A DNA stretch of 64,000 bases from Alkaliphilus metalliredigens QYMF (GTDB taxonomy: Bacteria > Bacillota > Clostridia > Peptostreptococcales > Natronincolaceae), in NCBI RefSeq assembly GCF_000016985.1, contig NC_009633.1, positions 4,135,539 through 4,199,538 of the forward strand, given 5' to 3'. Of the stretch, positions 1-64,000 are shown in pieces. Position numbers and translations under genes: made by a program. The notes beneath the pieces were generated by a model. It worked only from the letters and a program-made list of their open reading frames with translations, searched no databases and had not been told where the DNA came from. Positions within the stretch are counted from its first letter, which is position 1, and each line of letters begins with the position of its first letter.

Positions 1-240
1 CATGAAAGGGAATAGAAGGTGCGGGGTCAGTGGGATACATCCACGATTGAAAGCAAATTCTGCAAACTGAGTGGCTTTTAAAACATTTTCCTTAACAGCC
101 CCGTGAAAAGGGGCACATATATAAACCAAAGGACGAAAGGCAGGTTTTGACGCTACCTTTTCTTTTTTTACAATATTGGTTAGTGCTTCATGGGGAGTAG
201 GGTCATAGTATCCTTCAGCATTGAATTTATTTATGTTCAT
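1..240 (-). CDS. DUF4406-like protein, 3' end outside window
   Basis: The first 80 codons are visible and the gene runs off the left edge. After about 35 polar residues comes a segment reading PLVYICAPFHG, then a helix with ATQFAEFAF and a segment GCIPLTPHL. This pattern resembles DUF4406/DUF7768 proteins, which are related to nucleoside 2-deoxyribosyltransferases and common in phages and integrative elements. The ATG at 240 lies inside the end of the preceding gene, giving a 14-bp overlap, with GGAGG just upstream. The family call rests on this short pattern and no substrate can be inferred. Confidence 0.55.
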   Translation of the reverse strand, partial: MNINKFNAEGYYDPTPHEALTNIVKKEKVASKPAFRPLVYICAPFHGAVKENVLKATQFAEFAFNRGCIPLTPHLLFPFM

Positions 241-448
241 CATAGCTACCTCCGGCTCTAATCTTTTTACTACATTCGCTACAATATATTGCAGTACCAA
301 ATAAATCACTTTCACCATCACCTAGGATTTCTGCAATATCCACCACTACTTCAACACCACACATCGGGCAGTGGCAAAAAACATTCTCATCTGTTATTTC
401 AATGGATATCTCCATGGAATCATTCAATCTTTCTTTCACATAAAACAT
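227..448 (-). CDS. Small zinc-ribbon-like protein
   Basis: A 73-residue protein with two CxxC pairs, CPMC near the middle and CSEC near the C-terminus, which probably bind one zinc ion. I chose the ATG at 448 because a strong GGAGG lies 9 bases upstream; an in-frame ATG at 493 has no ribosome binding site and would overlap the preceding gene. It sits between a Rha-type regulator and a DUF4406-like gene, so it is probably an accessory phage/ICE protein. I do not recognise a named family. Confidence 0.6.
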   Translation of the reverse strand: MFYVKERLNDSMEISIEITDENVFCHCPMCGVEVVVDIAEILGDGESDLFGTAIYCSECSKKIRAGGSYDEHK

Positions 449-462
449 AGTAAGAGCCCTCC

Positions 463-1125
463 TTAATTCTTCTCTATTTTGGTTTTGTACCATTCCAAGT
501 AACGCTTGCGCTGCCCATAATCTGGGACAGCTACTAACAAACCAACATCTACTTTTTGTAATGTGTCTAGCATCGTAATCTGCTCATCAGATAAGTAAGG
601 CCTGATGCTTTTTCCTTTTTCAATGCCGTTTGCTAATCTGAACTGCTTTGCAGTCATTCCAACAACGATGCGATTTAACATATCGCATTCATTACTGAAG
701 TGATATGGTTTAGGATTTTCATGCAGCAGCTTTATGTTTGCGGTTAATAATGGAAACTCTTGTCTTGCAGAAACAAGTGTTTTTATGAAGCACTCCATTT
801 CATTAAATCGTTTGATGTATAACTCTTTGAACTTCATTGCTTTCTGCCCTGTATATCCCATAACCAACATAGTGAATCCATCACGAGTCATGGCATAAGC
901 CTTTTGTTTTCTGTTCCAACCATCCGTGTATGAGGTTGGCTCAAAATTGAGCTGAGCAAATTCTGTGCTTAACCCAGATTTGGGGTCAGTGATTTTAGCA
1001 ATGTCACGCAGAACATTTTTATGTTCCTTCTCGAAGAACTCTGCTACAAACAAACTATCCACTCTTGCCGTATCTTTGGTGTCGGCAAACACACCATATT
1101 GGTCTTTAGGTATTAATTCTCTCAT
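463..1125 (-). CDS. Rha-family phage regulatory protein
   Basis: A 220-residue protein. Residues about 15-100 match the Rha domain: a start like VDSLFVAEFFEKEHKNVLRD, then LNFEPTSYTD, KAYAMTRDGFTMLVMGYTG and KAMKFKELYIKRFNEME. Rha proteins are phage-encoded regulators linked to interference with infection in hosts lacking integration host factor. The remaining 120 residues do not resemble a typical phage antirepressor C-terminus and I cannot assign them. GGAGG stands 8 bases before the ATG. It marks this end of the window as prophage or integrative-element DNA. Confidence 0.8.
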   Translation of the reverse strand: MRELIPKDQYGVFADTKDTARVDSLFVAEFFEKEHKNVLRDIAKITDPKSGLSTEFAQLNFEPTSYTDGWNRKQKAYAMTRDGFTMLVMGYTGQKAMKFKELYIKRFNEMECFIKTLVSARQEFPLLTANIKLLHENPKPYHFSNECDMLNRIVVGMTAKQFRLANGIEKGKSIRPYLSDEQITMLDTLQKVDVGLLVAVPDYGQRKRYLEWYKTKIEKN

Positions 1126-1189
1126 CAGAATTACCTCCTTAAATTTTTTTGGGGGTCTTGACCTCCTACCTGGTAGCCTTGGGAGAAGG

Positions 1190-1717
1190 TCAAATCTGAC
1201 GGTTTTTATATTCTTGTTCCAATTTTTTTGTTGCTCGTTTTAACTTCTGGGTAATGTTGTTTTCATCAGCACCTATGGAGCTGGCATATTCGCGGATTGA
1301 CATACCGTCTATGCGAACTGCGATAAACATATCCGCCCAATCTTCTTTTTTACCAAGCACCTTGCGTATCCATTTACAAACATCTTCGTGCTCGTATTGG
1401 TAAGCACGATTGATTTCATCTTTTTGGAAAACTCTAGCATCAGCCACTTCTTTCATTAGAGGTTCTGAAGTGTCATATTCCTCACCTTCATCATTAGGGC
1501 TTGCTTTTGAATAACCCCTATGCCTGTCAAACTTGTGCCAATTGTTGTATTCTGGCTTGTTGAACTCTTCATTGAAGGTATCTTGTATTAAGCGATCTTT
1601 ATCTTTTTTAGGAAGCTCATCACCTTCTAGGGACAGACTAATCCACATTTCTTCAGTTTCTTTTTCATTGAGTTCGATGGTTTGAAGTTTGTTTTCATAT
1701 CTTATTGATAATCTCAT
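1190..1717 (-). CDS. Sigma-70-like helix-turn-helix protein of mobile element
   Basis: A 175-residue protein. The C-terminal part (about 110-170) reads like sigma region 4: an acidic helix, then DGMSIREYASSIGADENNIT, then a basic helix KLKRATKKLEQEYKN. The N-terminal half is acidic and unlike a region 2. Such truncated sigma-like proteins are frequent in clostridial prophages and conjugative elements, where they act as late-gene or excision regulators; that role is an inference here. A GGAG sits 6 bases from the ATG, directly after a strongly structured leader at 1735-1942. Confidence 0.65.
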   Translation of the reverse strand: MRLSIRYENKLQTIELNEKETEEMWISLSLEGDELPKKDKDRLIQDTFNEEFNKPEYNNWHKFDRHRGYSKASPNDEGEEYDTSEPLMKEVADARVFQKDEINRAYQYEHEDVCKWIRKVLGKKEDWADMFIAVRIDGMSIREYASSIGADENNITQKLKRATKKLEQEYKNRQI

Positions 1718-1734
1718 TAGATTCTCCTATTCCG

Positions 1735-1942
1735 GTCTAACAAGACGGCGGAGAACTAATGAGTCTTTGGAAAACAACGACCAACAGAGTTACTTCCTAA
1801 AAATACGTATAGGAAATAAAACGGTGGATCATAAATTTTCCTAATAGCCTGTTCTAGGCTATCTTCGAATCATTTATGTATCCGCCGTCTTCTGCTGGCC
1901 AGCTTTAGACGCATTTAAATTTTTGTAAGGTTTGTCCCTTAC
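1735..1942 (-). promoter_or_regulatory. Structured leader RNA upstream of sigma-like gene
   Basis: Several nested stems can be read. An 11-bp perfect long-range pairing joins 1742-1752 to 1881-1891. It is extended by GTCTAA at 1735-1740 pairing with TTAGAC at 1905-1910, with a GCTGGCCAGC palindrome bulged out at 1894-1903. Inside are hairpins at 1794-1815 and 1844-1862. A further stem (1826-1836 with 1872-1883) overlaps the long-range stem by three bases, so the two may compete. GTAAGG/CCTTAC closes another hairpin at 1925-1942. The structure ends six bases from the ribosome binding site of the sigma-like gene. A possible -35/-10 (TTGGTC, 16 bp, TATTAT on the minus strand) lies just upstream. 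The class is unknown to me. Confidence 0.55.
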
Positions 1943-1976
1943 ATGTATAAATATAATAGGTTTTCAAAATTCACGA

Positions 1977-2080
1977 CCAACTCGATGAGTTGGCTCTAAT
2001 TTGCCTATATATAAGGCTTTCTTAAATTTAGGCATAAAAAAAGAACCCCTTTCGGGGTTCAAAACCAACTCAATGAGTTA
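1977..2080. repeat. Two copies of a CCAACTC-type small palindrome
   Basis: CCAACTCGATGAGTTGG at 1977-1993 is a complete 7-bp-arm palindrome. A near copy, CCAACTCAATGAGTTA, lies at 2065-2080 on the other side of the terminator. They flank the end of the metallopeptidase gene and the promoter zone of the sigma-like gene, so they could be operator sites for an element-encoded repressor. Confidence 0.45.
2036..2060 (-). terminator. Rho-independent terminator after the RM operon
   Basis: On the minus strand a GAACCCC/GGGGTTC stem with a four-base GAAA loop (2043-2060) is followed by seven T. It lies 28 bases after the stop of the ImmA/IrrE gene and closes the restriction-modification operon. Confidence 0.9.
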
Positions 2081-2087
2081 ATTAATT

Positions 2088-3674
2088 TTATTCTTTTATT
2101 TCACTACCTAATTCGGATATTCCAAACTGCTCTAAGACACCATTAAAATCACCAAGCGCGAGTCCTGGCATAGTATCCATTATTCGAATATAGGTTTTAT
2201 CTGGGTCATTATAATAATTTAATTTATTATTTGATTTATCAAATAATTTCTGTGTTATTCTGGAGCATAATCGCATGCCTACACAAATCGCCATCAAAAC
2301 ATTAGTAGTCATGTTGTTATAATTATTATTCTTAATTTTCCCATGATAGTTTTTGTGAAGCCCTGTCTCTTCATTAAATTTCTCAGGATAGTTCCATTTT
2401 CTATTTTCCATCAAAAACCATAGACAATCACACAGAGATTTAGTTGGATCTCCTATCATCTTCATGAGTTCAATTTCCTCTTGTTCATCATAAGAAGCTA
2501 ACTGTTTATAAAATCCTTGGTAAGCGTCTTCTGGTTCAAACTTTAAAGAGGGCTGATATTTTGGATGGAATGTAAGTAGTCTACTATCAATTCCTTCAAC
2601 TTTCCCTAGTATCGCATATCCTAGAAAATCCTTATCCGCATTTGCATATGTAGTGAACTTTTGTTCACGAATATTTATAACACATTTAGCAAGATTCTTT
2701 TTTGCTTTAGCAGTTAAATGAAGCACACCATCTTTTTGTACTACATACTGTCTATCGGCAATAACAAGGTATCCATCAGCATAAACAAATCGTCCCTCTC
2801 TTATCCACCGCTTAAGAACTGAATCTGTATCAATAATCTTTATCGCTTCTACAGGTGTTAATTTGACAAAGTCTTTTTTGCTATTAATTTCTTCATAGAC
2901 AGCTTCATAGTCTACGAACTTTGAAATCGTATCCTCTAGACCAACTTCAATCAACCTATATTTTACTGATAATCGTGATGTTATAAAGAACTTACTTAAA
3001 TCTTCTATCAAAGTGTCACAGGATAAAATAGCATTTTCCCCAGACATTTTATATTGCTGAATAAATTCTAGTGCCTTCTTTTTAAAGCTGTTTATTGGCA
3101 TCAAAACTCTTGGTGCTAATCTATGTGCCTGCCATTCTAGCCACCTTACTTCATTTTCCTTAGTATTTTTTCCTTCAGATGGTGTAAAGAATGTCTCTGA
3201 TTGGCGGCATAAAATCGGATATAGCTTTTCAGATGCGTTTTTATTTTTTACTTCAAGAATTTCAAAATATCTCTTATCTTTTTCCCAGTGAAGCGCCTCG
3301 TGAACAAGTGTATTTCTTTTTGAGCCTTCACCATAGACTGCTTCAGACAAGGGATCGATTAATACAGTCCCAGCTTTAAAGGCTGTTGATGTGTATCGCC
3401 TCGTTTCCCAGTTATAAACATCTATATGTGCATCAAGTAGCAAGCAGCATCCAAAAACATCTAAATCACCTGATAAAGAAACTTCTTGCACTGTGAGCCC
3501 CATATCCTTAAGTATATCCTCAACAGGAAGAGGCATCGGATCAACCAATGCCTGCTTACAATATTTTGTTAGAAATTTAGTTGCATAATCGTCAAGTCGA
3601 TTCTTCCCAAGAATTAAGGCGCCTGATTTCTTATTAATATCAAAAATATCACTTGATGTAATTTTGCTCTTCAT
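2088..3674 (-). CDS. ImmA/IrrE-family metallo-endopeptidase
   Basis: A 528-residue protein. The zinc-protease motif HEALH with a downstream glutamate-rich helix is near residue 125, preceded by a segment like the ImmA/IrrE fold (GTVLIDPLSEAVYG, NTLVHEALHWEK). In known members such proteases cleave an HTH repressor and so derepress phage, ICE or stress genes. The protein is much longer than ImmA alone (about 130-160 residues). Its C-terminal 350 residues are unassigned and may be a sensor or partner domain. It is the last gene of the RM operon and overlaps the preceding gene by 26 bp, which argues for a shared job. No HTH repressor partner is adjacent. Confidence 0.75.
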   Translation of the reverse strand: MKSKITSSDIFDINKKSGALILGKNRLDDYATKFLTKYCKQALVDPMPLPVEDILKDMGLTVQEVSLSGDLDVFGCCLLLDAHIDVYNWETRRYTSTAFKAGTVLIDPLSEAVYGEGSKRNTLVHEALHWEKDKRYFEILEVKNKNASEKLYPILCRQSETFFTPSEGKNTKENEVRWLEWQAHRLAPRVLMPINSFKKKALEFIQQYKMSGENAILSCDTLIEDLSKFFITSRLSVKYRLIEVGLEDTISKFVDYEAVYEEINSKKDFVKLTPVEAIKIIDTDSVLKRWIREGRFVYADGYLVIADRQYVVQKDGVLHLTAKAKKNLAKCVINIREQKFTTYANADKDFLGYAILGKVEGIDSRLLTFHPKYQPSLKFEPEDAYQGFYKQLASYDEQEEIELMKMIGDPTKSLCDCLWFLMENRKWNYPEKFNEETGLHKNYHGKIKNNNYNNMTTNVLMAICVGMRLCSRITQKLFDKSNNKLNYYNDPDKTYIRIMDTMPGLALGDFNGVLEQFGISELGSEIKE

Positions 3675-4401
3675 TTTCTACCTGTTCTCCTTTTTCAATA
3701 TGATCGAGAGGCATCTCTGACAAAAGCTTTCTTGCCTCTTTCCAGGTAGGATAGAATTCTTCAACAAGCGATTGGAATCTATGCGTGTGATTCTTTTCTA
3801 TCAAGTGTACTAGCTCATGGATAACTAAATACTCAAGACATTCTATTGGCTTTTTAGCAAGCTGAAGATTAATCCAGATTCTTTTTTTAAAAATATTGCA
3901 AGTACCCCACTTAGTCCTCATATTCTTAATTTTGTATTCATTAGCATGAAGGTTTGTCTTTGCCTCGCACCTTGAAACAACGCCATCCAATACTCGTTTA
4001 AGCTCTTCCCTGTACCATTCATTAAATGCCCTCTCCCTAGATTCTTTGGTTGATCTTTCAGGAGCAGTTAAAATAATTTTATTTGGCAATTTAGAAATTT
4101 CGTATTTGTTTCCTTCATAAACAACCTGCAAACGGTAGGGCTTTCCCCATAAATAATGTGATTCGCCAGAAACATACTCACGTTCTGTTTGACGTGCTTG
4201 TGATAACATTCTGTCTCTCACCTTAGTAATCTCTGGCATTTTCTTTAATACAAAAAGTCTTATCTCTTCGTCAGGATAATCACTAGGAGTACTGACTGTT
4301 ATATTTCCTTCTGGAGGGTTAACTCTTATATAAAGATTTTTAAGATTTTTCTTTTTGATAATTTCAATTGGCATACCACCTATTATTGCTTCACTACTCA
4401 T
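3649..4401 (-). CDS. YgjP-type (M48-like, DUF45) metallopeptidase
   Basis: A 250-residue protein. It shows the YgjP/DUF45 pattern: an N-terminal beta-rich part, then KNMRTKWGTC around residue 160, then LEYLVIHELVHL (HELVH zinc site) and the third ligand region NHTHRFQSLVEEFYP. This family is often encoded next to hsdR in type I restriction loci, although its role there is not established. It overlaps hsdR by 8 bp and the next gene by 26 bp, so the three are almost certainly translationally coupled. It is complete for its family. Confidence 0.85.
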   Translation of the reverse strand: MSSEAIIGGMPIEIIKKKNLKNLYIRVNPPEGNITVSTPSDYPDEEIRLFVLKKMPEITKVRDRMLSQARQTEREYVSGESHYLWGKPYRLQVVYEGNKYEISKLPNKIILTAPERSTKESRERAFNEWYREELKRVLDGVVSRCEAKTNLHANEYKIKNMRTKWGTCNIFKKRIWINLQLAKKPIECLEYLVIHELVHLIEKNHTHRFQSLVEEFYPTWKEARKLLSEMPLDHIEKGEQVENEEQNYIK

Positions 4402-7400
4402 CGTATTCTACCTGCCTTCCAGTTATATCGAAGACTTCATTGGTTTTTTCAGTTGCTTCGTCTTCGTCATAACCATATACCAATAAATTCTGATATATAG
4501 CAAGTCTTATATTTTGTTGCTTCTGAAAATTCCGCTTCCAATCAGGGCGCATTGCATTGCGGACAGCGGTATCAATACTTACAGCCAATTTCTCATCTCT
4601 ATTAAAGTAGTCATAGAAAGCTCTTCTGGCTTCACTATTCTTAACAGTATCAGGATAATTAGAATTTTCTTCTGGATGTAAAATCGCTTGTGCTAGTTCC
4701 ACAACTTGACGCAGATACTCCTCATAACTCATAGCTTCAATTCGTCTCTGGTCAATTATAATTTGAAGCATTTCTGATAGTTTCCCATAGTAAACTTTAT
4801 TTGAAGACATCTTTTTGACAATTTCATGCTGCAAGTTGTTTTCAATTATCTCCGCTTTAGCATTATCACTTCCAGGAAGATCCTTGACTAGTGCCTCTAT
4901 TGGAGTTGTAGTTGTGTTCTCTAATAACAATTCAACCAGCGACATATTACCTAGTTCGCTTACAACAGTAGAATCATCCGCACGAATATAGGTGTCAAGG
5001 ATATAACGCATATCAGCCTCATAGGGCTTTAAGTCGATGTAATCACAGCTCGCAAGTTTAACCATTTCCTTTATTTTATTGTAGCCAGAAATATCACTTC
5101 TCAGTTTATTCACTTGGTTCTCTGAATAGCCATAATCGCTCACAAGTTTATCACTACAATTTGCAAAGGAACGGGTTAACGAAGCAGTAAGGCTATATAA
5201 AATATCCCTACGACCGGTATATTCATCATCTTCACTATTCTCACCACAAAAATATTCAATGTAATCTGTATCCTCTTTTGGGTCGTTTACATTTTCAAGC
5301 AAATCCTTAAGCGATGCAATTGCACCAACCATTTCAGACTTAGCTTCGTCATAGCGATTTTTGATAAGTCCCTCAACATCTTCCTTATCAAAATCATCGA
5401 AAGCTTCGGTGGTATAGTCGGCAACTGCAAGTTGGACATTGCGGAATAAATCCATGTAATCTACGATGTAACCATAGTCTTTATCTTCACCATCTGGTCT
5501 ATTAACTCGACATATAGCTTGAAATAAATCATGATCTCGCATAGATTTATCGATATATAAATAAGTTGCTGTCGGAGCATCGAACCCTGTCAAAAGTTTA
5601 TCTACCACGATAAGAAGTTTCATTTTAGCAGGTTCTTTCTTGAACTGCTCTTTTACTTCTTTTTCGAATTCAGACAGTTTTTTACCTTTAAGCATACGCT
5701 CATAAATTGACTTCTTATATTCTTCTTCACCTTCTTGACTTAAGTCACTCGTAGCCGTTCTAACGCTTGCAGTAGAAGGCTCATATGAGGTAACTACAGC
5801 ACATCTATTAAAGCCATTGCTCGTAAAGATGTCCCAGTATCTACAAGCCTCGTATATACTGTTGGCAACAAGCATTGCTGTGCCGCGTTCATTTTTTAAA
5901 CGAGGTTTTAAATTCATATCAAAAATGATATCGCCTGCGATTTTCTCAAGTCTTTGTCTTGAACTATATAATTTATTGATTGAAGTCCAGCTTTGCTTTA
6001 ACTGTGTCTTTGCTCTATCTGTAAGACCTAAAGTTTTATTATCAAACCACAAATCAACCTTATCTTTATTGGATAAGTCCTGATCAACATCTCTTGCCTC
6101 ATAACGCAAATCAAGGACAACACCATCCTCAACACCTTCATTAAATTTATAAGTGTGAATATATGGTCCAAATGTCTCAAGACTGGTCGATTTATCTTTT
6201 TTGAGTAGTGGAGTTCCTGTAAAACCAATAAGCAATGCTTCAGGCATTAATACTTTAACTGCCTCATGTAATTTACCTGAGTTAGTACGATGGCACTCAT
6301 CAATAAAAGCGATTATATTTCCTTTTGCTTTGAAGTCAGCAGGCAGATCTTTCAATAATTCTTTGCGATACTGATCCACGTCAGATTGTTTACCTGCATT
6401 ATGTCCATATTTATGAATCAAAGAACATATTATAGAATCATCATTTTTATTTAGAATATCTCTTAAATCAGCACTACTCTTTGTTCTTCTGACTTTTTCA
6501 TTAACATCAATAAACAGACTTTCTATCTGGTCATCAAGCTCGTCTCGGTCTGTAATTATTACCACTCGACTATCTATGACATTTTCTATAACCCACTTAG
6601 TAAGCCATACCATAATTAAAGACTTGCCAGATCCTTGAGTATTCCAAATAATACCACCTTCGTTTGCAAGAATCCTTTTTCTGGCGGCAATATTAGCAAA
6701 ATATTGATTATGTCTGGTAACTTTTTTCACACCTGCATCAAAGATAATGAAATCATGAATTAATGAAAGAAATCTTTCTTTTTGACAAAGTGAAATTACA
6801 CCATCTCTTAGCTTATTTTTTTCTTTGGATTGGATACTCTTAACAGTCGCAGAAAGTTCATCTGTAGCTTTATTATCTTCTTTCCAATTTAGGTAATACT
6901 TTTCAGGAGTCTCGATTGTTCCATACTTCAACCCCTCTGCCTCATTGCCAGCAAAAAGGAACTGGGCAGTGCTAAAGAAATTTTGAATGTACTCTTTCTT
7001 CTGGTTTGTTAGATTTTGTCGAATACCCTCACCAATGCTCACACATGAACGCTTTAACTCAAATACACCCAGAGCGATGCCGTTTATATACAGCACCACA
7101 TCAGGGCGTTTTCTTTCTACTTGATTAAAGCAAAGTACGCTTACTTCTTCAGCAACATAAAAATCATTATTATCTACATTATCCCAATCGATATAATGTA
7201 CAGTTTGCCTATTTCTGTTTTCATCTTTAACGCCTTGCTTGCCATAACGAAGAAGAGAATATACCTCTTTATTGATTTGATAGAGGCTACCCACTTGATT
7301 GCTCGTCTTAGAAACAAGTTCAGTTACTGCTTTTGAAATTTGGTCTTTTGTGTAGCCACGCTTTTGTAGATTCTTTTTTACCAAATCTTCTTTAACTGGC

Positions 7401-7519
7401 GTGTTGTCTTGATCTTCAAGGCTGCCAAGATAGATGTAGCCTAAGCCACCATCGTTCTCTTCATCTATTAACCAGTGGAGAACCTTATTTTGTAGTTTTC
7501 TTTCTAAATCAACAGACAT
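4394..7519 (-). CDS. hsdR: Type I restriction endonuclease subunit R
   Basis: A protein of about 1041 residues, normal for HsdR. The N-terminal nuclease shows the PD-(D/E)xK pattern in RPDVVLYINGIALGVFELKR near residue 150. It is followed by a superfamily 2 helicase/translocase with Walker A (GSGKS, about 300), the DEAD-box variant DECH (about 410) and GFTGTPLL. The subunit pumps DNA and cuts unmodified sites at a distance as part of the R2M2S complex. I chose the ATG at 7519 because GAGGGGG lies 7 bases upstream; an earlier in-frame ATG would run into hsdS. No frameshift is visible, so the enzyme appears intact. Confidence 0.95.
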   Translation of the reverse strand: MSVDLERKLQNKVLHWLIDEENDGGLGYIYLGSLEDQDNTPVKEDLVKKNLQKRGYTKDQISKAVTELVSKTSNQVGSLYQINKEVYSLLRYGKQGVKDENRNRQTVHYIDWDNVDNNDFYVAEEVSVLCFNQVERKRPDVVLYINGIALGVFELKRSCVSIGEGIRQNLTNQKKEYIQNFFSTAQFLFAGNEAEGLKYGTIETPEKYYLNWKEDNKATDELSATVKSIQSKEKNKLRDGVISLCQKERFLSLIHDFIIFDAGVKKVTRHNQYFANIAARKRILANEGGIIWNTQGSGKSLIMVWLTKWVIENVIDSRVVIITDRDELDDQIESLFIDVNEKVRRTKSSADLRDILNKNDDSIICSLIHKYGHNAGKQSDVDQYRKELLKDLPADFKAKGNIIAFIDECHRTNSGKLHEAVKVLMPEALLIGFTGTPLLKKDKSTSLETFGPYIHTYKFNEGVEDGVVLDLRYEARDVDQDLSNKDKVDLWFDNKTLGLTDRAKTQLKQSWTSINKLYSSRQRLEKIAGDIIFDMNLKPRLKNERGTAMLVANSIYEACRYWDIFTSNGFNRCAVVTSYEPSTASVRTATSDLSQEGEEEYKKSIYERMLKGKKLSEFEKEVKEQFKKEPAKMKLLIVVDKLLTGFDAPTATYLYIDKSMRDHDLFQAICRVNRPDGEDKDYGYIVDYMDLFRNVQLAVADYTTEAFDDFDKEDVEGLIKNRYDEAKSEMVGAIASLKDLLENVNDPKEDTDYIEYFCGENSEDDEYTGRRDILYSLTASLTRSFANCSDKLVSDYGYSENQVNKLRSDISGYNKIKEMVKLASCDYIDLKPYEADMRYILDTYIRADDSTVVSELGNMSLVELLLENTTTTPIEALVKDLPGSDNAKAEIIENNLQHEIVKKMSSNKVYYGKLSEMLQIIIDQRRIEAMSYEEYLRQVVELAQAILHPEENSNYPDTVKNSEARRAFYDYFNRDEKLAVSIDTAVRNAMRPDWKRNFQKQQNIRLAIYQNLLVYGYDEDEATEKTNEVFDITGRQVEYDE

Positions 7520-7532
7520 AATCTTAACCCCC

Positions 7533-8684
7533 TCATATTTTAAGACGCACACGCCCAGTTAAAAGTTCATCCATTGCGCCTTCTCTAATCTGAATCATCT
7601 TAGATTTTTCCGTTTCAAGAGATTCAATTTCTTCGTCCATAGAAGTAAGAATACTTGCAATTGCTTGCTGTTCACATATATCTACAGGGACATAAATGTT
7701 AATATCCGCTAGTTTTGATGGATTAATCGCAGGGTAGCTAGTGCCTGTACAGTTATCAATCACCTCATTAACGAAAACATCCTGTCGCAGAAGTAAAAAT
7801 AGAAATCCAGCATTATTCTCAGTTCTAATTTGAGCATATCCAGTAGAGAAAACAAAATCTTTATCGGGTAATTCATATAGATAATTATTTCTTTGGTATG
7901 GGCGCACAGTCTGAAAGAAAATATCACCATGTTGAGCTAGCCGCTTTGCTCTAGATGGGGCAGTTTCTTTGCTTTCAACTCGCCAATTAACCAACGATAT
8001 ACCCTTAACAGACTCTAAATCAACATATTTGAAGCTTTCAGGTAATGGGGAAGAAGGGTTTATTTGTGCAAAGTCAGATAATTTGACATTAACCCACTCA
8101 CCATCAAAGCCATCAAGTCTTGTTCTCCCACTAACCAAATCCTCCAATGCACCATCTCGGATTGCTTTTTTCTTCTCGATTAATTCGGTTAGATTGGTGA
8201 TATGCTCGTCAAAATCCGATAGAACTGAGGCGATGGCTTGTTGTTCATTAGAAGGTATCAATGGGATTTTATACTCTTCTGTAACAGGTAATGAGATCTG
8301 CGAAAAAGAACTCCTTCCATCACCAGCATTTCTAAAATAATCAACATTATGTTTAAGATAGTAAAAAAGAAATTTTACTTCATATGCACCAGCTGACGTA
8401 TAGCCCCACATCTCATTTTTGAAAGTACAAGGTTCATTGCAATATATAAAATCTATTACCCCTCTAGATTGAACAATTACTACAGGGACATTTATAATAT
8501 TTGCGTTAGGCAAATCTGATACATTTGCTTTAATTTCTGTTGCTCCTCCAGCAAAAACTCTTATAGTTCCAGTAGCAGATTTAATTTTATGCATTTTTTC
8601 TGCTGTTATAGGGGTTCCTTTAACACGCTTATATATATTCTTTATTTCGCTGTACTCAATAATTTCTCCCGGATAAGTTACCAT
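7533..8684 (-). CDS. hsdS: Type I restriction specificity subunit S
   Basis: A 383-residue protein with two target recognition domains (about 1-130 and 195-325). Each is followed by a conserved helical repeat: EQQAIASVLSDFDEHI with IRDGALEDLVSGRTRL, and EQQAIASILTSMDEEI with IREGAMDELLTGRVRL. The two repeats set the spacing of the bipartite recognition site and bind the HsdM subunits. The start overlaps the end of hsdM by 7 bp. Both recognition domains look full and no second hsdS or invertible repeat is present, so phase variation of specificity is not suggested. Confidence 0.95.
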   Translation of the reverse strand: MVTYPGEIIEYSEIKNIYKRVKGTPITAEKMHKIKSATGTIRVFAGGATEIKANVSDLPNANIINVPVVIVQSRGVIDFIYCNEPCTFKNEMWGYTSAGAYEVKFLFYYLKHNVDYFRNAGDGRSSFSQISLPVTEEYKIPLIPSNEQQAIASVLSDFDEHITNLTELIEKKKAIRDGALEDLVSGRTRLDGFDGEWVNVKLSDFAQINPSSPLPESFKYVDLESVKGISLVNWRVESKETAPSRAKRLAQHGDIFFQTVRPYQRNNYLYELPDKDFVFSTGYAQIRTENNAGFLFLLLRQDVFVNEVIDNCTGTSYPAINPSKLADINIYVPVDICEQQAIASILTSMDEEIESLETEKSKMIQIREGAMDELLTGRVRLKI

Positions 8685-11371
8685 GTGTATCCCATCCTTT
8701 CCAAAGCAGACTTCACTTTTTCCTTAGACCGAGCTGTCTTTTCCTCAATCTCAGCCAAAGTATGCTCATAACGTTTTGCAATTAAGATTACTCTTGACGC
8801 AAGAGTATTTAACACCTGTTCAATAGCGCCTGTAACATCACTCTCAAGCCTTGTCATCCATTTCTTTTCAAATAACAGATGCTTGATTTCATCAATTGTT
8901 AACGCACTATATTTAGCAAGCACTAGATCATCAAGTGCCTTTTGAGCTTCTTTGATAGTTTTGTCGGCTTCTTCTTTTTCTATCATCTTCGCTTGATATG
9001 CAAGAAGGGAATTATACTCATCTGCATAAATCTCAGGAATAACTGCATTTTCGTTCGCTTCTTTTAATGCAGCTCTTAACTTAGCCTTACCGAATGATCC
9101 ATTCTTATTTATAAGTTCATAAGCCATGAGTTCGCTATTAGCTTTGACTATTTTCTCCATTTCTGATGTATTGTCTACTTCAAATAATTCAATAAGCTTT
9201 GTGATATCGTTCACTACTGGCGATGTCTTTTTACCCTCTAATTCTTTAATCTGCTTATTAAGATTTGATTTAGGAATACCGTCACCTTTTTCATTCAAGG
9301 CATTTACAAGTAGTCCTTCATCGCCAGATTCTTCTTCACGCATTTCATCAAGTTCAGATTCAAGTATTGTGACTTTCTCTATCAACTCGTTAAGAGCTAA
9401 TAATTCAGCTTCAAAATACTCACGTTCGATGATTTGTCTCGAAATCAATGCACCCTCAAACGACTTCATTTTAGAAGTATCATCAACTTTTATTTCTTCT
9501 CCATTTTCGTCTTTTGCTTTCTTTTGAGCGTATACATATTCAATCTCACGACCAGCCTCATATCCACTCGCCTTAATTACATATACATCATCTTGCATTT
9601 TCTCGTTCCAGTAATTAAGCAAGAAGTCATAGACATGGTAATTGTCTAAGAGCTGCGCCGATTCAAAATCGCTCAATATTTCAATACCCATGTTACGAAT
9701 TAACTCTTTTGGATTTGTGCTTGCATTAATATTTAGCAATGAATCTTTCACTGCATCTCTCCAAGTTCCGAATAGTTCACCACACTCGTTTTCTATTTCA
9801 TTCTTGATATTTTCATCCTCAGAAATAACTGTTTCTATCTCATTTGGTGACATTACAAGATTGTAAACGTTGTGCTTTTCATCGACACAGGTAAATATCT
9901 CTTTCTTTAATGCTGGTGATATTCTCCATAGTTTTTCTATTGAATTAATATCAATTTCCGGAATACCTCCCTTAAGATGTGATGCGATATTTTGTGGCAA
10001 TGTATCATCAATCTTTTGGATATACCGAGGGACATTTAGGTTACCTTCATTTTGTTCTAAGATTTCTTTATAGGTAACAAATTTTGAGTACCCCTCAATT
10101 TCCTCTTTGTTAATAAAGGTTTGAACTATCTTCTCAATGTCTTGTTCACGAAGACGGTTCTTGTTTCCGTCCTTCTTAAATCCACGGCTTGCATTAATCA
10201 TAAAAATGCCTTCACGTTTATCCGCATCCTCTTTGTCAATAATGATTATGCAGGCAGGAATACCTGTGCCATAAAATAAGTTTGCAGGCAATCCGACAAT
10301 ACCCTTTATATATCGCTTATCAAGAACTGCTTTTCTAATGGTCTCCTCAGCATTAGGTCTAGATAGCACACCATGGGGTAGGATGATTCCAGCCTTACCA
10401 CGCTGGCTATCCAACGCCTTTAAGACATGCAAAAACCAAGCATAGTCACCATTTTTCTCTGGTGGAATGCCATAGCCGTCAAATCTTTTAAACTTATCTT
10501 CTGATGGTTTAATTCCATCTGTCCAATCTTTATCAGAAAACGGTGGATTCATGACTATAAAATCAAACTTTCTAAGCCCACCAAAATCATCTTTATACGC
10601 TGGATTTGCTAGAGTATTGGCACTCTTGATTTCACCCGTACCTTTATTATGTAGGATAAAATTCATCTTTGCCAAACCTGCTGTATCTGGGTATTTTTCT
10701 TGTCCATATATTGAAACAATCGAATTCCCATCTTCATCTGTAGGAGCTTCATCTGCAGCACGAATTAGTAACGAACCACTACCTGCCGCCGGATCATGAA
10801 GAGTCCATTTCTTACCCGTCTCTTGCTTAATATCTCCAATGCCAATAAGTCTAGCAATAATACGTGAAACCTCACTAGGTGTATAAAATTGTCCCTTGCT
10901 CTTACCAGATTCCTGAGCAAATTTCATCATGAAGTATTCATAAGCATCTCCGATGATGTCATCTCCACTAGCTCTGTTACTTTTAAAGTCAATAGCAGGA
11001 TTTTGGAATATTGCAATAAGGCCAGAAACCTTATCAACTAGTTCCTTGCCAGAACCTAGCTCATCTGGATTATTAAAGCTAACGTCAGGCAAAGAACCTT
11101 GAAGACGGTTTTCTTCTAGGAACTTTTGAATAATCTTATCTACTCGCTCACCAACATCACTTTTACCTTTTGCAGCAATCAAATCTTCAAATGATGCGCC
11201 TTCATTTACTGTAAATTCTGCAAATCGTTGTCCCTTGTATCTATCTGATACGTATTTAAAAAACAATAAAACAAGTACGTAATCTTTGTATCTTGATGGC
11301 TCAACTCCACCTCTTAATTTATTACAAGCTTCCCATAAAAGAGAATACAATTCTGATTTTTTCACGGCCAT
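8678..11371 (-). CDS. hsdM: Type I DNA adenine methyltransferase subunit M, long form
   Basis: An 897-residue N6-adenine methylase. The N-terminal helical HsdM domain (ALWEACNKLRG-like start) is followed by the AdoMet motif DPAAGSGSLLI near 190 and the catalytic motif NPPF near 275. Canonical HsdM has about 500-550 residues. Here roughly 350 more follow, rich in Glu and Lys with likely coiled coils (for example about 660-720 and 850-890). Long HsdM forms occur in Firmicutes, but the purpose of the tail is unclear. GAGAGG precedes the ATG. It methylates both strands at the HsdS-defined site to protect host DNA. Confidence 0.93.
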   Translation of the reverse strand: MAVKKSELYSLLWEACNKLRGGVEPSRYKDYVLVLLFFKYVSDRYKGQRFAEFTVNEGASFEDLIAAKGKSDVGERVDKIIQKFLEENRLQGSLPDVSFNNPDELGSGKELVDKVSGLIAIFQNPAIDFKSNRASGDDIIGDAYEYFMMKFAQESGKSKGQFYTPSEVSRIIARLIGIGDIKQETGKKWTLHDPAAGSGSLLIRAADEAPTDEDGNSIVSIYGQEKYPDTAGLAKMNFILHNKGTGEIKSANTLANPAYKDDFGGLRKFDFIVMNPPFSDKDWTDGIKPSEDKFKRFDGYGIPPEKNGDYAWFLHVLKALDSQRGKAGIILPHGVLSRPNAEETIRKAVLDKRYIKGIVGLPANLFYGTGIPACIIIIDKEDADKREGIFMINASRGFKKDGNKNRLREQDIEKIVQTFINKEEIEGYSKFVTYKEILEQNEGNLNVPRYIQKIDDTLPQNIASHLKGGIPEIDINSIEKLWRISPALKKEIFTCVDEKHNVYNLVMSPNEIETVISEDENIKNEIENECGELFGTWRDAVKDSLLNINASTNPKELIRNMGIEILSDFESAQLLDNYHVYDFLLNYWNEKMQDDVYVIKASGYEAGREIEYVYAQKKAKDENGEEIKVDDTSKMKSFEGALISRQIIEREYFEAELLALNELIEKVTILESELDEMREEESGDEGLLVNALNEKGDGIPKSNLNKQIKELEGKKTSPVVNDITKLIELFEVDNTSEMEKIVKANSELMAYELINKNGSFGKAKLRAALKEANENAVIPEIYADEYNSLLAYQAKMIEKEEADKTIKEAQKALDDLVLAKYSALTIDEIKHLLFEKKWMTRLESDVTGAIEQVLNTLASRVILIAKRYEHTLAEIEEKTARSKEKVKSALERMGYTW

Positions 11372-11402
11372 TCATTTAACCTCTCTCATCTTTAATATTT
11401 TA

Positions 11403-11615
11403 TTAGTATTCTGTTATGTCAATTCCCGCTTTTAATAACCTTTCATATCTCTCATGGGAGATTAGAACAGCTACAGGTTTTCCGTTTTTTAGTACAAAAG
11501 CAGTTCTATCTTCGTCAGATAATCCAGTAATTAGCTTTGATGATTGTCCTCTGAGAAAATCCGACATATTATAAAATTCCATCGGCTGTTTTTTAGTTTT
11601 ATCTTCTTTTTCCAT
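11403..11615 (-). CDS. Phd/YefM-type antitoxin-like protein
   Basis: A 70-residue protein. After a charged start the segment YNMSDFLRGQSSKLI is followed by LSDEDRTAFVLKNGKPVAVLISHERYERLL, the usual prevent-host-death pattern. No cognate toxin gene is adjacent; the next gene is hsdM, 31 bases away. In several Firmicutes a lone antitoxin-like gene precedes hsdM, so it may act as the operon repressor. That role is inferred, not shown. Confidence 0.75.
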   Translation of the reverse strand: MEKEDKTKKQPMEFYNMSDFLRGQSSKLITGLSDEDRTAFVLKNGKPVAVLISHERYERLLKAGIDITEY

Positions 11616-11849
11616 GTCTAAATCCGCCTTTTCTTTTCATTTTAACATCTCTAGACTCTTATTTCAACTCTTATTTATACCTAAAAAGTAATTACTATTA
11701 AACACTATTTCCTTGTCCAGTATTTCTTATCTTTATAGCCATCTTGTCAACTCACCAAGTATTTGCCAGTAATCCTATCAACTCACCACGTTAATATCAA
11801 TATCGTCTGCTCAGCCATGTAACCTGACAATCTTGGATAAGTTCCCACA
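11616..11849. other. Non-coding boundary between RM island and core genes
   Basis: I find no gene here. Two direct copies of TCAACTCACCAmGT (11747-11760 and 11778-11791) lie 31 bp apart. The stretch probably holds the promoter of the antitoxin-hsdM operon, but I cannot choose boxes with confidence. No convincing attachment-site duplication is visible against the left end of the window. Confidence 0.35.
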
Positions 11850-11902
11850 AAATAAAAATCCGTGATTATCCTATCGGCTTGAAACCAGATCTCAAATCAC
11901 GG
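11850..11902 (-). terminator. Terminator after rlmCD
   Basis: CCGTGATT at 11860-11867 pairs with AATCACGG at 11895-11902. On the minus strand the stem is followed by ATTTTTATTTT, 30 bases after the stop of the rRNA methyltransferase. Confidence 0.7.
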
Positions 11903-11933
11903 AAAGCCTTTATTTACTTGCCTTTTTACACTC

Positions 11934-13292
11934 TTATTTATCAACCCTTGACATCAATACTACCGTCTCAACATGCGAACTATGAGGAAACATATCAACC
12001 GGCTGTACTTCCTGCGTCTTATACCCATGTTCTTCTAAATACGCCAAATCCCGTGCCAATGTCGCTGGATTACAAGACACATACACCACTCTTTTTGGCT
12101 CCATATTGACGATGGTTTCTAGAACACTTTCTTCACAGCCCTTTCTAGGGGGATCTACCACCACGACCTCTGTACGAATTCCTTCTTTATAGAGCTGAGG
12201 CACCACTTCCTCTGCTTTTCCTACGTGGAACTCAGCATTATTCAGATTATTGATTTTAGCATTATGCTTTGCATCTTCAATTGCCGCCTCTACTACTTCT
12301 ACACCATAGACCTTTTTAGCCTTTTGTGCTAAAAATAAAGAGATGGTTCCAATACCACAGTAGATATCCAAAACATTTTCTTCTCCTGTTAGGTTTGCAT
12401 ATTCCAGTGCTTTTTCATAGAGCGCCTTGGTTTGCATTGGATTCACTTGAAAGAAGGATTGTGGGGAAATATTAAACTTCAAGTCCCCTATGTAATCTGT
12501 AATGTAACCCTCCCCATGAAGGGTCTTTGTCTTAGATCCAAATATCACATTTGTATTCTTTTCATTAATATTATGTGCCACTGTCTTAAGACCCTTTACA
12601 CCTTCTATCAGCAGATCAATCAGTTCCTTTTTATGAGGTAACTGTTTGCCATTGGTAATCAGCACAACCATAACCTCTCCTGTTGTAAACCCTACCTTTG
12701 TAATCACATGGCGTAGTAGTCCCACTCTCTTTTTTTCATCGTACACAGTGACTCCAAAGGAATCAATATAATGTTTCATGACCTTTGCAATGGTTTCATT
12801 GATAGGGGACTGAATATGGCAATATTCTGTATCAACAATTTCATGACTTCCCTTTTTATAAAACCCTAGTATTGCTTTGCCATCCATGACTCCAATGGGA
12901 AATTGGGCCTTGTTTCGGTATTCATAGGGATTGTCCATTCCCAAGGTGGCATGTACTGTGGTTTCTATCTTTCCGATCCGTGCCAATGTCTCTTCTACTC
13001 TTTTTCTCTTCATTTCTAATTGCCCTTTATAGTCCATATGCATGATTTGACATCCACCACAAACATCAGCTATTGGACAGCGTGGCTCGGTTCTATTGGG
13101 AGAAGCCGTCATGATCTCAATCATTCTTCCCATTCCATATGTCTTCTTTACCTTGGTTATTTTAACCTTTAAGTGATCACCAGGTATCCCACCCTCTACA
13201 AAAACCGTAAAACCATCAATCCGACCGACGCCTTCACCATTATGTCCTGTATCCTTAATTTCCATCTCAATCACATCATTTACATTAATCAT
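11934..13292 (-). CDS. rlmCD: 23S rRNA (uracil-C5)-methyltransferase RlmD/RlmCD-type
   Basis: A 452-residue protein of full family length. It has an N-terminal TRAM RNA-binding domain (about 1-58), iron-sulfur cysteines in CPIADVCGGCQ (about 73-83), a methyltransferase fold with NVLDIYCGIGTISLFLA (about 310-326), VVVDPPRKG, and the catalytic cysteine in VYVSCNPATLARDL (about 412-425). It makes 5-methyluridine in 23S rRNA from AdoMet. In Gram-positives one enzyme often modifies both U747 and U1939, hence the RlmCD label; sequence alone does not settle one site or two. AAGGAG precedes the ATG. It stands alone between terminators. Confidence 0.9.
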   Translation of the reverse strand: MINVNDVIEMEIKDTGHNGEGVGRIDGFTVFVEGGIPGDHLKVKITKVKKTYGMGRMIEIMTASPNRTEPRCPIADVCGGCQIMHMDYKGQLEMKRKRVEETLARIGKIETTVHATLGMDNPYEYRNKAQFPIGVMDGKAILGFYKKGSHEIVDTEYCHIQSPINETIAKVMKHYIDSFGVTVYDEKKRVGLLRHVITKVGFTTGEVMVVLITNGKQLPHKKELIDLLIEGVKGLKTVAHNINEKNTNVIFGSKTKTLHGEGYITDYIGDLKFNISPQSFFQVNPMQTKALYEKALEYANLTGEENVLDIYCGIGTISLFLAQKAKKVYGVEVVEAAIEDAKHNAKINNLNNAEFHVGKAEEVVPQLYKEGIRTEVVVVDPPRKGCEESVLETIVNMEPKRVVYVSCNPATLARDLAYLEEHGYKTQEVQPVDMFPHSSHVETVVLMSRVDK

Positions 13293-13466
13293 TTTTTCTC
13301 ACTCCTTATCTCATTCCATTAAAAATCTGCTTATTTCTATCACATCAACTCATATCTAAGATAAAAATGCTATCTAAAGATCTATTTTATTGTCGAAGCT
13401 ACTACCTTCTCTCTCATTCTACACTACTTAGGCCTTTTTTTGCCAACATTTGTTGTACGATTACTA

Positions 13467-13495
13467 TTTACTGGAACTTTTAAATATTCTATAAT
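13467..13495 (+). promoter_or_regulatory. Promoter of the GerMN gene
   Basis: TTTACT at 13467-13472 and a perfect TATAAT at 13490-13495 are separated by 17 bp. The start codon follows 40 bp downstream, with AAGGGAG as ribosome binding site. Confidence 0.65.
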
Positions 13496-13534
13496 GGAGT
13501 TATCACTTGGGACAAGCTTAAGGGAGTTGATAAA

Positions 13535-14821
13535 ATGAAAGGCACCATCAGAAACATCCTGTTGCTACTGATTATTTGTGCTACGGCTTCTGGAATACCC
13601 ATTTATGCGGATTCCATCAATTTTAGTACCTTTCGGACTAATACAGCTGTATCCTCAGAGCACATACAACTACATACCCATCTAGAAGAAGACCAATTGA
13701 CAGTTACCTTTTCTACCGATCGAGATCAAACTCCCCTGGTTTTTGACCTAGATCATCCTTTCACACTTGAAATACAATTTCAAAATGAGACTGTGAAAGA
13801 AGTTATGTTTCATGAGATTGCTATAGGAACACCAAATCTTGATACGGTTATGACACAAGATAGCCCTCTGACTTTTGAGCTTGATTTATCTCAGCATCAA
13901 TTGCAGCTTCCAGATGGTAACTATACTTTAGTGTTGCAACCTAATGTCAAAAATATGCCAACATCATTTCCTGCTGAAAGCATTCATTTATCCTATGATC
14001 TCTCTGGGAATTACATTCCTGCTTTGCAAGGAATCAGTAGGAATGAAACAGCTTTAAAGCTTTATTTTCCAACAGAGGACTATAACCATTTGATCCCTGT
14101 CACCCGTGTGATTCCTTATACAAGGACACCACTTAGAATGACCATTGATGCATTAGAGCAGGGTCCTGCCACTGACCTAGGCTTACCTACTTTTTCACCA
14201 ATACCACAGGGAAGTGATATTAGCTTAAACCAAGGCAGTGCTACCATTCATTTATCTAGTGACACAGCTTCTTTTATCCAAGGATCCGCTACTGCTATTG
14301 TAGCCATTGACAGCTTTGTTGAGTCTCTTGGGGCAATTAGCGAAGTCAATGCGGTTCGGTTTGAATCCGAATCTAATTCAAATGAAATTTTCCATGGTAT
14401 GTCCCTGGACGAGCCTTTTATACCTATGGCTGGCCCTCAGCTTTATGTGAAATTCAAAGGAGAAAACAAGCGTTTACTCCTATTACCACTATCTCTAGAA
14501 AAGAAGTCCTTAGATGTTGAGGGTATCTTTGCTCAATTAAAATACCAATCAAACTATCAATTTTTCAATCATCAAATCCAACCGACTGTTCCTATGGAGG
14601 TAGAACTCTTGTCCTTTAACATTGAAGGAAGTACACTACATTTAACCTTCAATGAGGCTTTCATCGAAGTGCAGCAAGAGAACTCTTTACATCAACTGAT
14701 GATTGAATCCCTTCTATATACCTACACTTCTTTCGAGGAAGTTGAACAAGTCCATTTTCAAGTGGCGGGGCATTTCTCTGAAACCATCTCCCCCTCCCCT
14801 TATATTAATCCTGAAAAATAA
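13535..14821 (+). CDS. Secreted GerMN-domain protein (sporulation/germination)
   Basis: A 428-residue protein with a signal peptide (about 1-25, hydrophobic LLLLIICATASGIPIYA). Two GerMN-like domains are likely. The first, around 190-280, has LIPVTRVIPYTRTP, ALEQGP, LGLPTFSPIPQGS and ATIHLSSD. The second, around 325-415, has LKYQSNYQFFNHQIQPTVPMEVELLSFNIEGSTLHLTFNEAF-type strands, read in pieces. In Bacillus GerM is needed for sporulation and spore germination. This is one of the few plus-strand genes here and has its own promoter and terminator. The assignment comes from domain pattern; its exact role is open. Confidence 0.75.
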   Translation: MKGTIRNILLLLIICATASGIPIYADSINFSTFRTNTAVSSEHIQLHTHLEEDQLTVTFSTDRDQTPLVFDLDHPFTLEIQFQNETVKEVMFHEIAIGTPNLDTVMTQDSPLTFELDLSQHQLQLPDGNYTLVLQPNVKNMPTSFPAESIHLSYDLSGNYIPALQGISRNETALKLYFPTEDYNHLIPVTRVIPYTRTPLRMTIDALEQGPATDLGLPTFSPIPQGSDISLNQGSATIHLSSDTASFIQGSATAIVAIDSFVESLGAISEVNAVRFESESNSNEIFHGMSLDEPFIPMAGPQLYVKFKGENKRLLLLPLSLEKKSLDVEGIFAQLKYQSNYQFFNHQIQPTVPMEVELLSFNIEGSTLHLTFNEAFIEVQQENSLHQLMIESLLYTYTSFEEVEQVHFQVAGHFSETISPSPYINPEK

Positions 14822-14824
14822 TTC

Positions 14825-14860
14825 GAAAACAACATGATTTCTCGATCATGTTGTTTTCTT
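14825..14860 (+). terminator. Terminator after GerMN gene
   Basis: A 14-bp stem (14825-14838 with 14845-14858) and loop ttctcg, with TTGTTTTCTT forming the distal arm and U-rich tail. It begins four bases after the stop. Confidence 0.85.
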
Positions 14861-14862
14861 GC

Positions 14863-14891
14863 AAAAAAAGTGAGCACAATCACTTGTGCTC
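14863..14891 (-). terminator. Terminator after aldo/keto reductase gene
   Basis: GAGCACA/TGTGCTC (14872-14891) read on the minus strand is followed by seven T at 14863-14869. It lies about 94 bases after the reductase stop, back-to-back with the plus-strand terminator. Confidence 0.8.
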
Positions 14892-14984
14892 CAAAGAAAA
14901 TTAGAATCAGTTTGCCTCTCATCAATGTTTCAATACTCTATTTAATAATATTTGACACTTTTACCATATTTTATACCACCCTAT

Positions 14985-15992
14985 TTATTTAAAACAACTT
15001 CCCACTTGCTCTAGCATATGGCGAATAGGAAGATCATATGGGCATCTTGGTTCACATTTGCCACATTTAATACAGTCTGAAGCCTTTATGGACTGTCCTT
15101 GATACCGCTCTACAGCCCAGTCTTGTAGATCATAACGAGTATAGTAGCCTTCTAGCAAAAATTGTGCTGGTATGTCTATTTCTTGAGGACAGGGTAAACA
15201 GTAACCACATCTTCTACAAAATGTATTACCTAATTCTTTTTGTAGTTTCTCTAAGTGCTGTCGTTCTTCTTTATTTAGAGGTATTTTTTCTTGACCAATT
15301 CGACTATTTTCAAAAACCTGGTCCATATGATCAATGCCTGGAATGACAACAGAAATATTAGGATTTTCAACAATAAATCGTAGGGCTAGTTCACCTTCCC
15401 TAATGGCACCTCCTGCAAGTGGCTTCATAATAATCACGCCAATATTACGTTCTTTGGCCCTTTGGAAAAGTTTTTCTCCATGCCTTTCCACAATATTATA
15501 TGGAAACTGGATGGTGGAAAAAAAGTCGGTCTCTATAGCCATCTCCAAGACACCCAAGTCATGGCTTGTAATTCCTATTTTTTTGATTTTCCCCTCTAAT
15601 TGCGCCTCTTTTAAAGCGCCATAAGCGCCATTTGGTCCCATTACTTGATCATATACTTCCTTTGATTTTACTTGATGAAGTTGGTATAAATCGATTGTAT
15701 TAGACCTTAAATTTTTTAAACTGATTTCAATATCGGCCTTCATCCCTTGATCATCTCTGGCAAGAGACTTGGTTGCAATGATCCAAGAATCACGCATTCC
15801 TTCCATAGCCTTACCGATCAGTACTTCACTGTTGGCATAACCTCTGGCGGTATCAATAAAGTTAATGCCTTCTCCTTGAGCTGTTTTAATGAGTTCAATT
15901 GCTTCTTTTTCTTCTAATCGTTGAATTGGAATGCCACCGAATCCAATTACACTTACCTTATAATTGGTCCTTCCTAACTGCCTAAACTCCAT
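14985..15992 (-). CDS. Aldo/keto reductase with C-terminal 2x[4Fe-4S] domain
   Basis: A 335-residue protein. The TIM-barrel reductase shows FIDTARGYANSE (Asp and Tyr of the catalytic set, about 48-59), IIATKSLA (Lys) and YQLHQVKS (His). From about residue 255 follow CRRCGYCLPCPQEIDIP and CIKCGKCEPRCPYDLP, two ferredoxin-like cluster sites. Such fused enzymes are common in anaerobes and are thought to take electrons from NADPH or ferredoxin. The substrate is unknown. GGAGGAGG lies just before the ATG. It probably shares a transcript with fxsA, 20 bp upstream. Confidence 0.88.
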   Translation of the reverse strand: MEFRQLGRTNYKVSVIGFGGIPIQRLEEKEAIELIKTAQGEGINFIDTARGYANSEVLIGKAMEGMRDSWIIATKSLARDDQGMKADIEISLKNLRSNTIDLYQLHQVKSKEVYDQVMGPNGAYGALKEAQLEGKIKKIGITSHDLGVLEMAIETDFFSTIQFPYNIVERHGEKLFQRAKERNIGVIIMKPLAGGAIREGELALRFIVENPNISVVIPGIDHMDQVFENSRIGQEKIPLNKEERQHLEKLQKELGNTFCRRCGYCLPCPQEIDIPAQFLLEGYYTRYDLQDWAVERYQGQSIKASDCIKCGKCEPRCPYDLPIRHMLEQVGSCFK

Positions 15993-16012
15993 GTTCCTCC
16001 TCCTTTGTTTAA

Positions 16013-16408
16013 CTATTTACGATAGTAAATCGAGAAATTTCCCTCTTGGATCATTTGTTTTAACTGTTTTTTGATAAATGATTTAATTGCAAATCGGGTA
16101 AATGGAATCACTAAGGAAAATCCTGCAATATCTGTGAGTAATCCTGGTGTTAAGAGAAATGCGCCACCAATCAATACGCAAAGTCCATTGATGAGTTCGT
16201 CCCCAGGCATTTTGCCTTGACTCCCCTCAAACTTGATTCTTTTAATAATTCCTTTTCCTTCGCTTTTGGCCAGTGTCGCCCCAATGATACCCGTTAGAAA
16301 AACAAGTAACAGTGTATAGGGTAATCCAATATAGTTGTTTAGTTTTAATAAAATAGCCAGTTCTGCAATAGGGATTACTGTGAATAGTATAATGAGCTTA
16401 AATAACAT
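16013..16408 (-). CDS. fxsA: FxsA-family membrane protein
   Basis: A 131-residue protein with hydrophobic segments at about 3-20, 28-45 and 75-100. The family signature is visible: an N-terminal PIAELAILLKL, then GLPYTLLLVFLTGIIGA, and GGAFLLTPGLLTDIAGF in the third helix. In E. coli FxsA overexpression lowers exclusion of phage T7 by F plasmids; its normal role in Firmicutes is unknown. GGGAGG precedes the ATG. Confidence 0.85.
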   Translation of the reverse strand: MLFKLIILFTVIPIAELAILLKLNNYIGLPYTLLLVFLTGIIGATLAKSEGKGIIKRIKFEGSQGKMPGDELINGLCVLIGGAFLLTPGLLTDIAGFSLVIPFTRFAIKSFIKKQLKQMIQEGNFSIYYRK

Positions 16409-16424
16409 GCTTTCACCTCCCTAA

Positions 16425-16510
16425 GAAATTTTCATCACTAGATTCCTTAGTTCTACTTCAAACCATGTAAAATAGTTTCCATGGTAGCCGAAACTCATCT
16501 GATCTATTTT
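16425..16510 (-). pseudogene. Fragment of a hotdog acyl-CoA thioesterase
   Basis: Reading the minus strand from about 16504 gives DQMSFGYHGNYFTWFEVEL, very close to DQMGVIYHSNYFVWFEVGR of the intact thioesterase 400 bp away (16606-17034). Nothing before or after it continues the family, so it is a short relic of a second copy. Confidence 0.65.
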
Positions 16511-16605
16511 TTGACATCACCTTAGACCACAACGAGAAAAAAATATTTACTATTTGTATTCCCTGTTATGATTAGTATTACAATTAAGCCACTTAAATAA
16601 GTAGC

Positions 16606-17034
16606 TTAATCTTCTATTTTATGTATATTCTGTAGTTGTTTGTATATTCCTTCATGCTTTTTCTTTAGGTTAGTTGGTCTTCCATTTTCTTTATCAACAA
16701 AAACATGTTCTGTAAATCCTTCAGCAATAAATACATTATCTTCTTCTCTAATAATTTCATAATAAAACTTAATTCTTGTAGGACTTAGTTCTTCTACTGT
16801 TGTTTTGACTATTAAATTATCAGCATATTTTGCCGAGGCTTTATATTTGCAATTAACTTCTATCACTGGAAGTATTATACCCATTGCTTCCATCTGTTTA
16901 TAGCTAATCGTGGATTCTTTTAAATAATCAGTTCTCCCTACTTCAAACCATACAAAGTAATTGGAATGGTATATAACCCCCATTTGGTCAGTTTCACTAT
17001 ATCTTGGTATTATTTTAGTCTCATTACTATACAA
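16606..17034 (-). CDS. YbgC/FadM-type acyl-CoA thioesterase
   Basis: A 4HBT hotdog-fold protein of about 142 residues. The signature YSETDQMGVIYHSNYFVWFEVGR carries the catalytic Asp/Tyr region near the N-terminus, followed by NCKYKASAKYADNLIV and a C-terminal VFVDKENGRPTNL. It hydrolyses acyl-CoA thioesters; chain length is unknown. I chose the TTG at 17034 because AAGGAAGG lies 8 bases upstream, whereas the farther TTG at 17061 has no ribosome binding site. A decayed relative lies just downstream. Confidence 0.85.
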   Translation of the reverse strand: MYSNETKIIPRYSETDQMGVIYHSNYFVWFEVGRTDYLKESTISYKQMEAMGIILPVIEVNCKYKASAKYADNLIVKTTVEELSPTRIKFYYEIIREEDNVFIAEGFTEHVFVDKENGRPTNLKKKHEGIYKQLQNIHKIED

Positions 17035-17214
17035 ATGAAACACCTTCCTTTCTTTAAACAATTATAGCATATATCCCTAGATCCTAAAAAAACCTACCAA
17101 TTTTTTTATCTTTATATTATCAACAGTGAACTGCACAACTGTGTTAAGATGTTTAAAACACTAAAAATGTAACAGGTGCTTTAAAAGCCAAAATTCAAAT
17201 TACAACAGAAGATT

Positions 17215-17451
17215 TTATATGATGTAACGATAAAAAAAATCTTCTACATCTTTTACTTTTAAAGAATATATCTTTCCTTCATCAATTTTTACAGAAACTG
17301 CTTTTGTGCATTCCCCTAAACAAAAGGCTGCCTTTATGGTCACTTGATCCTCTAAAGCCTTTTCTTCTACTATGCTTTGAAATTTATTTACTACATCATA
17401 GGCTCCTTTCAAATGACATGCACTTCCAATACATATATTAATTGTTTTCAT
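17215..17451 (-). CDS. Thioredoxin-like [2Fe-2S] ferredoxin domain protein
   Basis: A 78-residue protein with the NuoE-type cluster ligands: CIGSACHLKGA near the N-terminus and CLGEC near residue 48. It is a stand-alone 2Fe-2S domain that could pass electrons between partners. It lies 90 bp after the PP2C phosphatase and the HydS-like gene, matching the make-up of clostridial clusters around sensory [FeFe]-hydrogenases. GGAGAGG precedes the ATG. Confidence 0.85.
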   Translation of the reverse strand: MKTINICIGSACHLKGAYDVVNKFQSIVEEKALEDQVTIKAAFCLGECTKAVSVKIDEGKIYSLKVKDVEDFFYRYII

Positions 17452-17540
17452 TAGGACCTCTCCTTATTAATCATTCTCTGCAAATATAATTCATCGTCAT
17501 ATCTTATTATTTTTTTATGGTTTCATTTTATGAAAAAAAA

Positions 17541-18713
17541 TTAAAAATATTGTATTTCCACCTTTTTTCCTAAGGTTTTTAAGTGTTTTTCTAATTTCCG
17601 AATGACTTGTATCTTAATATTTAAATCTGCAGGTAAATCTGGATTTTGATGGGCGGGGTTAATTGCCTTTCCTACCCAAAGATTTAAATGGGTACAATCT
17701 TCAATTAATAGCTTTGTCAATTTAGAAGCTCCATTTTTTGAATCTTCTTCCCAAGGGGTCTTATTTAATAAAATGTTTTCCATATATTTTTCTATATTCT
17801 CTAGCACTTTACTTAAGGTAATGACCCCTTCAGTAACCAAGTTGATTCCTTCCATTCTTCCCATGGGAGGAATCTTTTGAGTCCCTGTTTCAAAGTCTAC
17901 AATCAATTCTTTTCCCGTCTCACGACTTACAATATTAGCTGCTGTTCCTCCACAGACAATTTTTTGTCCTCTAGCTCCCATAAACCCTTGAATAATTTTT
18001 TGATCCCGCTCTTTATTTTCTGGTGGGCCCGAAAATAATTGTATCACTTCTGGTTCTCTAATTTTCACCACGACTACCGATGTATCATCTCCTGGGTTTC
18101 CATCATATAAATAGGCACAGGTGTCAATCAGCTTTTTAGAAATATTTTTAGCACATTTTTCTATTTTCGATTGTTTCAATAAATATTCTGCTACATTGTC
18201 CCATTGCCATCCTAAGTTCAAAACTCCCCCTACTCCAGCATGAATCGCCCCATCACTCACAAGGATTAATGTGTCTCCTTTTTGAAGCTGGGCCTGACTT
18301 TCTAAAATTCTTTTCCCATGAATCTTTCGTTCTGTTTTATTTAGTTCCATATATTTATCTTTTCGAATAAAAAAAATCGGTGGGTTATCATATTCTACTA
18401 TATATACTTTACCATCATTTTGAATTTTCAAAATGATAAAAGTACAATAAGCTAACTTTCGCACATTACATACAGGTAAAGTACTAGCAATGGTTTCTAT
18501 GGTTTCATAAATACTGGCACCCTCTCGTAACATGGTTCCTGCAATTTTCGTAGTCATGGTAGCTAAAATATTAGCTTTCACACCACTACCCAATCCATCT
18601 GCTAATACAATAATGATACTATTCTCTGTATACACTACTTCTACCTTATCTCCACACAATTCTTCATTTTGTTTATTAATACTATCGTAGGCTAAATCCA
18701 CAAAAAAATCCAT
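17541..18713 (-). CDS. SpoIIE/PP2C-family protein phosphatase
   Basis: A 390-residue protein. Metal-binding acidic motifs are visible at IIIVLADGLGSGVKANILATM (shown in part; about 30-48), LILVSDGAIHAG (about 150) and GNPGDDTSVVVVKI (about 205), all typical for SpoIIE-like Ser/Thr phosphatases. The C-terminal 170 residues are a separate domain of unclear role (GARGQKIVCGGTAANIVSR). The stop codon of the upstream HydS-like gene shares its base with this start, so the two are coupled. It likely dephosphorylates a partner protein in response to the upstream sensor; the target is not in this window. Confidence 0.88.
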   Translation of the reverse strand: MDFFVDLAYDSINKQNEELCGDKVEVVYTENSIIIVLADGLGSGVKANILATMTTKIAGTMLREGASIYETIETIASTLPVCNVRKLAYCTFIILKIQNDGKVYIVEYDNPPIFFIRKDKYMELNKTERKIHGKRILESQAQLQKGDTLILVSDGAIHAGVGGVLNLGWQWDNVAEYLLKQSKIEKCAKNISKKLIDTCAYLYDGNPGDDTSVVVVKIREPEVIQLFSGPPENKERDQKIIQGFMGARGQKIVCGGTAANIVSRETGKELIVDFETGTQKIPPMGRMEGINLVTEGVITLSKVLENIEKYMENILLNKTPWEEDSKNGASKLTKLLIEDCTHLNLWVGKAINPAHQNPDLPADLNIKIQVIRKLEKHLKTLGKKVEIQYF

Positions 18714-20422
18714 TATACTTCCCCTCGTTCCCCCATGACGATGTCTTTTAATTTAGTTAAAGTCACCTTTGTCTCCGCTGTGGTCTCTCCTAATAAACTA
18801 GCAATTTCCTGGGCGACTCTCATTTGTTTATTGATTACATCTTGAGCCACATTTAAAGTATTTTCCTTTACCCGTGCTAACTCTGCTTTGTTTTTTTCTG
18901 CTGCAGTAACATCAGTCATAATTGCCATTAAAATATTTTCTTCTTTAAGATAAATAATATTTGCAATTAAAATCACCCCATATTGAGGATACTCTATTTT
19001 TTTCCCAACTGTATTTACTTTTGTTTCTAATACCTTTTCAAAAATATCTTCTGGAATAATCTTTTGAACTCGTTCTCCTTTAATTTGATTGGTTTTAATT
19101 TGAAACACTCGCTCAGAGGAAGGGTTAAATTCTTTAACTCTTAGGTCATAACCCACCATAAAAATAGCATTGGGACTATGATCAAAAATTACATTTTTTA
19201 AACTTTCTGCTTTTGCTCTCATAAAGGGTAAACATCTATTTGACTGGGAACGCCCTTGCAAAACAGATTGTGCCTTTTCACGACAGGTTCGATAACCACA
19301 AGCATCACAGTTTAATTCATCTTCTTTTTTATATTTCCACATGCTTTTTAATACTTTTTCGATTTCTTCTTGAGAGTGTTTTTTTTGCTCTACCCGTTTA
19401 TCAGATATGATTCTCGAAAGACTTATAGACTCTTTTAGCTTTATGTCTTCAAATAATACCGTTTTAGATGTTTCCTTAATATAGTCCTTTACTCGCTTTC
19501 TTCTTACATAATAATTTGTCGCATCCTTAGGCATTCCTGTGCCGTCAATACATCCACCTTGGCAAGAGGCACTTTCTAAAAAAATCCCACTCAATTCTTT
19601 CTTAGATAAACTTTCTAAAATCTCTTTACTTCTTGAAATTCCTGTGACAATAACTCGCTCATATTTTGTTTTTTGCTCTTTTGAGACATTTGGTTTACAG
19701 GGAATTTGCTGACCTTGTCTCCTCCCTTTTCCATCAAATTCTTCTAATGAAAGTTCTTCAAGATTTATGCCCGCTTCTCCAAACCATTGTTCTAATTCTA
19801 CAAAGGTTAATACAGAGTCCACAACTCCTTGATGCTGTCTTTCATAAGCCTCTACTTTTTTTGCAATACAAGGACCAATAAAAACAACATGAATATCGTG
19901 CCCATATTTTTGCTTTAAATATTTTCCATGAGCAATCATCGGTGAAACAATAGGAATCATATATTTACGCAGTTCCGGATAATATGTTTCAATTAAATAA
20001 TTGTTTGAGGGACAACTAGTTGCAATCAAATTATCTTTTTGAGAGGCTTGAAGGTGTTCTTCGTAAGCCATTACCACCATATCCCCTCCAATTGATGCTT
20101 CCTCAACAATATCAAACCCTAATATTTTTAATGCCTTTACCATTTGCCCTGTTGCTTTCATAGAAAAAGCTCCTGGAAAAGAAGGGGATAAGCTTGCCAC
20201 CACTTTCTTATTGGAGTCAATGGCCCTTTTTACTTCATGTACTTTGTCTTTTATATAAAGGGCATTTTGGTCACAAATCACATAACATTCTCCACAGGAT
20301 ATACAACGATCTTCTAATATTTCTGCTCGATCATCATAAATAGAAATAGCCTTGGGTGAACACACCCTTATACACTTATAACAATTCTTACATTTTTCTT
20401 TAGAGAAGTTAATAAATTTCAT
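18713..20422 (-). CDS. Sensory [FeFe]-hydrogenase-like protein with PAS domain
   Basis: A 569-residue protein. Two ferredoxin clusters start it (C11, C14, C17, C21 and CISCGECYVIC). The H-cluster domain follows with TSCP (about 136), GPCIAKKVEA (about 184) and SCQGGC (about 285). Around 375 a CDACGYRTC cluster precedes a PAS domain (about 410-515). The first H-cluster loop has TSC-P instead of TSCCP, so the proton-transfer cysteine of catalytic enzymes is missing while the four cubane ligands remain. This fits sensory (group C/D, HydS-type) proteins rather than a hydrogen-evolving enzyme. It is the first gene of a cluster with a PP2C phosphatase and a 2Fe-2S protein. Confidence 0.85.
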   Translation of the reverse strand: MKFINFSKEKCKNCYKCIRVCSPKAISIYDDRAEILEDRCISCGECYVICDQNALYIKDKVHEVKRAIDSNKKVVASLSPSFPGAFSMKATGQMVKALKILGFDIVEEASIGGDMVVMAYEEHLQASQKDNLIATSCPSNNYLIETYYPELRKYMIPIVSPMIAHGKYLKQKYGHDIHVVFIGPCIAKKVEAYERQHQGVVDSVLTFVELEQWFGEAGINLEELSLEEFDGKGRRQGQQIPCKPNVSKEQKTKYERVIVTGISRSKEILESLSKKELSGIFLESASCQGGCIDGTGMPKDATNYYVRRKRVKDYIKETSKTVLFEDIKLKESISLSRIISDKRVEQKKHSQEEIEKVLKSMWKYKKEDELNCDACGYRTCREKAQSVLQGRSQSNRCLPFMRAKAESLKNVIFDHSPNAIFMVGYDLRVKEFNPSSERVFQIKTNQIKGERVQKIIPEDIFEKVLETKVNTVGKKIEYPQYGVILIANIIYLKEENILMAIMTDVTAAEKNKAELARVKENTLNVAQDVINKQMRVAQEIASLLGETTAETKVTLTKLKDIVMGERGEV

Positions 20423-20564
20423 TGTCTCACCCCTCTTGTTATTTTCTTAACAAGTACATTGTAACTTACTTTCATAAAAAAACCAACCAATATGTTTACA
20501 ATAAAGCGTAAATTTAGGATTAAAAATAGAAATAATTACAAATTGCTTATCTACATTATCTCCC

Positions 20565-20610
20565 TTAAATTAAGAAAAGAACCTACAGGATCCTGTAGGT
20601 TCTTTTTTTT
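20565..20610. terminator. Strong bidirectional terminator after pyk
   Basis: A perfect 13-bp-arm palindrome (20578-20603) centred on GGATCC is flanked by T-rich tracts on both strands. It ends the pfkA-pyk operon on the minus strand. The rest of 20423-20713 shows no gene; the promoter of the HydS-like gene should lie next to 20450. Confidence 0.85.
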
Positions 20611-20713
20611 ACCAGCTTATTTCACGATAATCAATAAAGGGGGAGAATATTGATGTCGTTATTGTATTATATGTTTTTCTATATAAATCGGTGCTTCATT
20701 TCCATCATATTTT

Positions 20714-22474
20714 TTACAAGACACGTGTCTTTCCACTATATATCAATCCCCGAATGGTATCTACAGTGACAATATCTCCGGTTTTCAGCTTCTCTGTTGC
20801 GCCTATGGCTCCAACCACTGTGGGCTTATGAAGGTTTAACCCTACAATAGCTGCATGACTTGTGATGCCACCTTCTTCTACAATCATAGCCCCTGCTTTC
20901 TCCATCAATGGAATCAGATCCTTATCTGTACAAGAAACCACTAAAATGTCACCCTCATTGAATGTTTCTTGTCCTAGCTCATCATGCTGATGGATCACAA
21001 CCACTTTTCCAGTGGCGGGAATTTTGCCTACCCCGGTTCCATTTACCAATACATCCCCAACAATATGTACCTTCAATAGGTTTGTTGTTCCTGCTATGCC
21101 TACAGGCACTCCTGCCGTCATAACGATCAAGTCGCCTCTCTTAATATACTCTTTCTCCAAGGCATGTTCCACTGTTGCATCAATAATATCATCGGTTGAT
21201 TGAAATTCATCTACTAATAGACAATAAGCACCCCAAGTTAAACTCAGCTTTCTCATCACACGCTCACTGGTTGTGGCTGCAATAATTGGTGCCTGAGGTT
21301 TAAATCGAGAGACCATCCTTGCGGTATGTCCTGAGGACGTAGCTATTAAAATTGCAGATGCCTGTAAGTCACTTGCTGTACTGCAGGTAGCATGACTAAT
21401 TGCATCGGTGATTGTCAATTCCCGTTCTTGGGCCTTTTTGTTCAATAGGCTACGGTAATCAATGGCCCCTTCAGTTCTTAATGCGATTCTCGCCATTGTT
21501 TTCACAGATTCTATCGGATATTTTCCTGCTGCGGTTTCCCCCGAAAGCATGATTGCATCGGTTCCATCAAATATTGCATTGGCCACATCCGTTACCTCTG
21601 CACGAGTGGGTCTAGGATTACGCATCATAGAATCCAACATCTGAGTAGCTGTGATCACTGGTTTTCCAACCTTGTTACATTTTAGAATCATTTCTTTTTG
21701 AGCTAGGGGAACATCTTCTGTTGGTATTTCTACACCTAAATCTCCTCGAGCTACCATAATCCCATCTGAGACTTCTATGATTTCATCTAAATTATCCATT
21801 CCTTCTTGATTCTCTATTTTAGAGATAATTTGAATATGATCTGCATTATTTTCCTCTAATATCCTTTTGATAGCCAATACATCAGATGCTTTTCTGACGA
21901 AGGAAGCCGCAATAAAATCAATATCCATCTGGATTCCAAATACAATATCACCTTCATCTTTTTCTGTAATGGCAGGTAAATTAATTTGTACCCCTGGAAC
22001 ATTGACTCCTTTGTGATTTTTCACGATTCCTGCATTTTCAACGATGCATTCAACATCTGTTCCTTGGATGATTTTTTGCACCCTAAGTCCCACTAGTCCA
22101 TCATCAATCAATATTTCATCTCCAGGCTTAACATCTCTAGCCAACCCTTCATAGCTAACACTACACATATTTTGATCCCCTACGACATCACGTGTGGTCA
22201 CAGTGAATACCTGCCCTTCCGCTAGCAGGACCTCTGGATCTTTAAACTTTCCTGTGCGAATTTCTGGTCCCTTAGTATCTAGTAAAATTGCTACAGATTG
22301 TTCAAGCTCTCGTCTCACTTCTTTAATCATTTTAATTCGCTCACCATGCTCTTCATGGTTTCCATGGGAAAAGTTTAACCTAGCTACGTTTAAACCCTGC
22401 TTTACTAACTCAGTGAACACTTCCTTAGATTCACTGGCTGGCCCTATTGTACAGACAATTTTTGTTTTTTTCAT
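20714..22474 (-). CDS. pyk: Pyruvate kinase with C-terminal PEP-utilising domain
   Basis: A 586-residue protein. The kinase barrel has KIVCTIGPAS at the start, LLDTKGPEIRTG, and MVARGDLGVEIP (about 270). The C-terminal extra domain carries GGITSHAAIVG, the phosphohistidine loop also seen in PPDK-type enzymes and in Bacillus pyruvate kinase. It converts PEP and ADP to pyruvate and ATP. I chose the ATG at 22474, eight bases after GGAG. An upstream extension that overlaps pfkA is spurious. It forms an operon with pfkA 16 bp upstream. Confidence 0.96.
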   Translation of the reverse strand: MKKTKIVCTIGPASESKEVFTELVKQGLNVARLNFSHGNHEEHGERIKMIKEVRRELEQSVAILLDTKGPEIRTGKFKDPEVLLAEGQVFTVTTRDVVGDQNMCSVSYEGLARDVKPGDEILIDDGLVGLRVQKIIQGTDVECIVENAGIVKNHKGVNVPGVQINLPAITEKDEGDIVFGIQMDIDFIAASFVRKASDVLAIKRILEENNADHIQIISKIENQEGMDNLDEIIEVSDGIMVARGDLGVEIPTEDVPLAQKEMILKCNKVGKPVITATQMLDSMMRNPRPTRAEVTDVANAIFDGTDAIMLSGETAAGKYPIESVKTMARIALRTEGAIDYRSLLNKKAQERELTITDAISHATCSTASDLQASAILIATSSGHTARMVSRFKPQAPIIAATTSERVMRKLSLTWGAYCLLVDEFQSTDDIIDATVEHALEKEYIKRGDLIVMTAGVPVGIAGTTNLLKVHIVGDVLVNGTGVGKIPATGKVVVIHQHDELGQETFNEGDILVVSCTDKDLIPLMEKAGAMIVEEGGITSHAAIVGLNLHKPTVVGAIGATEKLKTGDIVTVDTIRGLIYSGKTRVL

Positions 22475-22490
22475 ATTCATCTCTCCTTCA

Positions 22491-23465
<975 letters not shown>

Positions 23466-23544
23466 CTATCCTATAGGGACTTTGTTTGTCCCGCGTAGTT
23501 TAATTAGTCCCTATTTCTATGTATATAAAAAAAGAAAAAGTAAT

Positions 23545-23736
23545 TTATAATCCGTGGTTCATTAAAATATGATGTGCTTCTTCAACTTCCGCTCTAGGTA
23601 CTAATATTTCACAGGTACCTTCTTCATTGCTTTTACTAATAGGTTTAATTTTAACTAAGAAGCCTTCTTCTGTTAATATTTTTTGCATTTTTTCTGCATC
23701 CCTTTTGGTATTAGCCATATACACGACTGTCCACAT
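23545..23736 (-). CDS. DUF2007-like small protein upstream of pfkA
   Basis: A 63-residue protein with a ferredoxin-fold-like pattern: VVYMANTKRDAEKMQKILTE, GFLVKIKPI, then CEILVPRAEVEEAHHIL. This matches small DUF2007-type proteins often found before pfkA or dnaE in Clostridia. GGAGG lies close before the ATG. Its function is unknown. A 7-bp TAGGGAC/GTCCCTA inverted repeat (23473-23513) lies between it and pfkA. Confidence 0.65.
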   Translation of the reverse strand: MWTVVYMANTKRDAEKMQKILTEEGFLVKIKPISKSNEEGTCEILVPRAEVEEAHHILMNHGL

Positions 23737-23946
23737 TATTCAGGCCTCCTTTTATCTCTAATTAAGTCTCATATTACTTCAGTATACCCTAAACTGAATC
23801 TACTATTGTATCTCTTTTTAATTTTCTATTTTATACTATATTTTACTTTCTAAATCATTTTTCATTTTGGTGTTTACAATTTTGAATATATTACATATTA
23901 TAACACACACGCCTTTTTATTTGCCACAAAATATTCAAATGGAGGG

Positions 23947-24126
23947 ATGATTTTAAAAAATATTGTCATTAAGTTGATGGATGAACGGGGGGTGATTATA
24001 AGAAAAGGTAGGCATCCTTAAGGATCCAAATATTAAAGATGCCAGTGTTCATACCTTCTTAGGCAATCTGATTGCCGGTATTGCGGCTGCAGCCTCAGTC
24101 CTTATTGCCCATTCAAAGTTTAGTTA
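23947..24126 (+). pseudogene. pgpA: Deleted pgpA (phosphatidylglycerophosphatase A) remnant
   Basis: The first 20 codons (MILKNIVIKLMDERGVII) resemble the start of Firmicute PgpA/YutG. After RKG the reading frame shifts, and the next frame gives GILKDPNIKDASVHTFLGN followed by LIAGIAAAASVLIAH, close to the PgpA C-terminus (usually HTFLDDLVAAIAAAASSRIAH-like). About 100 central residues are missing, so this is a broken gene with an internal deletion and frameshift. GGAGGG precedes the ATG. The remainder of 23737-23946 holds nothing I recognise. Confidence 0.6.
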
Positions 24127-27100
24127 ACTAACCTTAACGCAATCTTCTCCAAAGACAGTTTTTAATTTCTGTAATAGATCTTCATCTAGTGTAATCCAGA
24201 GACTTTGATCAGCCTTAAAGGCTTTTTTCTGATCTTCAATATAGACAAATACTGGCACCTTTCCTCTATGCAGGCGAAGGGTCGGCTTTATTTCTTCTAT
24301 TTTACCAAGCTGATCCTCATTTTCCACTTTAATGTATAGTTTTTGTTCTGCCTCTTCTTCTTTAACCAATGGTCGTACCCGTTGAACCAGAACTTTAGGT
24401 GTTTCATCCTCCCTTAGGTTTAAGGTTCCCTCCATGAGGACAAAGCTATCGTCTACCAATAAATCTTGGTAGCGATCATATGTTTTTGGAAAAACAACAC
24501 ATTCCACAACTCCAAATAAATCTTCTACGGTTACAAAGGCCATTATTTGTTGGTGTTTTGTGGTTTTAATCGTTTTTTCAATAACAATTCCTCCAATAAT
24601 GACCCGATCTCCTTCTTTCCATTCCTGCTCATTATCATCTTCTTCGAGGCTCAAGACTAATTGATTACTATAGGCGGATACCTTTTTGCTTAGCTCTTTT
24701 TCATAGGCTGCCAGGGGATGTCCACTGATATATAAGCCTAGTACTTCTTTTTCCATATTGAGCCTGAGCTTATCATTAAATTCTTTGATGTTAGGCAATA
24801 ATCCTTCATTTAGATTAGATGGCATTCCCGATGGACCTTCAAATAAGCCAAGTTGACCTTGGATGTTTCTCTTTCGATCATGATAAACACTATCTAGCAC
24901 CTTCTCATAAATGGCTAATAATTGTGCTCGATACACCTCTAAGCAATCAAAAGCCCCACATTTAATCAAACTTTCAATAGAACGTTTGTTAAGATCCTTA
25001 CTAGGTACTTTTTGACAAAAATCTGTAAAGCTTGTAAAGCTTCCTTTATGATTTCTAGTTTCTACAATGGCATCAATCATATTGCCCCCCACATTTTTAA
25101 CAGCGGCTAATCCAAAACGAATTTGATTATCTTCAACTGCAAACTTGCTATAGCTTTTATTAATGCTAGGGGATAATATTTCCATGCCTTGTCGTTTGAC
25201 ATCTTGAATATAGTGAACTACCTTAAGGGTGTTCCCCATGACACTGGTCATTAATGCTGCCATAAATTCCACAGGATAATGACATTTTAAATAAGCCGTC
25301 TGATAAGACAGGACTGCATAGGAGGCCGCATGACTTTTGTTAAATGCATAATTGGCAAAATCAATCATTTGATCATAAATTTCATTGGCAATATTCTCAG
25401 GAATCCCTCGTCGAATACACCCTTCAATTTCTAATTCCCCAGCTTCACTTTCTTTTCCATAAATAAAATATTTTCTTTCCTCTTCCATCACATCACGTTT
25501 CTTTTTTCCCATGGCCCGTCTCACTAAGTCAGAACGGCCATAGCTATAACCTGCCAGGTCTCTTACCACTTGCATTACCTGTTCCTGATAGACCATACAA
25601 CCATAGGTCATATTTAATATGGGCTCTAAGCTCTCATGTAAATATTCAATTTTCTCATGATTATTTTTATATTCAATATATTTTGGAATGGACTCCATGG
25701 GTCCTGGACGAAAAAGTGAAATCCCAGCCACAATATCTTCAAAATTGTCAGGCTTCAGCTCCCTCATAAATTGAATCATCCCTTGGCTCTCCAATTGGAA
25801 TACACCCAGTGTTTCTCCTCTACCAATCAATTCATAAACCTTAGGATCTGTATATTCACTATCTTCAAAGCTAACTTCAAGCCCATGATTTGCCTTAATT
25901 AATTCTAGTGCATCTCGAATCACAGTGAGTGTTCTCAATCCTAAAAAGTCCATTTTAAGTAGGCCTAATTCTTCCAATGTCCCCATAGTGAATTGTGTTG
26001 TCATACTGTTATCATGCATATACAGGGGTATATGCTGGTCTAAGGGCTTCTTAGCAATCACCACCCCCGCCGCATGGGTAGAGGCATGTCTTGGCATTCC
26101 CTCAAGCTTTTTCGCCATACGAATCAAATAATTGGCATCATCATTTTCTTGATACATCTTTCTTAAAACAGGATTCACTTCTAATGCCTTTTCAATGGTG
26201 ATTCCTAAGGTAAAGGGGATTTCCTTTGCGATTTGATCTACTTCATTGTATGGCATATTCACCACTCGACCCACATCTCGAATAGCGCCACGGGCAGCCA
26301 TGGTTCCAAAGGTGATGATCTGAGCCACCTTATCTTGTCCATATTTTGCCTTTACATAATTAATGACTTCTTCTCGACGTTCATAGCAAAAATCAATATC
26401 AATATCTGGCATTGAAACCCGTTCTGGATTCAAAAACCGTTCAAAAATTAAATTGTATCGAATGGGGTCAATATCTGTAATCCCTAATGTATAGGCCACA
26501 ATACTCCCTGCTGCACTCCCTCTTCCTGGCCCCACTGCAATTCCTTGATCTTTGGCGTATTTAATAAAGTCCCATACAATTAAGAAGTATTCCATATAGC
26601 CCATCTGCTCGATGATACCCAATTCATACTCTAATCGTTCCTTCAATTCCTGGGTGATTTCCTTGTATCGATACTGGAGTCCTTCGTAACAAAGCTCTCT
26701 CAAATACCCTTGCTTTGTCTTTCCAGGAGCAACATCATAGTTAGGTAAATGAATGGTGTCAAAATCAAAATCCACCTGACACATTTCAGCTATCTTAACT
26801 GTATTGGCTAAGGCCTCTGGGGCATAGTCAAATAGCTTTGCCATTTCCTTTTGTGTTTTCAAATAGAATTGATCATTGGGGAATTTAAGACGCTTTTCAT
26901 CATTTAGAATTTTTCCCGTTTGAATACACAACAAAATATCATGGGCTTCAGCATCCTCCTGATCTGTATAGTGGACATCATTGGTGGCCACAAGGGGGAT
27001 CCCCGTTTCTTGATTCATCTTAATCAATTCTTCATTGACCTGCTGCTGTTCTGGTAGTTTATGATCCTGTAGCTCTAAATAAAAGTTTCCTTTACCAAAC

Positions 27101-27591
27101 ATTTCTTCTAGCATTAATGCCTTTTCCTTGGCTTTTTCATACTGATTTTGTAAAATCAACCGCTGTACCTCTCCAGCTAAGCAGGCACTTAGAGCAATCA
27201 ATCCCTCTGTATGCTTTGCAATTTCATTATAATCCACCCTTGGCTTATAATAGAACCCATGTAGATAGGATTCAGAGACCAGTTTAATCAGGTTTTGATA
27301 TCCTACATTATTTTTAGCCAATAAAACCAAATGACCTTGGGACTTATCCTTAACTGGATCCTTATCTGTCATGCCTCTGGCAGCCGTATAGACCTCACAA
27401 CCAATGATAGGCTTGATGCCTTTCTTTTTTGCCGCTTTATAAAAATCCACAACCCCAAACATTGAGCCATGGTCAGTGATTGCAAGGGCATCCATTCCCA
27501 GTTCCTTAACCCGGTCTAGGGTTTGATTAATGGTGGCAAATCCATCTAATAAACTATATTGTGTATGCACATGAAGATGGACAAAGCTCAT
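24124..27591 (-). CDS. dnaE: DNA polymerase III alpha subunit
   Basis: A 1155-residue replicative polymerase. It has an N-terminal PHP domain (FVHLHVHTQYSLLDG, ITDHGSMFG), the catalytic aspartates in MPDIDIDFCYERR near 400, GPGRGSAAGS, a helix-hairpin-helix region and a C-terminal OB fold (about 1000-1070). Two starts are possible: GTG at 27600, whose GTGA overlaps the upstream stop, or ATG at 27591, better spaced from AAGGGAAG. Either way it is coupled to the preceding regulator gene, an unusual partner for dnaE. Confidence 0.95.
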   Translation of the reverse strand: MSFVHLHVHTQYSLLDGFATINQTLDRVKELGMDALAITDHGSMFGVVDFYKAAKKKGIKPIIGCEVYTAARGMTDKDPVKDKSQGHLVLLAKNNVGYQNLIKLVSESYLHGFYYKPRVDYNEIAKHTEGLIALSACLAGEVQRLILQNQYEKAKEKALMLEEMFGKGNFYLELQDHKLPEQQQVNEELIKMNQETGIPLVATNDVHYTDQEDAEAHDILLCIQTGKILNDEKRLKFPNDQFYLKTQKEMAKLFDYAPEALANTVKIAEMCQVDFDFDTIHLPNYDVAPGKTKQGYLRELCYEGLQYRYKEITQELKERLEYELGIIEQMGYMEYFLIVWDFIKYAKDQGIAVGPGRGSAAGSIVAYTLGITDIDPIRYNLIFERFLNPERVSMPDIDIDFCYERREEVINYVKAKYGQDKVAQIITFGTMAARGAIRDVGRVVNMPYNEVDQIAKEIPFTLGITIEKALEVNPVLRKMYQENDDANYLIRMAKKLEGMPRHASTHAAGVVIAKKPLDQHIPLYMHDNSMTTQFTMGTLEELGLLKMDFLGLRTLTVIRDALELIKANHGLEVSFEDSEYTDPKVYELIGRGETLGVFQLESQGMIQFMRELKPDNFEDIVAGISLFRPGPMESIPKYIEYKNNHEKIEYLHESLEPILNMTYGCMVYQEQVMQVVRDLAGYSYGRSDLVRRAMGKKKRDVMEEERKYFIYGKESEAGELEIEGCIRRGIPENIANEIYDQMIDFANYAFNKSHAASYAVLSYQTAYLKCHYPVEFMAALMTSVMGNTLKVVHYIQDVKRQGMEILSPSINKSYSKFAVEDNQIRFGLAAVKNVGGNMIDAIVETRNHKGSFTSFTDFCQKVPSKDLNKRSIESLIKCGAFDCLEVYRAQLLAIYEKVLDSVYHDRKRNIQGQLGLFEGPSGMPSNLNEGLLPNIKEFNDKLRLNMEKEVLGLYISGHPLAAYEKELSKKVSAYSNQLVLSLEEDDNEQEWKEGDRVIIGGIVIEKTIKTTKHQQIMAFVTVEDLFGVVECVVFPKTYDRYQDLLVDDSFVLMEGTLNLREDETPKVLVQRVRPLVKEEEAEQKLYIKVENEDQLGKIEEIKPTLRLHRGKVPVFVYIEDQKKAFKADQSLWITLDEDLLQKLKTVFGEDCVKVS

Positions 27592-27596
27592 CTTCT

Positions 27597-30530
27597 TCAC
27601 TTCCCTTCATTAGCCGCATCAATTAGCAACGCTGCCTTGACTTTAATCTGATTCACAATAGCCTGTTCATTAGGGTTATTGAGTCTTTTACTAAAATTTT
27701 CCGCTCTTTTTAAACTCTCCAATGCTTTGTCATACTTCTTTTCATGAATGAATAGCAGGGTCATATATCCCTCTGCAATGGCACGCCCCCACAATACATC
27801 TATTTGTTTATATAATACAATGGCCTTTTTCAAATACGGCTTTGCCCTTTGGTAATCCCCTATCTCCACGGCTGCTTGTCCCCCGTGGGTATAGAAAATC
27901 ATTAAGCTTTTAAAAATCTTTCGCTCCTGGCAAATGGCAATGGCTTGATCATAATAGCCCATTGCTTCTTCTAGGTGATTTTGGCATCTCTTTACTTCTC
28001 CTAAATAATCATAGGCTGCTGCAATATTCAAAGCATAATTATTGGCATCTTGATCTAATTGCTCAAAAACCTCAATGGATTTCTTGAAAAATCCCTCTGC
28101 TTCCTGGTATTCATTGTTCATCATCTGATGTCGTCCCTTTAATCTCAAAAAGTATCCACTCTCTCTTAAATCCTCTAGTTTCTCAGCGATAACTAGCCCT
28201 TTTTCAATATATATTTCCATTAAAGGTAGCTGGTGGGTTTGTATTCCATAATAAATCATCTGTCGATAGCCCTTCAGAAGGATTTCATACTGTTCATGGT
28301 CTAAGGCCTTATGGATCATTTTTTTAATATATTCTACACCACAGGTATATTTACCCTCACGAATCATAAACCGGCCCTTCATATGAAGAAATTCAATTTC
28401 CAGGCCTTGTATGACTTCTATATGATTTGGTTTGTCCAACAGAGACGTAAGTGATTCTTGAATTTCATTTAAAAACGTCGTGGCTTCTTTTTTAGTCAAA
28501 TAGAAATACTGTTCTTGTTCTAAATACTCCCCGTTTAATGCTGGGAATAATTCGTGATTAAACTCTAGATAGGCATTGACGTTTTTGATTTGGTATTTCA
28601 AAGCTGCCATGGGATCTCCTGACTTTGAAAAATGATAGATCAATTTAGAGTAGTGCATGCGATCCCATTGATTATTTTGTAAATTTCCCTCCAATAGAGA
28701 GGCGATTCGTCCATGAAAGACTTTTCTCATAGATTTGGGCTGTTGCTGATAAATAAAGTCCCTTAGTTTTTGATGGGTTAATTGAAAAACAACCTTATCT
28801 CCCTCGTCTATCTCTCTAATTAAATACCGGCTCTGTAGCTCATTCAGTAGTTGGACCAGTAGTAATTCATCCTTACCACTGATGGACTTCAAGACTTCTA
28901 AAGAAACCTTGTCAAAGAAAATAGAAATTAAATTAATCAATTGTCGTGCTTCCTGTGAAATGCCCATCAATCGACTTTTCAACACATCTTGCATCTTAGG
29001 TGACAATGTAGTGACATCTCCATGATCCTGAAGGACATTTAAATATTCTACTAAGAAGAAGGGGTTTCCCTCAGTCTCCTCATAGATCTCATGAATTTGT
29101 CGCTCCTTAAAGGGGTACTCTGGAAGCTTTTTCTCGATAAATCCTGCCACTTCTTTTTTGGTAAAGGCGGTTATTTCTACTTTTTCAATAACATCATATC
29201 GATTAAGCTCCACCATAAACTCATCTATTTTCTCATCAAATCCGCTCCTACAGGTTCCAAGCAAGAATACATTTCTTGGAGCAATCCGTAACAAAATGAT
29301 CTTTAACAAAGATAAACTCATTCGATCCATCCACTGTAGGTCTTCAAAAACAAGAACCAACTTCTTTTTGTTACTTATCTTTTGAAAAAGACCTAAAATC
29401 ACTTCCTGAACCCTCTGATATTGTTGGGAACCCGGTCCCGTGGTTACATCAATGGCTAGATGATTCATTTCATCGGTTGCAAAAATGGGGAAAATTGAAG
29501 CAATCATCTCCTGCCAGATCAATGGAATTTTTATTTGCTCTTGTTGAATGATGTTTACCAACTGAGAAAAAATTGGATTCCATGGTTTCAGCAAATAATT
29601 CTCCTCTGCCTGATAACAGCTGGCTTGAATTACAAGGATATCATTTGGCAGTGTCTCTAAAAACACATCCTTTAGTGTTGTTTTACCAATACCTGCTTCA
29701 CCTGTAATCATGATTGAACCATAGGACCTACTACTTCTAAATAGTGTGAACTGTTTATTCATTTCAGTGAGTTCTTTTGCTCTTCCATGGAAAAACAATG
29801 TGTTTTTTTCATTTTTGTTATTCTGTTTATCACTTTGATATTGCAATGCTTCTTCAAACATTTTTCTTGTCCGTATATCTGGTGCAATCCCTAGCTCTGT
29901 TTTTAACATATCCGTCAACCCTTGGTAGGTCTCCATTACCTTATAGTATAGTCCCTGTTCCACATAACATCCCATCAGCCATCGATAGGCCCGTTCATCG
30001 TACTCATCTAATTGAATTAGGGTATTGGCATACTTTTCAACTAAAGGATATGCTTTGAGCTTGAAGCTCTGACCAATCTCCTCATATGCTTTTTGTACAT
30101 ATTGATCTTGGTAATATTGTCTTTCTCTACTTACCCACTCCTCAAACTCCAAAGCTCCTTTTATGATGAATCCCTTTAGAAACAGGCTAGCGTATGCATC
30201 TAAATTCACTTGATTCTCCTTTATAAAATCATGTAAATCACAGGCAATTTTCACCTGGGGATTTAACATGACAATTGATCTTTGGGGAGAGACAATGATA
30301 TCTATATCAAAAGTTTTTCGTATTTTATACATGGCATTTCGCAAATTTTTTCTCCCAATTTCCTCATGACATTCAGACCATAATAAATGTACTAAGTCAT
30401 CCCTAGTGGCTTGTCCTTGTACCACAAGATAATAAAACAAGGCCTCTGCCTTACGAAAAGGAAAATGTATTTTTTCGCCATCCTTTAGTACACTGGGTGT
30501 ATTGAACAATTGAACAGTAATGAGGTTCAT
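27597..30530 (-). CDS. BTAD/AfsR-type regulator with AAA ATPase and TPRs
   Basis: A 977-residue signal-transduction ATPase. The N-terminal winged helix (about 1-90, FPFRKAEALFYYLVVQG, LLWSE) and a bacterial activation domain (about 100-240) precede an AAA domain with Walker A GEAGIGKTT (about 277) and Walker B LVLVFEDLQWMD (about 395). The rest is helical repeats of TPR type (about 640-970, for example AAAYDYLGEVKRCQNHLEEA). Members activate target operons in response to unknown signals. It overlaps the dnaE GTG by 3-4 bases. No target or inducer can be read from the context. Confidence 0.88.
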   Translation of the reverse strand: MNLITVQLFNTPSVLKDGEKIHFPFRKAEALFYYLVVQGQATRDDLVHLLWSECHEEIGRKNLRNAMYKIRKTFDIDIIVSPQRSIVMLNPQVKIACDLHDFIKENQVNLDAYASLFLKGFIIKGALEFEEWVSRERQYYQDQYVQKAYEEIGQSFKLKAYPLVEKYANTLIQLDEYDERAYRWLMGCYVEQGLYYKVMETYQGLTDMLKTELGIAPDIRTRKMFEEALQYQSDKQNNKNEKNTLFFHGRAKELTEMNKQFTLFRSSRSYGSIMITGEAGIGKTTLKDVFLETLPNDILVIQASCYQAEENYLLKPWNPIFSQLVNIIQQEQIKIPLIWQEMIASIFPIFATDEMNHLAIDVTTGPGSQQYQRVQEVILGLFQKISNKKKLVLVFEDLQWMDRMSLSLLKIILLRIAPRNVFLLGTCRSGFDEKIDEFMVELNRYDVIEKVEITAFTKKEVAGFIEKKLPEYPFKERQIHEIYEETEGNPFFLVEYLNVLQDHGDVTTLSPKMQDVLKSRLMGISQEARQLINLISIFFDKVSLEVLKSISGKDELLLVQLLNELQSRYLIREIDEGDKVVFQLTHQKLRDFIYQQQPKSMRKVFHGRIASLLEGNLQNNQWDRMHYSKLIYHFSKSGDPMAALKYQIKNVNAYLEFNHELFPALNGEYLEQEQYFYLTKKEATTFLNEIQESLTSLLDKPNHIEVIQGLEIEFLHMKGRFMIREGKYTCGVEYIKKMIHKALDHEQYEILLKGYRQMIYYGIQTHQLPLMEIYIEKGLVIAEKLEDLRESGYFLRLKGRHQMMNNEYQEAEGFFKKSIEVFEQLDQDANNYALNIAAAYDYLGEVKRCQNHLEEAMGYYDQAIAICQERKIFKSLMIFYTHGGQAAVEIGDYQRAKPYLKKAIVLYKQIDVLWGRAIAEGYMTLLFIHEKKYDKALESLKRAENFSKRLNNPNEQAIVNQIKVKAALLIDAANEGK

Positions 30531-30610
30531 TAAAGCTCCCCCTCGTCATATGCTTCTTTTTCTTATACTTCTATTATAAAGGAATGGCTTCAAAAAGGAA
30601 AAGAAAAAGA

Positions 30611-30645
30611 AAAAAGGTTAGAGAATTAATCTCCAACCCTTTTTC
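30611..30645 (-). terminator. Terminator after ftcD
   Basis: AAAAAGGTTaGAGA pairs with TCTCcAACCcTTTTT; T-rich tails occur on both strands. It separates the hut genes from the BTAD regulator. Confidence 0.8.
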
Positions 30646-30689
30646 CATGTGTACTCGAAACTAAATTGACAAGGTCAAATTCGTCTCTT

Positions 30690-31586
30690 TTACTCCATTA
30701 TTCTAGATTCTAATATCTGTTCCATTGAAAAGTCTTCAATTCCTAAATAATAAACTGCTGTGTCAATTAAAGCTTCCATGGGTAAAAGACCAATGACTTC
30801 GCTACCCACTACGTTAACACCATATCTTTTAGCTTCAATTTTAATGAGCTCAAATACACGGTATAGAGCTGTTTTTGTAAAGTCGGTCATATTCATCGAT
30901 ACTTGAACGATGCCTCGATCTTCTAGTTCAATCCCGATTCCTTTGCAGTATCGTAATCCACCGCTTAAATGACGCACATTTTTAGCAATACGATTGGCTA
31001 TCTCTAAGCTGTTGGTGTCTAAATTCACATTATAGGCTACCAATGGCATGCGGGCGCCCACAGCTGTGACCCCTGCGGTGGGATGAGGTGTTTGGGGTCC
31101 AAAGTCTGGCTTCCATTCCTCTTCCTTGAGTTTCTCAAACATGCCTTCAAATTGTCCTTTTCTGATTTTAGCTAGGTTTTCACGTCCTGGGTCACTGGCA
31201 GATTTTTCATATAAAAAGATGGGAAGTCCATATTGTTCTGCCGCAGCTTCAGCTACCTGTGCTGCCAGTTCCTTTGCCTCCTCCTCTGTTACATTTCGAA
31301 TCGGAATAAAAGGAATGACATCCACAGCCCCCATTCTTGGATGCTGACCCTGATGCTTGGTCATATCTATTTCTTTTATCGCAATTCCAATCGCCTGAAG
31401 TACAGCTTTCTTTAGAGGCTCCGGCTCACCTACCACGGTGACTACTAAGCGATTGTGGTCAGCATCTCGACTATAATCCAATAGTTTTACCCCTTCTTTT
31501 CCTCTAAAGGGATCAATTATTTTTTCAATTTTATCTAAGTCTCTTCCCTCACTAAAGTTTGGGACACATTGTACAATACGATTCAT
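30690..31586 (-). CDS. ftcD: Glutamate formimidoyltransferase
   Basis: A 298-residue protein. IVQCVPNFSEGRD opens it and TKHQGQHPRMGAVDVIPF and YEKSASDPGRENLAKIRKG are the family signatures. It transfers the formimino group of N-formimino-glutamate to tetrahydrofolate, the last step of this histidine breakdown route. Only the transferase domain is present; the cyclodeaminase domain fused in animals is absent. The ATG at 31586 is 8 bases after AAAGGA. It follows hutU by 28 bp on the same strand. Confidence 0.93.
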   Translation of the reverse strand: MNRIVQCVPNFSEGRDLDKIEKIIDPFRGKEGVKLLDYSRDADHNRLVVTVVGEPEPLKKAVLQAIGIAIKEIDMTKHQGQHPRMGAVDVIPFIPIRNVTEEEAKELAAQVAEAAAEQYGLPIFLYEKSASDPGRENLAKIRKGQFEGMFEKLKEEEWKPDFGPQTPHPTAGVTAVGARMPLVAYNVNLDTNSLEIANRIAKNVRHLSGGLRYCKGIGIELEDRGIVQVSMNMTDFTKTALYRVFELIKIEAKRYGVNVVGSEVIGLLPMEALIDTAVYYLGIEDFSMEQILESRIME

Positions 31587-31614
31587 ATTTTTCATCCTTT
31601 CTGCTACTTTTGTT

Positions 31615-33642
31615 TTATTTATTGAAGGCTTTGTCAAGACATTCCTTAACTAACTCATCCTTTGGTATATAGGGAATGGTAATATGATCACTGCCTTGAT
31701 TCGCTTGGTTATACTCAATACTGGTAGAAATGGAATTCTCATTTCTAGCCCAAGCTCTTCTAGCTACACCGCCCATTACATCCCAAGGCATGGCACTGCT
31801 TAGAATTGTATCTACTCGTTCACTTCCATCTAATACCATACCAAAACCACCATTGATGGATTTTCCGATACCAACGCCCCCCCCATTGTGAAGGGCTATT
31901 AAACTCATTCCTCTAGCAGCATTCCCTGCAAAGCATTGGGTAGCCATATCAGCCATGACATTACTTCCATCCTTGATGTTAGCTGTTTCTCTAAAGGGAG
32001 AGTCTGTACCACTGACATCATGGTGATCTCTTCCTAGCATAATGGGACCCACTTCACCATTTCTCACCATTTCATTAAACTTCAATGCAATTTTGGTTCT
32101 TCCCATGGCGTCCTGATATAAAATTCTAGCCTGGGTACCCACTACCAATTGATTTTTTTCCGCATCCCTAATCCACACATAATTGTCTCGATCCTGCCCA
32201 CGGCGATTTGGGTCAATACATGCCATGGCCATCTGATCTGTTTTTCTTAAGTCCTCTTTTTCTCCACTTAGGCAAACCCATCTAAAGGGACCATAGCCAT
32301 AGTCAAAAAGTTCAGGACCCATGATATCCTCCACATAAGAAGGGAAGATAAATCCATCTTTTTCATCAATTCCATTTTTGGATATTTCCGTCACTCCAGC
32401 ATCATAAACTGCCTTCATGAAGGAATTACCATAGTCAAAGAAGTAGGTACCTTGCTCTACTAGCTTCTTGATCATATTAAAGTGTTCTCTTAGGGTTTCA
32501 TCAACTAATTGTTTAAAGCCCTCACGATTCCCTTGCAGCATTTCAGTTCTTGCTTCAAAGGACAATCCCTGTGGACAATATCCACCATCGTAAGCCGCAT
32601 GACAAGATGTCTGATCCGATAATAAATCGATATGCAGATTGTGTGCTACAGCATAGGCCAATAGATCTACAATATTGCCATGATAAGCAATGGAAATGGG
32701 TTCTTTTTTCTCCATGTACTCCTTAGCAATACGGAATACTTCAGCCAAATCCGAAGAAACTTCACTGACCCACCCCTGTTGATGTCGGGTTTCAATACGA
32801 GAAAGGTCTACCTCTGCGATAATACCCACACCATTAGAAATTTCCACAGCCTTAGGTTGTGCACCACTCATACCACCCAATCCTGAAGTAACAAATAACT
32901 TTCCTCTCAAATCCTCATCATCTTTTAGCCCGAGCTTTAATCGTCCAGCATTTAGCAGGGTGTTAAATGTCCCATGTACAATTCCCTGGGGTCCAATATA
33001 CATCCACCCACCGGCAGTCATTTGTCCATAGTTTGCCACACCCATCTGTTGTGCCACATCCCAATCCTTTGTGTTATCAAACATTCCTATCATCAGGGCA
33101 TTTGTAATAATCACCCGGGGACTGTCTGGCTTAGACTTAAATAATCCTAAGGGATGTCCTGATTCAATGACTAATGTTTGTTCCTGGGTCATCACCTCTA
33201 AATACTTTTTAATCAGCTGATATTGCATCCAATTTTGAAAGACACTTCCTGTTTCTCCATAGGTAACAAGCTCATAGGGATACAACGCCACATCAAAGTC
33301 AAGATTATTATCAATCATTACCTGGAAGGCTTTTCCCTCAACACAGTTCCCCTTATACTCATCAATTGTTTTTGCCTTCATCCTTCCCTCAGGTCTAAAT
33401 CGATAACCATAAATGCGTCCCCTGGTCATCAGTTCCTCTAAAAATTCAGGAGCAACAGTTTCATGGTATTTTTCTGGTACATATCTCAGGGCATTCTTCA
33501 AGGCGACCTCCGTCTGCTCTAGGGTCAATTTAAACCCGCGATTAGGGGCCCTGCGAATCCCTTCAGTAAACTTCGGCAAATCTGGCAATACATCATCTAA
33601 TTTGATCGTCATGGCATTACCAATGTCTAAGTTTGAAATCAT
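31615..33642 (-). CDS. hutU: Urocanate hydratase
   Basis: A 675-residue protein of the long clostridial/fusobacterial type (Bacillus HutU has about 550). Visible motifs are FVTSGLGGMSGAQPKA (NAD+ binding, about 270), GYGPFRWVCLSGEKEDL with the conserved cysteine (about 470), and HNGGGVGIGKSINGGFG near the end. It hydrates urocanate to imidazolone propionate. GAGGAGG lies 7 bases before the ATG at 33642. No hutH or hutI is in this window, so the pathway must be completed elsewhere. Confidence 0.95.
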   Translation of the reverse strand: MISNLDIGNAMTIKLDDVLPDLPKFTEGIRRAPNRGFKLTLEQTEVALKNALRYVPEKYHETVAPEFLEELMTRGRIYGYRFRPEGRMKAKTIDEYKGNCVEGKAFQVMIDNNLDFDVALYPYELVTYGETGSVFQNWMQYQLIKKYLEVMTQEQTLVIESGHPLGLFKSKPDSPRVIITNALMIGMFDNTKDWDVAQQMGVANYGQMTAGGWMYIGPQGIVHGTFNTLLNAGRLKLGLKDDEDLRGKLFVTSGLGGMSGAQPKAVEISNGVGIIAEVDLSRIETRHQQGWVSEVSSDLAEVFRIAKEYMEKKEPISIAYHGNIVDLLAYAVAHNLHIDLLSDQTSCHAAYDGGYCPQGLSFEARTEMLQGNREGFKQLVDETLREHFNMIKKLVEQGTYFFDYGNSFMKAVYDAGVTEISKNGIDEKDGFIFPSYVEDIMGPELFDYGYGPFRWVCLSGEKEDLRKTDQMAMACIDPNRRGQDRDNYVWIRDAEKNQLVVGTQARILYQDAMGRTKIALKFNEMVRNGEVGPIMLGRDHHDVSGTDSPFRETANIKDGSNVMADMATQCFAGNAARGMSLIALHNGGGVGIGKSINGGFGMVLDGSERVDTILSSAMPWDVMGGVARRAWARNENSISTSIEYNQANQGSDHITIPYIPKDELVKECLDKAFNK

Positions 33643-33863
33643 TCTTAGTCCTCCTCTATTCTTTTTTTTAGTATACAATACTTCCGTCTCCACATCGTCT
33701 ATTTTTGATTTAGGGCAAATTTGTTAGAATTTAAAGAATGATGAAGATAATAGTTGAACTTTGCATTTTTTAAAGGCATATTTCGATTTCATCCATTTGA
33801 TTTCTACCATATAAAGTGCTAAACTATTGTTTACTATACAAAATATGGTATGGAGGCGTGAGT

Positions 33864-34529
33864 ATGAAAAACACTTTTATTTCTGTAGAAGGCCCCATCG
33901 GCGTGGGCAAAACAACACTTACAAATATTTTAGCTAAGCACCTCGATTCCTTTGCATTAAAAGAAATTGTAGAAGACAATCCCTATCTTAAAAGTTTTTA
34001 TGAAAACGTTGAAGAATATGCATTTCAAACGGAAATGTTTTTTCTTTGTAATCGAATTAAGCAACTAGAAGACGTTCAAAAAAAATACTTAGACCGTGGT
34101 TTATCCGTTGTCTCGGATTATAATATCATTAAAAACCTTGTTTTCGCTGGTTTGAACCTTCAGAATGGAAAGTTCCAAAAATATAGACAGGTTTATGCCA
34201 TATTAGCTGACCAGCTTCCTCAATCGGATATTATCATTTATCTGTATGGAGACACTGATTTATTAATGAAACGCATTGAAATGCGCGACCGCCCTTTTGA
34301 ACGCAATATGAGTCGTGATTATATTGATCGCTTAAATCGTGAATATCAACATTATTTTGACCCTTGTTCTTTAAAGCATTATTTTGGTACCAAGATTCCC
34401 AAGGTCATTTCAATTAATGTCAATCATCGAGATTTTGTCAATTGTCCCCAGGACGTGGCCTATGTTTTAAAGGAAATTCAGCGAGTCCATGAAGTGAGTA
34501 CATCCTCACAGGAGGTACAATCATGTTAA
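33864..34529 (+). CDS. Deoxynucleoside kinase, first of tandem pair
   Basis: A 221-residue kinase. P-loop GPIGVGKTT (about 9-17), EIVEDNPYLKSFYEN, a DRG/YNIIKN region with SDYNII where many relatives have D-R-S, and LID-type RDRPFERNM. It phosphorylates deoxyadenosine, deoxycytidine or deoxyguanosine for salvage. GGAGGCGTGAGT precedes the ATG, and a TTGATT-17-TAAACT promoter may lie near 33800. It overlaps its paralog by 7 bp, as in the paired kinases of Lactobacillus and Bacillus. Which base each one prefers cannot be read from sequence. Confidence 0.9.
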   Translation: MKNTFISVEGPIGVGKTTLTNILAKHLDSFALKEIVEDNPYLKSFYENVEEYAFQTEMFFLCNRIKQLEDVQKKYLDRGLSVVSDYNIIKNLVFAGLNLQNGKFQKYRQVYAILADQLPQSDIIIYLYGDTDLLMKRIEMRDRPFERNMSRDYIDRLNREYQHYFDPCSLKHYFGTKIPKVISINVNHRDFVNCPQDVAYVLKEIQRVHEVSTSSQEVQSC

Positions 34530-35212
34530 CAAAGTTTATGGTACATAATGATTATGTCCCTCAAAGTAAAGATGATCATGAGGGTCGTTTTATTACAGTT
34601 GCAGGCAATGTCGGTGCTGGAAAATCTACATTCACCAGAATATTAGGTCAATCGTTACAATTTAATACAAGCTTCGAGAAAGTGATTGGAAATCCCTATT
34701 TGGAAGATTTCTATCGAGATCAAAAGAGATGGAGTTTCCATTTACAGCTCTACTTTTTAAGCCAACGCTTTCAAGATCAAAAACGCATTGGTCAAGAAAA
34801 GTCTCATCACATTCAAGATAGAAGCATCTATGAAGATGTTGAGATCTTTGCTAAATCTTTATATGAAAATAGGAAAATGTCACAAAGAGACTTTGATACT
34901 TATTCAGAATTATTCTACTGTATGATGACCCCTTATTTAATCAAACCAGATTTGATGATTTTTCTAAATGGAAGCATCGATACGGTTTTAAATCGGATTG
35001 ACAAACGAGGAAGAGCTATGGAAAAGCAAGTTCCCAAAAGCTATTGGATGGATCTTCATAGACGCTATGAGCAATGGATCAGTGAGTACAAAGAGTCTCC
35101 TGTTTTAGTGGTTAATATTGATGAGGCAGATCTCTTGGCCCGACCTGATCAAGTGGATTTGATTAAGAAGGAAATTCAAAATATTTTAAATGTAAAAAAT
35201 AATTATCAATAG
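34523..35212 (+). CDS. Deoxynucleoside kinase, second of tandem pair
   Basis: A 229-residue paralog of the preceding gene with P-loop GNVGAGKST, the catalytic DRSIYEDVE (aspartate-arginine-serine motif, complete here), and lid residues KRGRAMEKQVP. The pair probably forms a heterodimer by analogy with the lactobacillar dAK/dGK enzymes. AGGAGG precedes the ATG. Its last three codons and stop lie inside a segment duplicated near 40700, so its C-terminus may have been replaced by a rearrangement. Confidence 0.9.
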   Translation: MLTKFMVHNDYVPQSKDDHEGRFITVAGNVGAGKSTFTRILGQSLQFNTSFEKVIGNPYLEDFYRDQKRWSFHLQLYFLSQRFQDQKRIGQEKSHHIQDRSIYEDVEIFAKSLYENRKMSQRDFDTYSELFYCMMTPYLIKPDLMIFLNGSIDTVLNRIDKRGRAMEKQVPKSYWMDLHRRYEQWISEYKESPVLVVNIDEADLLARPDQVDLIKKEIQNILNVKNNYQ

Positions 35213-35263
35213 GAAGAAATCAACTGATTTCAGAATAATATCTTTCATAAAAAAATAGAAGCT
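35202..35263 (+). repeat. Direct repeat of the agrB 3' region
   Basis: About 60 bp starting TTATCAATAGGA and ending at AAAATAGAAG is nearly identical to 40689-40805, apart from the palindromic insertion there. It covers the end of the kinase gene and looks like a leftover 3' end of an agrB-like gene. The two copies bracket the IS21 element and agrB. Confidence 0.7.
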
Positions 35264-35284
35264 CAGTATCATACTAAGCTTCTA
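35248..35284 (-). terminator. Terminator after secreted-protein gene
   Basis: TAGAAGCT-AGTAT/ATACT-AGCTTCTA hairpin at 35256-35284. On the minus strand it is followed by a seven-T tract, 15 bases after the stop of the next gene. Confidence 0.8.
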
Positions 35285-35298
35285 TAAAATTACTTCTA

Positions 35299-35769
35299 TT
35301 ATTCAATCTCTATCGTATCTATGTCTAGTATCGGTTCTCCCTTTACTTCTAGGTTTTCTCTTTGCCATTCTCCATTTATTTTTCGTGAAGATTGCATAAC
35401 ATTTGTTCCATCAGCTTCCTTATAAAGTACTACAAGCTCTAAATGATCTTCTTTTATTAAGAATAATGGTATTGTAGAGCCTATTGGTCCTTGGTTTAAA
35501 GCATCAAACTCAGTTGCAATCTCTGGACCCAAATCACCTATCTCATCAAATTGTATTTCTTTATAATTTGATGATTTTTCCGTTGCCATTAATGTTTTGT
35601 CTAAGTTAAAGCTAGTCATGATATCTTTTCTAGCATGCTCTAACCTTGTTTCTACTTTAAGTTCTATATTTTCATCTTTTTCACCACTAGCATAGATAGC
35701 GGTTAAACTTCCTATGATTAGAATCAAACTCAAAATAAAAAGGATAGTATTTTTTTGTTTTCTTAACAT
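35299..35769 (-). CDS. Membrane-anchored or secreted protein, unknown
   Basis: A protein of about 156 residues with an N-terminal hydrophobic helix (NTILFILSLILIIGSLTAIYA) preceded by RKQK, hence a signal peptide or anchor. The mature part is acidic and lacks cysteines and recognisable motifs. The ATG at 35769 is 7 bases after GAGAGGG; an earlier in-frame ATG has no ribosome binding site. I do not recognise a family. Confidence 0.6.
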   Translation of the reverse strand: MLRKQKNTILFILSLILIIGSLTAIYASGEKDENIELKVETRLEHARKDIMTSFNLDKTLMATEKSSNYKEIQFDEIGDLGPEIATEFDALNQGPIGSTIPLFLIKEDHLELVVLYKEADGTNVMQSSRKINGEWQRENLEVKGEPILDIDTIEIE

Positions 35770-35937
35770 TTTTACACCCTCTCTTAAGATGTAGTAAATC
35801 ATATAGTATCTCTATTCACTACATCTTATATTCATCCAATACAAATCCAGTGGAAATTTAAACAGCTCTATTAATTCTTAAACAGCTAAAGTTGCACTAC
35901 TTGTATTACCTGTGCTTAAACTCAAGGAGTCGTTAAA

Positions 35938-36465
35938 TTAAAAAATAATATTCAAATCTTTTTGCGTGAAATCTGTTATCTCCATGTAGTTTACTAAACT
36001 CCCTGTATTTTTTTGAATAGATACTAATATATTGAGTTTTTCTCCATCAAGTTCTGTAATTTTGTATGTTACGATTTCGTCAGTTTCAATATCCTTTTCA
36101 ATAGCCATGTTTCTATATTTATTTAATCCGCATAGTTTGAGTTTAGTAAACTCAACATATGGATGTCTACCAGCAAATGAAGATAAATTAATTATTTCTT
36201 CTAATCCGTTCGATAAAACTTCAGTTACTTTGACTGATGTTCCTGTTTCTCCTACTTCATATATGCCTTTGTATTGCTTTTCGTTATTTTCTTTGACTTC
36301 TAAGATCTCGATTATACGGTTATTTACATTTTCTCTATTTATATTGGCCTCTATATGCTTATTTTCACCAAAATAATCTACAGTACCTTTTACCAATAAC
36401 GTTGATGTAACTGGCAAGTGTTTTGGGAGAAATTTTGGCAAATAGTTTTCCATAGTAATTTCCAA
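35938..36465 (-). CDS. Unknown protein beside the IS21 element
   Basis: About 171-175 residues, no signal peptide, no known motif. The start is uncertain: TTG at 36465 sits four bases after GGAG, while ATG at 36453 is 16 bases away. The abrupt start next to an insertion sequence suggests it may be the detached 3' part of a longer gene, possibly that of the stalk-domain protein at 39095-39775. This is inference only. Confidence 0.5.
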   Translation of the reverse strand: MEITMENYLPKFLPKHLPVTSTLLVKGTVDYFGENKHIEANINRENVNNRIIEILEVKENNEKQYKGIYEVGETGTSVKVTEVLSNGLEEIINLSSFAGRHPYVEFTKLKLCGLNKYRNMAIEKDIETDEIVTYKITELDGEKLNILVSIQKNTGSLVNYMEITDFTQKDLNIIF

Positions 36466-36527
36466 ATCTCTCCATACACTACTGCTTGTAATTTATCTTA
36501 TAATCACTGAACTTTATTAAACGAATA

Positions 36528-36716
36528 TTAGTTTTTATCTCTTATGACTTTTCTGATTTGCTCATAAATATCTTGCTCCGTATACTCGAAAATATGACCT
36601 TCATCATCTTCTACAGGAGATCCATACTCATTTAATAATTCCTGCTTTAAGCCATCAGAGATAGTTATCCTTCTGCTAAACAAATACTTTTTTAAATCTT
36701 TCTCTCTTAACAACAT
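36528..36716 (-). CDS. Small protein downstream of istB, unknown
   Basis: About 62 residues from ATG 36716 (LREKDLKKYLFSRRITISDG), highly charged. GGAGG lies 11 bases upstream; a GTG between them is an alternative start. It begins 24 bases after the istB stop and could be a passenger gene inside the element or a flanking gene. No family recognised. Confidence 0.45.
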   Translation of the reverse strand: MLLREKDLKKYLFSRRITISDGLKQELLNEYGSPVEDDEGHIFEYTEQDIYEQIRKVIRDKN

Positions 36717-36740
36717 AATCACAATCGCCTCCTTCATCTA

Positions 36741-37484
36741 TTAAAACAATGATTCTCGATGTTCTAATCTATAGCTCTTACCTGTCATATTAAATAGCTC
36801 ACATCTGTAAGTGATTCTATCTAACACTGCCGTGGTTAAAGCGGGGTCCCCTAATAACTCGGTCCAATCTTCAAGCCCTTTGTTGGAGGTAATAATTAAC
36901 GATGTTTGTTCATGAAGGGCTGATATTAATTGGAAAAACAAGTTCGCTTCTTCTCTTGATATGGGGAGGTAACCTAGCTCATCGATGATCAGAAGACTAG
37001 AAGATAAAACATTGTTGATTTTCCCTTTGCTTTTTCTTGATATCTCCTGTGTTTTTAAACAGTGCATCAGATTGTCCATGGTGGTGAAGCTAACCTTGTA
37101 GCCCATCTCTACAGCCTTGTACCCTAATGCAATACACAAGTGGCTTTTACCTACCCCTGGAGGGCCTAAAAGTATTAGATTATACATTCTATCTATCCAG
37201 TCCATCTCAATAAGACTATTGATTTGTCTTTGGGTAATCGATCTTTGAAAGGTTAGATCGAACTCTTCTATTGTCTTAAGTACCGGAAAGCCTGCAGCCT
37301 TAACTCTGCGTTCCTGGGCCTTTTTCTCTCTGAGATCGACTTCGTTTTCTAATATTGACAGTAAAAGATTCTGATATGAAATGTTGTTTATGTCAGCATT
37401 TTCAACGATGGAATCTGCATTGGTATTTAAGTAGTTCAATTTGAGTTTTTTAGCGTGATCCTTTATTGATTCTAATTTTTCCAT
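36741..37484 (-). CDS. istB: IS21 helper ATPase IstB
   Basis: A 247-residue AAA+ protein. Walker A is [12 protein letters not shown] (about 102-113) and Walker [12 protein letters not shown] (about 164-174), followed by sensor motif [10 protein letters not shown]. It binds target DNA and helps the IstA transposase, and resembles DnaC. The length is normal for IstB. It overlaps istA by 13 bp. Confidence 0.95.
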
Positions 37485-39046
37485 TTTCTTTTATCCTCCT
37501 TCAGGGCACTCATGTATTCTCTAATATCTCGTACTTGAGGCTTTAAATCCTGATATTTTGAAGGAGTAGTTATGTCAGCTTTAAAGTACTTCTTATTTAG
37601 TTGTCTGTTTTCTTCAAGTTTTAAGTACTGTATGGCATCCTTCAAGAGCCCTGCGCTAAACAATTTCCTTTCAATACAGTAGCTTAATGCCCTTTGAACA
37701 ATTGATTTGTCTTGGTTTTTTACTGTATTCATTATTAGGGCAAATTGATCTTTAAAGTGTCTTGGCTTCTCTATTTTTAATACATCAACAAATTCATTAG
37801 CCTTTTCAGTATGGTCTAAGCTTTTTAACACTTTGTTGTAGATTTCATGACTTGTACAGTGTTTACTCTCATTCCTATCATAGTGCTCTATTTTCACTAA
37901 TTTTCCTTTATCCTGACTGATTTTATGTTCAATAATTAACTGTTCTGTATCTTGGTTCTTAATTTCCATGGTATCTTTCTTAATAATTAATTTAACCTCT
38001 TTCCCTGGAGAATAGGTTCCCGTAGGGACTTGGTATCTATTTTGCTTGTAAAAAACTGTATTGTTTTTTCTAACGAGATAGGTTAAACTATTTGTATTAG
38101 TTGTGTTTACAAATAGAGTGGGTATTGGCTTTAAGTGTTCCTTTTCCAGGGCAAACACTTCTGCCGGTACCTTCTTTGTTGTTTCATGGACTTTTTTATT
38201 ACCTCTTCTTTCTAACCATTTCAGCGAATCATCATTAAATGAGTCAATATCTACAAATGTTCTATTCTTTGCAAAATTATACTTGGCATATTTCACTACG
38301 GCTTCAATTTTCCCTTTACTCTGTGGGTCATAACCCCTGCAAAGGTACACTTTAAACTTAAGGGAATTAATATAGTTTTGAAATCCTTCTGTGTATATGA
38401 TATCTCCATGATTTTCTGATACCACTAGGACTCTGTCCTGGTCATAAACAACCTCCTTAGGCATTCCTCCAAAATATTCAAAGGCTTTATTATGGGCCTC
38501 AATGAATGTCTGGGTAGTAAAGGGCTTGTCTATCCAATAGATGTATTTATGTCTGGAATGGGATAAAACCATACCAAAGCAATATACTTTGATTCTTGTT
38601 TTGTCAGGTTTATCTAGCCATATTTGGCCCAGGTCAACCTGTGCTTGATATCCCATAGGAAGCTCATCCACCTCCTCAAATTGCCTTGCTGAAACTACTT
38701 TAGGGAGCTTATGTTCTTCCCTTAAGTGATTGACATATAGTCGTAAAGTTCTATCCTTAAAGTCCAGCACATGATATTTTTCCTCTAGCCAATCATATAT
38801 TTGAGCACTTGATAAATCCCTATGTTCTCTAATCCATGCTAAGACTTCGTCCTTATATTTGTCCACCTTCCTTTCTCTAGATTCAGTTCTTTGTCTTAAG
38901 CTTGCAAATTCATCTGGTGTCATATCCCAATATTTATGTACTGTTTTATAGTCGATCTCCAGCCTCCTTGCTACCTGTGATTTATTCAGTCCTTTGGACT
39001 TGTATCCTTGGATTTCAGCAAACATATTCCACTCCTTCAATTTCAT
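37472..39046 (-). CDS. istA: IS21-family transposase IstA
   Basis: A 524-residue transposase. An N-terminal helix-turn-helix ([21 protein letters not shown], read as about residues 18-38) is followed by an rve-type DDE core: QVDLGQIW (first Asp, about 137), VYDQDRVLV (second Asp) and [15 protein letters not shown] (Glu). The C-terminus binds DNA. No frameshift is visible. It inserts the element as part of a two-protein machine with IstB. Confidence 0.95.
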
Positions 39047-39094
39047 TCCTCCTCTGGTGTCACTAGCTAACTAATTCTACCAGAAGGGATATTA

Positions 39095-39775
39095 TTATTG
39101 TAGTAAATTGGAAATTATTCTCCGTTTTTGTTTGCCAAAATCTCTCCCTTTTATTTTACCAGTTACAGTTGATTTAGCCTCATACTCTGAAATAGCATCT
39201 ATAATAGCTTGTTGTTCGTCAGAAAAATTATTAACTCCAATAGTTGATGAACGATCGCCTACTATAATGATTTGTTTACTGTTATTTTCATACTCTACTA
39301 TAAAACCAAAAGTTTCAGTAATGAAACGAAGAGGAACATAGCTACGATCATTTACAAGTATATAATCTACTCCTGGCTTAATTACTGTTTCGTTACCACT
39401 TTTTATCATTGCTCCCCCATATTCATTATATAAATGTATTTTAGGAGTTATGATGATTTCCTTTTCATTGTCTGATAATAATACTGATTTATCTAACTCA
39501 TTATAGTTAACATTAAGGTGAAAAATTTTTGCTATATCTCCAACTGGTATATAAGTATAATCTTGAAAAACAAATGGACTTCCCTTAATTACATAATCAT
39601 TTTTATTTATATTAACGTGATAATCTGAATCAAAATTTGTCTCATGGAAGGCTTTAGGTAATTTCATATTCAATTTAATAGACGTTGCTGATATGCCATA
39701 TGTATTTCCATAAAAGGAATAAAGAACAAATATAGATAAAATTATTACAATTTTTTTTGTTTTTTTTATATTCAT
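39095..39775 (-). CDS. Secreted stalk-domain (copper amine oxidase N-like) protein, possibly truncated
   Basis: About 226 residues with a signal peptide (IVIILSIFVLYSFYG). Two stalk-type repeats follow: YTYIPVGDIAKIFHLNVNY and RSYVPLRFITETFGFIVEY, the copper amine oxidase N-terminal-like domain common in secreted Firmicute proteins. GAGGAG lies 8 bases before ATG 39775. The last residues (IISNLLQ) are encoded within 25 bp of the likely IS21 end, so the gene may be cut off by the insertion. Confidence 0.7.
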   Translation of the reverse strand: MNIKKTKKIVIILSIFVLYSFYGNTYGISATSIKLNMKLPKAFHETNFDSDYHVNINKNDYVIKGSPFVFQDYTYIPVGDIAKIFHLNVNYNELDKSVLLSDNEKEIIITPKIHLYNEYGGAMIKSGNETVIKPGVDYILVNDRSYVPLRFITETFGFIVEYENNSKQIIIVGDRSSTIGVNNFSDEQQAIIDAISEYEAKSTVTGKIKGRDFGKQKRRIISNLLQ

Positions 39776-39958
39776 AGTTATATCTCCTCGTATAATATTA
39801 TGGAAATGACGGCCATCATAATTCCCAATGTAAATATTTTTATTTTTAAACAATTTCAGCAGCTTTGTCTATATTATAGTGATAGTGGATGTAGATTCGT
39901 TTTTTGCTTTTGGTTGGTCAATCTTCTGACATTTTCGATTAGAAAATTTATTTTAACC

Positions 39959-40126
39959 TTTATTACACTTTTAATATAACATAAAATTACCTCTATTTTT
40001 TATTACTGTAATGAAATAGGAGTAAAAAGGAATGAAAAGGTACATAAACTTTTTCATTCCTTTTTACTCCCGTTTCGTTCCCTTTTAATTGTATATTATT
40101 TACAATCGTGTTATGATTCATTTTGT
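39959..40126 (+). repeat. agr upstream region, copy 1 of a 168-bp direct repeat
   Basis: This stretch is nearly identical to 43598-43767, with a small number of substitutions. It contains the operator and promoter described separately and ends just before the agrB ribosome binding site. The copies drive agrB and agrD respectively. Confidence 0.9.
40019..40117 (+). promoter_or_regulatory. agrB promoter with five nonamer operator repeats
   Basis: TTGTAT at 40089-40094 and TATGAT at 40112-40117 are 17 bp apart. Three direct copies of TTTYRYTCC lie at 40052-40060, 40062-40070 and 40073-40081, seven bp before the weak -35. Two inverted copies lie at 40019-40027 and 40029-40037. Together they form a perfect 20-bp-arm inverted repeat (40019-40038 with 40051-40070). 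Direct repeats beside a weak -35 are the pattern of LytTR/AgrA-activated promoters; the regulator at 45237-45956 is the obvious candidate. Confidence 0.7.
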
Positions 40127-40142
40127 TAAAGGAGTTGGCGAT

Positions 40143-40724
40143 ATGAAAATACATAGTCCTATTGATATTTTTGCTTATAGAATCTACAAGGAAAAGTTAT
40201 TATCTCACGATGATATTCGTAAAATGAAATATGCCATGAAAGTGATTTGGAATGAAGGGGTAAAGTTTATAGTATTACTGTTATTTTTTGTAGTCTTAGA
40301 CCAATTACCTTCGTTTTTATTTTCTTTAAGTATTCTACTATCTATTCGTGTATTTTCTGGTGGGTTACACTTTCAAAGTGGGTTGTTATGCTTTATGGTA
40401 AGTCTTGGATTTTTTTCCTTAGCTGTTTTAATTTTACCCCATTTCTTTCCCATGACACTCCACATTGCTCCTATACTGACACTACTTAGTGCTATCGTAA
40501 TTTATTATCATTCTCCCAAGCCTTCTATCTTTCGGCCTATATTCAATAAAAAGAGAAAAAGGACTCTCAAATACTTATCCCTCTTCTCTACACTGCTATG
40601 GTTCTTTCTTCTATTTAGATTTGTTTTGCCAAATAATCAAAATTTTTTTGAATGTGGCATATGGACAATCTCTTTACAAGCATTTCAGTTATCAATAGGA
40701 AAAAATCAACCGATTTCAGAATAA
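40143..40724 (+). CDS. agrB: AgrB accessory gene regulator protease
   Basis: A 193-residue integral membrane peptidase with about five to six hydrophobic segments. The catalytic pair His76 and Cys83 is present in RVFSGGLHFQSGLLC, matching His77/Cys84 of the staphylococcal enzyme. It trims the C-terminus of the AgrD precursor and forms the ring. AAAGGAG lies 8 bases before ATG 40143. No agrD follows: 8 bp after the stop begins a palindrome left by an insertion sequence. The only agrD is 3.1 kb away. Confidence 0.9.
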   Translation: MKIHSPIDIFAYRIYKEKLLSHDDIRKMKYAMKVIWNEGVKFIVLLLFFVVLDQLPSFLFSLSILLSIRVFSGGLHFQSGLLCFMVSLGFFSLAVLILPHFFPMTLHIAPILTLLSAIVIYYHSPKPSIFRPIFNKKRKRTLKYLSLFSTLLWFFLLFRFVLPNNQNFFECGIWTISLQAFQLSIGKNQPISE

Positions 40725-40805
40725 TATGTTCCCACTAGTGTTCAATTAATGGATTTTAAATCCATTAATTGAACACTAGTGATATGTTTGATAAAAAAAT
40801 AGAAG
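40689..40805 (+). repeat. Partner copy of the 35202-35263 repeat
   Basis: The agrB 3' end and the DNA after it (interrupted by the 49-bp palindrome) match the segment next to the kinase gene. The paired copies flank 5.4 kb containing the IS21 element, the stalk-domain gene and agrB. Confidence 0.7.
40733..40781. mobile_element. 49-bp perfect palindrome made of two IS ends
   Basis: Two 24-base arms meet around a single T (40757). Each arm starts CACTAGTGTTCAATTAATGG, identical to the right end of the truncated IS at 43499. ATATGTT occurs on both sides (40724-40730 and 40782-40788), like a target duplication. It is therefore a minimal insertion of two head-to-head IS ends, just after agrB. Confidence 0.75.
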
Positions 40806-40918
40806 TTCACCTTCTCTTAAATTATTCATCGTATTACTTACCATTATATGACAACCAATTACTTCCTACAATATCGTCATACTCTAACGCTCTTAATCCC
40901 TGCTAAATAAGGCATATA

Positions 40919-41083
40919 TCAACGTCTACGACCAAGGTATATAAGTAGCCCAAGTGGTCCAAGAAAAAATGGTAGTGCAACAAATATTAGAGAAATATTT
41001 CTTTTTCGTACATCAATTAAAACATAAATTGTTGATAATATATATCCAAATAGAATTAGCATCTCAACAAGCCCAATTCGCAT
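40919..41083 (-). CDS. 54-residue two-helix membrane protein
   Basis: From ATG 41083 the protein has two hydrophobic helices (VEMLILFGYILSTIYVLI, about 6-23, and ISLIFVALPFFLGPLGLLIY, about 30-49) and ends GRRR, as in small PLD-nuclease N-terminal-like membrane proteins. GAGG lies 13 bases upstream. A second copy of its first 14 codons sits at 43500-43541, cut by the IS end. Function unknown; an immunity or sensor role is only a guess. Confidence 0.6.
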   Translation of the reverse strand: MRIGLVEMLILFGYILSTIYVLIDVRKRNISLIFVALPFFLGPLGLLIYLGRRR

Positions 41084-41123
41084 AATTATTTTATTACCTC
41101 TTTTCTTAAATATTTGGTTTTAG

Positions 41124-41288
41124 TTAATGGTAAGCGTAAAGTCTAGTAATAATAGGCTCTTCAAAAACAGGATTATTTAAGAGTTGATCTATTTCAGCAA
41201 GCTCAGGTGTTAACTCAAAAAGAGATTTAGGGAGAGATTCAGCAATCAATGTTGGTTGTTCCCAGTTGGGATAATCTAGAATTAGCAT
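41124..41288 (-). CDS. 54-residue protein, possible transposase N-terminal fragment
   Basis: From ATG 41288, with AAAGGAAGTG upstream, the protein reads LDYPNWEQPTLIAESLPKSL and ends in LYAYH. The Trp/Pro-rich opening recalls N-termini of some transposases, but I cannot name one. No membrane segment. An 11-bp inverted repeat (41304-41314 with 41374-41384) lies just upstream and may be an operator or an old IS end. Confidence 0.45.
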   Translation of the reverse strand: MLILDYPNWEQPTLIAESLPKSLFELTPELAEIDQLLNNPVFEEPIITRLYAYH

Positions 41289-41303
41289 AGTACACTTCCT
41301 TTC

Positions 41304-41384
41304 AAATCAGATTTATTACTATACTAATTCAACATAATTGCCTAAAATCCTTTTTGATTGTAAAAAAATAATCAAATCTGATTT
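41304..41384. repeat. 11-bp inverted repeat AAATCAGATTT/AAATCTGATTT
   Basis: The arms at 41304-41314 and 41374-41384 are perfect complements and lie upstream of the 54-residue gene. The rest of 41385-41573 is AT-rich and shows no gene. Confidence 0.4.
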
Positions 41385-41573
41385 TATCAGGTTAAACTAA
41401 TTAAGCATTCGATAACTAAGCTTATAAATAATGAGACATTTAGTTAGACGCTATGGCTTGAAAGTTAACCAGTATATAATTCCATAAAAATCGAAAATAT
41501 TGTTTTATAAGGATAGTTGTATTTAATTTTACTGGAATATATTCCCTGAAGGCTTAATTGTAAAGCTCCATCA

Positions 41574-41633
41574 CAAAACTGAAAAAAATTTTAAAAATCA
41601 ATAGAAATATTATCTAATTTTTTAACACTAGTG
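41574..41633. mobile_element. Inverted end fragment of the IS4-like element
   Basis: These 60 bp are the reverse complement, with a few changes, of 42569-42627, the left end of the truncated IS. The terminal CACTAGTG points toward the secreted-protein gene, as does the terminus at 42569, so that gene lies between two facing IS ends. Confidence 0.8.
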
Positions 41634-41660
41634 TTAAATTATCGAACTTAATTCAATTAC

Positions 41661-42515
41661 TTATTCTCCTGGAGTTTCTTCAGTTTCTACAATGTCTTCA
41701 GTGTTTACTGATTCAAGCACGAACTCACCTATGACTGTTTTGCCATCAACCTCATATAAAGGTATTTTTTTTGTATCTTTATTTTTTTGTTTTTCTTTTT
41801 GTTTCTTTATAGCTTCTTCAGGATTATTAGCTGCTTCAGGCTCAAGATCTTTAGAACGAACATATCCTAAAGCGCCATTTGAACCACGAGCTTTAATCAA
41901 GTCTGGAGCCACTCCCAAAGTAGCTTCTTGCAATCCTGAACCATATGTTTCACCATTGCTATTTACTTTATACTCTGAATTATCTAGACTTGTTGATGCA
42001 TCATTAATATTAACAACTTGGTTATTCTCAGGAGTCATAGAAGTATATGATAAAGTAGATTTACTTCCATCTTCAAGAGTCATAATAGGACTCTTGTATG
42101 TATAATACGTGTTATATGTATTTCCATTATATAACTTAACTTTTCCATAACTATAGTAAGATCCATTATGTTCTGCAAATGTAGGTACATTCATTCCTAC
42201 TGTTCTTTCACCACTATATCTCCATTCTTTCGCTGAACTATATAGATAATCATTTGAATCATATACTCTAGGAAGTGCACCCATAAGTCCAGCTTGAGTA
42301 CTACCACTAGTAAGACCTACGTATGTTCCTGCTCTTAAGCTTTTATGTCCATCTTGTATATCAGCAAAATATTTGTAACTTTTGCCATTTACTGTAGCAG
42401 TTTTATGATTACTTTCACTAGCAGTTGCAAAAACTATTCCTCCACCTAAAACACCTACAGCTAAAACAAAAGAGCCGGTAGCTAAAGCTAAATTTTTACA
42501 AAAATTTCTTTTCAT
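41661..42515 (-). CDS. Secreted protein between two IS ends, unknown
   Basis: A 284-residue protein with a signal peptide (LALATGSFVLAVGVLGGGIVFA). The mature part is rich in Tyr, Ser, Asn and Gly, with ALPRVYDSNDYLYSS, YNTYYTYKSPIMTL and DLIKARGSNGALGYVRSKDL. A Lys-rich linker (KKQKEKQKNKDTKK, about 238-251) leads to a short domain IPLYEVDGKTVIGEF. I have seen this C-terminal pattern in clostridial secreted proteins but know no function. It lies within 28 bp of one IS end and 53 bp of the other, so it may have been carried by the element. Confidence 0.65.
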   Translation of the reverse strand: MKRNFCKNLALATGSFVLAVGVLGGGIVFATASESNHKTATVNGKSYKYFADIQDGHKSLRAGTYVGLTSGSTQAGLMGALPRVYDSNDYLYSSAKEWRYSGERTVGMNVPTFAEHNGSYYSYGKVKLYNGNTYNTYYTYKSPIMTLEDGSKSTLSYTSMTPENNQVVNINDASTSLDNSEYKVNSNGETYGSGLQEATLGVAPDLIKARGSNGALGYVRSKDLEPEAANNPEEAIKKQKEKQKNKDTKKIPLYEVDGKTVIGEFVLESVNTEDIVETEETPGE

Positions 42516-42568
42516 TTTTTATACTCTCCTTTTCTTTTTAATGATATTACTTTTTATTCATACTATTT

Positions 42569-43499
42569 CACTAGTGTTCAAAAATTAGATAGTATTTCTA
42601 TTGATTTTTAAAATTTTTTCAGTTTTGTTGACTTGCACCTTCATCCAGTAGCTTGATTTGGGAGTAAGTAATATCAAGAGTTTCAACTTCTTGTACTGTT
42701 GCATTGTCTTCCAATCTTGTAATAAAATATTTTTCATCACTGATGAATTTGTCAAACTTTTTATAGTCCACATAGGCTTTATCCAGTACATATATACAGT
42801 TTTTCTCGGTCATTAGTTCTTCCATTTTCTTTTTATCATGGACCTTAGCATTTGAAACAATCACCAGTTCAGGGATACCTCTTCCTAAGTCATACTTTGT
42901 ATGAAATTTAATCCCTGCTTTTGTAGTTCTAAACTCCGCCCATTTCAAAGTAAGATAGCGCCATACTTATTGTTGAAGAATCAATGAGTTTCACAGGTTT
43001 AAATATTGCAGCTCTATTATTTACAGGTAATTTATTCATGGCTGTAGCAATAATTTGATTCATTAAAGGGACATATACCTCAAAATTTATATCATTGTTG
43101 TAGTTTGACAAATAACCGATGCTAACACCATTGATCAGTTCCTTTAAGTCTGAATCGGATTTCATGAAGTCATGGATATCTCTTAAGCTATCTAGTTGGG
43201 CTACATGAAAGTATATCAGCGCTTTTAAGTGATTTTGAGCAATATAATAGTTAGTATCTAGTAGATAAGTAGACTCTTTCAATTTTTGCCAATCAATGAT
43301 GTCTAATAATTTTTCGAAAATAGTGATATAATTATTCTTAACCAATAGTCAGTACCCCCTTGCAAATATGGTTAGTGGTGTAATTATATTAAAGCAAGGG
43401 TTACTGACTATTTTCATGACTAAATTTAAGGAAAATGATGAAATTAATGGATACTAAGTATTATCAATGGATTTTAAATCCATTAATTGAACACTAGTG
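42569..43499 (-). mobile_element. Truncated IS4-like (DUF4372-type) insertion sequence
   Basis: The ends share CACTAGTGTTCAA in inverted orientation (42569-42581 and 43487-43499). The 931-bp length is below that of a complete element and the transposase inside is frameshifted and lacks its C-terminal part. It interrupts a second copy of the 54-residue membrane-protein gene at 43500. Confidence 0.8.
42619..43345 (-). pseudogene. Frameshifted, truncated IS4-type transposase
   Basis: The first part (42929-43345) starts NYITIFEKLLDIIDWQKL, has DUF4372-like features and the first catalytic aspartate in KLIDSSTISM. One extra base near 42950 breaks the frame after LSYFE. The next frame continues KWAEFRTTKAGIKFH and the second aspartate region YVLDKAYVDYKKF, then stops at 42619 before the conserved Glu region. 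Both damage events make it inactive. Another copy would have to supply transposase. Confidence 0.85.
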
Positions 43500-43544
43500 A
43501 TATCCGAATAAAATTAACATCTCCATAAGCCCAATTCCCATAAT
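43500..43544 (-). pseudogene. 5' stub of a second 54-residue membrane-protein gene
   Basis: MGIGLMEMLILFGY matches the first 14 residues of the protein at 40919-41083 (MRIGLVEMLILFGY), then the IS end adds a His and a stop. Its upstream DNA (43545-43580) also matches 41084-41115. This documents a second copy of the locus before the IS inserted. Confidence 0.8.
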
Positions 43545-43597
43545 AATTAGATTACCTCATTTCTTAAATATTGAAATATCATAGGTACTTCTTGTTC

Positions 43598-43767
43598 CTT
43601 ATTACACTTTCAATATAACATAAAATTGCCTCTATTTTTTATTACTGTAATGAAATGGGAGTAAAAAGGAATGAAAAGGTATACAATCTTTTTCATTCCT
43701 TTTTACTCCTATTTCGTTCCTTTTGAATTGTATATTATTTACAGTTGTGTTATGATTCATTTTAGTT
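43598..43767 (+). repeat. agr upstream region, copy 2 of the direct repeat
   Basis: Near-identical to 39959-40126. The match ends at GATTCATTTT, after which this copy joins the last codons of an agrB gene instead of its start. Confidence 0.9.
43658..43756 (+). promoter_or_regulatory. agrD promoter with the same five nonamer repeats
   Basis: TTGTAT at 43728-43733, 17-bp spacer, TATGAT at 43751-43756. TTTYRYTCC copies at 43691-43699, 43701-43709 and 43712-43720, again seven bp before the -35, with inverted copies in 43658-43676. The 20-bp-arm inverted repeat (43658-43677 with 43690-43709) is perfect in this copy too, although the loop sequence differs, which suggests the arms are kept by selection. 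Confidence 0.7.
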
Positions 43768-43769
43768 CA

Positions 43770-43844
43770 AGCTGTGGGTTACAAGTATTCCAACAATCAG
43801 TAGAAAGGAGGTACATCGATGAAAAACAATCATTCAATATTTAA
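43770..43844 (+). pseudogene. 3' stub of agrB ahead of agrD
   Basis: In the frame starting at 43770 the sequence reads SCGLQVFQQSVERRYIDE and stops at 43844. LQVFQQSVE matches LQAFQLSIG at the end of the intact AgrB. The reading frame overlaps the agrD start by 26 bp, the usual agrB-agrD arrangement. All upstream agrB codons, including His/Cys, are gone, so this is an internal deletion joining the promoter to the gene's tail. Confidence 0.75.
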
Positions 43845-43959
43845 AGTTGTTTTATTCTCATTTGCATCTATGTTTGTTCTTGCTTCAGATATGATTGCTC
43901 TCTCTGGCTCAATCGTTCTTTGGGGAGAACCAAAGTGCCCTAAAAATTTACTAAAGTAA
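43819..43959 (+). CDS. agrD: AgrD cyclic autoinducer peptide precursor
   Basis: A 46-residue precursor. The N-terminal amphipathic part (FKVVLFSFASMFVLA) is followed by ALSGSIVLWGEPKCPKNLLK. The signature is a five-residue ring segment before GEPxxP, so the likely ring is Ser31-Trp35 and AgrB should cut after Trp35. There is no cysteine in the ring segment; the only one, Cys40, is in the discarded tail. The signal would be a lactone through Ser31, not a thiolactone. AAAGGAGG precedes the ATG. It converges with the kinase gene with a 9-bp overlap. Confidence 0.85.
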   Translation: MKNNHSIFKVVLFSFASMFVLASDMIALSGSIVLWGEPKCPKNLLK

Positions 43960-45213
43960 TATCTTAAGTACTGTGCAGTCTCCATCAAAGGAAAGCTCTA
44001 TGGTTCCCTGATAACGATCCACAATCTTTTTAACATGATACAGCCCATAGCCCCTATGCTTTCCTTTTTTGGTAGAAAAACCTCTTTCAAATATACGCTC
44101 AATATTTTCTTGTTTGATTATGCCTCCTGTATTTTTCACTTCTATCATACTATAATTTGCTTCTATTCCAAGTGTTAAAAAGACTTTAGGATTTTCAACA
44201 CTACTACTGTCTTCAGCTGCCTCAATTGCATTGTCCAATAAATTACCCAACAATTCAACAAGCTCGTATTTTACTAGTGGAAACACTGGTATCTCACCAC
44301 AAAATTCAACATGAAAGTAGATACCTTGTTTTTCTGCCAAGGATTTTTTACTATAAATAATTGCGCTTAGTACCGGTTCCTTTATATTCAATAGTTGATC
44401 GGTAGACTTCATCCCTTCGATTAACACTTCTAAATATTGTGCAATTTCTTCTTTAGCCTTTAGTGCATCTTCTATTTGCACCAATCCATAAAGGACATTG
44501 AGATGGTTTTTAGATTCATGTTGCATCTCCCTTACTTCATCTACCATATCCTTTAAAATAGGTGTATATTTTTCATGAATATCTATCATTTTTTCTTGCT
44601 CTTTAATTCGTATTGACTGATATAAAAAAAAGATATTTAAGGCTTCCCATATAACCATTGCCAATAATAGATAGACTATGTGATTCCATACAAAGTTTTG
44701 ATTCATTTCCCACATGTATATCAATAACAAAACCATTCCAGTAATGTTTATAGTAATTGAGATCGTATAGTTACTATATTTAAGATAGTTTTGTTTTACC
44801 TTACTTCCCATAATAAGCTTATAGATTATCATACTGACTAGGAGCGTGAATGTATTAATAATGAGTCCGTTAACAAATGAATAGGTGTTAGTATTTCTAA
44901 AAGTTGATAGGAAGTAAGTAAGGGAAAATTGAATACTGAAAATTATTATTAATACAATTAAAAATTGTATTATGGTATCTTTGACAGGGACTTTAAGTAA
45001 CGTAATAACCATCGTACATAATACGATATAGTGAATGATAAAGTCCATATTAACATCATAAACATTAAACATAGCTGCCATTAATGACATCCCCATAACG
45101 ATACAAAGGCTCCTTATTTTATAACGATTAAATTTTTCATTGAATCCACTCCATATCGCTACTATAGCTACCATCTCTAGTATAGAAAGCATCAGTATTT
45201 GGTACCATTCCAT
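43951..45213 (-). CDS. agrC: AgrC-type sensor histidine kinase
   Basis: A 420-residue kinase. Six or so transmembrane segments fill residues 1-200. The phosphoacceptor region is MQHESKNHLNVLYGL (about 233), as in the HPK10 subfamily that senses peptides. The GHKL ATPase follows with ELLGNLLDNAIEAAED (N box) and GRGFSTKKGKHRGYGLYHVK-like G boxes near the end (read in part). It should bind the AgrD-derived peptide and phosphorylate the LytTR regulator upstream. It follows that gene by 23 bp. Confidence 0.88.
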   Translation of the reverse strand: MEWYQILMLSILEMVAIVAIWSGFNEKFNRYKIRSLCIVMGMSLMAAMFNVYDVNMDFIIHYIVLCTMVITLLKVPVKDTIIQFLIVLIIIFSIQFSLTYFLSTFRNTNTYSFVNGLIINTFTLLVSMIIYKLIMGSKVKQNYLKYSNYTISITINITGMVLLLIYMWEMNQNFVWNHIVYLLLAMVIWEALNIFFLYQSIRIKEQEKMIDIHEKYTPILKDMVDEVREMQHESKNHLNVLYGLVQIEDALKAKEEIAQYLEVLIEGMKSTDQLLNIKEPVLSAIIYSKKSLAEKQGIYFHVEFCGEIPVFPLVKYELVELLGNLLDNAIEAAEDSSSVENPKVFLTLGIEANYSMIEVKNTGGIIKQENIERIFERGFSTKKGKHRGYGLYHVKKIVDRYQGTIELSFDGDCTVLKILL

Positions 45214-45236
45214 AAAGCACCCTCCCTCCTTATACT

Positions 45237-45956
45237 TTATCCTAAGTATTGTTCTAAAAAAATGTCTCTATATTTATGGCTGATATAAGCGACTAAAGGG
45301 TACTCCTTAAAGTACACAGGCCAAGCATTTTTTTCATGTTTCTCTATTCGGTAGATATTCTCCAGATTAATGATATAAGATTTATGGGTTTGCATAAATT
45401 GATAGGCTGCTACTTTCTCTAATACTTGCTTCATTGTCATATTAGGAATCGTATACTGATCACTCTTTGTATAAACCATACATTTTTTTCCTTGAGATTC
45501 AATAAACAAAATATCTCTTATGAAAACTTTTAAAATACAGCTTTTTATTTCAAATCGTATTGCTTGATTAGTATTACTGTTCTGTATAACACCTCTTATT
45601 AAACGATCAAAAATTTTTGATACCTGTTCTTGCTTATATGGTTTTTCTATAAAATCATAGCAGTGATATTTTTTAAAAGCTTCAAGTTGATAATAAACAT
45701 GAGTCGTAATAAAGACAATATAAGTTAATTCATATTGAGGCATAGACCGAATCTTCTCTGCAATTTTCAAACCTGAAAAATCAGGAAGTTCAATATCTAA
45801 AAAAAACAATGAAATTCTTTCTTCGTTTACTATTTTTATGGCATCTTCTCCTGTAGTGGCTTGAAATATGTTGAGATTTTTGTTTAAACACTTGAGCATT
45901 CTAATTAAGTTTTTTCTTTCAACCTGATTATCTTCAACAACAAGAATATTTAACAT
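45237..45956 (-). CDS. agrA: AgrA-type LytTR response regulator
   Basis: A 239-residue protein. Receiver domain with acidic pocket VVEDN and phosphoacceptor Asp in FFLDIELPD (about 56). The C-terminal LytTR DNA-binding domain begins near 135 and has MQTHKSYIINLENIYRIEKH. The ATG at 45956 is six bases after GGAGG. LytTR proteins bind pairs of direct nonamers, which makes the TTTYRYTCC repeats before agrB and agrD its likely sites. The gene precedes the kinase, the reverse of the usual agrC-agrA order. Confidence 0.88.
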   Translation of the reverse strand: MLNILVVEDNQVERKNLIRMLKCLNKNLNIFQATTGEDAIKIVNEERISLFFLDIELPDFSGLKIAEKIRSMPQYELTYIVFITTHVYYQLEAFKKYHCYDFIEKPYKQEQVSKIFDRLIRGVIQNSNTNQAIRFEIKSCILKVFIRDILFIESQGKKCMVYTKSDQYTIPNMTMKQVLEKVAAYQFMQTHKSYIINLENIYRIEKHEKNAWPVYFKEYPLVAYISHKYRDIFLEQYLG

Positions 45957-46080
45957 GGTCATCCTCCTTTTCTCTATTTTTCTCTCTTTTTTGCCCTCAT
46001 TATATAGAGCGAATTAGATTAAAAATGTTCCCAAATCTAGTAACTTTTTTATAACGATTTATTTTGTTATATATATTCTA

Positions 46081-46117
46081 AAAAAAAATCAACTTATGAT
46101 TTAGTCATAAGTTGATT
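46081..46117 (-). terminator. Terminator after whiA
   Basis: A 13-bp stem (46087-46099 with 46105-46117) and eight or more T on the minus strand, seven bases after the whiA stop. Confidence 0.9.
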
Positions 46118-46123
46118 AAAGTA

Positions 46124-47077
46124 TTATATTGATTTCCCTCTTTCCCGATCTGCAATTTGATCTAATTTACGCAGTCGATGATTGACACCTGATTTTCCTA
46201 TGGGAGGATTTATCATCTCCCCAAGCTCTTTTAATGTTGCATCTTGATATTCGACCCTTAGCTCTGCAACCTCTCTTAAGTTGTCAGGCAAGCGATTTAT
46301 GCCTATGGATCCTTCGATATATTGAATGTTTTGAATTTGCCTTATGGATGCATCCACTGTTTTACTTAAATTTGCTGTCTCACAGTTGACAATCCGATTA
46401 ACATTGTTCCGCATTTCTTTATAGACACGGATGTTTTCTAGATCTAGCAAAGCACTATGGGCTCCAACAATATTTAATAGGTCCACCACTTGGTCTCCTT
46501 CTTTTAGGTAAACCACATAATTTCCTTTTCTTTCTACTACCTTTGCATTCAGGTCAAAACTATTAATTAAATCCCTTAATCCTTCACTTAGCTCTTTGTG
46601 ATGTGTTACAAATTCTAAATGATAGGTTTTTTCCGGATCACTTACTGAACCTCCCCCTAGAAAGGCCCCTCTTAAATATGCTCGTTTACAGCATCTGTTT
46701 TGCGTCAATTCCTGTGGTATACGATAAGTAATATCAAAGGAGTCATCAACTTTTTTCATAATCCCTAAATCCGCAAGAACTTCACTACTTCCCATGGAGT
46801 GTGTGATTACGAGTAAATAATAGTTATTCTTTTTTAAACGAGCATTTCGTCGAATCATGACCTCTGCATGAATATTATACTGTTTTTTGATAATTTTGAA
46901 TAACCTTCTGGCAATGGCTGGATTTTCAGTTGTCACTTTGATATTTAATTTCTGCGATCCGACTAATTGCAAAGTACCACTCATTCGAATTAACGCCGCT
47001 AGCTCTGCTCTCACACAGCACGACTGTTCACCCTCAATACGAGCTAATTCATTTTTTGTGTTTGAAGAATATGACAT
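46124..47077 (-). CDS. whiA: DNA-binding protein WhiA
   Basis: A 317-residue protein. N-terminal WhiA domain (SYSSNTKNELARIE, AELAALIRMSGTL), a LAGLIDADG-type core with CCKRAYLRGAFLGGGSVSDP (about 135-155), and a C-terminal helix-turn-helix (LRVEYQDATLKELGEM, INPPIGKSGVNHRLRKL). In Bacillus it affects cell division and chromosome segregation. It normally follows rapZ and yvcK; here a NUDIX gene and a DUF1540 gene intervene. Confidence 0.95.
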   Translation of the reverse strand: MSYSSNTKNELARIEGEQSCCVRAELAALIRMSGTLQLVGSQKLNIKVTTENPAIARRLFKIIKKQYNIHAEVMIRRNARLKKNNYYLLVITHSMGSSEVLADLGIMKKVDDSFDITYRIPQELTQNRCCKRAYLRGAFLGGGSVSDPEKTYHLEFVTHHKELSEGLRDLINSFDLNAKVVERKGNYVVYLKEGDQVVDLLNIVGAHSALLDLENIRVYKEMRNNVNRIVNCETANLSKTVDASIRQIQNIQYIEGSIGINRLPDNLREVAELRVEYQDATLKELGEMINPPIGKSGVNHRLRKLDQIADRERGKSI

Positions 47078-47191
47078 GGTATCACGACCTTTTTATACAA
47101 ATTTCATTGGTGATTTCCATTACAATTATTCTTATATTTTTTGCCTAATTGAGCAAAATATAAGTGAAACTGACTATGGAGGTGTAAGATA

Positions 47192-47353
47192 ATGAATCAA
47201 CATCCAAGCATGGAAGTTATGTGTCATGTAAATAATTGTAAATTCAATGAAGCAAATTATTGCTTTGCTCCTAAAATTGAGGTAAACGCGCAGTCTGGTG
47301 ACCAAGCAAGCTCTTCTACTGAAACGGTATGTACAACGTTTAAACCTCAGTAA
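47192..47353 (+). CDS. DUF1540-domain small cysteine protein
   Basis: A 53-residue protein with VMCHVNNCKFNEANYCFAP and a last Cys in TVCTTF, the DUF1540 spacing of four cysteines that probably bind a metal. Many clostridial spore-formers have several such proteins; their role is unknown. GGAGG precedes the ATG and a strong terminator follows. A reading frame on the opposite strand over the same DNA is not real. Confidence 0.85.
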   Translation: MNQHPSMEVMCHVNNCKFNEANYCFAPKIEVNAQSGDQASSSTETVCTTFKPQ

Positions 47354-47370
47354 GTGCAACTAAGATATTT

Positions 47371-47404
47371 AGAAAGACCTCACCTACCTTTGTGAGGTCT
47401 TTCT
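47371..47404. terminator. Bidirectional terminator between DUF1540 and NUDIX genes
   Basis: AGAAAGACCTCAC at 47371-47383 pairs perfectly with 47392-47404. The NUDIX gene stop codon lies inside the stem. It serves both convergent genes. Confidence 0.85.
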
Positions 47405-47806
47405 AAATAGATGAATTGCTTTTTCAATAATTTGTTTTTCATCATCGTACTTTGCCAATTCGATGCAGCGATCCATGTGAATGAATTTAGCATCAATAAA
47501 GCCTTCTTCTTTTTGTGGAATACAAGCGATTGTCCTAGACTGCATTAAGAACCAATGGACAGTTTTATTAATCAAATCATTATCTTCCCAACTATTTTTG
47601 AAGGTATAATGAATTTTATTAATGTATTGTATCACTTCCACCTTAACACCTGCTTCTTCATGGACCTCACGAACAGCTGCCTGTTGAAAACTTTCGTGAT
47701 TTTCCACCTTCCCCTTTGGTAAAACCCAATCTCCATTATATTTTTTTAGTAGCAGTATAGCATTACCAAAAACTACCACACCGCCGGCACTGATTTCTTG
47801 CCGCAC
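47384..47806 (-). CDS. NUDIX hydrolase
   Basis: About 140 residues. The NUDIX box GKVENHESFQQAAVREVHEE is complete (Gx5Ex7REVxEE), and LPKGKVE precedes it. Such enzymes hydrolyse nucleoside diphosphate derivatives; the substrate is unknown. I favour the GTG at 47806 because GAAGGAG lies 8 bases upstream; the ATGs at 47833 and 47830 have no ribosome binding site. Confidence 0.85.
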   Translation of the reverse strand: MRQEISAGGVVVFGNAILLLKKYNGDWVLPKGKVENHESFQQAAVREVHEEAGVKVEVIQYINKIHYTFKNSWEDNDLINKTVHWFLMQSRTIACIPQKEEGFIDAKFIHMDRCIELAKYDDEKQIIEKAIHLFRKTSQR

Positions 47807-47833
47807 GACTTCCACTCCTTCATTTTGCATCAC

Positions 47834-48120
47834 TCTATCTTGGGTGTATTGCTAAAATTCCCATCTCATTGGATAAGAACTTCAAACAACTACATCCTCT
47901 AAATCAATTTGGCTACACTTCAGAGAAATATAAAACACCTCTGAGTTAAGTCTCATTTCATATTAGTATATTCTTCACTTCACTTTAGGTTATTCAATAA
48001 ACATTTTTCTACTAAAAATAAATACTCTATATAATAATTTATCATATTCCACTACATATTTCAATAATCAGTGTATGGTAGACTTTATTATCATTTGAAT
48101 TTTCAAATAATCTAGTCATA
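47834..48120. other. Non-coding, AT-rich interval
   Basis: No reading frame with a ribosome binding site and no repeat that I can see. It probably holds the NUDIX promoter. Confidence 0.4.
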
Positions 48121-48170
48121 TTAAGTAAAAAAAAAATCAACAGACCCTAAAAAACAGGATCTGTTGATTT
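48121..48170 (-). terminator. Terminator after yvcK
   Basis: AAATCAACAGACC (48134-48146) pairs with GGATCTGTTGATTT (48157-48170) with one bulge. Ten T follow on the minus strand. Confidence 0.85.
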
Positions 48171-48279
48171 TAATATAATTTGGTTTCTACTCTACTGACT
48201 TTAATTTTGCAGTAAAGTGCCTTAATACCTTTGGTTCATAGATAAATTCAAAAAAAAGCTAGAAAGAATGTTCTTCTTC

Positions 48280-49617
48280 CTAGTTATCATTGCGTTTAAT
48301 GGCTTCTCGAATGTAGAAGTAATCTAATATGCGATTACGATCTGTGGCTAGCTTTTCTTGAAGCACCCGATCAACAATTATTTTCGATAGGGTAATGGCA
48401 TCATGTCTCACGTAATCCTTCTTAATATCCACTAGATCCCGCTCAATCAATTTTATGTTCATTTTCTTTAATTGTTGGCGATCCACTTCAGTAACTTTAA
48501 CGAATTTCGCTCCTTCTGAATAGTACTTCTCTTGAATGAATCCACTGATACCTTCTTTATTGGCAATGACATAGTCTAATTCCAGTCCATTGCAATGGCT
48601 AATCACTGCATTGATGTGCTCTATTAAAGAATAATCATCGGTTTCACCAGGTTGTGTCATTAAATTAGGTATATAAAACCTAAGACCAGAAGCATTTTTC
48701 AGTGTTTCTCCTATTTCTTTAACTAACAAGTTGGGCACGACGCTGGTGTAGAGACTTCCAGGCCCTAAAATAATGGCATCAGCTTGTTCGATAGCTTCTA
48801 TTGCTTCCTTCAATGCTCTTGCACCCTTGGGCTTAATAAAAATCTGTTCTATGGCACTTTGCTGCTCTATACTTTTTAAGGGGATATCAGACTCTCCTTT
48901 AATAACCGAACCATTTTCTAATTTAGCATACAGTGTCATATCCTCTAGTGTAACTGGAAGTACATTTCCTGTTACAGCTAACACTTCACTGATTTTTTTG
49001 ATGGCATCTTCAAAATTTTCACTGATTCCATTCATTGCAGCAATCAATAAGTTCCCAAAACTTTGTCCTTTCAGCGCGCCCTCTTGAAATCGATATTGTA
49101 ATAGCTTTTCCATGGTAGGCTCCATATCTGCAAGGGCTAAAATACAATTTCGGATATCCCCAGGAGGGAGCATTCCTAAGTCTTCTCTTAGTTTTCCCGA
49201 TCCCCCCCCATCATCTCCAACTGTTACGATGGCAGTAATATTTGAGGTAAAACACTTTAATCCTCTTAAGAGAACAGAAAGCCCAGTTCCCCCGCCGATT
49301 ACCACAATCTTAGGTCCTCTGTTTAAAATCCGTTGGTCATGAAGCTTTTTGTTAATCTTAGATCTGTCCATCCTCCCTGTCATAGGATTAGGAATATCCA
49401 TCAACCGTAGCAGGGAGGCCAGTCCACTTCGAATAGAATAAATGACAAAAAAGACTCCTACTCCTCCTATGAGAATAGCAATCCATCCCCTCAGTTCAAC
49501 TCCAATGTCAACAACAAAACCGGCAATGGCACTTGCAAAGAGGAGAATACCTACGATGCCAATTGTCATCCAACGTTTGACCTGTAGCCCAGGCTTAAGC
49601 CAATCTAATAAATTCAT
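48280..49617 (-). CDS. yvcK: YvcK/CofD-like gluconeogenesis factor
   Basis: A 445-residue protein. Two N-terminal membrane helices (about 18-35 and 40-60) precede the CofD-like domain beginning KIVVIGGGTGLSVLLRGLK (about 104), with TVGDDGGGSGKLRED and ILGPGSLYTSVVPNLLV. Bacillus YvcK binds UDP-GlcNAc and is needed for growth on gluconeogenic carbon sources and for cell-wall control. The start overlaps the rapZ stop by one base (TAATG). The N-terminal helices are typical of clostridial members. Confidence 0.93.
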   Translation of the reverse strand: MNLLDWLKPGLQVKRWMTIGIVGILLFASAIAGFVVDIGVELRGWIAILIGGVGVFFVIYSIRSGLASLLRLMDIPNPMTGRMDRSKINKKLHDQRILNRGPKIVVIGGGTGLSVLLRGLKCFTSNITAIVTVGDDGGGSGKLREDLGMLPPGDIRNCILALADMEPTMEKLLQYRFQEGALKGQSFGNLLIAAMNGISENFEDAIKKISEVLAVTGNVLPVTLEDMTLYAKLENGSVIKGESDIPLKSIEQQSAIEQIFIKPKGARALKEAIEAIEQADAIILGPGSLYTSVVPNLLVKEIGETLKNASGLRFYIPNLMTQPGETDDYSLIEHINAVISHCNGLELDYVIANKEGISGFIQEKYYSEGAKFVKVTEVDRQQLKKMNIKLIERDLVDIKKDYVRHDAITLSKIIVDRVLQEKLATDRNRILDYFYIREAIKRNDN

Positions 49618-50495
49618 TAGGACTCTTTTTTCCTCTCTCTAGTCTCTCCAGAATCGCGATGACTTAAGGTAACCCGATGTCCTTTATCCTTTAACTGATG
49701 ATAAAGTACATGGGCAATTGTGACAGAGCGGTGTCTCCCACCGGTACACCCTATGGAGATGACCAATTGATTTTTGCCTTCTTGAACATAGTGTGGAATT
49801 AAAAAGCTCACTATGTCATGGAGCTTATTGGAAAATTCTACACTTATTGGAGAATTCATGACATAATTTCTTACTTTCACATCATTTCCTGTAAAATCCT
49901 TTAGTTCTTCAATATAAAAGGGGTTTGGTAAAAAACGCACATCAAATACTAAATCAGAATCCAAAGGGATACCATGTTTAAAGCCAAAGGATGCAATGGA
50001 GATCATTAGGTTATTCATTTGATTACCTTCTACATAAATATTTCTTAACTCTTCCTTTAACTGAGCTGGTATGAGCTTCGTTGTGTGGATAATGTGGCTA
50101 GCGCGGTCTTTTAATTCTTGAAGCAACTCTCTTTCTCGAGTAATACCATTTTCAATGGATCCATCAACATTTAATGGGTGACTTCTTCTGGTTTCTTTGA
50201 ATCGCTTCATCAATACTTCATCATCAGCATCTAAGAACAAAATTTCATATTGATGCCCTAAATGTTCAAGCTCCTTTAAGCTTTCAAATAAGTCATCAAA
50301 AAACATCCCCCCACGAATGTCAATCACAAGGGCAGCTCGACTGATCACACCTTGGGATTGATGACACAGTTCAGCAAATTTTGGTATTAAAGCCGGGGGT
50401 AAATTGTCCACACAATAAAAACCAAAATCCTCCATACTTTTGACAGTTTGGCTCTTTCCCGCCCCTGACAATCCTGTAATAATGACAAATTTCAT
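49617..50495 (-). CDS. rapZ: RNase adapter RapZ / YvcJ-type GTPase
   Basis: A 292-residue protein with P-loop [11 protein letters not shown] near the N-terminus and the C-terminal signature [16 protein letters not shown]. The family binds nucleotides; in E. coli RapZ guides decay of the GlmZ small RNA, and in Bacillus YvcJ affects competence. GAGGAG lies 7 bases before ATG 50495. Part of the murB-rapZ-yvcK operon. Confidence 0.95.
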
Positions 50496-50536
50496 GACTT
50501 CACTCCTCTTTTGTAACAAACATGTTCAAGACTAAA

Positions 50537-51451
50537 CTACACTTCCCCCACAACTCTTACTTCATTATGTAACCCTACGTCAAATTTTTCTTTGACCTGT
50601 TTTTGAATATGTGCAATTAAATTAAGTACATCTGCTGCGCTGGCATTATCAATATTCACAATAAACCCCGAATGAAGCTCAGAAACTTGAGCGCCTCCTA
50701 TTTTGAAACCCTTCAAATTACAATCTTGAATTAATTTACCAGCAAAATATCCTGGGGGCCTTTTAAACACGCTACCGGCACAAGGTAGATGTAATGGCTG
50801 TTTTGTTGTTCTTTTGACTGTTAAATCATCAATAATAGAACGAATCTCTTCGTATTTTCCTTCTTGAAGTGCTAGTACTACCTCTAATGCTATATACCCT
50901 TTTTCTTGTATGATACTCGTTCGATAGTCTAATTCCAGTTCTTCAAGTGATAGGTCAATGATCTCACCCTGGTGGTTCAATACCTTGCAGGACTTAACCA
51001 CATCTTTCATCTCTCCGCCATAGGCACCTGCATTCATGGTTATAGCGCCTCCCACTGTGCCTGGAATCCCATTAGCAAACTCAAATCCCTTTAGACAAGC
51101 CCTTGCAATTTGGTTTGAAAGGGTAGATAACAAAATTCCCGTCTGGACAATCACATGATTTCCTTCAAAACGAACCTCATTAAAATTTTCCGCAATTTTT
51201 ATCACAACACATCGCATGCCTTTATCACGCACCAGAAGGTTGGAACCATTACCCATCACAAAGTAGGGAGTCTTACTTTTCTTACATATTTCAACAGATT
51301 GTCGAATTTCCTCTACTGTTCTTGGCATCACCAATAAGTCAGCAGGTCCGCCGATCTTAAATGATGTATGTTTTTTCATTGGTTCCTCCAAAAATACATG
51401 CTCTTCTCCCATTAATGCAACAAATTCTTGATATAAATTTTCCTTGTCCAT
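50537..51451 (-). CDS. murB: UDP-N-acetylenolpyruvoylglucosamine reductase
   Basis: A 304-residue flavoenzyme. FAD-binding motifs YFVMGNGSNLLV (about 75-86) and GIPGTVGGAITMNAGAYG (about 128), and the catalytic serine in PCAGSVFKRP (about 230). It makes UDP-N-acetylmuramic acid, the second step of peptidoglycan precursor synthesis, with NADPH. ATG 51451 is chosen over 51460 because AGGAG is only three bases from the latter. Upstream to 51650 I see no gene. Confidence 0.95.
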   Translation of the reverse strand: MDKENLYQEFVALMGEEHVFLEEPMKKHTSFKIGGPADLLVMPRTVEEIRQSVEICKKSKTPYFVMGNGSNLLVRDKGMRCVVIKIAENFNEVRFEGNHVIVQTGILLSTLSNQIARACLKGFEFANGIPGTVGGAITMNAGAYGGEMKDVVKSCKVLNHQGEIIDLSLEELELDYRTSIIQEKGYIALEVVLALQEGKYEEIRSIIDDLTVKRTTKQPLHLPCAGSVFKRPPGYFAGKLIQDCNLKGFKIGGAQVSELHSGFIVNIDNASAADVLNLIAHIQKQVKEKFDVGLHNEVRVVGEV

Positions 51452-51649
51452 TTCATTCACTCCTATATCTCATTCAGCTTCCAATAAATCAAGCTCGTTT
51501 TATTCATTTATCATTCTTTCCTTACTGCTATCAATTAATGCTTCTCTTAATCAAAGGAACCACTGCACTTTATTGTCTTCACTTACTTGCTTTTTCTCAT
51601 TTTAGTATAACTTTTTTTTTTCATTGGGTCAATTATTCTGGACAATAGA

Positions 51650-53005
51650 TCATTGCTGTTTGCTTTTTATCAGCACATTTACCTTCTCTTCAGCATCCTG
51701 TAAAACTTGTTGTGGTGTTTTTTTCTCCAATACCCCTTGTCTAATTTCATTTTGAATAATCTCATCAATTTCCTTCCAATATGGATGAGGCGGCGGTATT
51801 TCTGTATAAGTGAGGGTCTCATAAATCATCGTCATTAAAGGATCTGCTTCGTATATATTTCCTACGGATTTTTTAACTGGGAATACACCTAATCGCGTCA
51901 ACTCCTGTTGATGCTTTTCTTCTGATAAAAATTTTAAAAAAGTCACACCCATTTCTAATTTCAAAGGATCCTGCTGTTTTGTCATCCCATAGGATCCTAC
52001 CATGTTACTCATTGTAATGGGGGCTCCCTTTTCTCCTATTGGAAAATGTGCAATAGAATAATTAAATCCAGTCCCCTCCTGTTTCATCTGTTTCAGAACA
52101 TTTAATGACCAAGTGCCTGTAGGATAGACAGCTGTTTTTTGTTCCTGATAAAAGTGTGTCCATGCGTCATTGGCATTGTTTTCTCCAAAGTCTTCTGGCA
52201 TCACAGCATACTCATTTTTCAAATTGATTAGTTTTTCTATCCCCTTTTGAGCTCGATGGTCATTAAATACATAATGTAACCCTTCATCAACGATTTCGCC
52301 TCCGTCACTCAGTAAAATTCCCCATAGGTTATAATATCCCGGTTGAATAAATCCTCCCAAGCCATAATGATCGATTTTTCCATCCTCTTCGCTAGCAAAT
52401 GTCAAAACTTTCATTTTTTCAATAAATTCATCGTAATGCCACAAGCCATCCATAGGAGGCTCCACTCCCCTATCTTGAAAAATATCCAAATTTAATGCCA
52501 TGGTGTAAGTGGTCATCATCCAGGGCATTGCCCATATACGGCCGTCATAAGTCACAGCCTCCAGGGCATTTTCACGGAAGTCCTGTATTTCAGTAACAGA
52601 TAAAAATGGGTCTAGAGGCTCCAATAAGCCTTTATGGAGCAAGCTATAGTCGCTGCCAATGGGTATGATATCAGGTAGCTGTCCTAGTTTGGCAGCTGAC
52701 TCTACTTGTATGGGTCCTCTTTCCCAGGTCAAGGGCTTAAATTGAATGTATACACCGGGATAAGCCTTTTCAAATGCCCGAATTTTATCATAAATCCACC
52801 TGAAGTTTGTGCCCGTACTTTGATCTAATCGTGGGTAGTCCCAGAATGTAATGACGCCAGTCCACTCCGGCTTATCTTTTACTTTATTGTAGTTCATTTC
52901 ATTAGGACGATGAAACAATAAGTAAAAGGGTCCTATTATCATAAATAAAACAAATATGATACACAGAAAAAGGGTGATACCATTTTTAAGTTTTCTCTTG
53001 GCCAT
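51650..53005 (-). CDS. Extracellular solute-binding protein, membrane-anchored
   Basis: A 451-residue family 1 (sugar-type) binding protein. An N-terminal helix (FLCIIFVLFMIIGPFYLLF) lacks the lipobox cysteine position usual for Firmicute binding proteins, so it is likely anchored by the uncleaved helix. ITFWDYPRLD, YPGVYIQFKPLTW and PTGTWSLNVLK are family features. No permease or ATPase gene is adjacent. GGGGG lies seven bases before ATG 53005. The ligand is unknown. Confidence 0.85.
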   Translation of the reverse strand: MAKRKLKNGITLFLCIIFVLFMIIGPFYLLFHRPNEMNYNKVKDKPEWTGVITFWDYPRLDQSTGTNFRWIYDKIRAFEKAYPGVYIQFKPLTWERGPIQVESAAKLGQLPDIIPIGSDYSLLHKGLLEPLDPFLSVTEIQDFRENALEAVTYDGRIWAMPWMMTTYTMALNLDIFQDRGVEPPMDGLWHYDEFIEKMKVLTFASEEDGKIDHYGLGGFIQPGYYNLWGILLSDGGEIVDEGLHYVFNDHRAQKGIEKLINLKNEYAVMPEDFGENNANDAWTHFYQEQKTAVYPTGTWSLNVLKQMKQEGTGFNYSIAHFPIGEKGAPITMSNMVGSYGMTKQQDPLKLEMGVTFLKFLSEEKHQQELTRLGVFPVKKSVGNIYEADPLMTMIYETLTYTEIPPPHPYWKEIDEIIQNEIRQGVLEKKTPQQVLQDAEEKVNVLIKSKQQ

Positions 53006-53080
53006 ATACATTCCCCCTACTCCAATTTATTCATCTTTAGATTTGATTATTCATAGGGAATGTATATATGCAAAAATGAC

Positions 53081-53110
53081 TCAAGGGCCTAGACTATTCT
53101 AGGCCCTTGA
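53081..53110 (-). terminator. Terminator overlapping the MOSC gene end
   Basis: TCAAGGGCCTAGA (53081-53093) pairs with 53098-53110. The MOSC stop lies inside it; the tail CATTTTTGC is only moderately U-rich. Confidence 0.7.
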
Positions 53111-53509
53111 TTGGATTTTCAACGAATTTCCTATTTGTACATCTCCTGTTTTGATCGTCTTTGCAAAAAAGATATGTTCTTGAATATGGCATTTTCTAGA
53201 CTTTGAGATCAGGGGACAATTTGGGTGACAGTGTTTCCCTATTTCTGTTATTCTGATGACAGCTTGCCCCATCTCATATAAATCCACTTTATTCAGCACT
53301 TTCAAGGATAAGCCTTCCACTATAAAGTTAGCTTGAAACCGATTATGACAAAATCCCTTTCCAGTAGTTTCAACTAATTCTTTTAATCCCTTGGAGGTGA
53401 TAAAACTCAATTGGCGTTCTTCTTGATTCTTTACTTCTACCAAAATACTTTCACATTGATGCCAGTTTCCCCCTTGGTCCTTATCATAAATTCCTTGGAT
53501 CCTTTGCAT
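53099..53509 (-). CDS. MOSC-domain protein
   Basis: A 136-residue protein with the MOSC signature GKGFCHNRFQANFIVEG and ITEIGKHCHPNCPL, containing the conserved cysteine. MOSC domains bind molybdopterin or handle sulfur for molybdenum enzymes. It starts three bases after moaA and shares its leader, so it probably serves maturation of the formate dehydrogenase cofactor nearby. Confidence 0.85.
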   Translation of the reverse strand: MQRIQGIYDKDQGGNWHQCESILVEVKNQEERQLSFITSKGLKELVETTGKGFCHNRFQANFIVEGLSLKVLNKVDLYEMGQAVIRITEIGKHCHPNCPLISKSRKCHIQEHIFFAKTIKTGDVQIGNSLKIQSRA

Positions 53510-53512
53510 CCA

Positions 53513-54475
53513 TTAGCCCCCAATTTCAGACATGCTTCTTGCACTCATTTCATGCTTGTTGGTATATAGGTAATGTTTTTCAGGCTTTAATTGAATCCCG
53601 TTAGATAACACTGCTCCAATCTGTTCAGGATTTTCCCTAGCCACCCTTAATAAATCAATTTCGTGGTTACTGTGAAGACATGGCTTCAGTTTCCCATCAC
53701 TTGTGACTCGAATACGATTACAGCTCTCACAAAAATGGCTACTAATAGGATTAATAAAGCCAACCCTTCCTTTTGCCCCCGGCAGTCTATAGAGTCTAGC
53801 TGGGCTAGTGGCATCTGTTATAATAGGAACCAATCCTTCAATTTTACTTTTCACTTCCTCATTGGATAGAAAACGGTCTTTTGCCCAACCACTTGCTTCC
53901 CCAATAGGCATCAACTCAATAAATCGAACATCAATAGGATCATCTACTGTTAAATTAGCAAAATCCTCTATTTCATCCTCATTATATCCTCCGATCACAA
54001 CAACATTCAACTTCACAGGAGTCATCCCTAAGCGCAGGGCTTCCTGTATCCCTTCCAACACTTGGCTTAAATCGCCGCCCCTGGTGATTTCTTTATATCT
54101 GTCAGGTCTTAGAGAGTCAATGCTAATATTAATTCTTTTTAGCCCCGCATCTTTTAATGCTTCTCCATATTTTTTAATGAGGAGCCCATTGGTGGTCAAT
54201 GCAATATCTTGAATTCCAGGTATATTTGAAATATTTTTAATTAATCCGATGACCCCTTTTCTAACTAGAGGTTCTCCACCAGTAATTCGTACTTTATTAA
54301 TACCATTTTCCGCACCTATTCTGACGATTTGTTCGATTTCTTCCAAGGTTAATATATCTTGATGTGTTTTTTTATAGATTCCCTTTTCAGGCATACAATA
54401 TTGACAACGCAAATTACATAGATCCGTGATAGAAATCCTCATGTAGTTAATGCTTCTTTGGAATGTGTCTTTCAT
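53513..54475 (-). CDS. moaA: GTP 3',8-cyclase MoaA
   Basis: A 320-residue radical-SAM enzyme. N-terminal cluster CNLRCQYC (about 18-25), TGGEPLVRKG, and the C-terminal cluster CESCNRIRVTSDGKLKPC (about 255-272). The protein ends in GG, as required for activity in the family. It starts molybdopterin synthesis by rearranging GTP. Its 400-bp leader carries a riboswitch-like structure. The only other gene in the transcript is the MOSC protein. Confidence 0.95.
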   Translation of the reverse strand: MKDTFQRSINYMRISITDLCNLRCQYCMPEKGIYKKTHQDILTLEEIEQIVRIGAENGINKVRITGGEPLVRKGVIGLIKNISNIPGIQDIALTTNGLLIKKYGEALKDAGLKRINISIDSLRPDRYKEITRGGDLSQVLEGIQEALRLGMTPVKLNVVVIGGYNEDEIEDFANLTVDDPIDVRFIELMPIGEASGWAKDRFLSNEEVKSKIEGLVPIITDATSPARLYRLPGAKGRVGFINPISSHFCESCNRIRVTSDGKLKPCLHSNHEIDLLRVARENPEQIGAVLSNGIQLKPEKHYLYTNKHEMSARSMSEIGG

Positions 54476-54554
54476 GTATTTTCCCCCTTAATCATCTACT
54501 TAATGATGTGCTGGTGTTTGGATTAACTTTTTTTCGGATAAATATGAATATATA

Positions 54555-54597
54555 AAACAAAAACTAGTCCTCGAAAGGACTAGCTTAAATAGCTAGT
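54555..54597 (-). terminator. Attenuator: terminator with overlapping antiterminator
   Basis: On the minus strand CTAGTCCT/AGGACTAG (54564-54583, loop TTCG) followed by TTTTTGTTTT is a classic terminator in front of moaA. ACTAGCT (54591-54597) can instead pair with AGCTAGT (54579-54585), using the same bases as the terminator's 5' arm. The two structures exclude each other. Confidence 0.85.
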
Positions 54598-54695
54598 ATA
54601 TTTCCTTTCCAATGTTGGGAGGCACAAAAATTTCTCTAGGTACCTATCGGCCACTAACCTTAGACAGTTTGCCCTTAGGAAAAGTAACTCGGAAA
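54598..54695 (-). promoter_or_regulatory. Candidate molybdenum/tungsten cofactor riboswitch
   Basis: This conserved-looking stretch lies between the start of transcription and the attenuator of moaA. Visible on the minus strand are GAGTTACTTTTCC near the 5' end, AAGGGCAAAC, GTGGCCGATAGG and GTGCCTCCCAACA near the 3' end; TTTCC and GGAAA can close an outer stem. The GCCTCCC block and the gene context agree with the Moco/Tuco motif as I remember it. I cannot run a covariance model. The c-di-GMP-I aptamer was considered, but its GCAAAGC core is absent. Confidence 0.6.
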
Positions 54696-54873
54696 TAAAT
54701 TTTATTGAATTGTCTGGTAACTCATTTTATTATATCAGACTTTTTTACAAATTGAAACTAGCTATGGATAATTATTGTACTTCCCTTTCAATAAAGTCCC
54801 TATCTTGTGTATTTTTTTTAGTTTCATTGTGCTATAATTTAATTGATAATATTTTATCAAAGGAGAGGATACC

Positions 54874-55371
54874 TTGAAAAAGTATATTAACGTTCTTAAG
54901 TATGCTATGGAAATGGAAAAGCAGGGCCATCAATTTTTCAAAGAAAATGCTCAAAAAATGACCTTACCTAGTGCTAAAGAAATGTTTGAAAAACTTGCAG
55001 AAGTTGAGCTAGATCATTATCACTTCCTAGAAGATCAGGTTAACCATATGGTGAGTAACAATGAAGTCAAGGAAGTAGAAATGGATATTAACCGTGAAAA
55101 TAATATCTTTGAAGAACGGGCCACTAAGGAAATGTTAGAACACACATTAAGTGAATCTATGGTACCAGATTTAACTGTCTTAAGAAGTGCTTACTTAATG
55201 GAAAAAGATTTTGCAGAGTTTTATCATGATGCTGCCTTAAAGGCTGAAGAACCTAAAGTAAAAAAACTCTTCACTACCCTAGCCACATGGGAAGAAGGTC
55301 ATGAACGTTTTTTTAAAGAAGAATATGATCGTCATATGAAAGAATATATGTATCAACCTTGGGGGGGATAG
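54874..55371 (+). CDS. Ferritin-like diiron (rubrerythrin-type) protein
   Basis: A 165-residue four-helix protein. Iron ligands are visible in AMEMEKQGHQFF (about 11-22), EVELDHYHFL (about 47), AYLMEKDFAEFY and TWEEGHERFF. The C-terminal rubredoxin domain of true rubrerythrins is missing. Such proteins reduce peroxide or store iron in anaerobes. The start is TTG, 8 bases after AAAGGAGAG; a TATAAT at 54833-54838 is a likely -10. Confidence 0.85.
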   Translation: MKKYINVLKYAMEMEKQGHQFFKENAQKMTLPSAKEMFEKLAEVELDHYHFLEDQVNHMVSNNEVKEVEMDINRENNIFEERATKEMLEHTLSESMVPDLTVLRSAYLMEKDFAEFYHDAALKAEEPKVKKLFTTLATWEEGHERFFKEEYDRHMKEYMYQPWGG

Positions 55372-55418
55372 CACTCGTCTGATGCTCTGGCATCGACTCA
55401 TATCTCACTTAAATTTAA

Positions 55419-55456
55419 ACTAGTAAAAGGAGTCGCTTGTGACTCCTTTTACTAGT
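55419..55456 (+). terminator. Terminator after the ferritin-like gene
   Basis: A 16-bp perfect stem (55419-55434 with 55441-55456) with a six-base loop. The T tract lies mainly within the stem. Confidence 0.8.
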
Positions 55457-55470
55457 TTATGTCCAATAAA

Positions 55471-55500
55471 AAAGATGGCCTAGTGTAGGCCATCTTTTTT
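55471..55500. terminator. Terminator of the formate dehydrogenase operon
   Basis: AAAGATGGCCTA/TAGGCCATCTTT (55471-55497) with a three-base loop and T tracts on both strands. It starts at the fdh stop codon. Confidence 0.85.
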
Positions 55501-58181
55501 TATCTTGCTATTATTTTTACAACTTTAACACCTGTCACCTTAAGCCCTGGAATTTTACAGTATTTATCCAAGTCTGTTCCATTAGTTAATACATTAGCTG
55601 CTCCTTCAAAGTAATGGAATGGCATGAACACAACATTTTCATCAACAATTTTTGTGACTTTTGCCTTTGTTCGCACTTCACCCCTAGGAGATTTCACCTT
55701 AACAGTTTCTCCATTCGTTATCCCTAGAGACACGGCTAGATTTGGATGCATTTCAATATAACTCTCTGGTGCCATTTGATTAATTCCCTCGGTCTTTCCT
55801 GTCATTGTTCTGGTATGATATTGATATAGAATTCGACCGGTTGTTAAGATGAGTGGATATTCCTCATTACCTAGTTCACTTGACTCCACATGTTCCACTG
55901 CCATGAACAATCCAGCTCCTCTGGCAGGCTTTCCTGTATGGAGAAACTTTGTTCCTGGATGATCTTCAGTAGGACATGGCCATTGAATTCCAATATCCTC
56001 AATTCTATCATAGCTGATTCCTGCATACTGCGGTGTCACTTGTCGAATTTCCTCAAAGATCTCTTCAACGTTTTTGTACTGCTTGTCGTATCCTAGGTGA
56101 TTCATCAATTCCATGAAAATCATCCAATCAGCCTTGGCTTCTCCTTGAGAATTCACAGCTTTTCTGACTCGTTGTACCCTTCTTTCTGTGTTCACAAAGG
56201 TACCATCCTTCTCTGCAAAGGAAGCTGCGGGTAACACCACATCTGCTAGTTCTGCTGTTTCTGTTAAGAATAAATCTTGTACAACAACAAAGCTATTCTT
56301 TAAGGCTTCTTCAACATGATGAGTATCTGGATCAGAGACCATCGGATTTTCACCAAAGATATAGATCATTTTCACATCACCATGGGCTGCTTTATGCATT
56401 ACTTCTGGAATGGTTAATCCAACATTATTAGAAAGCTTTGTATTCCAAGCCTTCTCAAACTTGTTAATCACTTCTGCATTTGTTACCTGCTGGTATCCAG
56501 GCATTACATTTGGTAATGCACCCATGTCACAGGCTCCCTGTACATTATTTTGCCCTCTTAGTGGGTTGATGCCAGTTCCTTCTTTTCCTAAGTTACCTGT
56601 GGCTAATGCTAAGTTAGATAAACTCATGACACTTTCAGTTCCATTGTGATGCTGGGTGATTCCCATACAGTAAAGAATACTTCCTCTAACGCCTTGACCA
56701 TATAGACGTGCTGCTGCACGGATATCCTCTGGCTTAACACCACAAATCTCTCCAGCCATCTCTGGGGTATATTTTTGTACAACTTTCTTTAGTTCTTCAA
56801 TTCCTTCTGTATTCTCTTCTATATAGGTTTTATCTTCTAAGCCCTCTTCAAAAATTACATTAAGCATTGCATTAGATAGGGCAATACTGGTTCCTGGCTT
56901 AATCTTTAAGAATACATCAGCATCTTGAGCTAGATCAATTTCTCTCGGATCAGCTACAATGAGTTTCGTTCCATTTTTCACTGCCTGACGTACTTGTGCT
57001 CCAATAACAGGATGACTCTCTGTTGTATTGGAACCCGTTATAAAAATGACATCAGCTTGCTTTACTTCAGCAACACTGTTTGTCATGGCACCGCTTCCTA
57101 ATGTAGTTGCAAGACCTGCAACTGTAGAGGAATGTCAGAGTCGTGCACAATGATCAACATTGTTTGTGCCAATCACTGCTCTCATCATTTTTTGCATTAA
57201 ATAATTTTCTTCTGTCAATGAACGAGCCGATGAAAAGCCTGCAATTGTATCTGGTCCAAAGTTCTCTTTAGTGTGTTTTACTTTATCAACAATAACTTGG
57301 TAGGCTTCTTCCCAGCTGGTCTCTACTAGTTTTCCATCCTTTTTGACCAATGGCTTTTTTAGTCGATCCGGGTGATTGATAAAATTGAAGGCAAACTTTC
57401 CTTTTACACAAAGTAATCCTTCATTAGATGGCCCCATTGCTGGATCTACTTCCACAACTTTATTATCCTTAACCAGAAGGTCCATTTGACATCCTACACC
57501 GCAATAGGCACAAGTTGTTCTAGTGGACTTTGTCTCCCAATATCTAAACTTTTCCTTGCTCTTAGGCATTAATGCGCCTACGGGACAGACAGATACACAG
57601 TTTCCACAAGAAACACAAGTGGAATGCTCTAGTCCTTTATCAAATGGTGTGGCTATATGAGTATCAAATCCTCTTTCAGCAAAACCGATGGCATCGGTCC
57701 CCTGAAGCTGAGAACAGACATATACGCATTTACCACAAAGAATACATTTCTCTTGGTCACTATAGTAGAATGGGTTGGATTCATCTGTTTCGTATTCTTT
57801 TTTCGCTCCACCATAACTGGACTCTTTTATATCATACTTGTAACACAAGTCCTGTAATGTACATCTTCCAGCCTTGTCACAGGTCAAACAGTCCAATGGA
57901 TGATTGGCCAGCATTAAATCTAATATTTCTCGTCTTGCTTCTATTACATCATCACTTTCCGTCCACACTTCCATACCTTCACCAACAGGCGTACAACATG
58001 CAGTAGGTAGATTTCTACCTCCTTTTATTTCAACAACACATATTCTACAGGACCCATGAGGCTTTAGTCTTGGATCATGGCAAAAAGTTGGTATTTCTAC
58101 GCCTAGTTGACTAGCTGCTTCTAATATTGTTGTCCCAGCTTCAACTTGGACTTTCATACCATCAATAGTCAATGCAATCAT
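55500..58181 (-). CDS. fdhA: Selenocysteine formate dehydrogenase catalytic subunit
   Basis: One 893-residue protein, read through a UGA at 57135-57137 (residue 349, DHCARL-U-HSSTV). Domains in order: 2Fe-2S (about 30-75, FCHDPRLKPHGSCRICVV), His-Cys 4Fe-4S (HPLDCLTCDKAGRC, about 95-108), two ferredoxin clusters (CILCGKC, CVSCGNC), then a 4Fe-4S site CAYCGVGC (about 228) and the molybdopterin domain ending in a dinucleotide-binding region. The layout is that of NAD(P)- or ferredoxin-linked FdhA, oxidising formate or reducing CO2. A SECIS hairpin follows the UGA. The diaphorase genes are directly upstream. Confidence 0.95.
57095..57132 (-). promoter_or_regulatory. Bacterial SECIS element
   Basis: It starts two bases after the UGA in the mRNA. 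TTCCT/AGGAA forms the lower stem and GTTGCA/TGCAAC the upper stem with loop GGTCT. GGUCU is the loop recognised by SelB in the E. coli fdhF SECIS. The coding sequence is preserved through it. Confidence 0.92.
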
Positions 58182-58196
58182 TTTTTCGCCCCCTTC

Positions 58197-59993
58197 TTAC
58201 TTCTTCACAATCGCTTTAAATGGACAAGCTTCTAAACATGCACCACATTTAATACATTTTTCTTGATCAATTAAATAAACTTCTTTACCCTTTACGCCAC
58301 TAATACAATCTACTGGACACTTTTTAGCACAAATGCCACACTTTTTACATAATTCACTCACTACTAGATATTTAGCTAAGGCTTTACACACGCCTGCTGG
58401 ACAACTTTTGTCATGAACATGTGCATCATATTCATCTCTAAAGTACTTGAGTGTTGATAATACCGGGTTTGGTGCCGTTTGTCCAAGGCCACATAATGAA
58501 GATGATTTGATGGTCTTGGCAAGACTCTCTAGTTTATCAAGATCCGCAACGGTCCCCTTGCCCTCTGAGATAATATCTAATAACTCTAACATTCTTTTTG
58601 TTCCTTCACGACATGGCGTACATTTACCACAGGATTCTTCAACAGTAAAGTCTAAGAAAAATCTTGCAATATCTACCATACAGTTATCTTCATCCATGAC
58701 AATCATTCCACCGGATCCCATCATGGATCCTAGTTCAATTAAGTTATCATAGTCAATGGGTGTATCAAGATGCTCCGCTGTAATACAGCCTCCAGATGGA
58801 CCACCGGTTTGTACGGCCTTGAATGCCTTTCCATCAGGAATCCCACCACCAATATCATAAATCACTTCCTTGAGGGTCGTACCCATTGCAATCTCAACAA
58901 GTCCAGTATTATTGATTTTTCCTCCTAGAGCGAATACCTTTGTTCCTTTTGATTTCTCTGTTCCAATGCTGGCAAACCATTCTGCTCCATTTAAAATAAT
59001 TCGTGGTACATTTGCATAGGTTTCTACGTTATTGAGTAACGTCGGTTTATTCCAAATTCCCTTTTGGGCAGGAAATGGTGGTCTTGGTCTTGGCATTCCA
59101 CGTTTTCCTTCGATAGAGTTGATTAAGGCGGTTTCCTCTCCACAAACGAAGGCTCCAGCTCCCAGTCGAATCTCCAATTCGAAATCAAATCCTGTTCCAA
59201 AAATGTCCTTCCCTAGCAAACCGTTTTCCCGCGCCTGCCCAATGGCAATTTCAAGGCGTTCAACAGCAATCGGATACTCTGCTCGAATATACACATATCC
59301 TCTATTGGCTCCTGCGGCATATGCCGCTATGGCCATGGCTTCTATCACAACATGAGGGTCTCCCTCTAAGACAGAGCGATCCATAAAGGCTCCTGGATCT
59401 CCTTCATCGGCATTACAGGCTACATATTTTTCATCGCCCTCAGCCTTTGCTGTAAATTCCCATTTCAGCCCCGCAGGGAATCCACCACCACCTCGGCCTC
59501 TTAAGCCAGATCTTTTCATGATGTCAACGACTTCTTCTGGCTGCATTTCTGTTAAAACCTTACCTAAAGCTTTGTATCCATCATAAGCGATGTATTCTTC
59601 AATGACCTCAGGGTTGATGACGCCACAATTTCTTAAGGCAATTCTTGTTTGTTTTTTATAAAATCCAACTTCATCAATGGCCTTAATCTGGTCACCTACA
59701 TATGATTCCTTGTATAATAAGTCAGTGACAATCCGTCCCTTTAATAAATGTTCCTCTGTAATTCTGTCAATATCTGATAGCTTTACATGACTATAAAAGG
59801 CGCCCTCTGGATAGACAATGACAATGGGTCCCGCTTCACACAATCCAAAGCAGCCTGTTTTAACGAGTTTAACTTCTTTTTCTAGCCCATACTTCTTAAA
59901 TGCTTCATCAAATTCATCTATCATTTTAAATGAATCTGAAGATGCACAGCCTGTTCCGCCACACACCAATACATGTGATCTAAATAAATCCAT
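58197..59993 (-). CDS. NuoF/HymB-type NADH-binding subunit
   Basis: A 598-residue flavoprotein. An N-terminal 2Fe-2S domain (CGGTGC, about 11-16; CFGLCEAG) precedes the FMN/NADH fold with GLRGRGGGGFPAGLKW (about 165) and GADEGDPGAF-like residues, then a 4Fe-4S site SCGKCTPCREG (about 455). Two C-terminal ferredoxin clusters follow (CKKCGICAKKCP, CIKCGACLEACP). Such subunits form electron-bifurcating or NAD-dependent complexes with hydrogenases or formate dehydrogenases. It lies 15 bp before fdhA, so it probably gives the dehydrogenase its NAD(H) site. Confidence 0.93.
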   Translation of the reverse strand: MDLFRSHVLVCGGTGCASSDSFKMIDEFDEAFKKYGLEKEVKLVKTGCFGLCEAGPIVIVYPEGAFYSHVKLSDIDRITEEHLLKGRIVTDLLYKESYVGDQIKAIDEVGFYKKQTRIALRNCGVINPEVIEEYIAYDGYKALGKVLTEMQPEEVVDIMKRSGLRGRGGGGFPAGLKWEFTAKAEGDEKYVACNADEGDPGAFMDRSVLEGDPHVVIEAMAIAAYAAGANRGYVYIRAEYPIAVERLEIAIGQARENGLLGKDIFGTGFDFELEIRLGAGAFVCGEETALINSIEGKRGMPRPRPPFPAQKGIWNKPTLLNNVETYANVPRIILNGAEWFASIGTEKSKGTKVFALGGKINNTGLVEIAMGTTLKEVIYDIGGGIPDGKAFKAVQTGGPSGGCITAEHLDTPIDYDNLIELGSMMGSGGMIVMDEDNCMVDIARFFLDFTVEESCGKCTPCREGTKRMLELLDIISEGKGTVADLDKLESLAKTIKSSSLCGLGQTAPNPVLSTLKYFRDEYDAHVHDKSCPAGVCKALAKYLVVSELCKKCGICAKKCPVDCISGVKGKEVYLIDQEKCIKCGACLEACPFKAIVKK

Positions 59994-60062
59994 GATTTTA
60001 CCCCCTTACATAATTGTTGGTCATTTAAGCGCTATTGTCTTTATTACGAGTCCCTGACAAAA

Positions 60063-60431
60063 CTACTTTTCGTAGGCACCAATGCTATATTCTGATACAA
60101 TATTGCCATTGACAATATGATCTAGGATTACTTTTCTTGCCTTTTCAGCTGTCATGTCTACATAGGTTACCTTATCTTCACCTTCTTTGTAGATTTCAAC
60201 AATGGGCTCATACTTACAGACCCCTATACAGCCTGTTTGTGTGACAATAATGTGTTCTAAATTTCTTTTTTTCACTTCTTCCATTAATGCCATCATCACT
60301 GGTCTTGCCCCCGATGCAATCCCACAGGTTGCCATACCTACAACAATTCTGGTTCCACCTTTTTCTGTTCGAAGATTAACCTGGTCAAGTGCTGCATTAC
60401 GAATCTTTTCAAGATCTGCCATTGATTTCAC
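60063..60431 (-). CDS. Thioredoxin-like [2Fe-2S] protein of the Fdh operon
   Basis: A 122-residue protein. VGMATCGIASGA and VTQTGCIGVCKYEP carry the four cluster cysteines in NuoE-like spacing. The start is GTG at 60431, with GGAGGG six bases upstream. It occurs as a small extra subunit in HymA-HymB type operons and probably carries electrons between NuoE/NuoF and the dehydrogenase. Confidence 0.88.
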   Translation of the reverse strand: MKSMADLEKIRNAALDQVNLRTEKGGTRIVVGMATCGIASGARPVMMALMEEVKKRNLEHIIVTQTGCIGVCKYEPIVEIYKEGEDKVTYVDMTAEKARKVILDHIVNGNIVSEYSIGAYEK

Positions 60432-60466
60432 TTAAAACCCTCCCTCTATTAAACGTCTTTGATTGA

Positions 60467-60946
60467 TTACTTTTGATACTTTTCAACAATACCCGGTATA
60501 TCCGTTAACTTCAATCTACCATAAACATCCTCATTAACTGTAAGTATTGGAGCTAATCCACAGGCACCAATACATCGTGTTGCCACAAGAGAAAATCTTC
60601 CATCCCCTGAGTTGCAACCAGCCTTTGCACCAATTAGTTCACTGACCTTATCCAGAATAGGTTGTGCCCCTTTTACATAACATGCGGTTCCCATACAAAC
60701 ACCGATAACGTAGTCTCCTTTAGGTTCTAAAGAAAATTGGGAATAGAATGTGATAACCCCATAAATTTCACTTAAGGGTATCTTCATTTCTTCACAAATT
60801 TTCTTCTGTACCTCTAAAGGAATACATCCAAAGATTTTTTGAGCCTCATGTAGAACTGGCATCAATGGACCCTTTTCACCCTTCTCTTCTTCCATCACTA
60901 TCTGAAGCTTTTGAAAATTTTCTTCAGTTAAACTGGTTTTTTTCAT
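60467..60946 (-). CDS. NuoE/HymA-type [2Fe-2S] subunit
   Basis: A 159-residue protein. An N-terminal helical part (LMPVLHEAQKIFGCIPLEV) is followed by the thioredoxin-like cluster site CMGTACYVKGA (about 92) and CIGACGLAP (about 130). It is the first gene of the formate dehydrogenase operon and pairs with NuoF. GGAGGGG precedes the ATG. The 250 bp upstream hold no gene; the promoter is probably there. Confidence 0.93.
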   Translation of the reverse strand: MKKTSLTEENFQKLQIVMEEEKGEKGPLMPVLHEAQKIFGCIPLEVQKKICEEMKIPLSEIYGVITFYSQFSLEPKGDYVIGVCMGTACYVKGAQPILDKVSELIGAKAGCNSGDGRFSLVATRCIGACGLAPILTVNEDVYGRLKLTDIPGIVEKYQK

Positions 60947-61193
60947 TATGTCCCCTCCTTATTTCATTAAAAATCCTTCTTGATCTACATTCCATACTAC
61001 AGTCAATAAATAACGCTTCTCATCCCTGTTTCATACACCATACACTAATCATACTATATTTATGTAAATATAAAAATAAATTTTCTGAATTTTACCCCTC
61101 TATAACAATACGCCTTTTATGCCTAAAACTCCTCTTTGCTATTACAATTGATTTATATACAATCGATTATAACAAGATAATACCGTTAAATTT

Positions 61194-61388
61194 TTAACTA
61201 TTGTATGCAAAAAAATAAGCTATTCGCTTTATTATATCTGTTTTTTTCAAGCTCACTGCCAGTATTATTAATGTGAATAATGTCAATGTATATTCGAGGA
61301 CATTATATATTAAATATTCATATAAATCAATGATTCTTTTGTCATTTGTGTGTATTTTCATAATTATTTGACAATAATTAATTGTCAA
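61194..61388 (-). CDS. Small membrane protein, perhaps AgrB-like fragment
   Basis: About 64 residues from a TTG at 61388, nine bases after GAGGAGG; an ATG directly on the ribosome binding site is less likely. A charged segment KIHTNDKRIIDLYEYLI leads to a hydrophobic helix (TLTLFTLIILAVSL) and ends RIAYFFAYNS. This resembles the first 60 residues of AgrB without the catalytic His and Cys. It could be a relic or an unrelated small protein. Confidence 0.4.
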   Translation of the reverse strand: MTINYCQIIMKIHTNDKRIIDLYEYLIYNVLEYTLTLFTLIILAVSLKKTDIIKRIAYFFAYNS

Positions 61389-61504
61389 ATAATTCATCCT
61401 CCTCTTACGCATTTGTTAAATTATTATCCTTCATCTACAAATCTATTAAGCTAAAACATACTAAATTCTATTTAATTCTTAGACAAAGATAGTATTAGCA
61501 AAAT

Positions 61505-61539
61505 AAAAAGATCAATCTTTAGCTTTGATTGATCTTTTT
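61505..61539 (-). terminator. Terminator after hydF
   Basis: AAAAAGATCAATC (61505-61517) pairs perfectly with 61527-61539, with T tracts on both sides. It lies 39 bp after the hydF stop. Confidence 0.85.
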
Positions 61540-61577
61540 CATCACTTGTTTACCTATTATTGGTATTGTTATCGTCC

Positions 61578-62777
61578 TTACCCAAGCTTATTTGAGAAAG
61601 GTTCAAGTACTCGGTCTAAAATCTGTGTCATGTATCCAATTAATACTCCATAGTTGACAATTGGCACACCTTGTCCTTTTGCTCGATTAATTCGGTTCAT
61701 CATCTCTCGTCTATTATGCATACAGGAACCACAGTGTACAATTAATTTATATTTAGATAGGTCTTCTTCAAAGGTTGTTCCTGCAAACCATGAAAAGCTA
61801 AGCTTTCCACCTACTTCTTTTTCCAACCATCTAGGAATTTTCACTGTACCAATATCATCCTCTTGTCGGTGATGGGTACATCCTTCTACGATTAACACTT
61901 CATCTCCTGGCACTAACGTCTTAATTGCCTTAGCTCCTTCTATCAACGTATCCAAGTCACCCTTATACCGTGCGAATAAGATCGAAAAAGATGTTAGGGG
62001 TATTTCCTTTGGCACAATTTGAGACACATAAGCAAAGGCTTGGGAGTCTGTTACAATTAGATTAGGAGGACTCTTCAATCTATCTAATGTATCCGCTAAC
62101 TCTGTTTCTTTACAAACCATCATGATGGCATCATGATCTAGAATATCCCGTATGACCTGCACTTGGGGTAAAATCATTCTACCCTTCGGTGCTGCAGAAT
62201 CAATGGGGGTAACTAATACAACTAAATCACCCTTTTCAATTAGCCCTGCCATTAATGAAATTTCTTCATCCTTTGGGGCTTCTTTAATAATTCGCTGCTT
62301 TAATGCTTCAATTCCACTATTGGCCTTCGCACTTGTGGATACAATTGGAATCGTTAAATACTCCGTTGATATATCCTTTGAGGCATGAAATAAGTCTATT
62401 TTATTGTATACAATGATAATTGGAATCTCCTTGGATCTGATTGTATCAATTAATCCCTCTTCATATTCCCCTATTCCTATTTCAGCATCCGTCACGATCA
62501 GCGCTAAATCTGTTTTCCCTAATACTTTTTTTGTTTTTTCAATTCTCAATTCTCCAATCATACCTTCATCGTCAATCCCAGGGGTATCAATCAGCAGCAC
62601 AGGACCTATTGGTAAAATTTCCATGGATTTATACACAGGATCTGTGGTTGTTCCTGCTACTTGTGAGACCACTGCAATATCCTGATCGGTTAAGGCATTA
62701 ATCAAGCTAGATTTCCCAACATTTCTTCGTCCAAAAATAGCAATGTGTAGGCGATTTCCTCTTGGTGTCTGATTCAT
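61578..62777 (-). CDS. hydF: [FeFe] hydrogenase maturation GTPase HydF
   Basis: A 399-residue protein. GTPase motifs GRRNVGKSSL (about 15-24), DTPGID (about 64) and VYNKID (about 123). The cluster-binding part shows CTHHRQEDD (about 300) and CGSCMHNR (about 350), the CxH...CxxC signature. It is the scaffold on which the two-iron part of the H-cluster is assembled. It directly follows hydE with no gap. Together with the HydS-like protein this shows that the cell uses [FeFe]-hydrogenases. Confidence 0.95.
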   Translation of the reverse strand: MNQTPRGNRLHIAIFGRRNVGKSSLINALTDQDIAVVSQVAGTTTDPVYKSMEILPIGPVLLIDTPGIDDEGMIGELRIEKTKKVLGKTDLALIVTDAEIGIGEYEEGLIDTIRSKEIPIIIVYNKIDLFHASKDISTEYLTIPIVSTSAKANSGIEALKQRIIKEAPKDEEISLMAGLIEKGDLVVLVTPIDSAAPKGRMILPQVQVIRDILDHDAIMMVCKETELADTLDRLKSPPNLIVTDSQAFAYVSQIVPKEIPLTSFSILFARYKGDLDTLIEGAKAIKTLVPGDEVLIVEGCTHHRQEDDIGTVKIPRWLEKEVGGKLSFSWFAGTTFEEDLSKYKLIVHCGSCMHNRREMMNRINRAKGQGVPIVNYGVLIGYMTQILDRVLEPFSNKLG

Positions 62778-63989
62778 TTATACCACCTCCTGGGGAGTAA
62801 CTTTTAAATACTTAGGAATACTTCGATTGGCTTCAGCTATTGATTTAAATGCCGATGCTAGATCAATCATATTTTTATGACTATATATTTGATAATTTTT
62901 TCTATATTTTTCAGGTGTTGAGATCAACATAATTGTATTGGCACCACATTTCAAAGCCTTTGTCTGTCCATCAGGATCGATAGAAGCCAATGCTGTAGTC
63001 GCTGGAATATACACATTCTTACATACCAATCGTGTAACTGCCACTGCCTTTAGTGTCATTTCTATACTTCCAGTTTCATAGGTTTCGAAGGGCGTTCCCT
63101 TCGCAGGAATAAAAGGACCAATTCCGATCATGTGAATCCTCATTTTTTTAAAAAATAAAATATCCTCAGCAATATCTTCCTCCGTTTGCCCTGGCAGTCC
63201 AATCATATTACCTGAACCATTGGCATACCCTAACTCTCGAAGCCATTCTGAACATTGGATCCTTGTGTCATAGTTGTCGTCAGGATGAATAAATTCAAAG
63301 ATTTGTCGATTTGTTGTTTCAATTTTTAATAGAAAATTATTTGTTCCTGCTTCTCGCAAAAACTGATATTCATCATAGGACTTTTCACCAATACTTAATG
63401 TGACTCCCATCTTTGTTTCTCTTTTAATACGAGTAATGATCTGAATGAGCATATCTGTTGTATAGTAGTCGTCTTCTCCAGACTGAAGGATTACCGTTTT
63501 AATTCCCCATTGATGTAACTGGTACACACTCTCCATAATCTCATCTTCTGTCATTCGATACCGACTAGGTGTGGTACATCCCTTTCGAATTCCACAATAA
63601 TTACATTCTTTTTTACAGTAATTTGAAAACTCAATGGCCCCTCGTATTTCTACTGTATCTCCAATAATCTCTTCTCTCATTTTATCTGCTGCTTGGTAGA
63701 GAGCTTCTTTTTCACTTTGACTATCACTTTTAAGCAACAACACAATCTCTTCCTTCGTTAGTTCTTTGCCTTCTTGTATTTTAACCATCACTTCATTAAA
63801 TGGTTGGGAAATGATATTATTTTTTAAGCTTCTTATTAATCCCGATAGTTTTCTAGGTTGATAAGGGTGTATTTGCTGAAAGCCCAAATAATTTTTTTGC
63901 AAAATATCTTCTATGAAACTCTTGTCTTCTGCATCAAAGGCAATAGCAGTGGTACAAATTGATCCATACTCACTTGGGGTCGGCGTCAA
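62778..63989 (-). CDS. hydE: [FeFe] hydrogenase maturase HydE, extended N-terminus
   Basis: A radical-SAM enzyme. CKKECNYC (about 116-123) binds the cluster, followed by VILQSGEDDYY and GSGNMIGLPGQTEEDI. The recognised HydE part starts near residue 67 (NEVMVKIQEGKELTKEE). Ahead of it are at least 66 residues (IAFDAEDKSFIEDILQKNY, HPYQPRKLSG) that are not part of other HydE proteins I know, and the frame stays open to the window edge at 64000. The true start may be near 63785 or outside the window; TTG 63989 is a formal choice only. Confidence 0.85.
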   Translation of the reverse strand: MTPTPSEYGSICTTAIAFDAEDKSFIEDILQKNYLGFQQIHPYQPRKLSGLIRSLKNNIISQPFNEVMVKIQEGKELTKEEIVLLLKSDSQSEKEALYQAADKMREEIIGDTVEIRGAIEFSNYCKKECNYCGIRKGCTTPSRYRMTEDEIMESVYQLHQWGIKTVILQSGEDDYYTTDMLIQIITRIKRETKMGVTLSIGEKSYDEYQFLREAGTNNFLLKIETTNRQIFEFIHPDDNYDTRIQCSEWLRELGYANGSGNMIGLPGQTEEDIAEDILFFKKMRIHMIGIGPFIPAKGTPFETYETGSIEMTLKAVAVTRLVCKNVYIPATTALASIDPDGQTKALKCGANTIMLISTPEKYRKNYQIYSHKNMIDLASAFKSIAEANRSIPKYLKVTPQEVV

Positions 63990-64000
63990 TTCTGTTTTAA

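Follow-up and report, generated by a model that had tools for sequence, protein, structure and literature searches.

A split agr locus in Alkaliphilus metalliredigens QYMF, with agrB and agrD about 3 kb apart behind separate copies of one promoter region

In the window, i.e., the whole 64,000-nucleotide stretch of Alkaliphilus metalliredigens QYMF DNA analysed here, agrB and agrD are parted by about 3 kb and each lies behind its own copy of a palindromic promoter region (P). A sequence-only reading had described an agrB with no agrD behind it, an agrD 3.1 kb away, and kinase and regulator genes on the other strand; coordinates and profile matches bear out all of this, with 3,094 bases separating the two genes instead of agrD directly following agrB. 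The features are as follows.

35203-35265, plus strand: 3' end of a deoxynucleoside kinase gene and its flank (the other copy of the flank joined to agrB)
39095-39778, minus strand: gene divergent from P1; product judged by eye to look secreted and bearing a PF07833 domain (copper-amine-oxidase N-terminal)
39960-40124, no strand: P1, copy 1 of the palindromic promoter region, between the preceding gene and agrB
40143-40724, plus strand: agrB copy 1, open, His76 and Cys83 retained (Pfam AgrB, alignment)
40689-40730, plus strand: copy of 35203-35244 (93%), joined to agrB
40733-40781, no strand: 49-bp palindrome matching two ends of the IS4-type element, within the copied kinase flank
40782-40809, plus strand: continuation of the copied flank past the palindrome insertion, 89% to 35238-35265
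40919-41083, minus strand: gene for a 54-aa membrane-type peptide
41400-43501, minus strand: IS4-type element, transposase in pieces (42619-43345)
43599-43763, no strand: P2, copy 2 of the promoter region
43764-43818, plus strand: 3' stub of agrB copy 2 and ribosome-binding-type sequence of agrD
43819-43959, plus strand: agrD, 46 aa (TIGR04223)
43951-45213, minus strand: agrC, encoding a sensor kinase of 420 aa; in relatives, too, it is convergent with agrD
45237-45962, minus strand: agrA, 241-aa LytTR response regulator

The product of agrB copy 1 (193 aa) scores 119 bits against the Pfam AgrB profile (cut-off 23), and its H76 and C83, invariant in seven alignment rows, mark it as an AgrB membrane peptidase, in which the conserved His and Cys are catalytic. 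The window AgrD reaches 23.4 bits with TIGR04223 (cut-off 19), while a Pfam search returned no family for it; Ser31 and Trp35-Gly-Glu are invariant in the eight alignment rows, as befits an AgrD precursor, which has a helix-type stretch at its N terminus and a ring residue five positions ahead of a conserved tail, and the ring is predicted to be Ser31-Ile-Val-Leu-Trp35, ahead of a conserved GEPKCPKNLLK tail. With an AgrC kinase and a LytTR-type AgrA beside agrD, the set of an agr system is present.

The upstream regions, which had been called near-identical, agree at 93% over 165 nt (12 of the 165 sites differ), or at 92% over 173 nt with gaps. P is palindromic, and both of its strands carry a pair of 9-bp direct repeats at a distance of 21 bp. 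This architecture occurs on both strands at 10 of 12 P sites against a mean of 0.0 in shuffled sequences, the half-site having been drawn from the same 12 sites on which the pairs were counted, and 11 of the 12 have, on their agr side, a -35/-10-like pair whose elements are spaced by 17-18 bp. A model of P found six strong sites beyond its training set, all in genomes bearing AgrD of this type, whereas the three genomes listed without this AgrD gave no site in two cases and a weak one in the third (G004, E 0.0025). P is read as a putative AgrA-regulated bidirectional promoter.

In relatives, agrB and agrD usually stand together. Of 44 AgrB matches in 20 genomes of the family, 35 have an AgrD match within 300 bp, and in a survey of 393 genomes of the order, in which at most 18 candidates were scored per genome, AgrD directly follows agrB at 8 of the 11 AgrD places found; this survey added at least one locus (G123). 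A contiguous P-agrB-agrD unit facing agrC-agrA is seen at seven loci, namely, in G001 (contigs C25 and C17), G015, G016, G005, G011, and G123, of which that of G005 is flawed by a stop inside agrD and an agrC short by about 167 residues, and that of G011 by a frame change in agrB. The unsplit order from which duplication with complementary loss would start is hence present in relatives, and the alternative that relatives always keep the two genes apart, on which the sequence-only reading could have foundered, does not hold. In trees, the window AgrB, AgrC, and AgrA all group with G001 C25, G001 C17, and G015. Finer placement was tried as a test for separate origins of agrB and agrD, and the inner order of this group gave no resolution. 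A search with AgrC among genome contigs, from which records near the window's genome were possibly left out, returned only one remote kinase as a further relative.

Both junctions of the split can be read. In unit 2, nearly all of agrB is lost and only a short 3' stub remains before agrD, in line with the truncated second agrB described earlier. The best score of this stub against nine agrB 3' tails is matched by 0.3% of shuffles; against single tails, p is below 0.01 for five of the nine and at least 0.2 for four. Its TTACAAG lies at a distance from the agrD start that is within one base of that in G015 and G005. In unit 1, the agrB frame is open, as the description of an intact gene had it, but from 40689 on, past codon 182, the sequence is a copy of window positions 35203-35265, and therefore the last 11 codons derive from the flank of the deoxynucleoside kinase gene (34523-35212; PF01712, 198 bits). 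The 3' end of agrB was probably joined to this flank via a 13-nt microhomology, which would have removed agrD from copy 1; the sequence behind copy-1 agrB yielded no agrD remnant, the join falling within the last agrB codons.

Mobile-element remnants do lie between the units, as noted before, but at neither agr junction, and they are thus probably not the makers of the split, contrary to an earlier hint and as far as the sequence goes. The 49-bp palindrome, flanked by ATATGTT at 40724-40730 and 40782-40788, was inserted after the kinase flank had been joined to agrB. The IS4-type element, which carries a passenger gene (41661-42515) between its inverted repeats, interrupts a paralogue of the 54-aa gene left of P2, away from the agr junctions; the 5' part of the 54-aa gene with its upstream sequence (41042-41114) recurs at 43500-43572 with 86% identity. 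A mobile element that has since been lost may still have caused the split.

The contiguous loci of relatives, the two P copies, the stub, and the readable junctions together lend good support to the part of the earlier proposal that holds for two copies with complementary loss. The preferred explanation, given a probability of about 0.62, is that two agr units came into tandem and lost complementary halves, and that the split pair still signals via two promoters. Unit 1 would have retained P1 and agrB, with agrD severed at the join between the agrB 3' end and the kinase flank, and unit 2 would have retained P2, agrD, agrC, and agrA, with agrB deleted except for its 3' stub. AgrB expressed from P1 would then cleave and cyclise AgrD expressed from P2 into a serine-lactone pentapeptide with an S-I-V-L-W ring. 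After export, this peptide would be sensed by AgrC, and AgrA, once phosphorylated, would bind the pairs of direct repeats at P1 and P2 and raise the expression of both agrB and agrD as well as of the divergent gene for a secreted-looking protein. Since AgrA would act on both copies, the positive loop would run through two promoters rather than one.

The units may have come together by a plain tandem duplication or by the arrival of a second unit with a copied segment. In the latter case, which is compatible with the tandem-loss explanation, a 5.4-kb segment from another agr locus would have carried P1-agrB into the kinase flank, and the resident unit would then have lost its agrB. The segment 35245-40688 is bounded by the two kinase-flank copies, and a part of it (35786-36110) shares 94% identity with sequence adjacent to a P site at 4278 kb. 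Moreover, in G005 whiA is directly followed by a urocanase gene, the counterpart of which lies at 31615-33693 in the window, so that the intervening window stretch is extra relative to G005. Against this, G005 is one of five loci showing the whiA downstream side, and the other four (G001, G002, G003, and G011) carry another gene there; in addition, P1 and P2 are 93% identical, which implies that the units are closely related or have been homogenised. This arrival is a tentative option, somewhat short of an even chance.

Broken agr loci are common in these bacteria, e.g., the G005 locus, a place at 663-667 kb of the window's own genome that holds an agrD and a decayed agrB piece, and contig C92 of G001, where agrB and agrC have internal deletions and agrA is a C-terminal piece only. 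The window locus might likewise be a dying duplicate, its open frames being young survivors and signalling being done by another locus, e.g., that at 116 kb. In agreement with this, AgrB, AgrC, and AgrA of the window each sit on the longest end branch within their group, and the window AgrC is altered at 13 of 130 otherwise invariant columns (4-13 in the other rows, with G016 also at 13), one of these changes being Ser in place of Phe234, two positions past His232. On the other hand, all four genes are open and the other three products keep nearly all conserved columns: among columns without variation in the other rows (seven, or six for AgrA), AgrB has changed at 3 of 74, AgrD at 0 of 22, and AgrA at 1 of 78. 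In 2,000 indel-free simulations of neutral drift since the divergence of P1 and P2, all four genes remained open in 0.45% of the runs, which makes four open frames by luck unlikely. For agrB and agrD taken alone the evidence of constraint is modest, as their frames stayed open in 23% of neutral simulations without indels and in 2-7% when indel rates were assumed. Continued constraint on the genes, least clear for agrC, is suggested by conserved residues and codon positions, and the greater part of what was measured may be older than the split. Decay in progress is considered unlikely, and a putative retained function of the split pair fits the constraint measures.

As a correction to the earlier reading, the genome holds four other adjacent agrB-agrD pairs. 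One of them, at 115.8-116.5 kb, is of the same subfamily (64% identity to the window protein for AgrB and 72% for AgrD) and has its own P, so that the earlier caveat of an intact second pair elsewhere has come half true. Its AgrD tail is nearly identical (GESKCPKNLLK), and hence the window AgrD could be processed by the 116-kb AgrB, or the window AgrB could serve the 116-kb AgrD, in which case the split pair would be no pair. This cross-talk is rather improbable: in the tree, the 116-kb AgrB falls with its G016 and G005 counterparts and not with the window protein, to which it is only 64% identical, and the window genes are complete without an outside partner. It is also doubtful, at odds of around one in eight, that P-agrD units lacking agrB arise repeatedly in this group and are kept for their usefulness as signal-only satellites processed by an AgrB encoded elsewhere, although G001 C92 is a P-(deleted agrB)-agrD unit independent of the window case; were it so, unit 2 and C92 would be two independent cases that add or alter AgrD supply from the same autoinduced promoter, and the window would be one step further, with enzyme and signal separately tunable.

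The locus resembles the staphylococcal agrBDCA system (cf. PMC4227749 and PMC11161930) in its AgrB with His/Cys, AgrD precursor, sensor kinase, LytTR regulator, and direct repeats beside the promoter. It differs in that agrB and agrD are in separate units with a promoter copy each, agrC-agrA is convergent rather than downstream, and the predicted ring residue is Ser and not Cys. A Ser at this position also occurs in a few staphylococci. In Clostridioides difficile, agr1 is a two-gene agrB1-agrD1 locus, so that agr genes are likewise not all in one operon, but there agrB and agrD are together (PMC8534292). Within the same family, contig C46 of G011 has the order agrD-agrC-agrB, with agrB and agrD 1.4 kb apart and the middle 452-aa frame taken as agrC by eye; its genes are in one row on one strand, and no duplicated promoter or stubs were noticed on this contig, which was not screened for them.

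In tandem duplication-random loss, a duplication is followed by complementary loss. The window shares the two copies, the reciprocal loss, and, in unit 2, a remnant of the lost part; it differs in what was divided, namely, the halves of a single signal-making operon that is subject to positive feedback of its own. Within partial literature coverage, no paper was found on agrB, agrD, and Alkaliphilus together, and searches for orphan, separate, or unlinked agrB/agrD, altered gene order, and IS-disrupted agr pseudogenes returned nothing like the window case. A pair parted by nature, each half behind a copy of the same autoinduced promoter, would allow the purpose of agrB-agrD pairing to be addressed, i.e., whether a fixed enzyme-to-substrate dosage matters for the switch. 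The palindromic P, furthermore, makes the regulon of this agr subfamily easy to approach. P is also found away from agr genes, often adjoining secreted-looking proteins, and among the members of the regulon there may be a lactococcin-972-type bacteriocin as well as several secreted-looking proteins of unknown kind.

The genome of Alkaliphilus metalliredigens QYMF is a single contig of 4,929,566 bases, and the split agr locus in the window is made up of the following parts, P being a palindromic promoter region read as AgrA-regulated and bidirectional:

39960-40124: P1, preceding agrB
40143-40724, + strand: agrB copy 1, open (Pfam AgrB, 119 bits)
43599-43763: P2, preceding agrD
43819-43959, + strand: agrD, 46 aa (NCBIfam AgrD, 23.4 bits against a cut-off of 19)
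34523-35212: deoxynucleoside kinase gene, whose last codons and 3' flank are the other copy of a sequence joined to agrB

The sequence-only reading had described an intact agrB parted from agrD behind near-identical upstream regions. Both points hold, as the open agrB lies 3,094 bases before agrD, and P1 and P2 are 93% identical across 165 nt. Downstream of agrD, agrC and then agrA follow on the opposite strand. The remnant of a second agrB proposed to precede agrD was also found, namely, a 3' stub directly after the end of P2 at 43763. The stub is short; its best score against nine agrB tails was equalled in 0.3% of shuffles, and it gave no significant match to four of these tails taken singly (contig C17 of compared genome G001, genomes G016 and G011, and the 116-kb pair, a same-subfamily agrBD elsewhere in the QYMF genome). 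The distance from its TTACAAG to agrD is within one base of that in G015 and G005.

A search with the AgrD alignment gave at least 11 places in seven of the 393 genomes of the order (at most 18 candidates per genome scored), and 10 places in 6 of the 20 genomes of the family. Comparison with relatives had been named as a check, and at 8 of the 11 places, among the matches listed, agrD stands right behind a full-length or near full-length agrB. These are G001 C25 and C17, G015, G016, G005, G011, and G123, in all of which P-agrB-agrD faces agrC-agrA, and the 116-kb pair. Of the three remaining places, two are the window and G001 C92, and the third holds a 22-residue remnant at position 120,350 of the QYMF genome. 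The agrB of G011 (6483-7053 of its contig region) has a frame change at a stretch of A, through sequencing error, decay or slippage, and the agrD of G005 (locus 6409-7303) has an in-frame TAG just past the predicted ring, next to an agrC short by about 167 residues. With general models, the 20 genomes of the family give 44 AgrB matches, 35 of them with an AgrD match on the same strand within 300 bp, a count that uses 41 of 55 AgrD rows and leaves out the 14 under the cut-off. The window is one of the other nine, along with G011 C46 (agrD 1.4 kb upstream of agrB), two fragments, and five with no AgrD match near. Since cases such as G011 C46 are among them, the separation in the window is unusual, but not the sole case in the family.

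Tandem duplication in place is the simplest account of the two units, with agrD lost from unit 1 (P1 and agrB) and most of agrB from unit 2 (P2, stub, agrD, agrC, and agrA). From codon 183, the frame of agrB copy 1 enters a copied sequence that a 49-bp palindrome divides in two, the first part matching 35203-35244 at 93% identity and the second 35238-35265 at 89%. The agrB tails of relatives (e.g., G015 and C25) are near-identical in letters at the join point, and because of this the 13-nt stretch TTATCAATAGGAA was probably used for the join with the kinase flank. The palindrome, which matches two ends of the IS4-type element lying between agrB and agrD and has ATATGTT on either side, was inserted later than this join.

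Alternatively, unit 1 may have come on a copied segment, since 35245-40688, which ends in agrB copy 1, is bounded by both kinase-flank copies, and 35786-36110 within it is 94% like a stretch adjoining a P site at 4,278 kb. In G005, moreover, the urocanase gene (window 31615-33693) directly follows whiA, so that the stretch between the two in the window is extra relative to G005; however, the downstream side of whiA is visible at only 5 of 10 loci, and the other four (G001, G002, G003, and G011) carry a different gene there. In trees, AgrB, AgrC, and AgrA of the window group with C25, C17, and G015, and because the order inside this group is not resolved, a second source is neither supported nor excluded by them.

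The mobile elements noted between agrB and agrD are indeed present, but as far as can be read from the bases they decorate the gap and had no part in making it. Parts of the IS4-type element at 42631-43501 and 41400-41637 are 93% and 95% like copies at 4,028,749 and 1,906,566 of the QYMF genome, respectively, and the element interrupts a paralogue of a 54-aa gene left of P2. Inside it, at 41573-42628, inverted repeats of ~60 nt flank a gene whose 284-aa product looks secreted, an arrangement like that of a mobile insertion cassette and its passenger.

All 12 aligned P regions contain the palindrome. With a 9-bp half-site taken from these same 12 sites and at most two mismatches, all 12 have a direct-repeat pair 21 bp apart, the period of LytTR sites, on the agr-proximal strand, and 10 of them have one on both strands (shuffle mean 0.0 for the pair on both strands). 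On the agr side, 11 of the 12 also show a -35/-10-like pair, spaced by 17-18 bp; the exception is the 4,278-kb site, which also lacks agrB. This site (locus 3022-3157) has two neighbours, a frame for a small peptide and a MacB-like permease, and the match to 35786-36110 lies on its right flank. A covariance model from the 12 regions, run on ten chosen genomes, refound its training sites by construction and gave six further strong sites (two in G001, at C79 and at 12.1 kb of C25; one in G015; two in G016; one in G123), all in genomes with window-type AgrD. Weak matches occurred in G016 (E 0.004) and G015 (E 0.006). Among three genomes without window-type AgrD, G002 and G019 gave no P match and G004 one weak match (E 0.0025). 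By eye, a neighbour gene with a signal-like N-terminus is directed away from P at 14 of 19 sites, e.g., a lactococcin-972 bacteriocin at 116.9 kb (75 bits against a cut-off of 22), or in C25 a gene beginning about 800 bases from P. Two sites are unclear (G123 agr, 4,278 kb), and three have no such neighbour, namely, P2 (gene cut by the IS), G001 C92 (gene truncated), and the weak G004 site.

Agr loci of this subfamily are often rearranged, so that reuse and decay are both plausible. G001 C92 (3587 bases) is a near copy of the C25 locus with P and agrD intact, internal deletions in agrB and agrC, only a C-terminal part of agrA, close to where the contig stops, and, by eye, a truncated CARDB-type gene. 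The sequence-only reading had named an intact second agrB or agrD elsewhere in the genome as a refutation, should it form the real pair; an intact agrB-agrD pair is present in the QYMF genome at 116-122 kb (116000-122445). There, the complete agrBD is directed away from agrC, an arrangement that looks like an inversion of the bidirectional module; between agrBD with its P and agrC lies a bacteriocin operon on the other strand, comprising a gene of lactococcin-972 type, a large permease, and an ABC ATPase, and a frameshifted agrD stub remains beside agrC-agrA. At 663.5-666.9 kb (locus 3456-6886), another agrD, not matched by the window-type AgrD model, lies 3.2 kb from a decayed agrB piece. G001 C51 (2873-2992) carries an AgrD-like 39-aa frame adjoining a kinase-like fragment and a LytTR response regulator, with no AgrB match on the contig.

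We put the probability that the split locus retains function at about 0.6. Under neutral drift since the parting of P1 and P2 (JC distance 0.077, on the premise that P evolves neutrally and that the split dates from its divergence), 0.45% of 2,000 substitution-only simulations kept all four frames open; for agrB and agrD alone the share was 23%, or 2-7% once indels were assumed. If the P copies were homogenised once the split had occurred, as may be the case, the P-based time would be a minimum. Most of the measured constraint may also be older than the split. Private changes in the window agrB number 15, 7, and 23 by codon position (ratio 0.96, against 0.88-2.20 in C25, C17, and G015). At columns invariant elsewhere, the window differs at 3/74 in AgrB, 0/22 in AgrD, 1/78 in AgrA, and 13/130 in AgrC, the last being the highest AgrC count, tied with G016. 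In the trees of AgrB, AgrC, and AgrA, the longest end branch of the window's group is that of the window itself.
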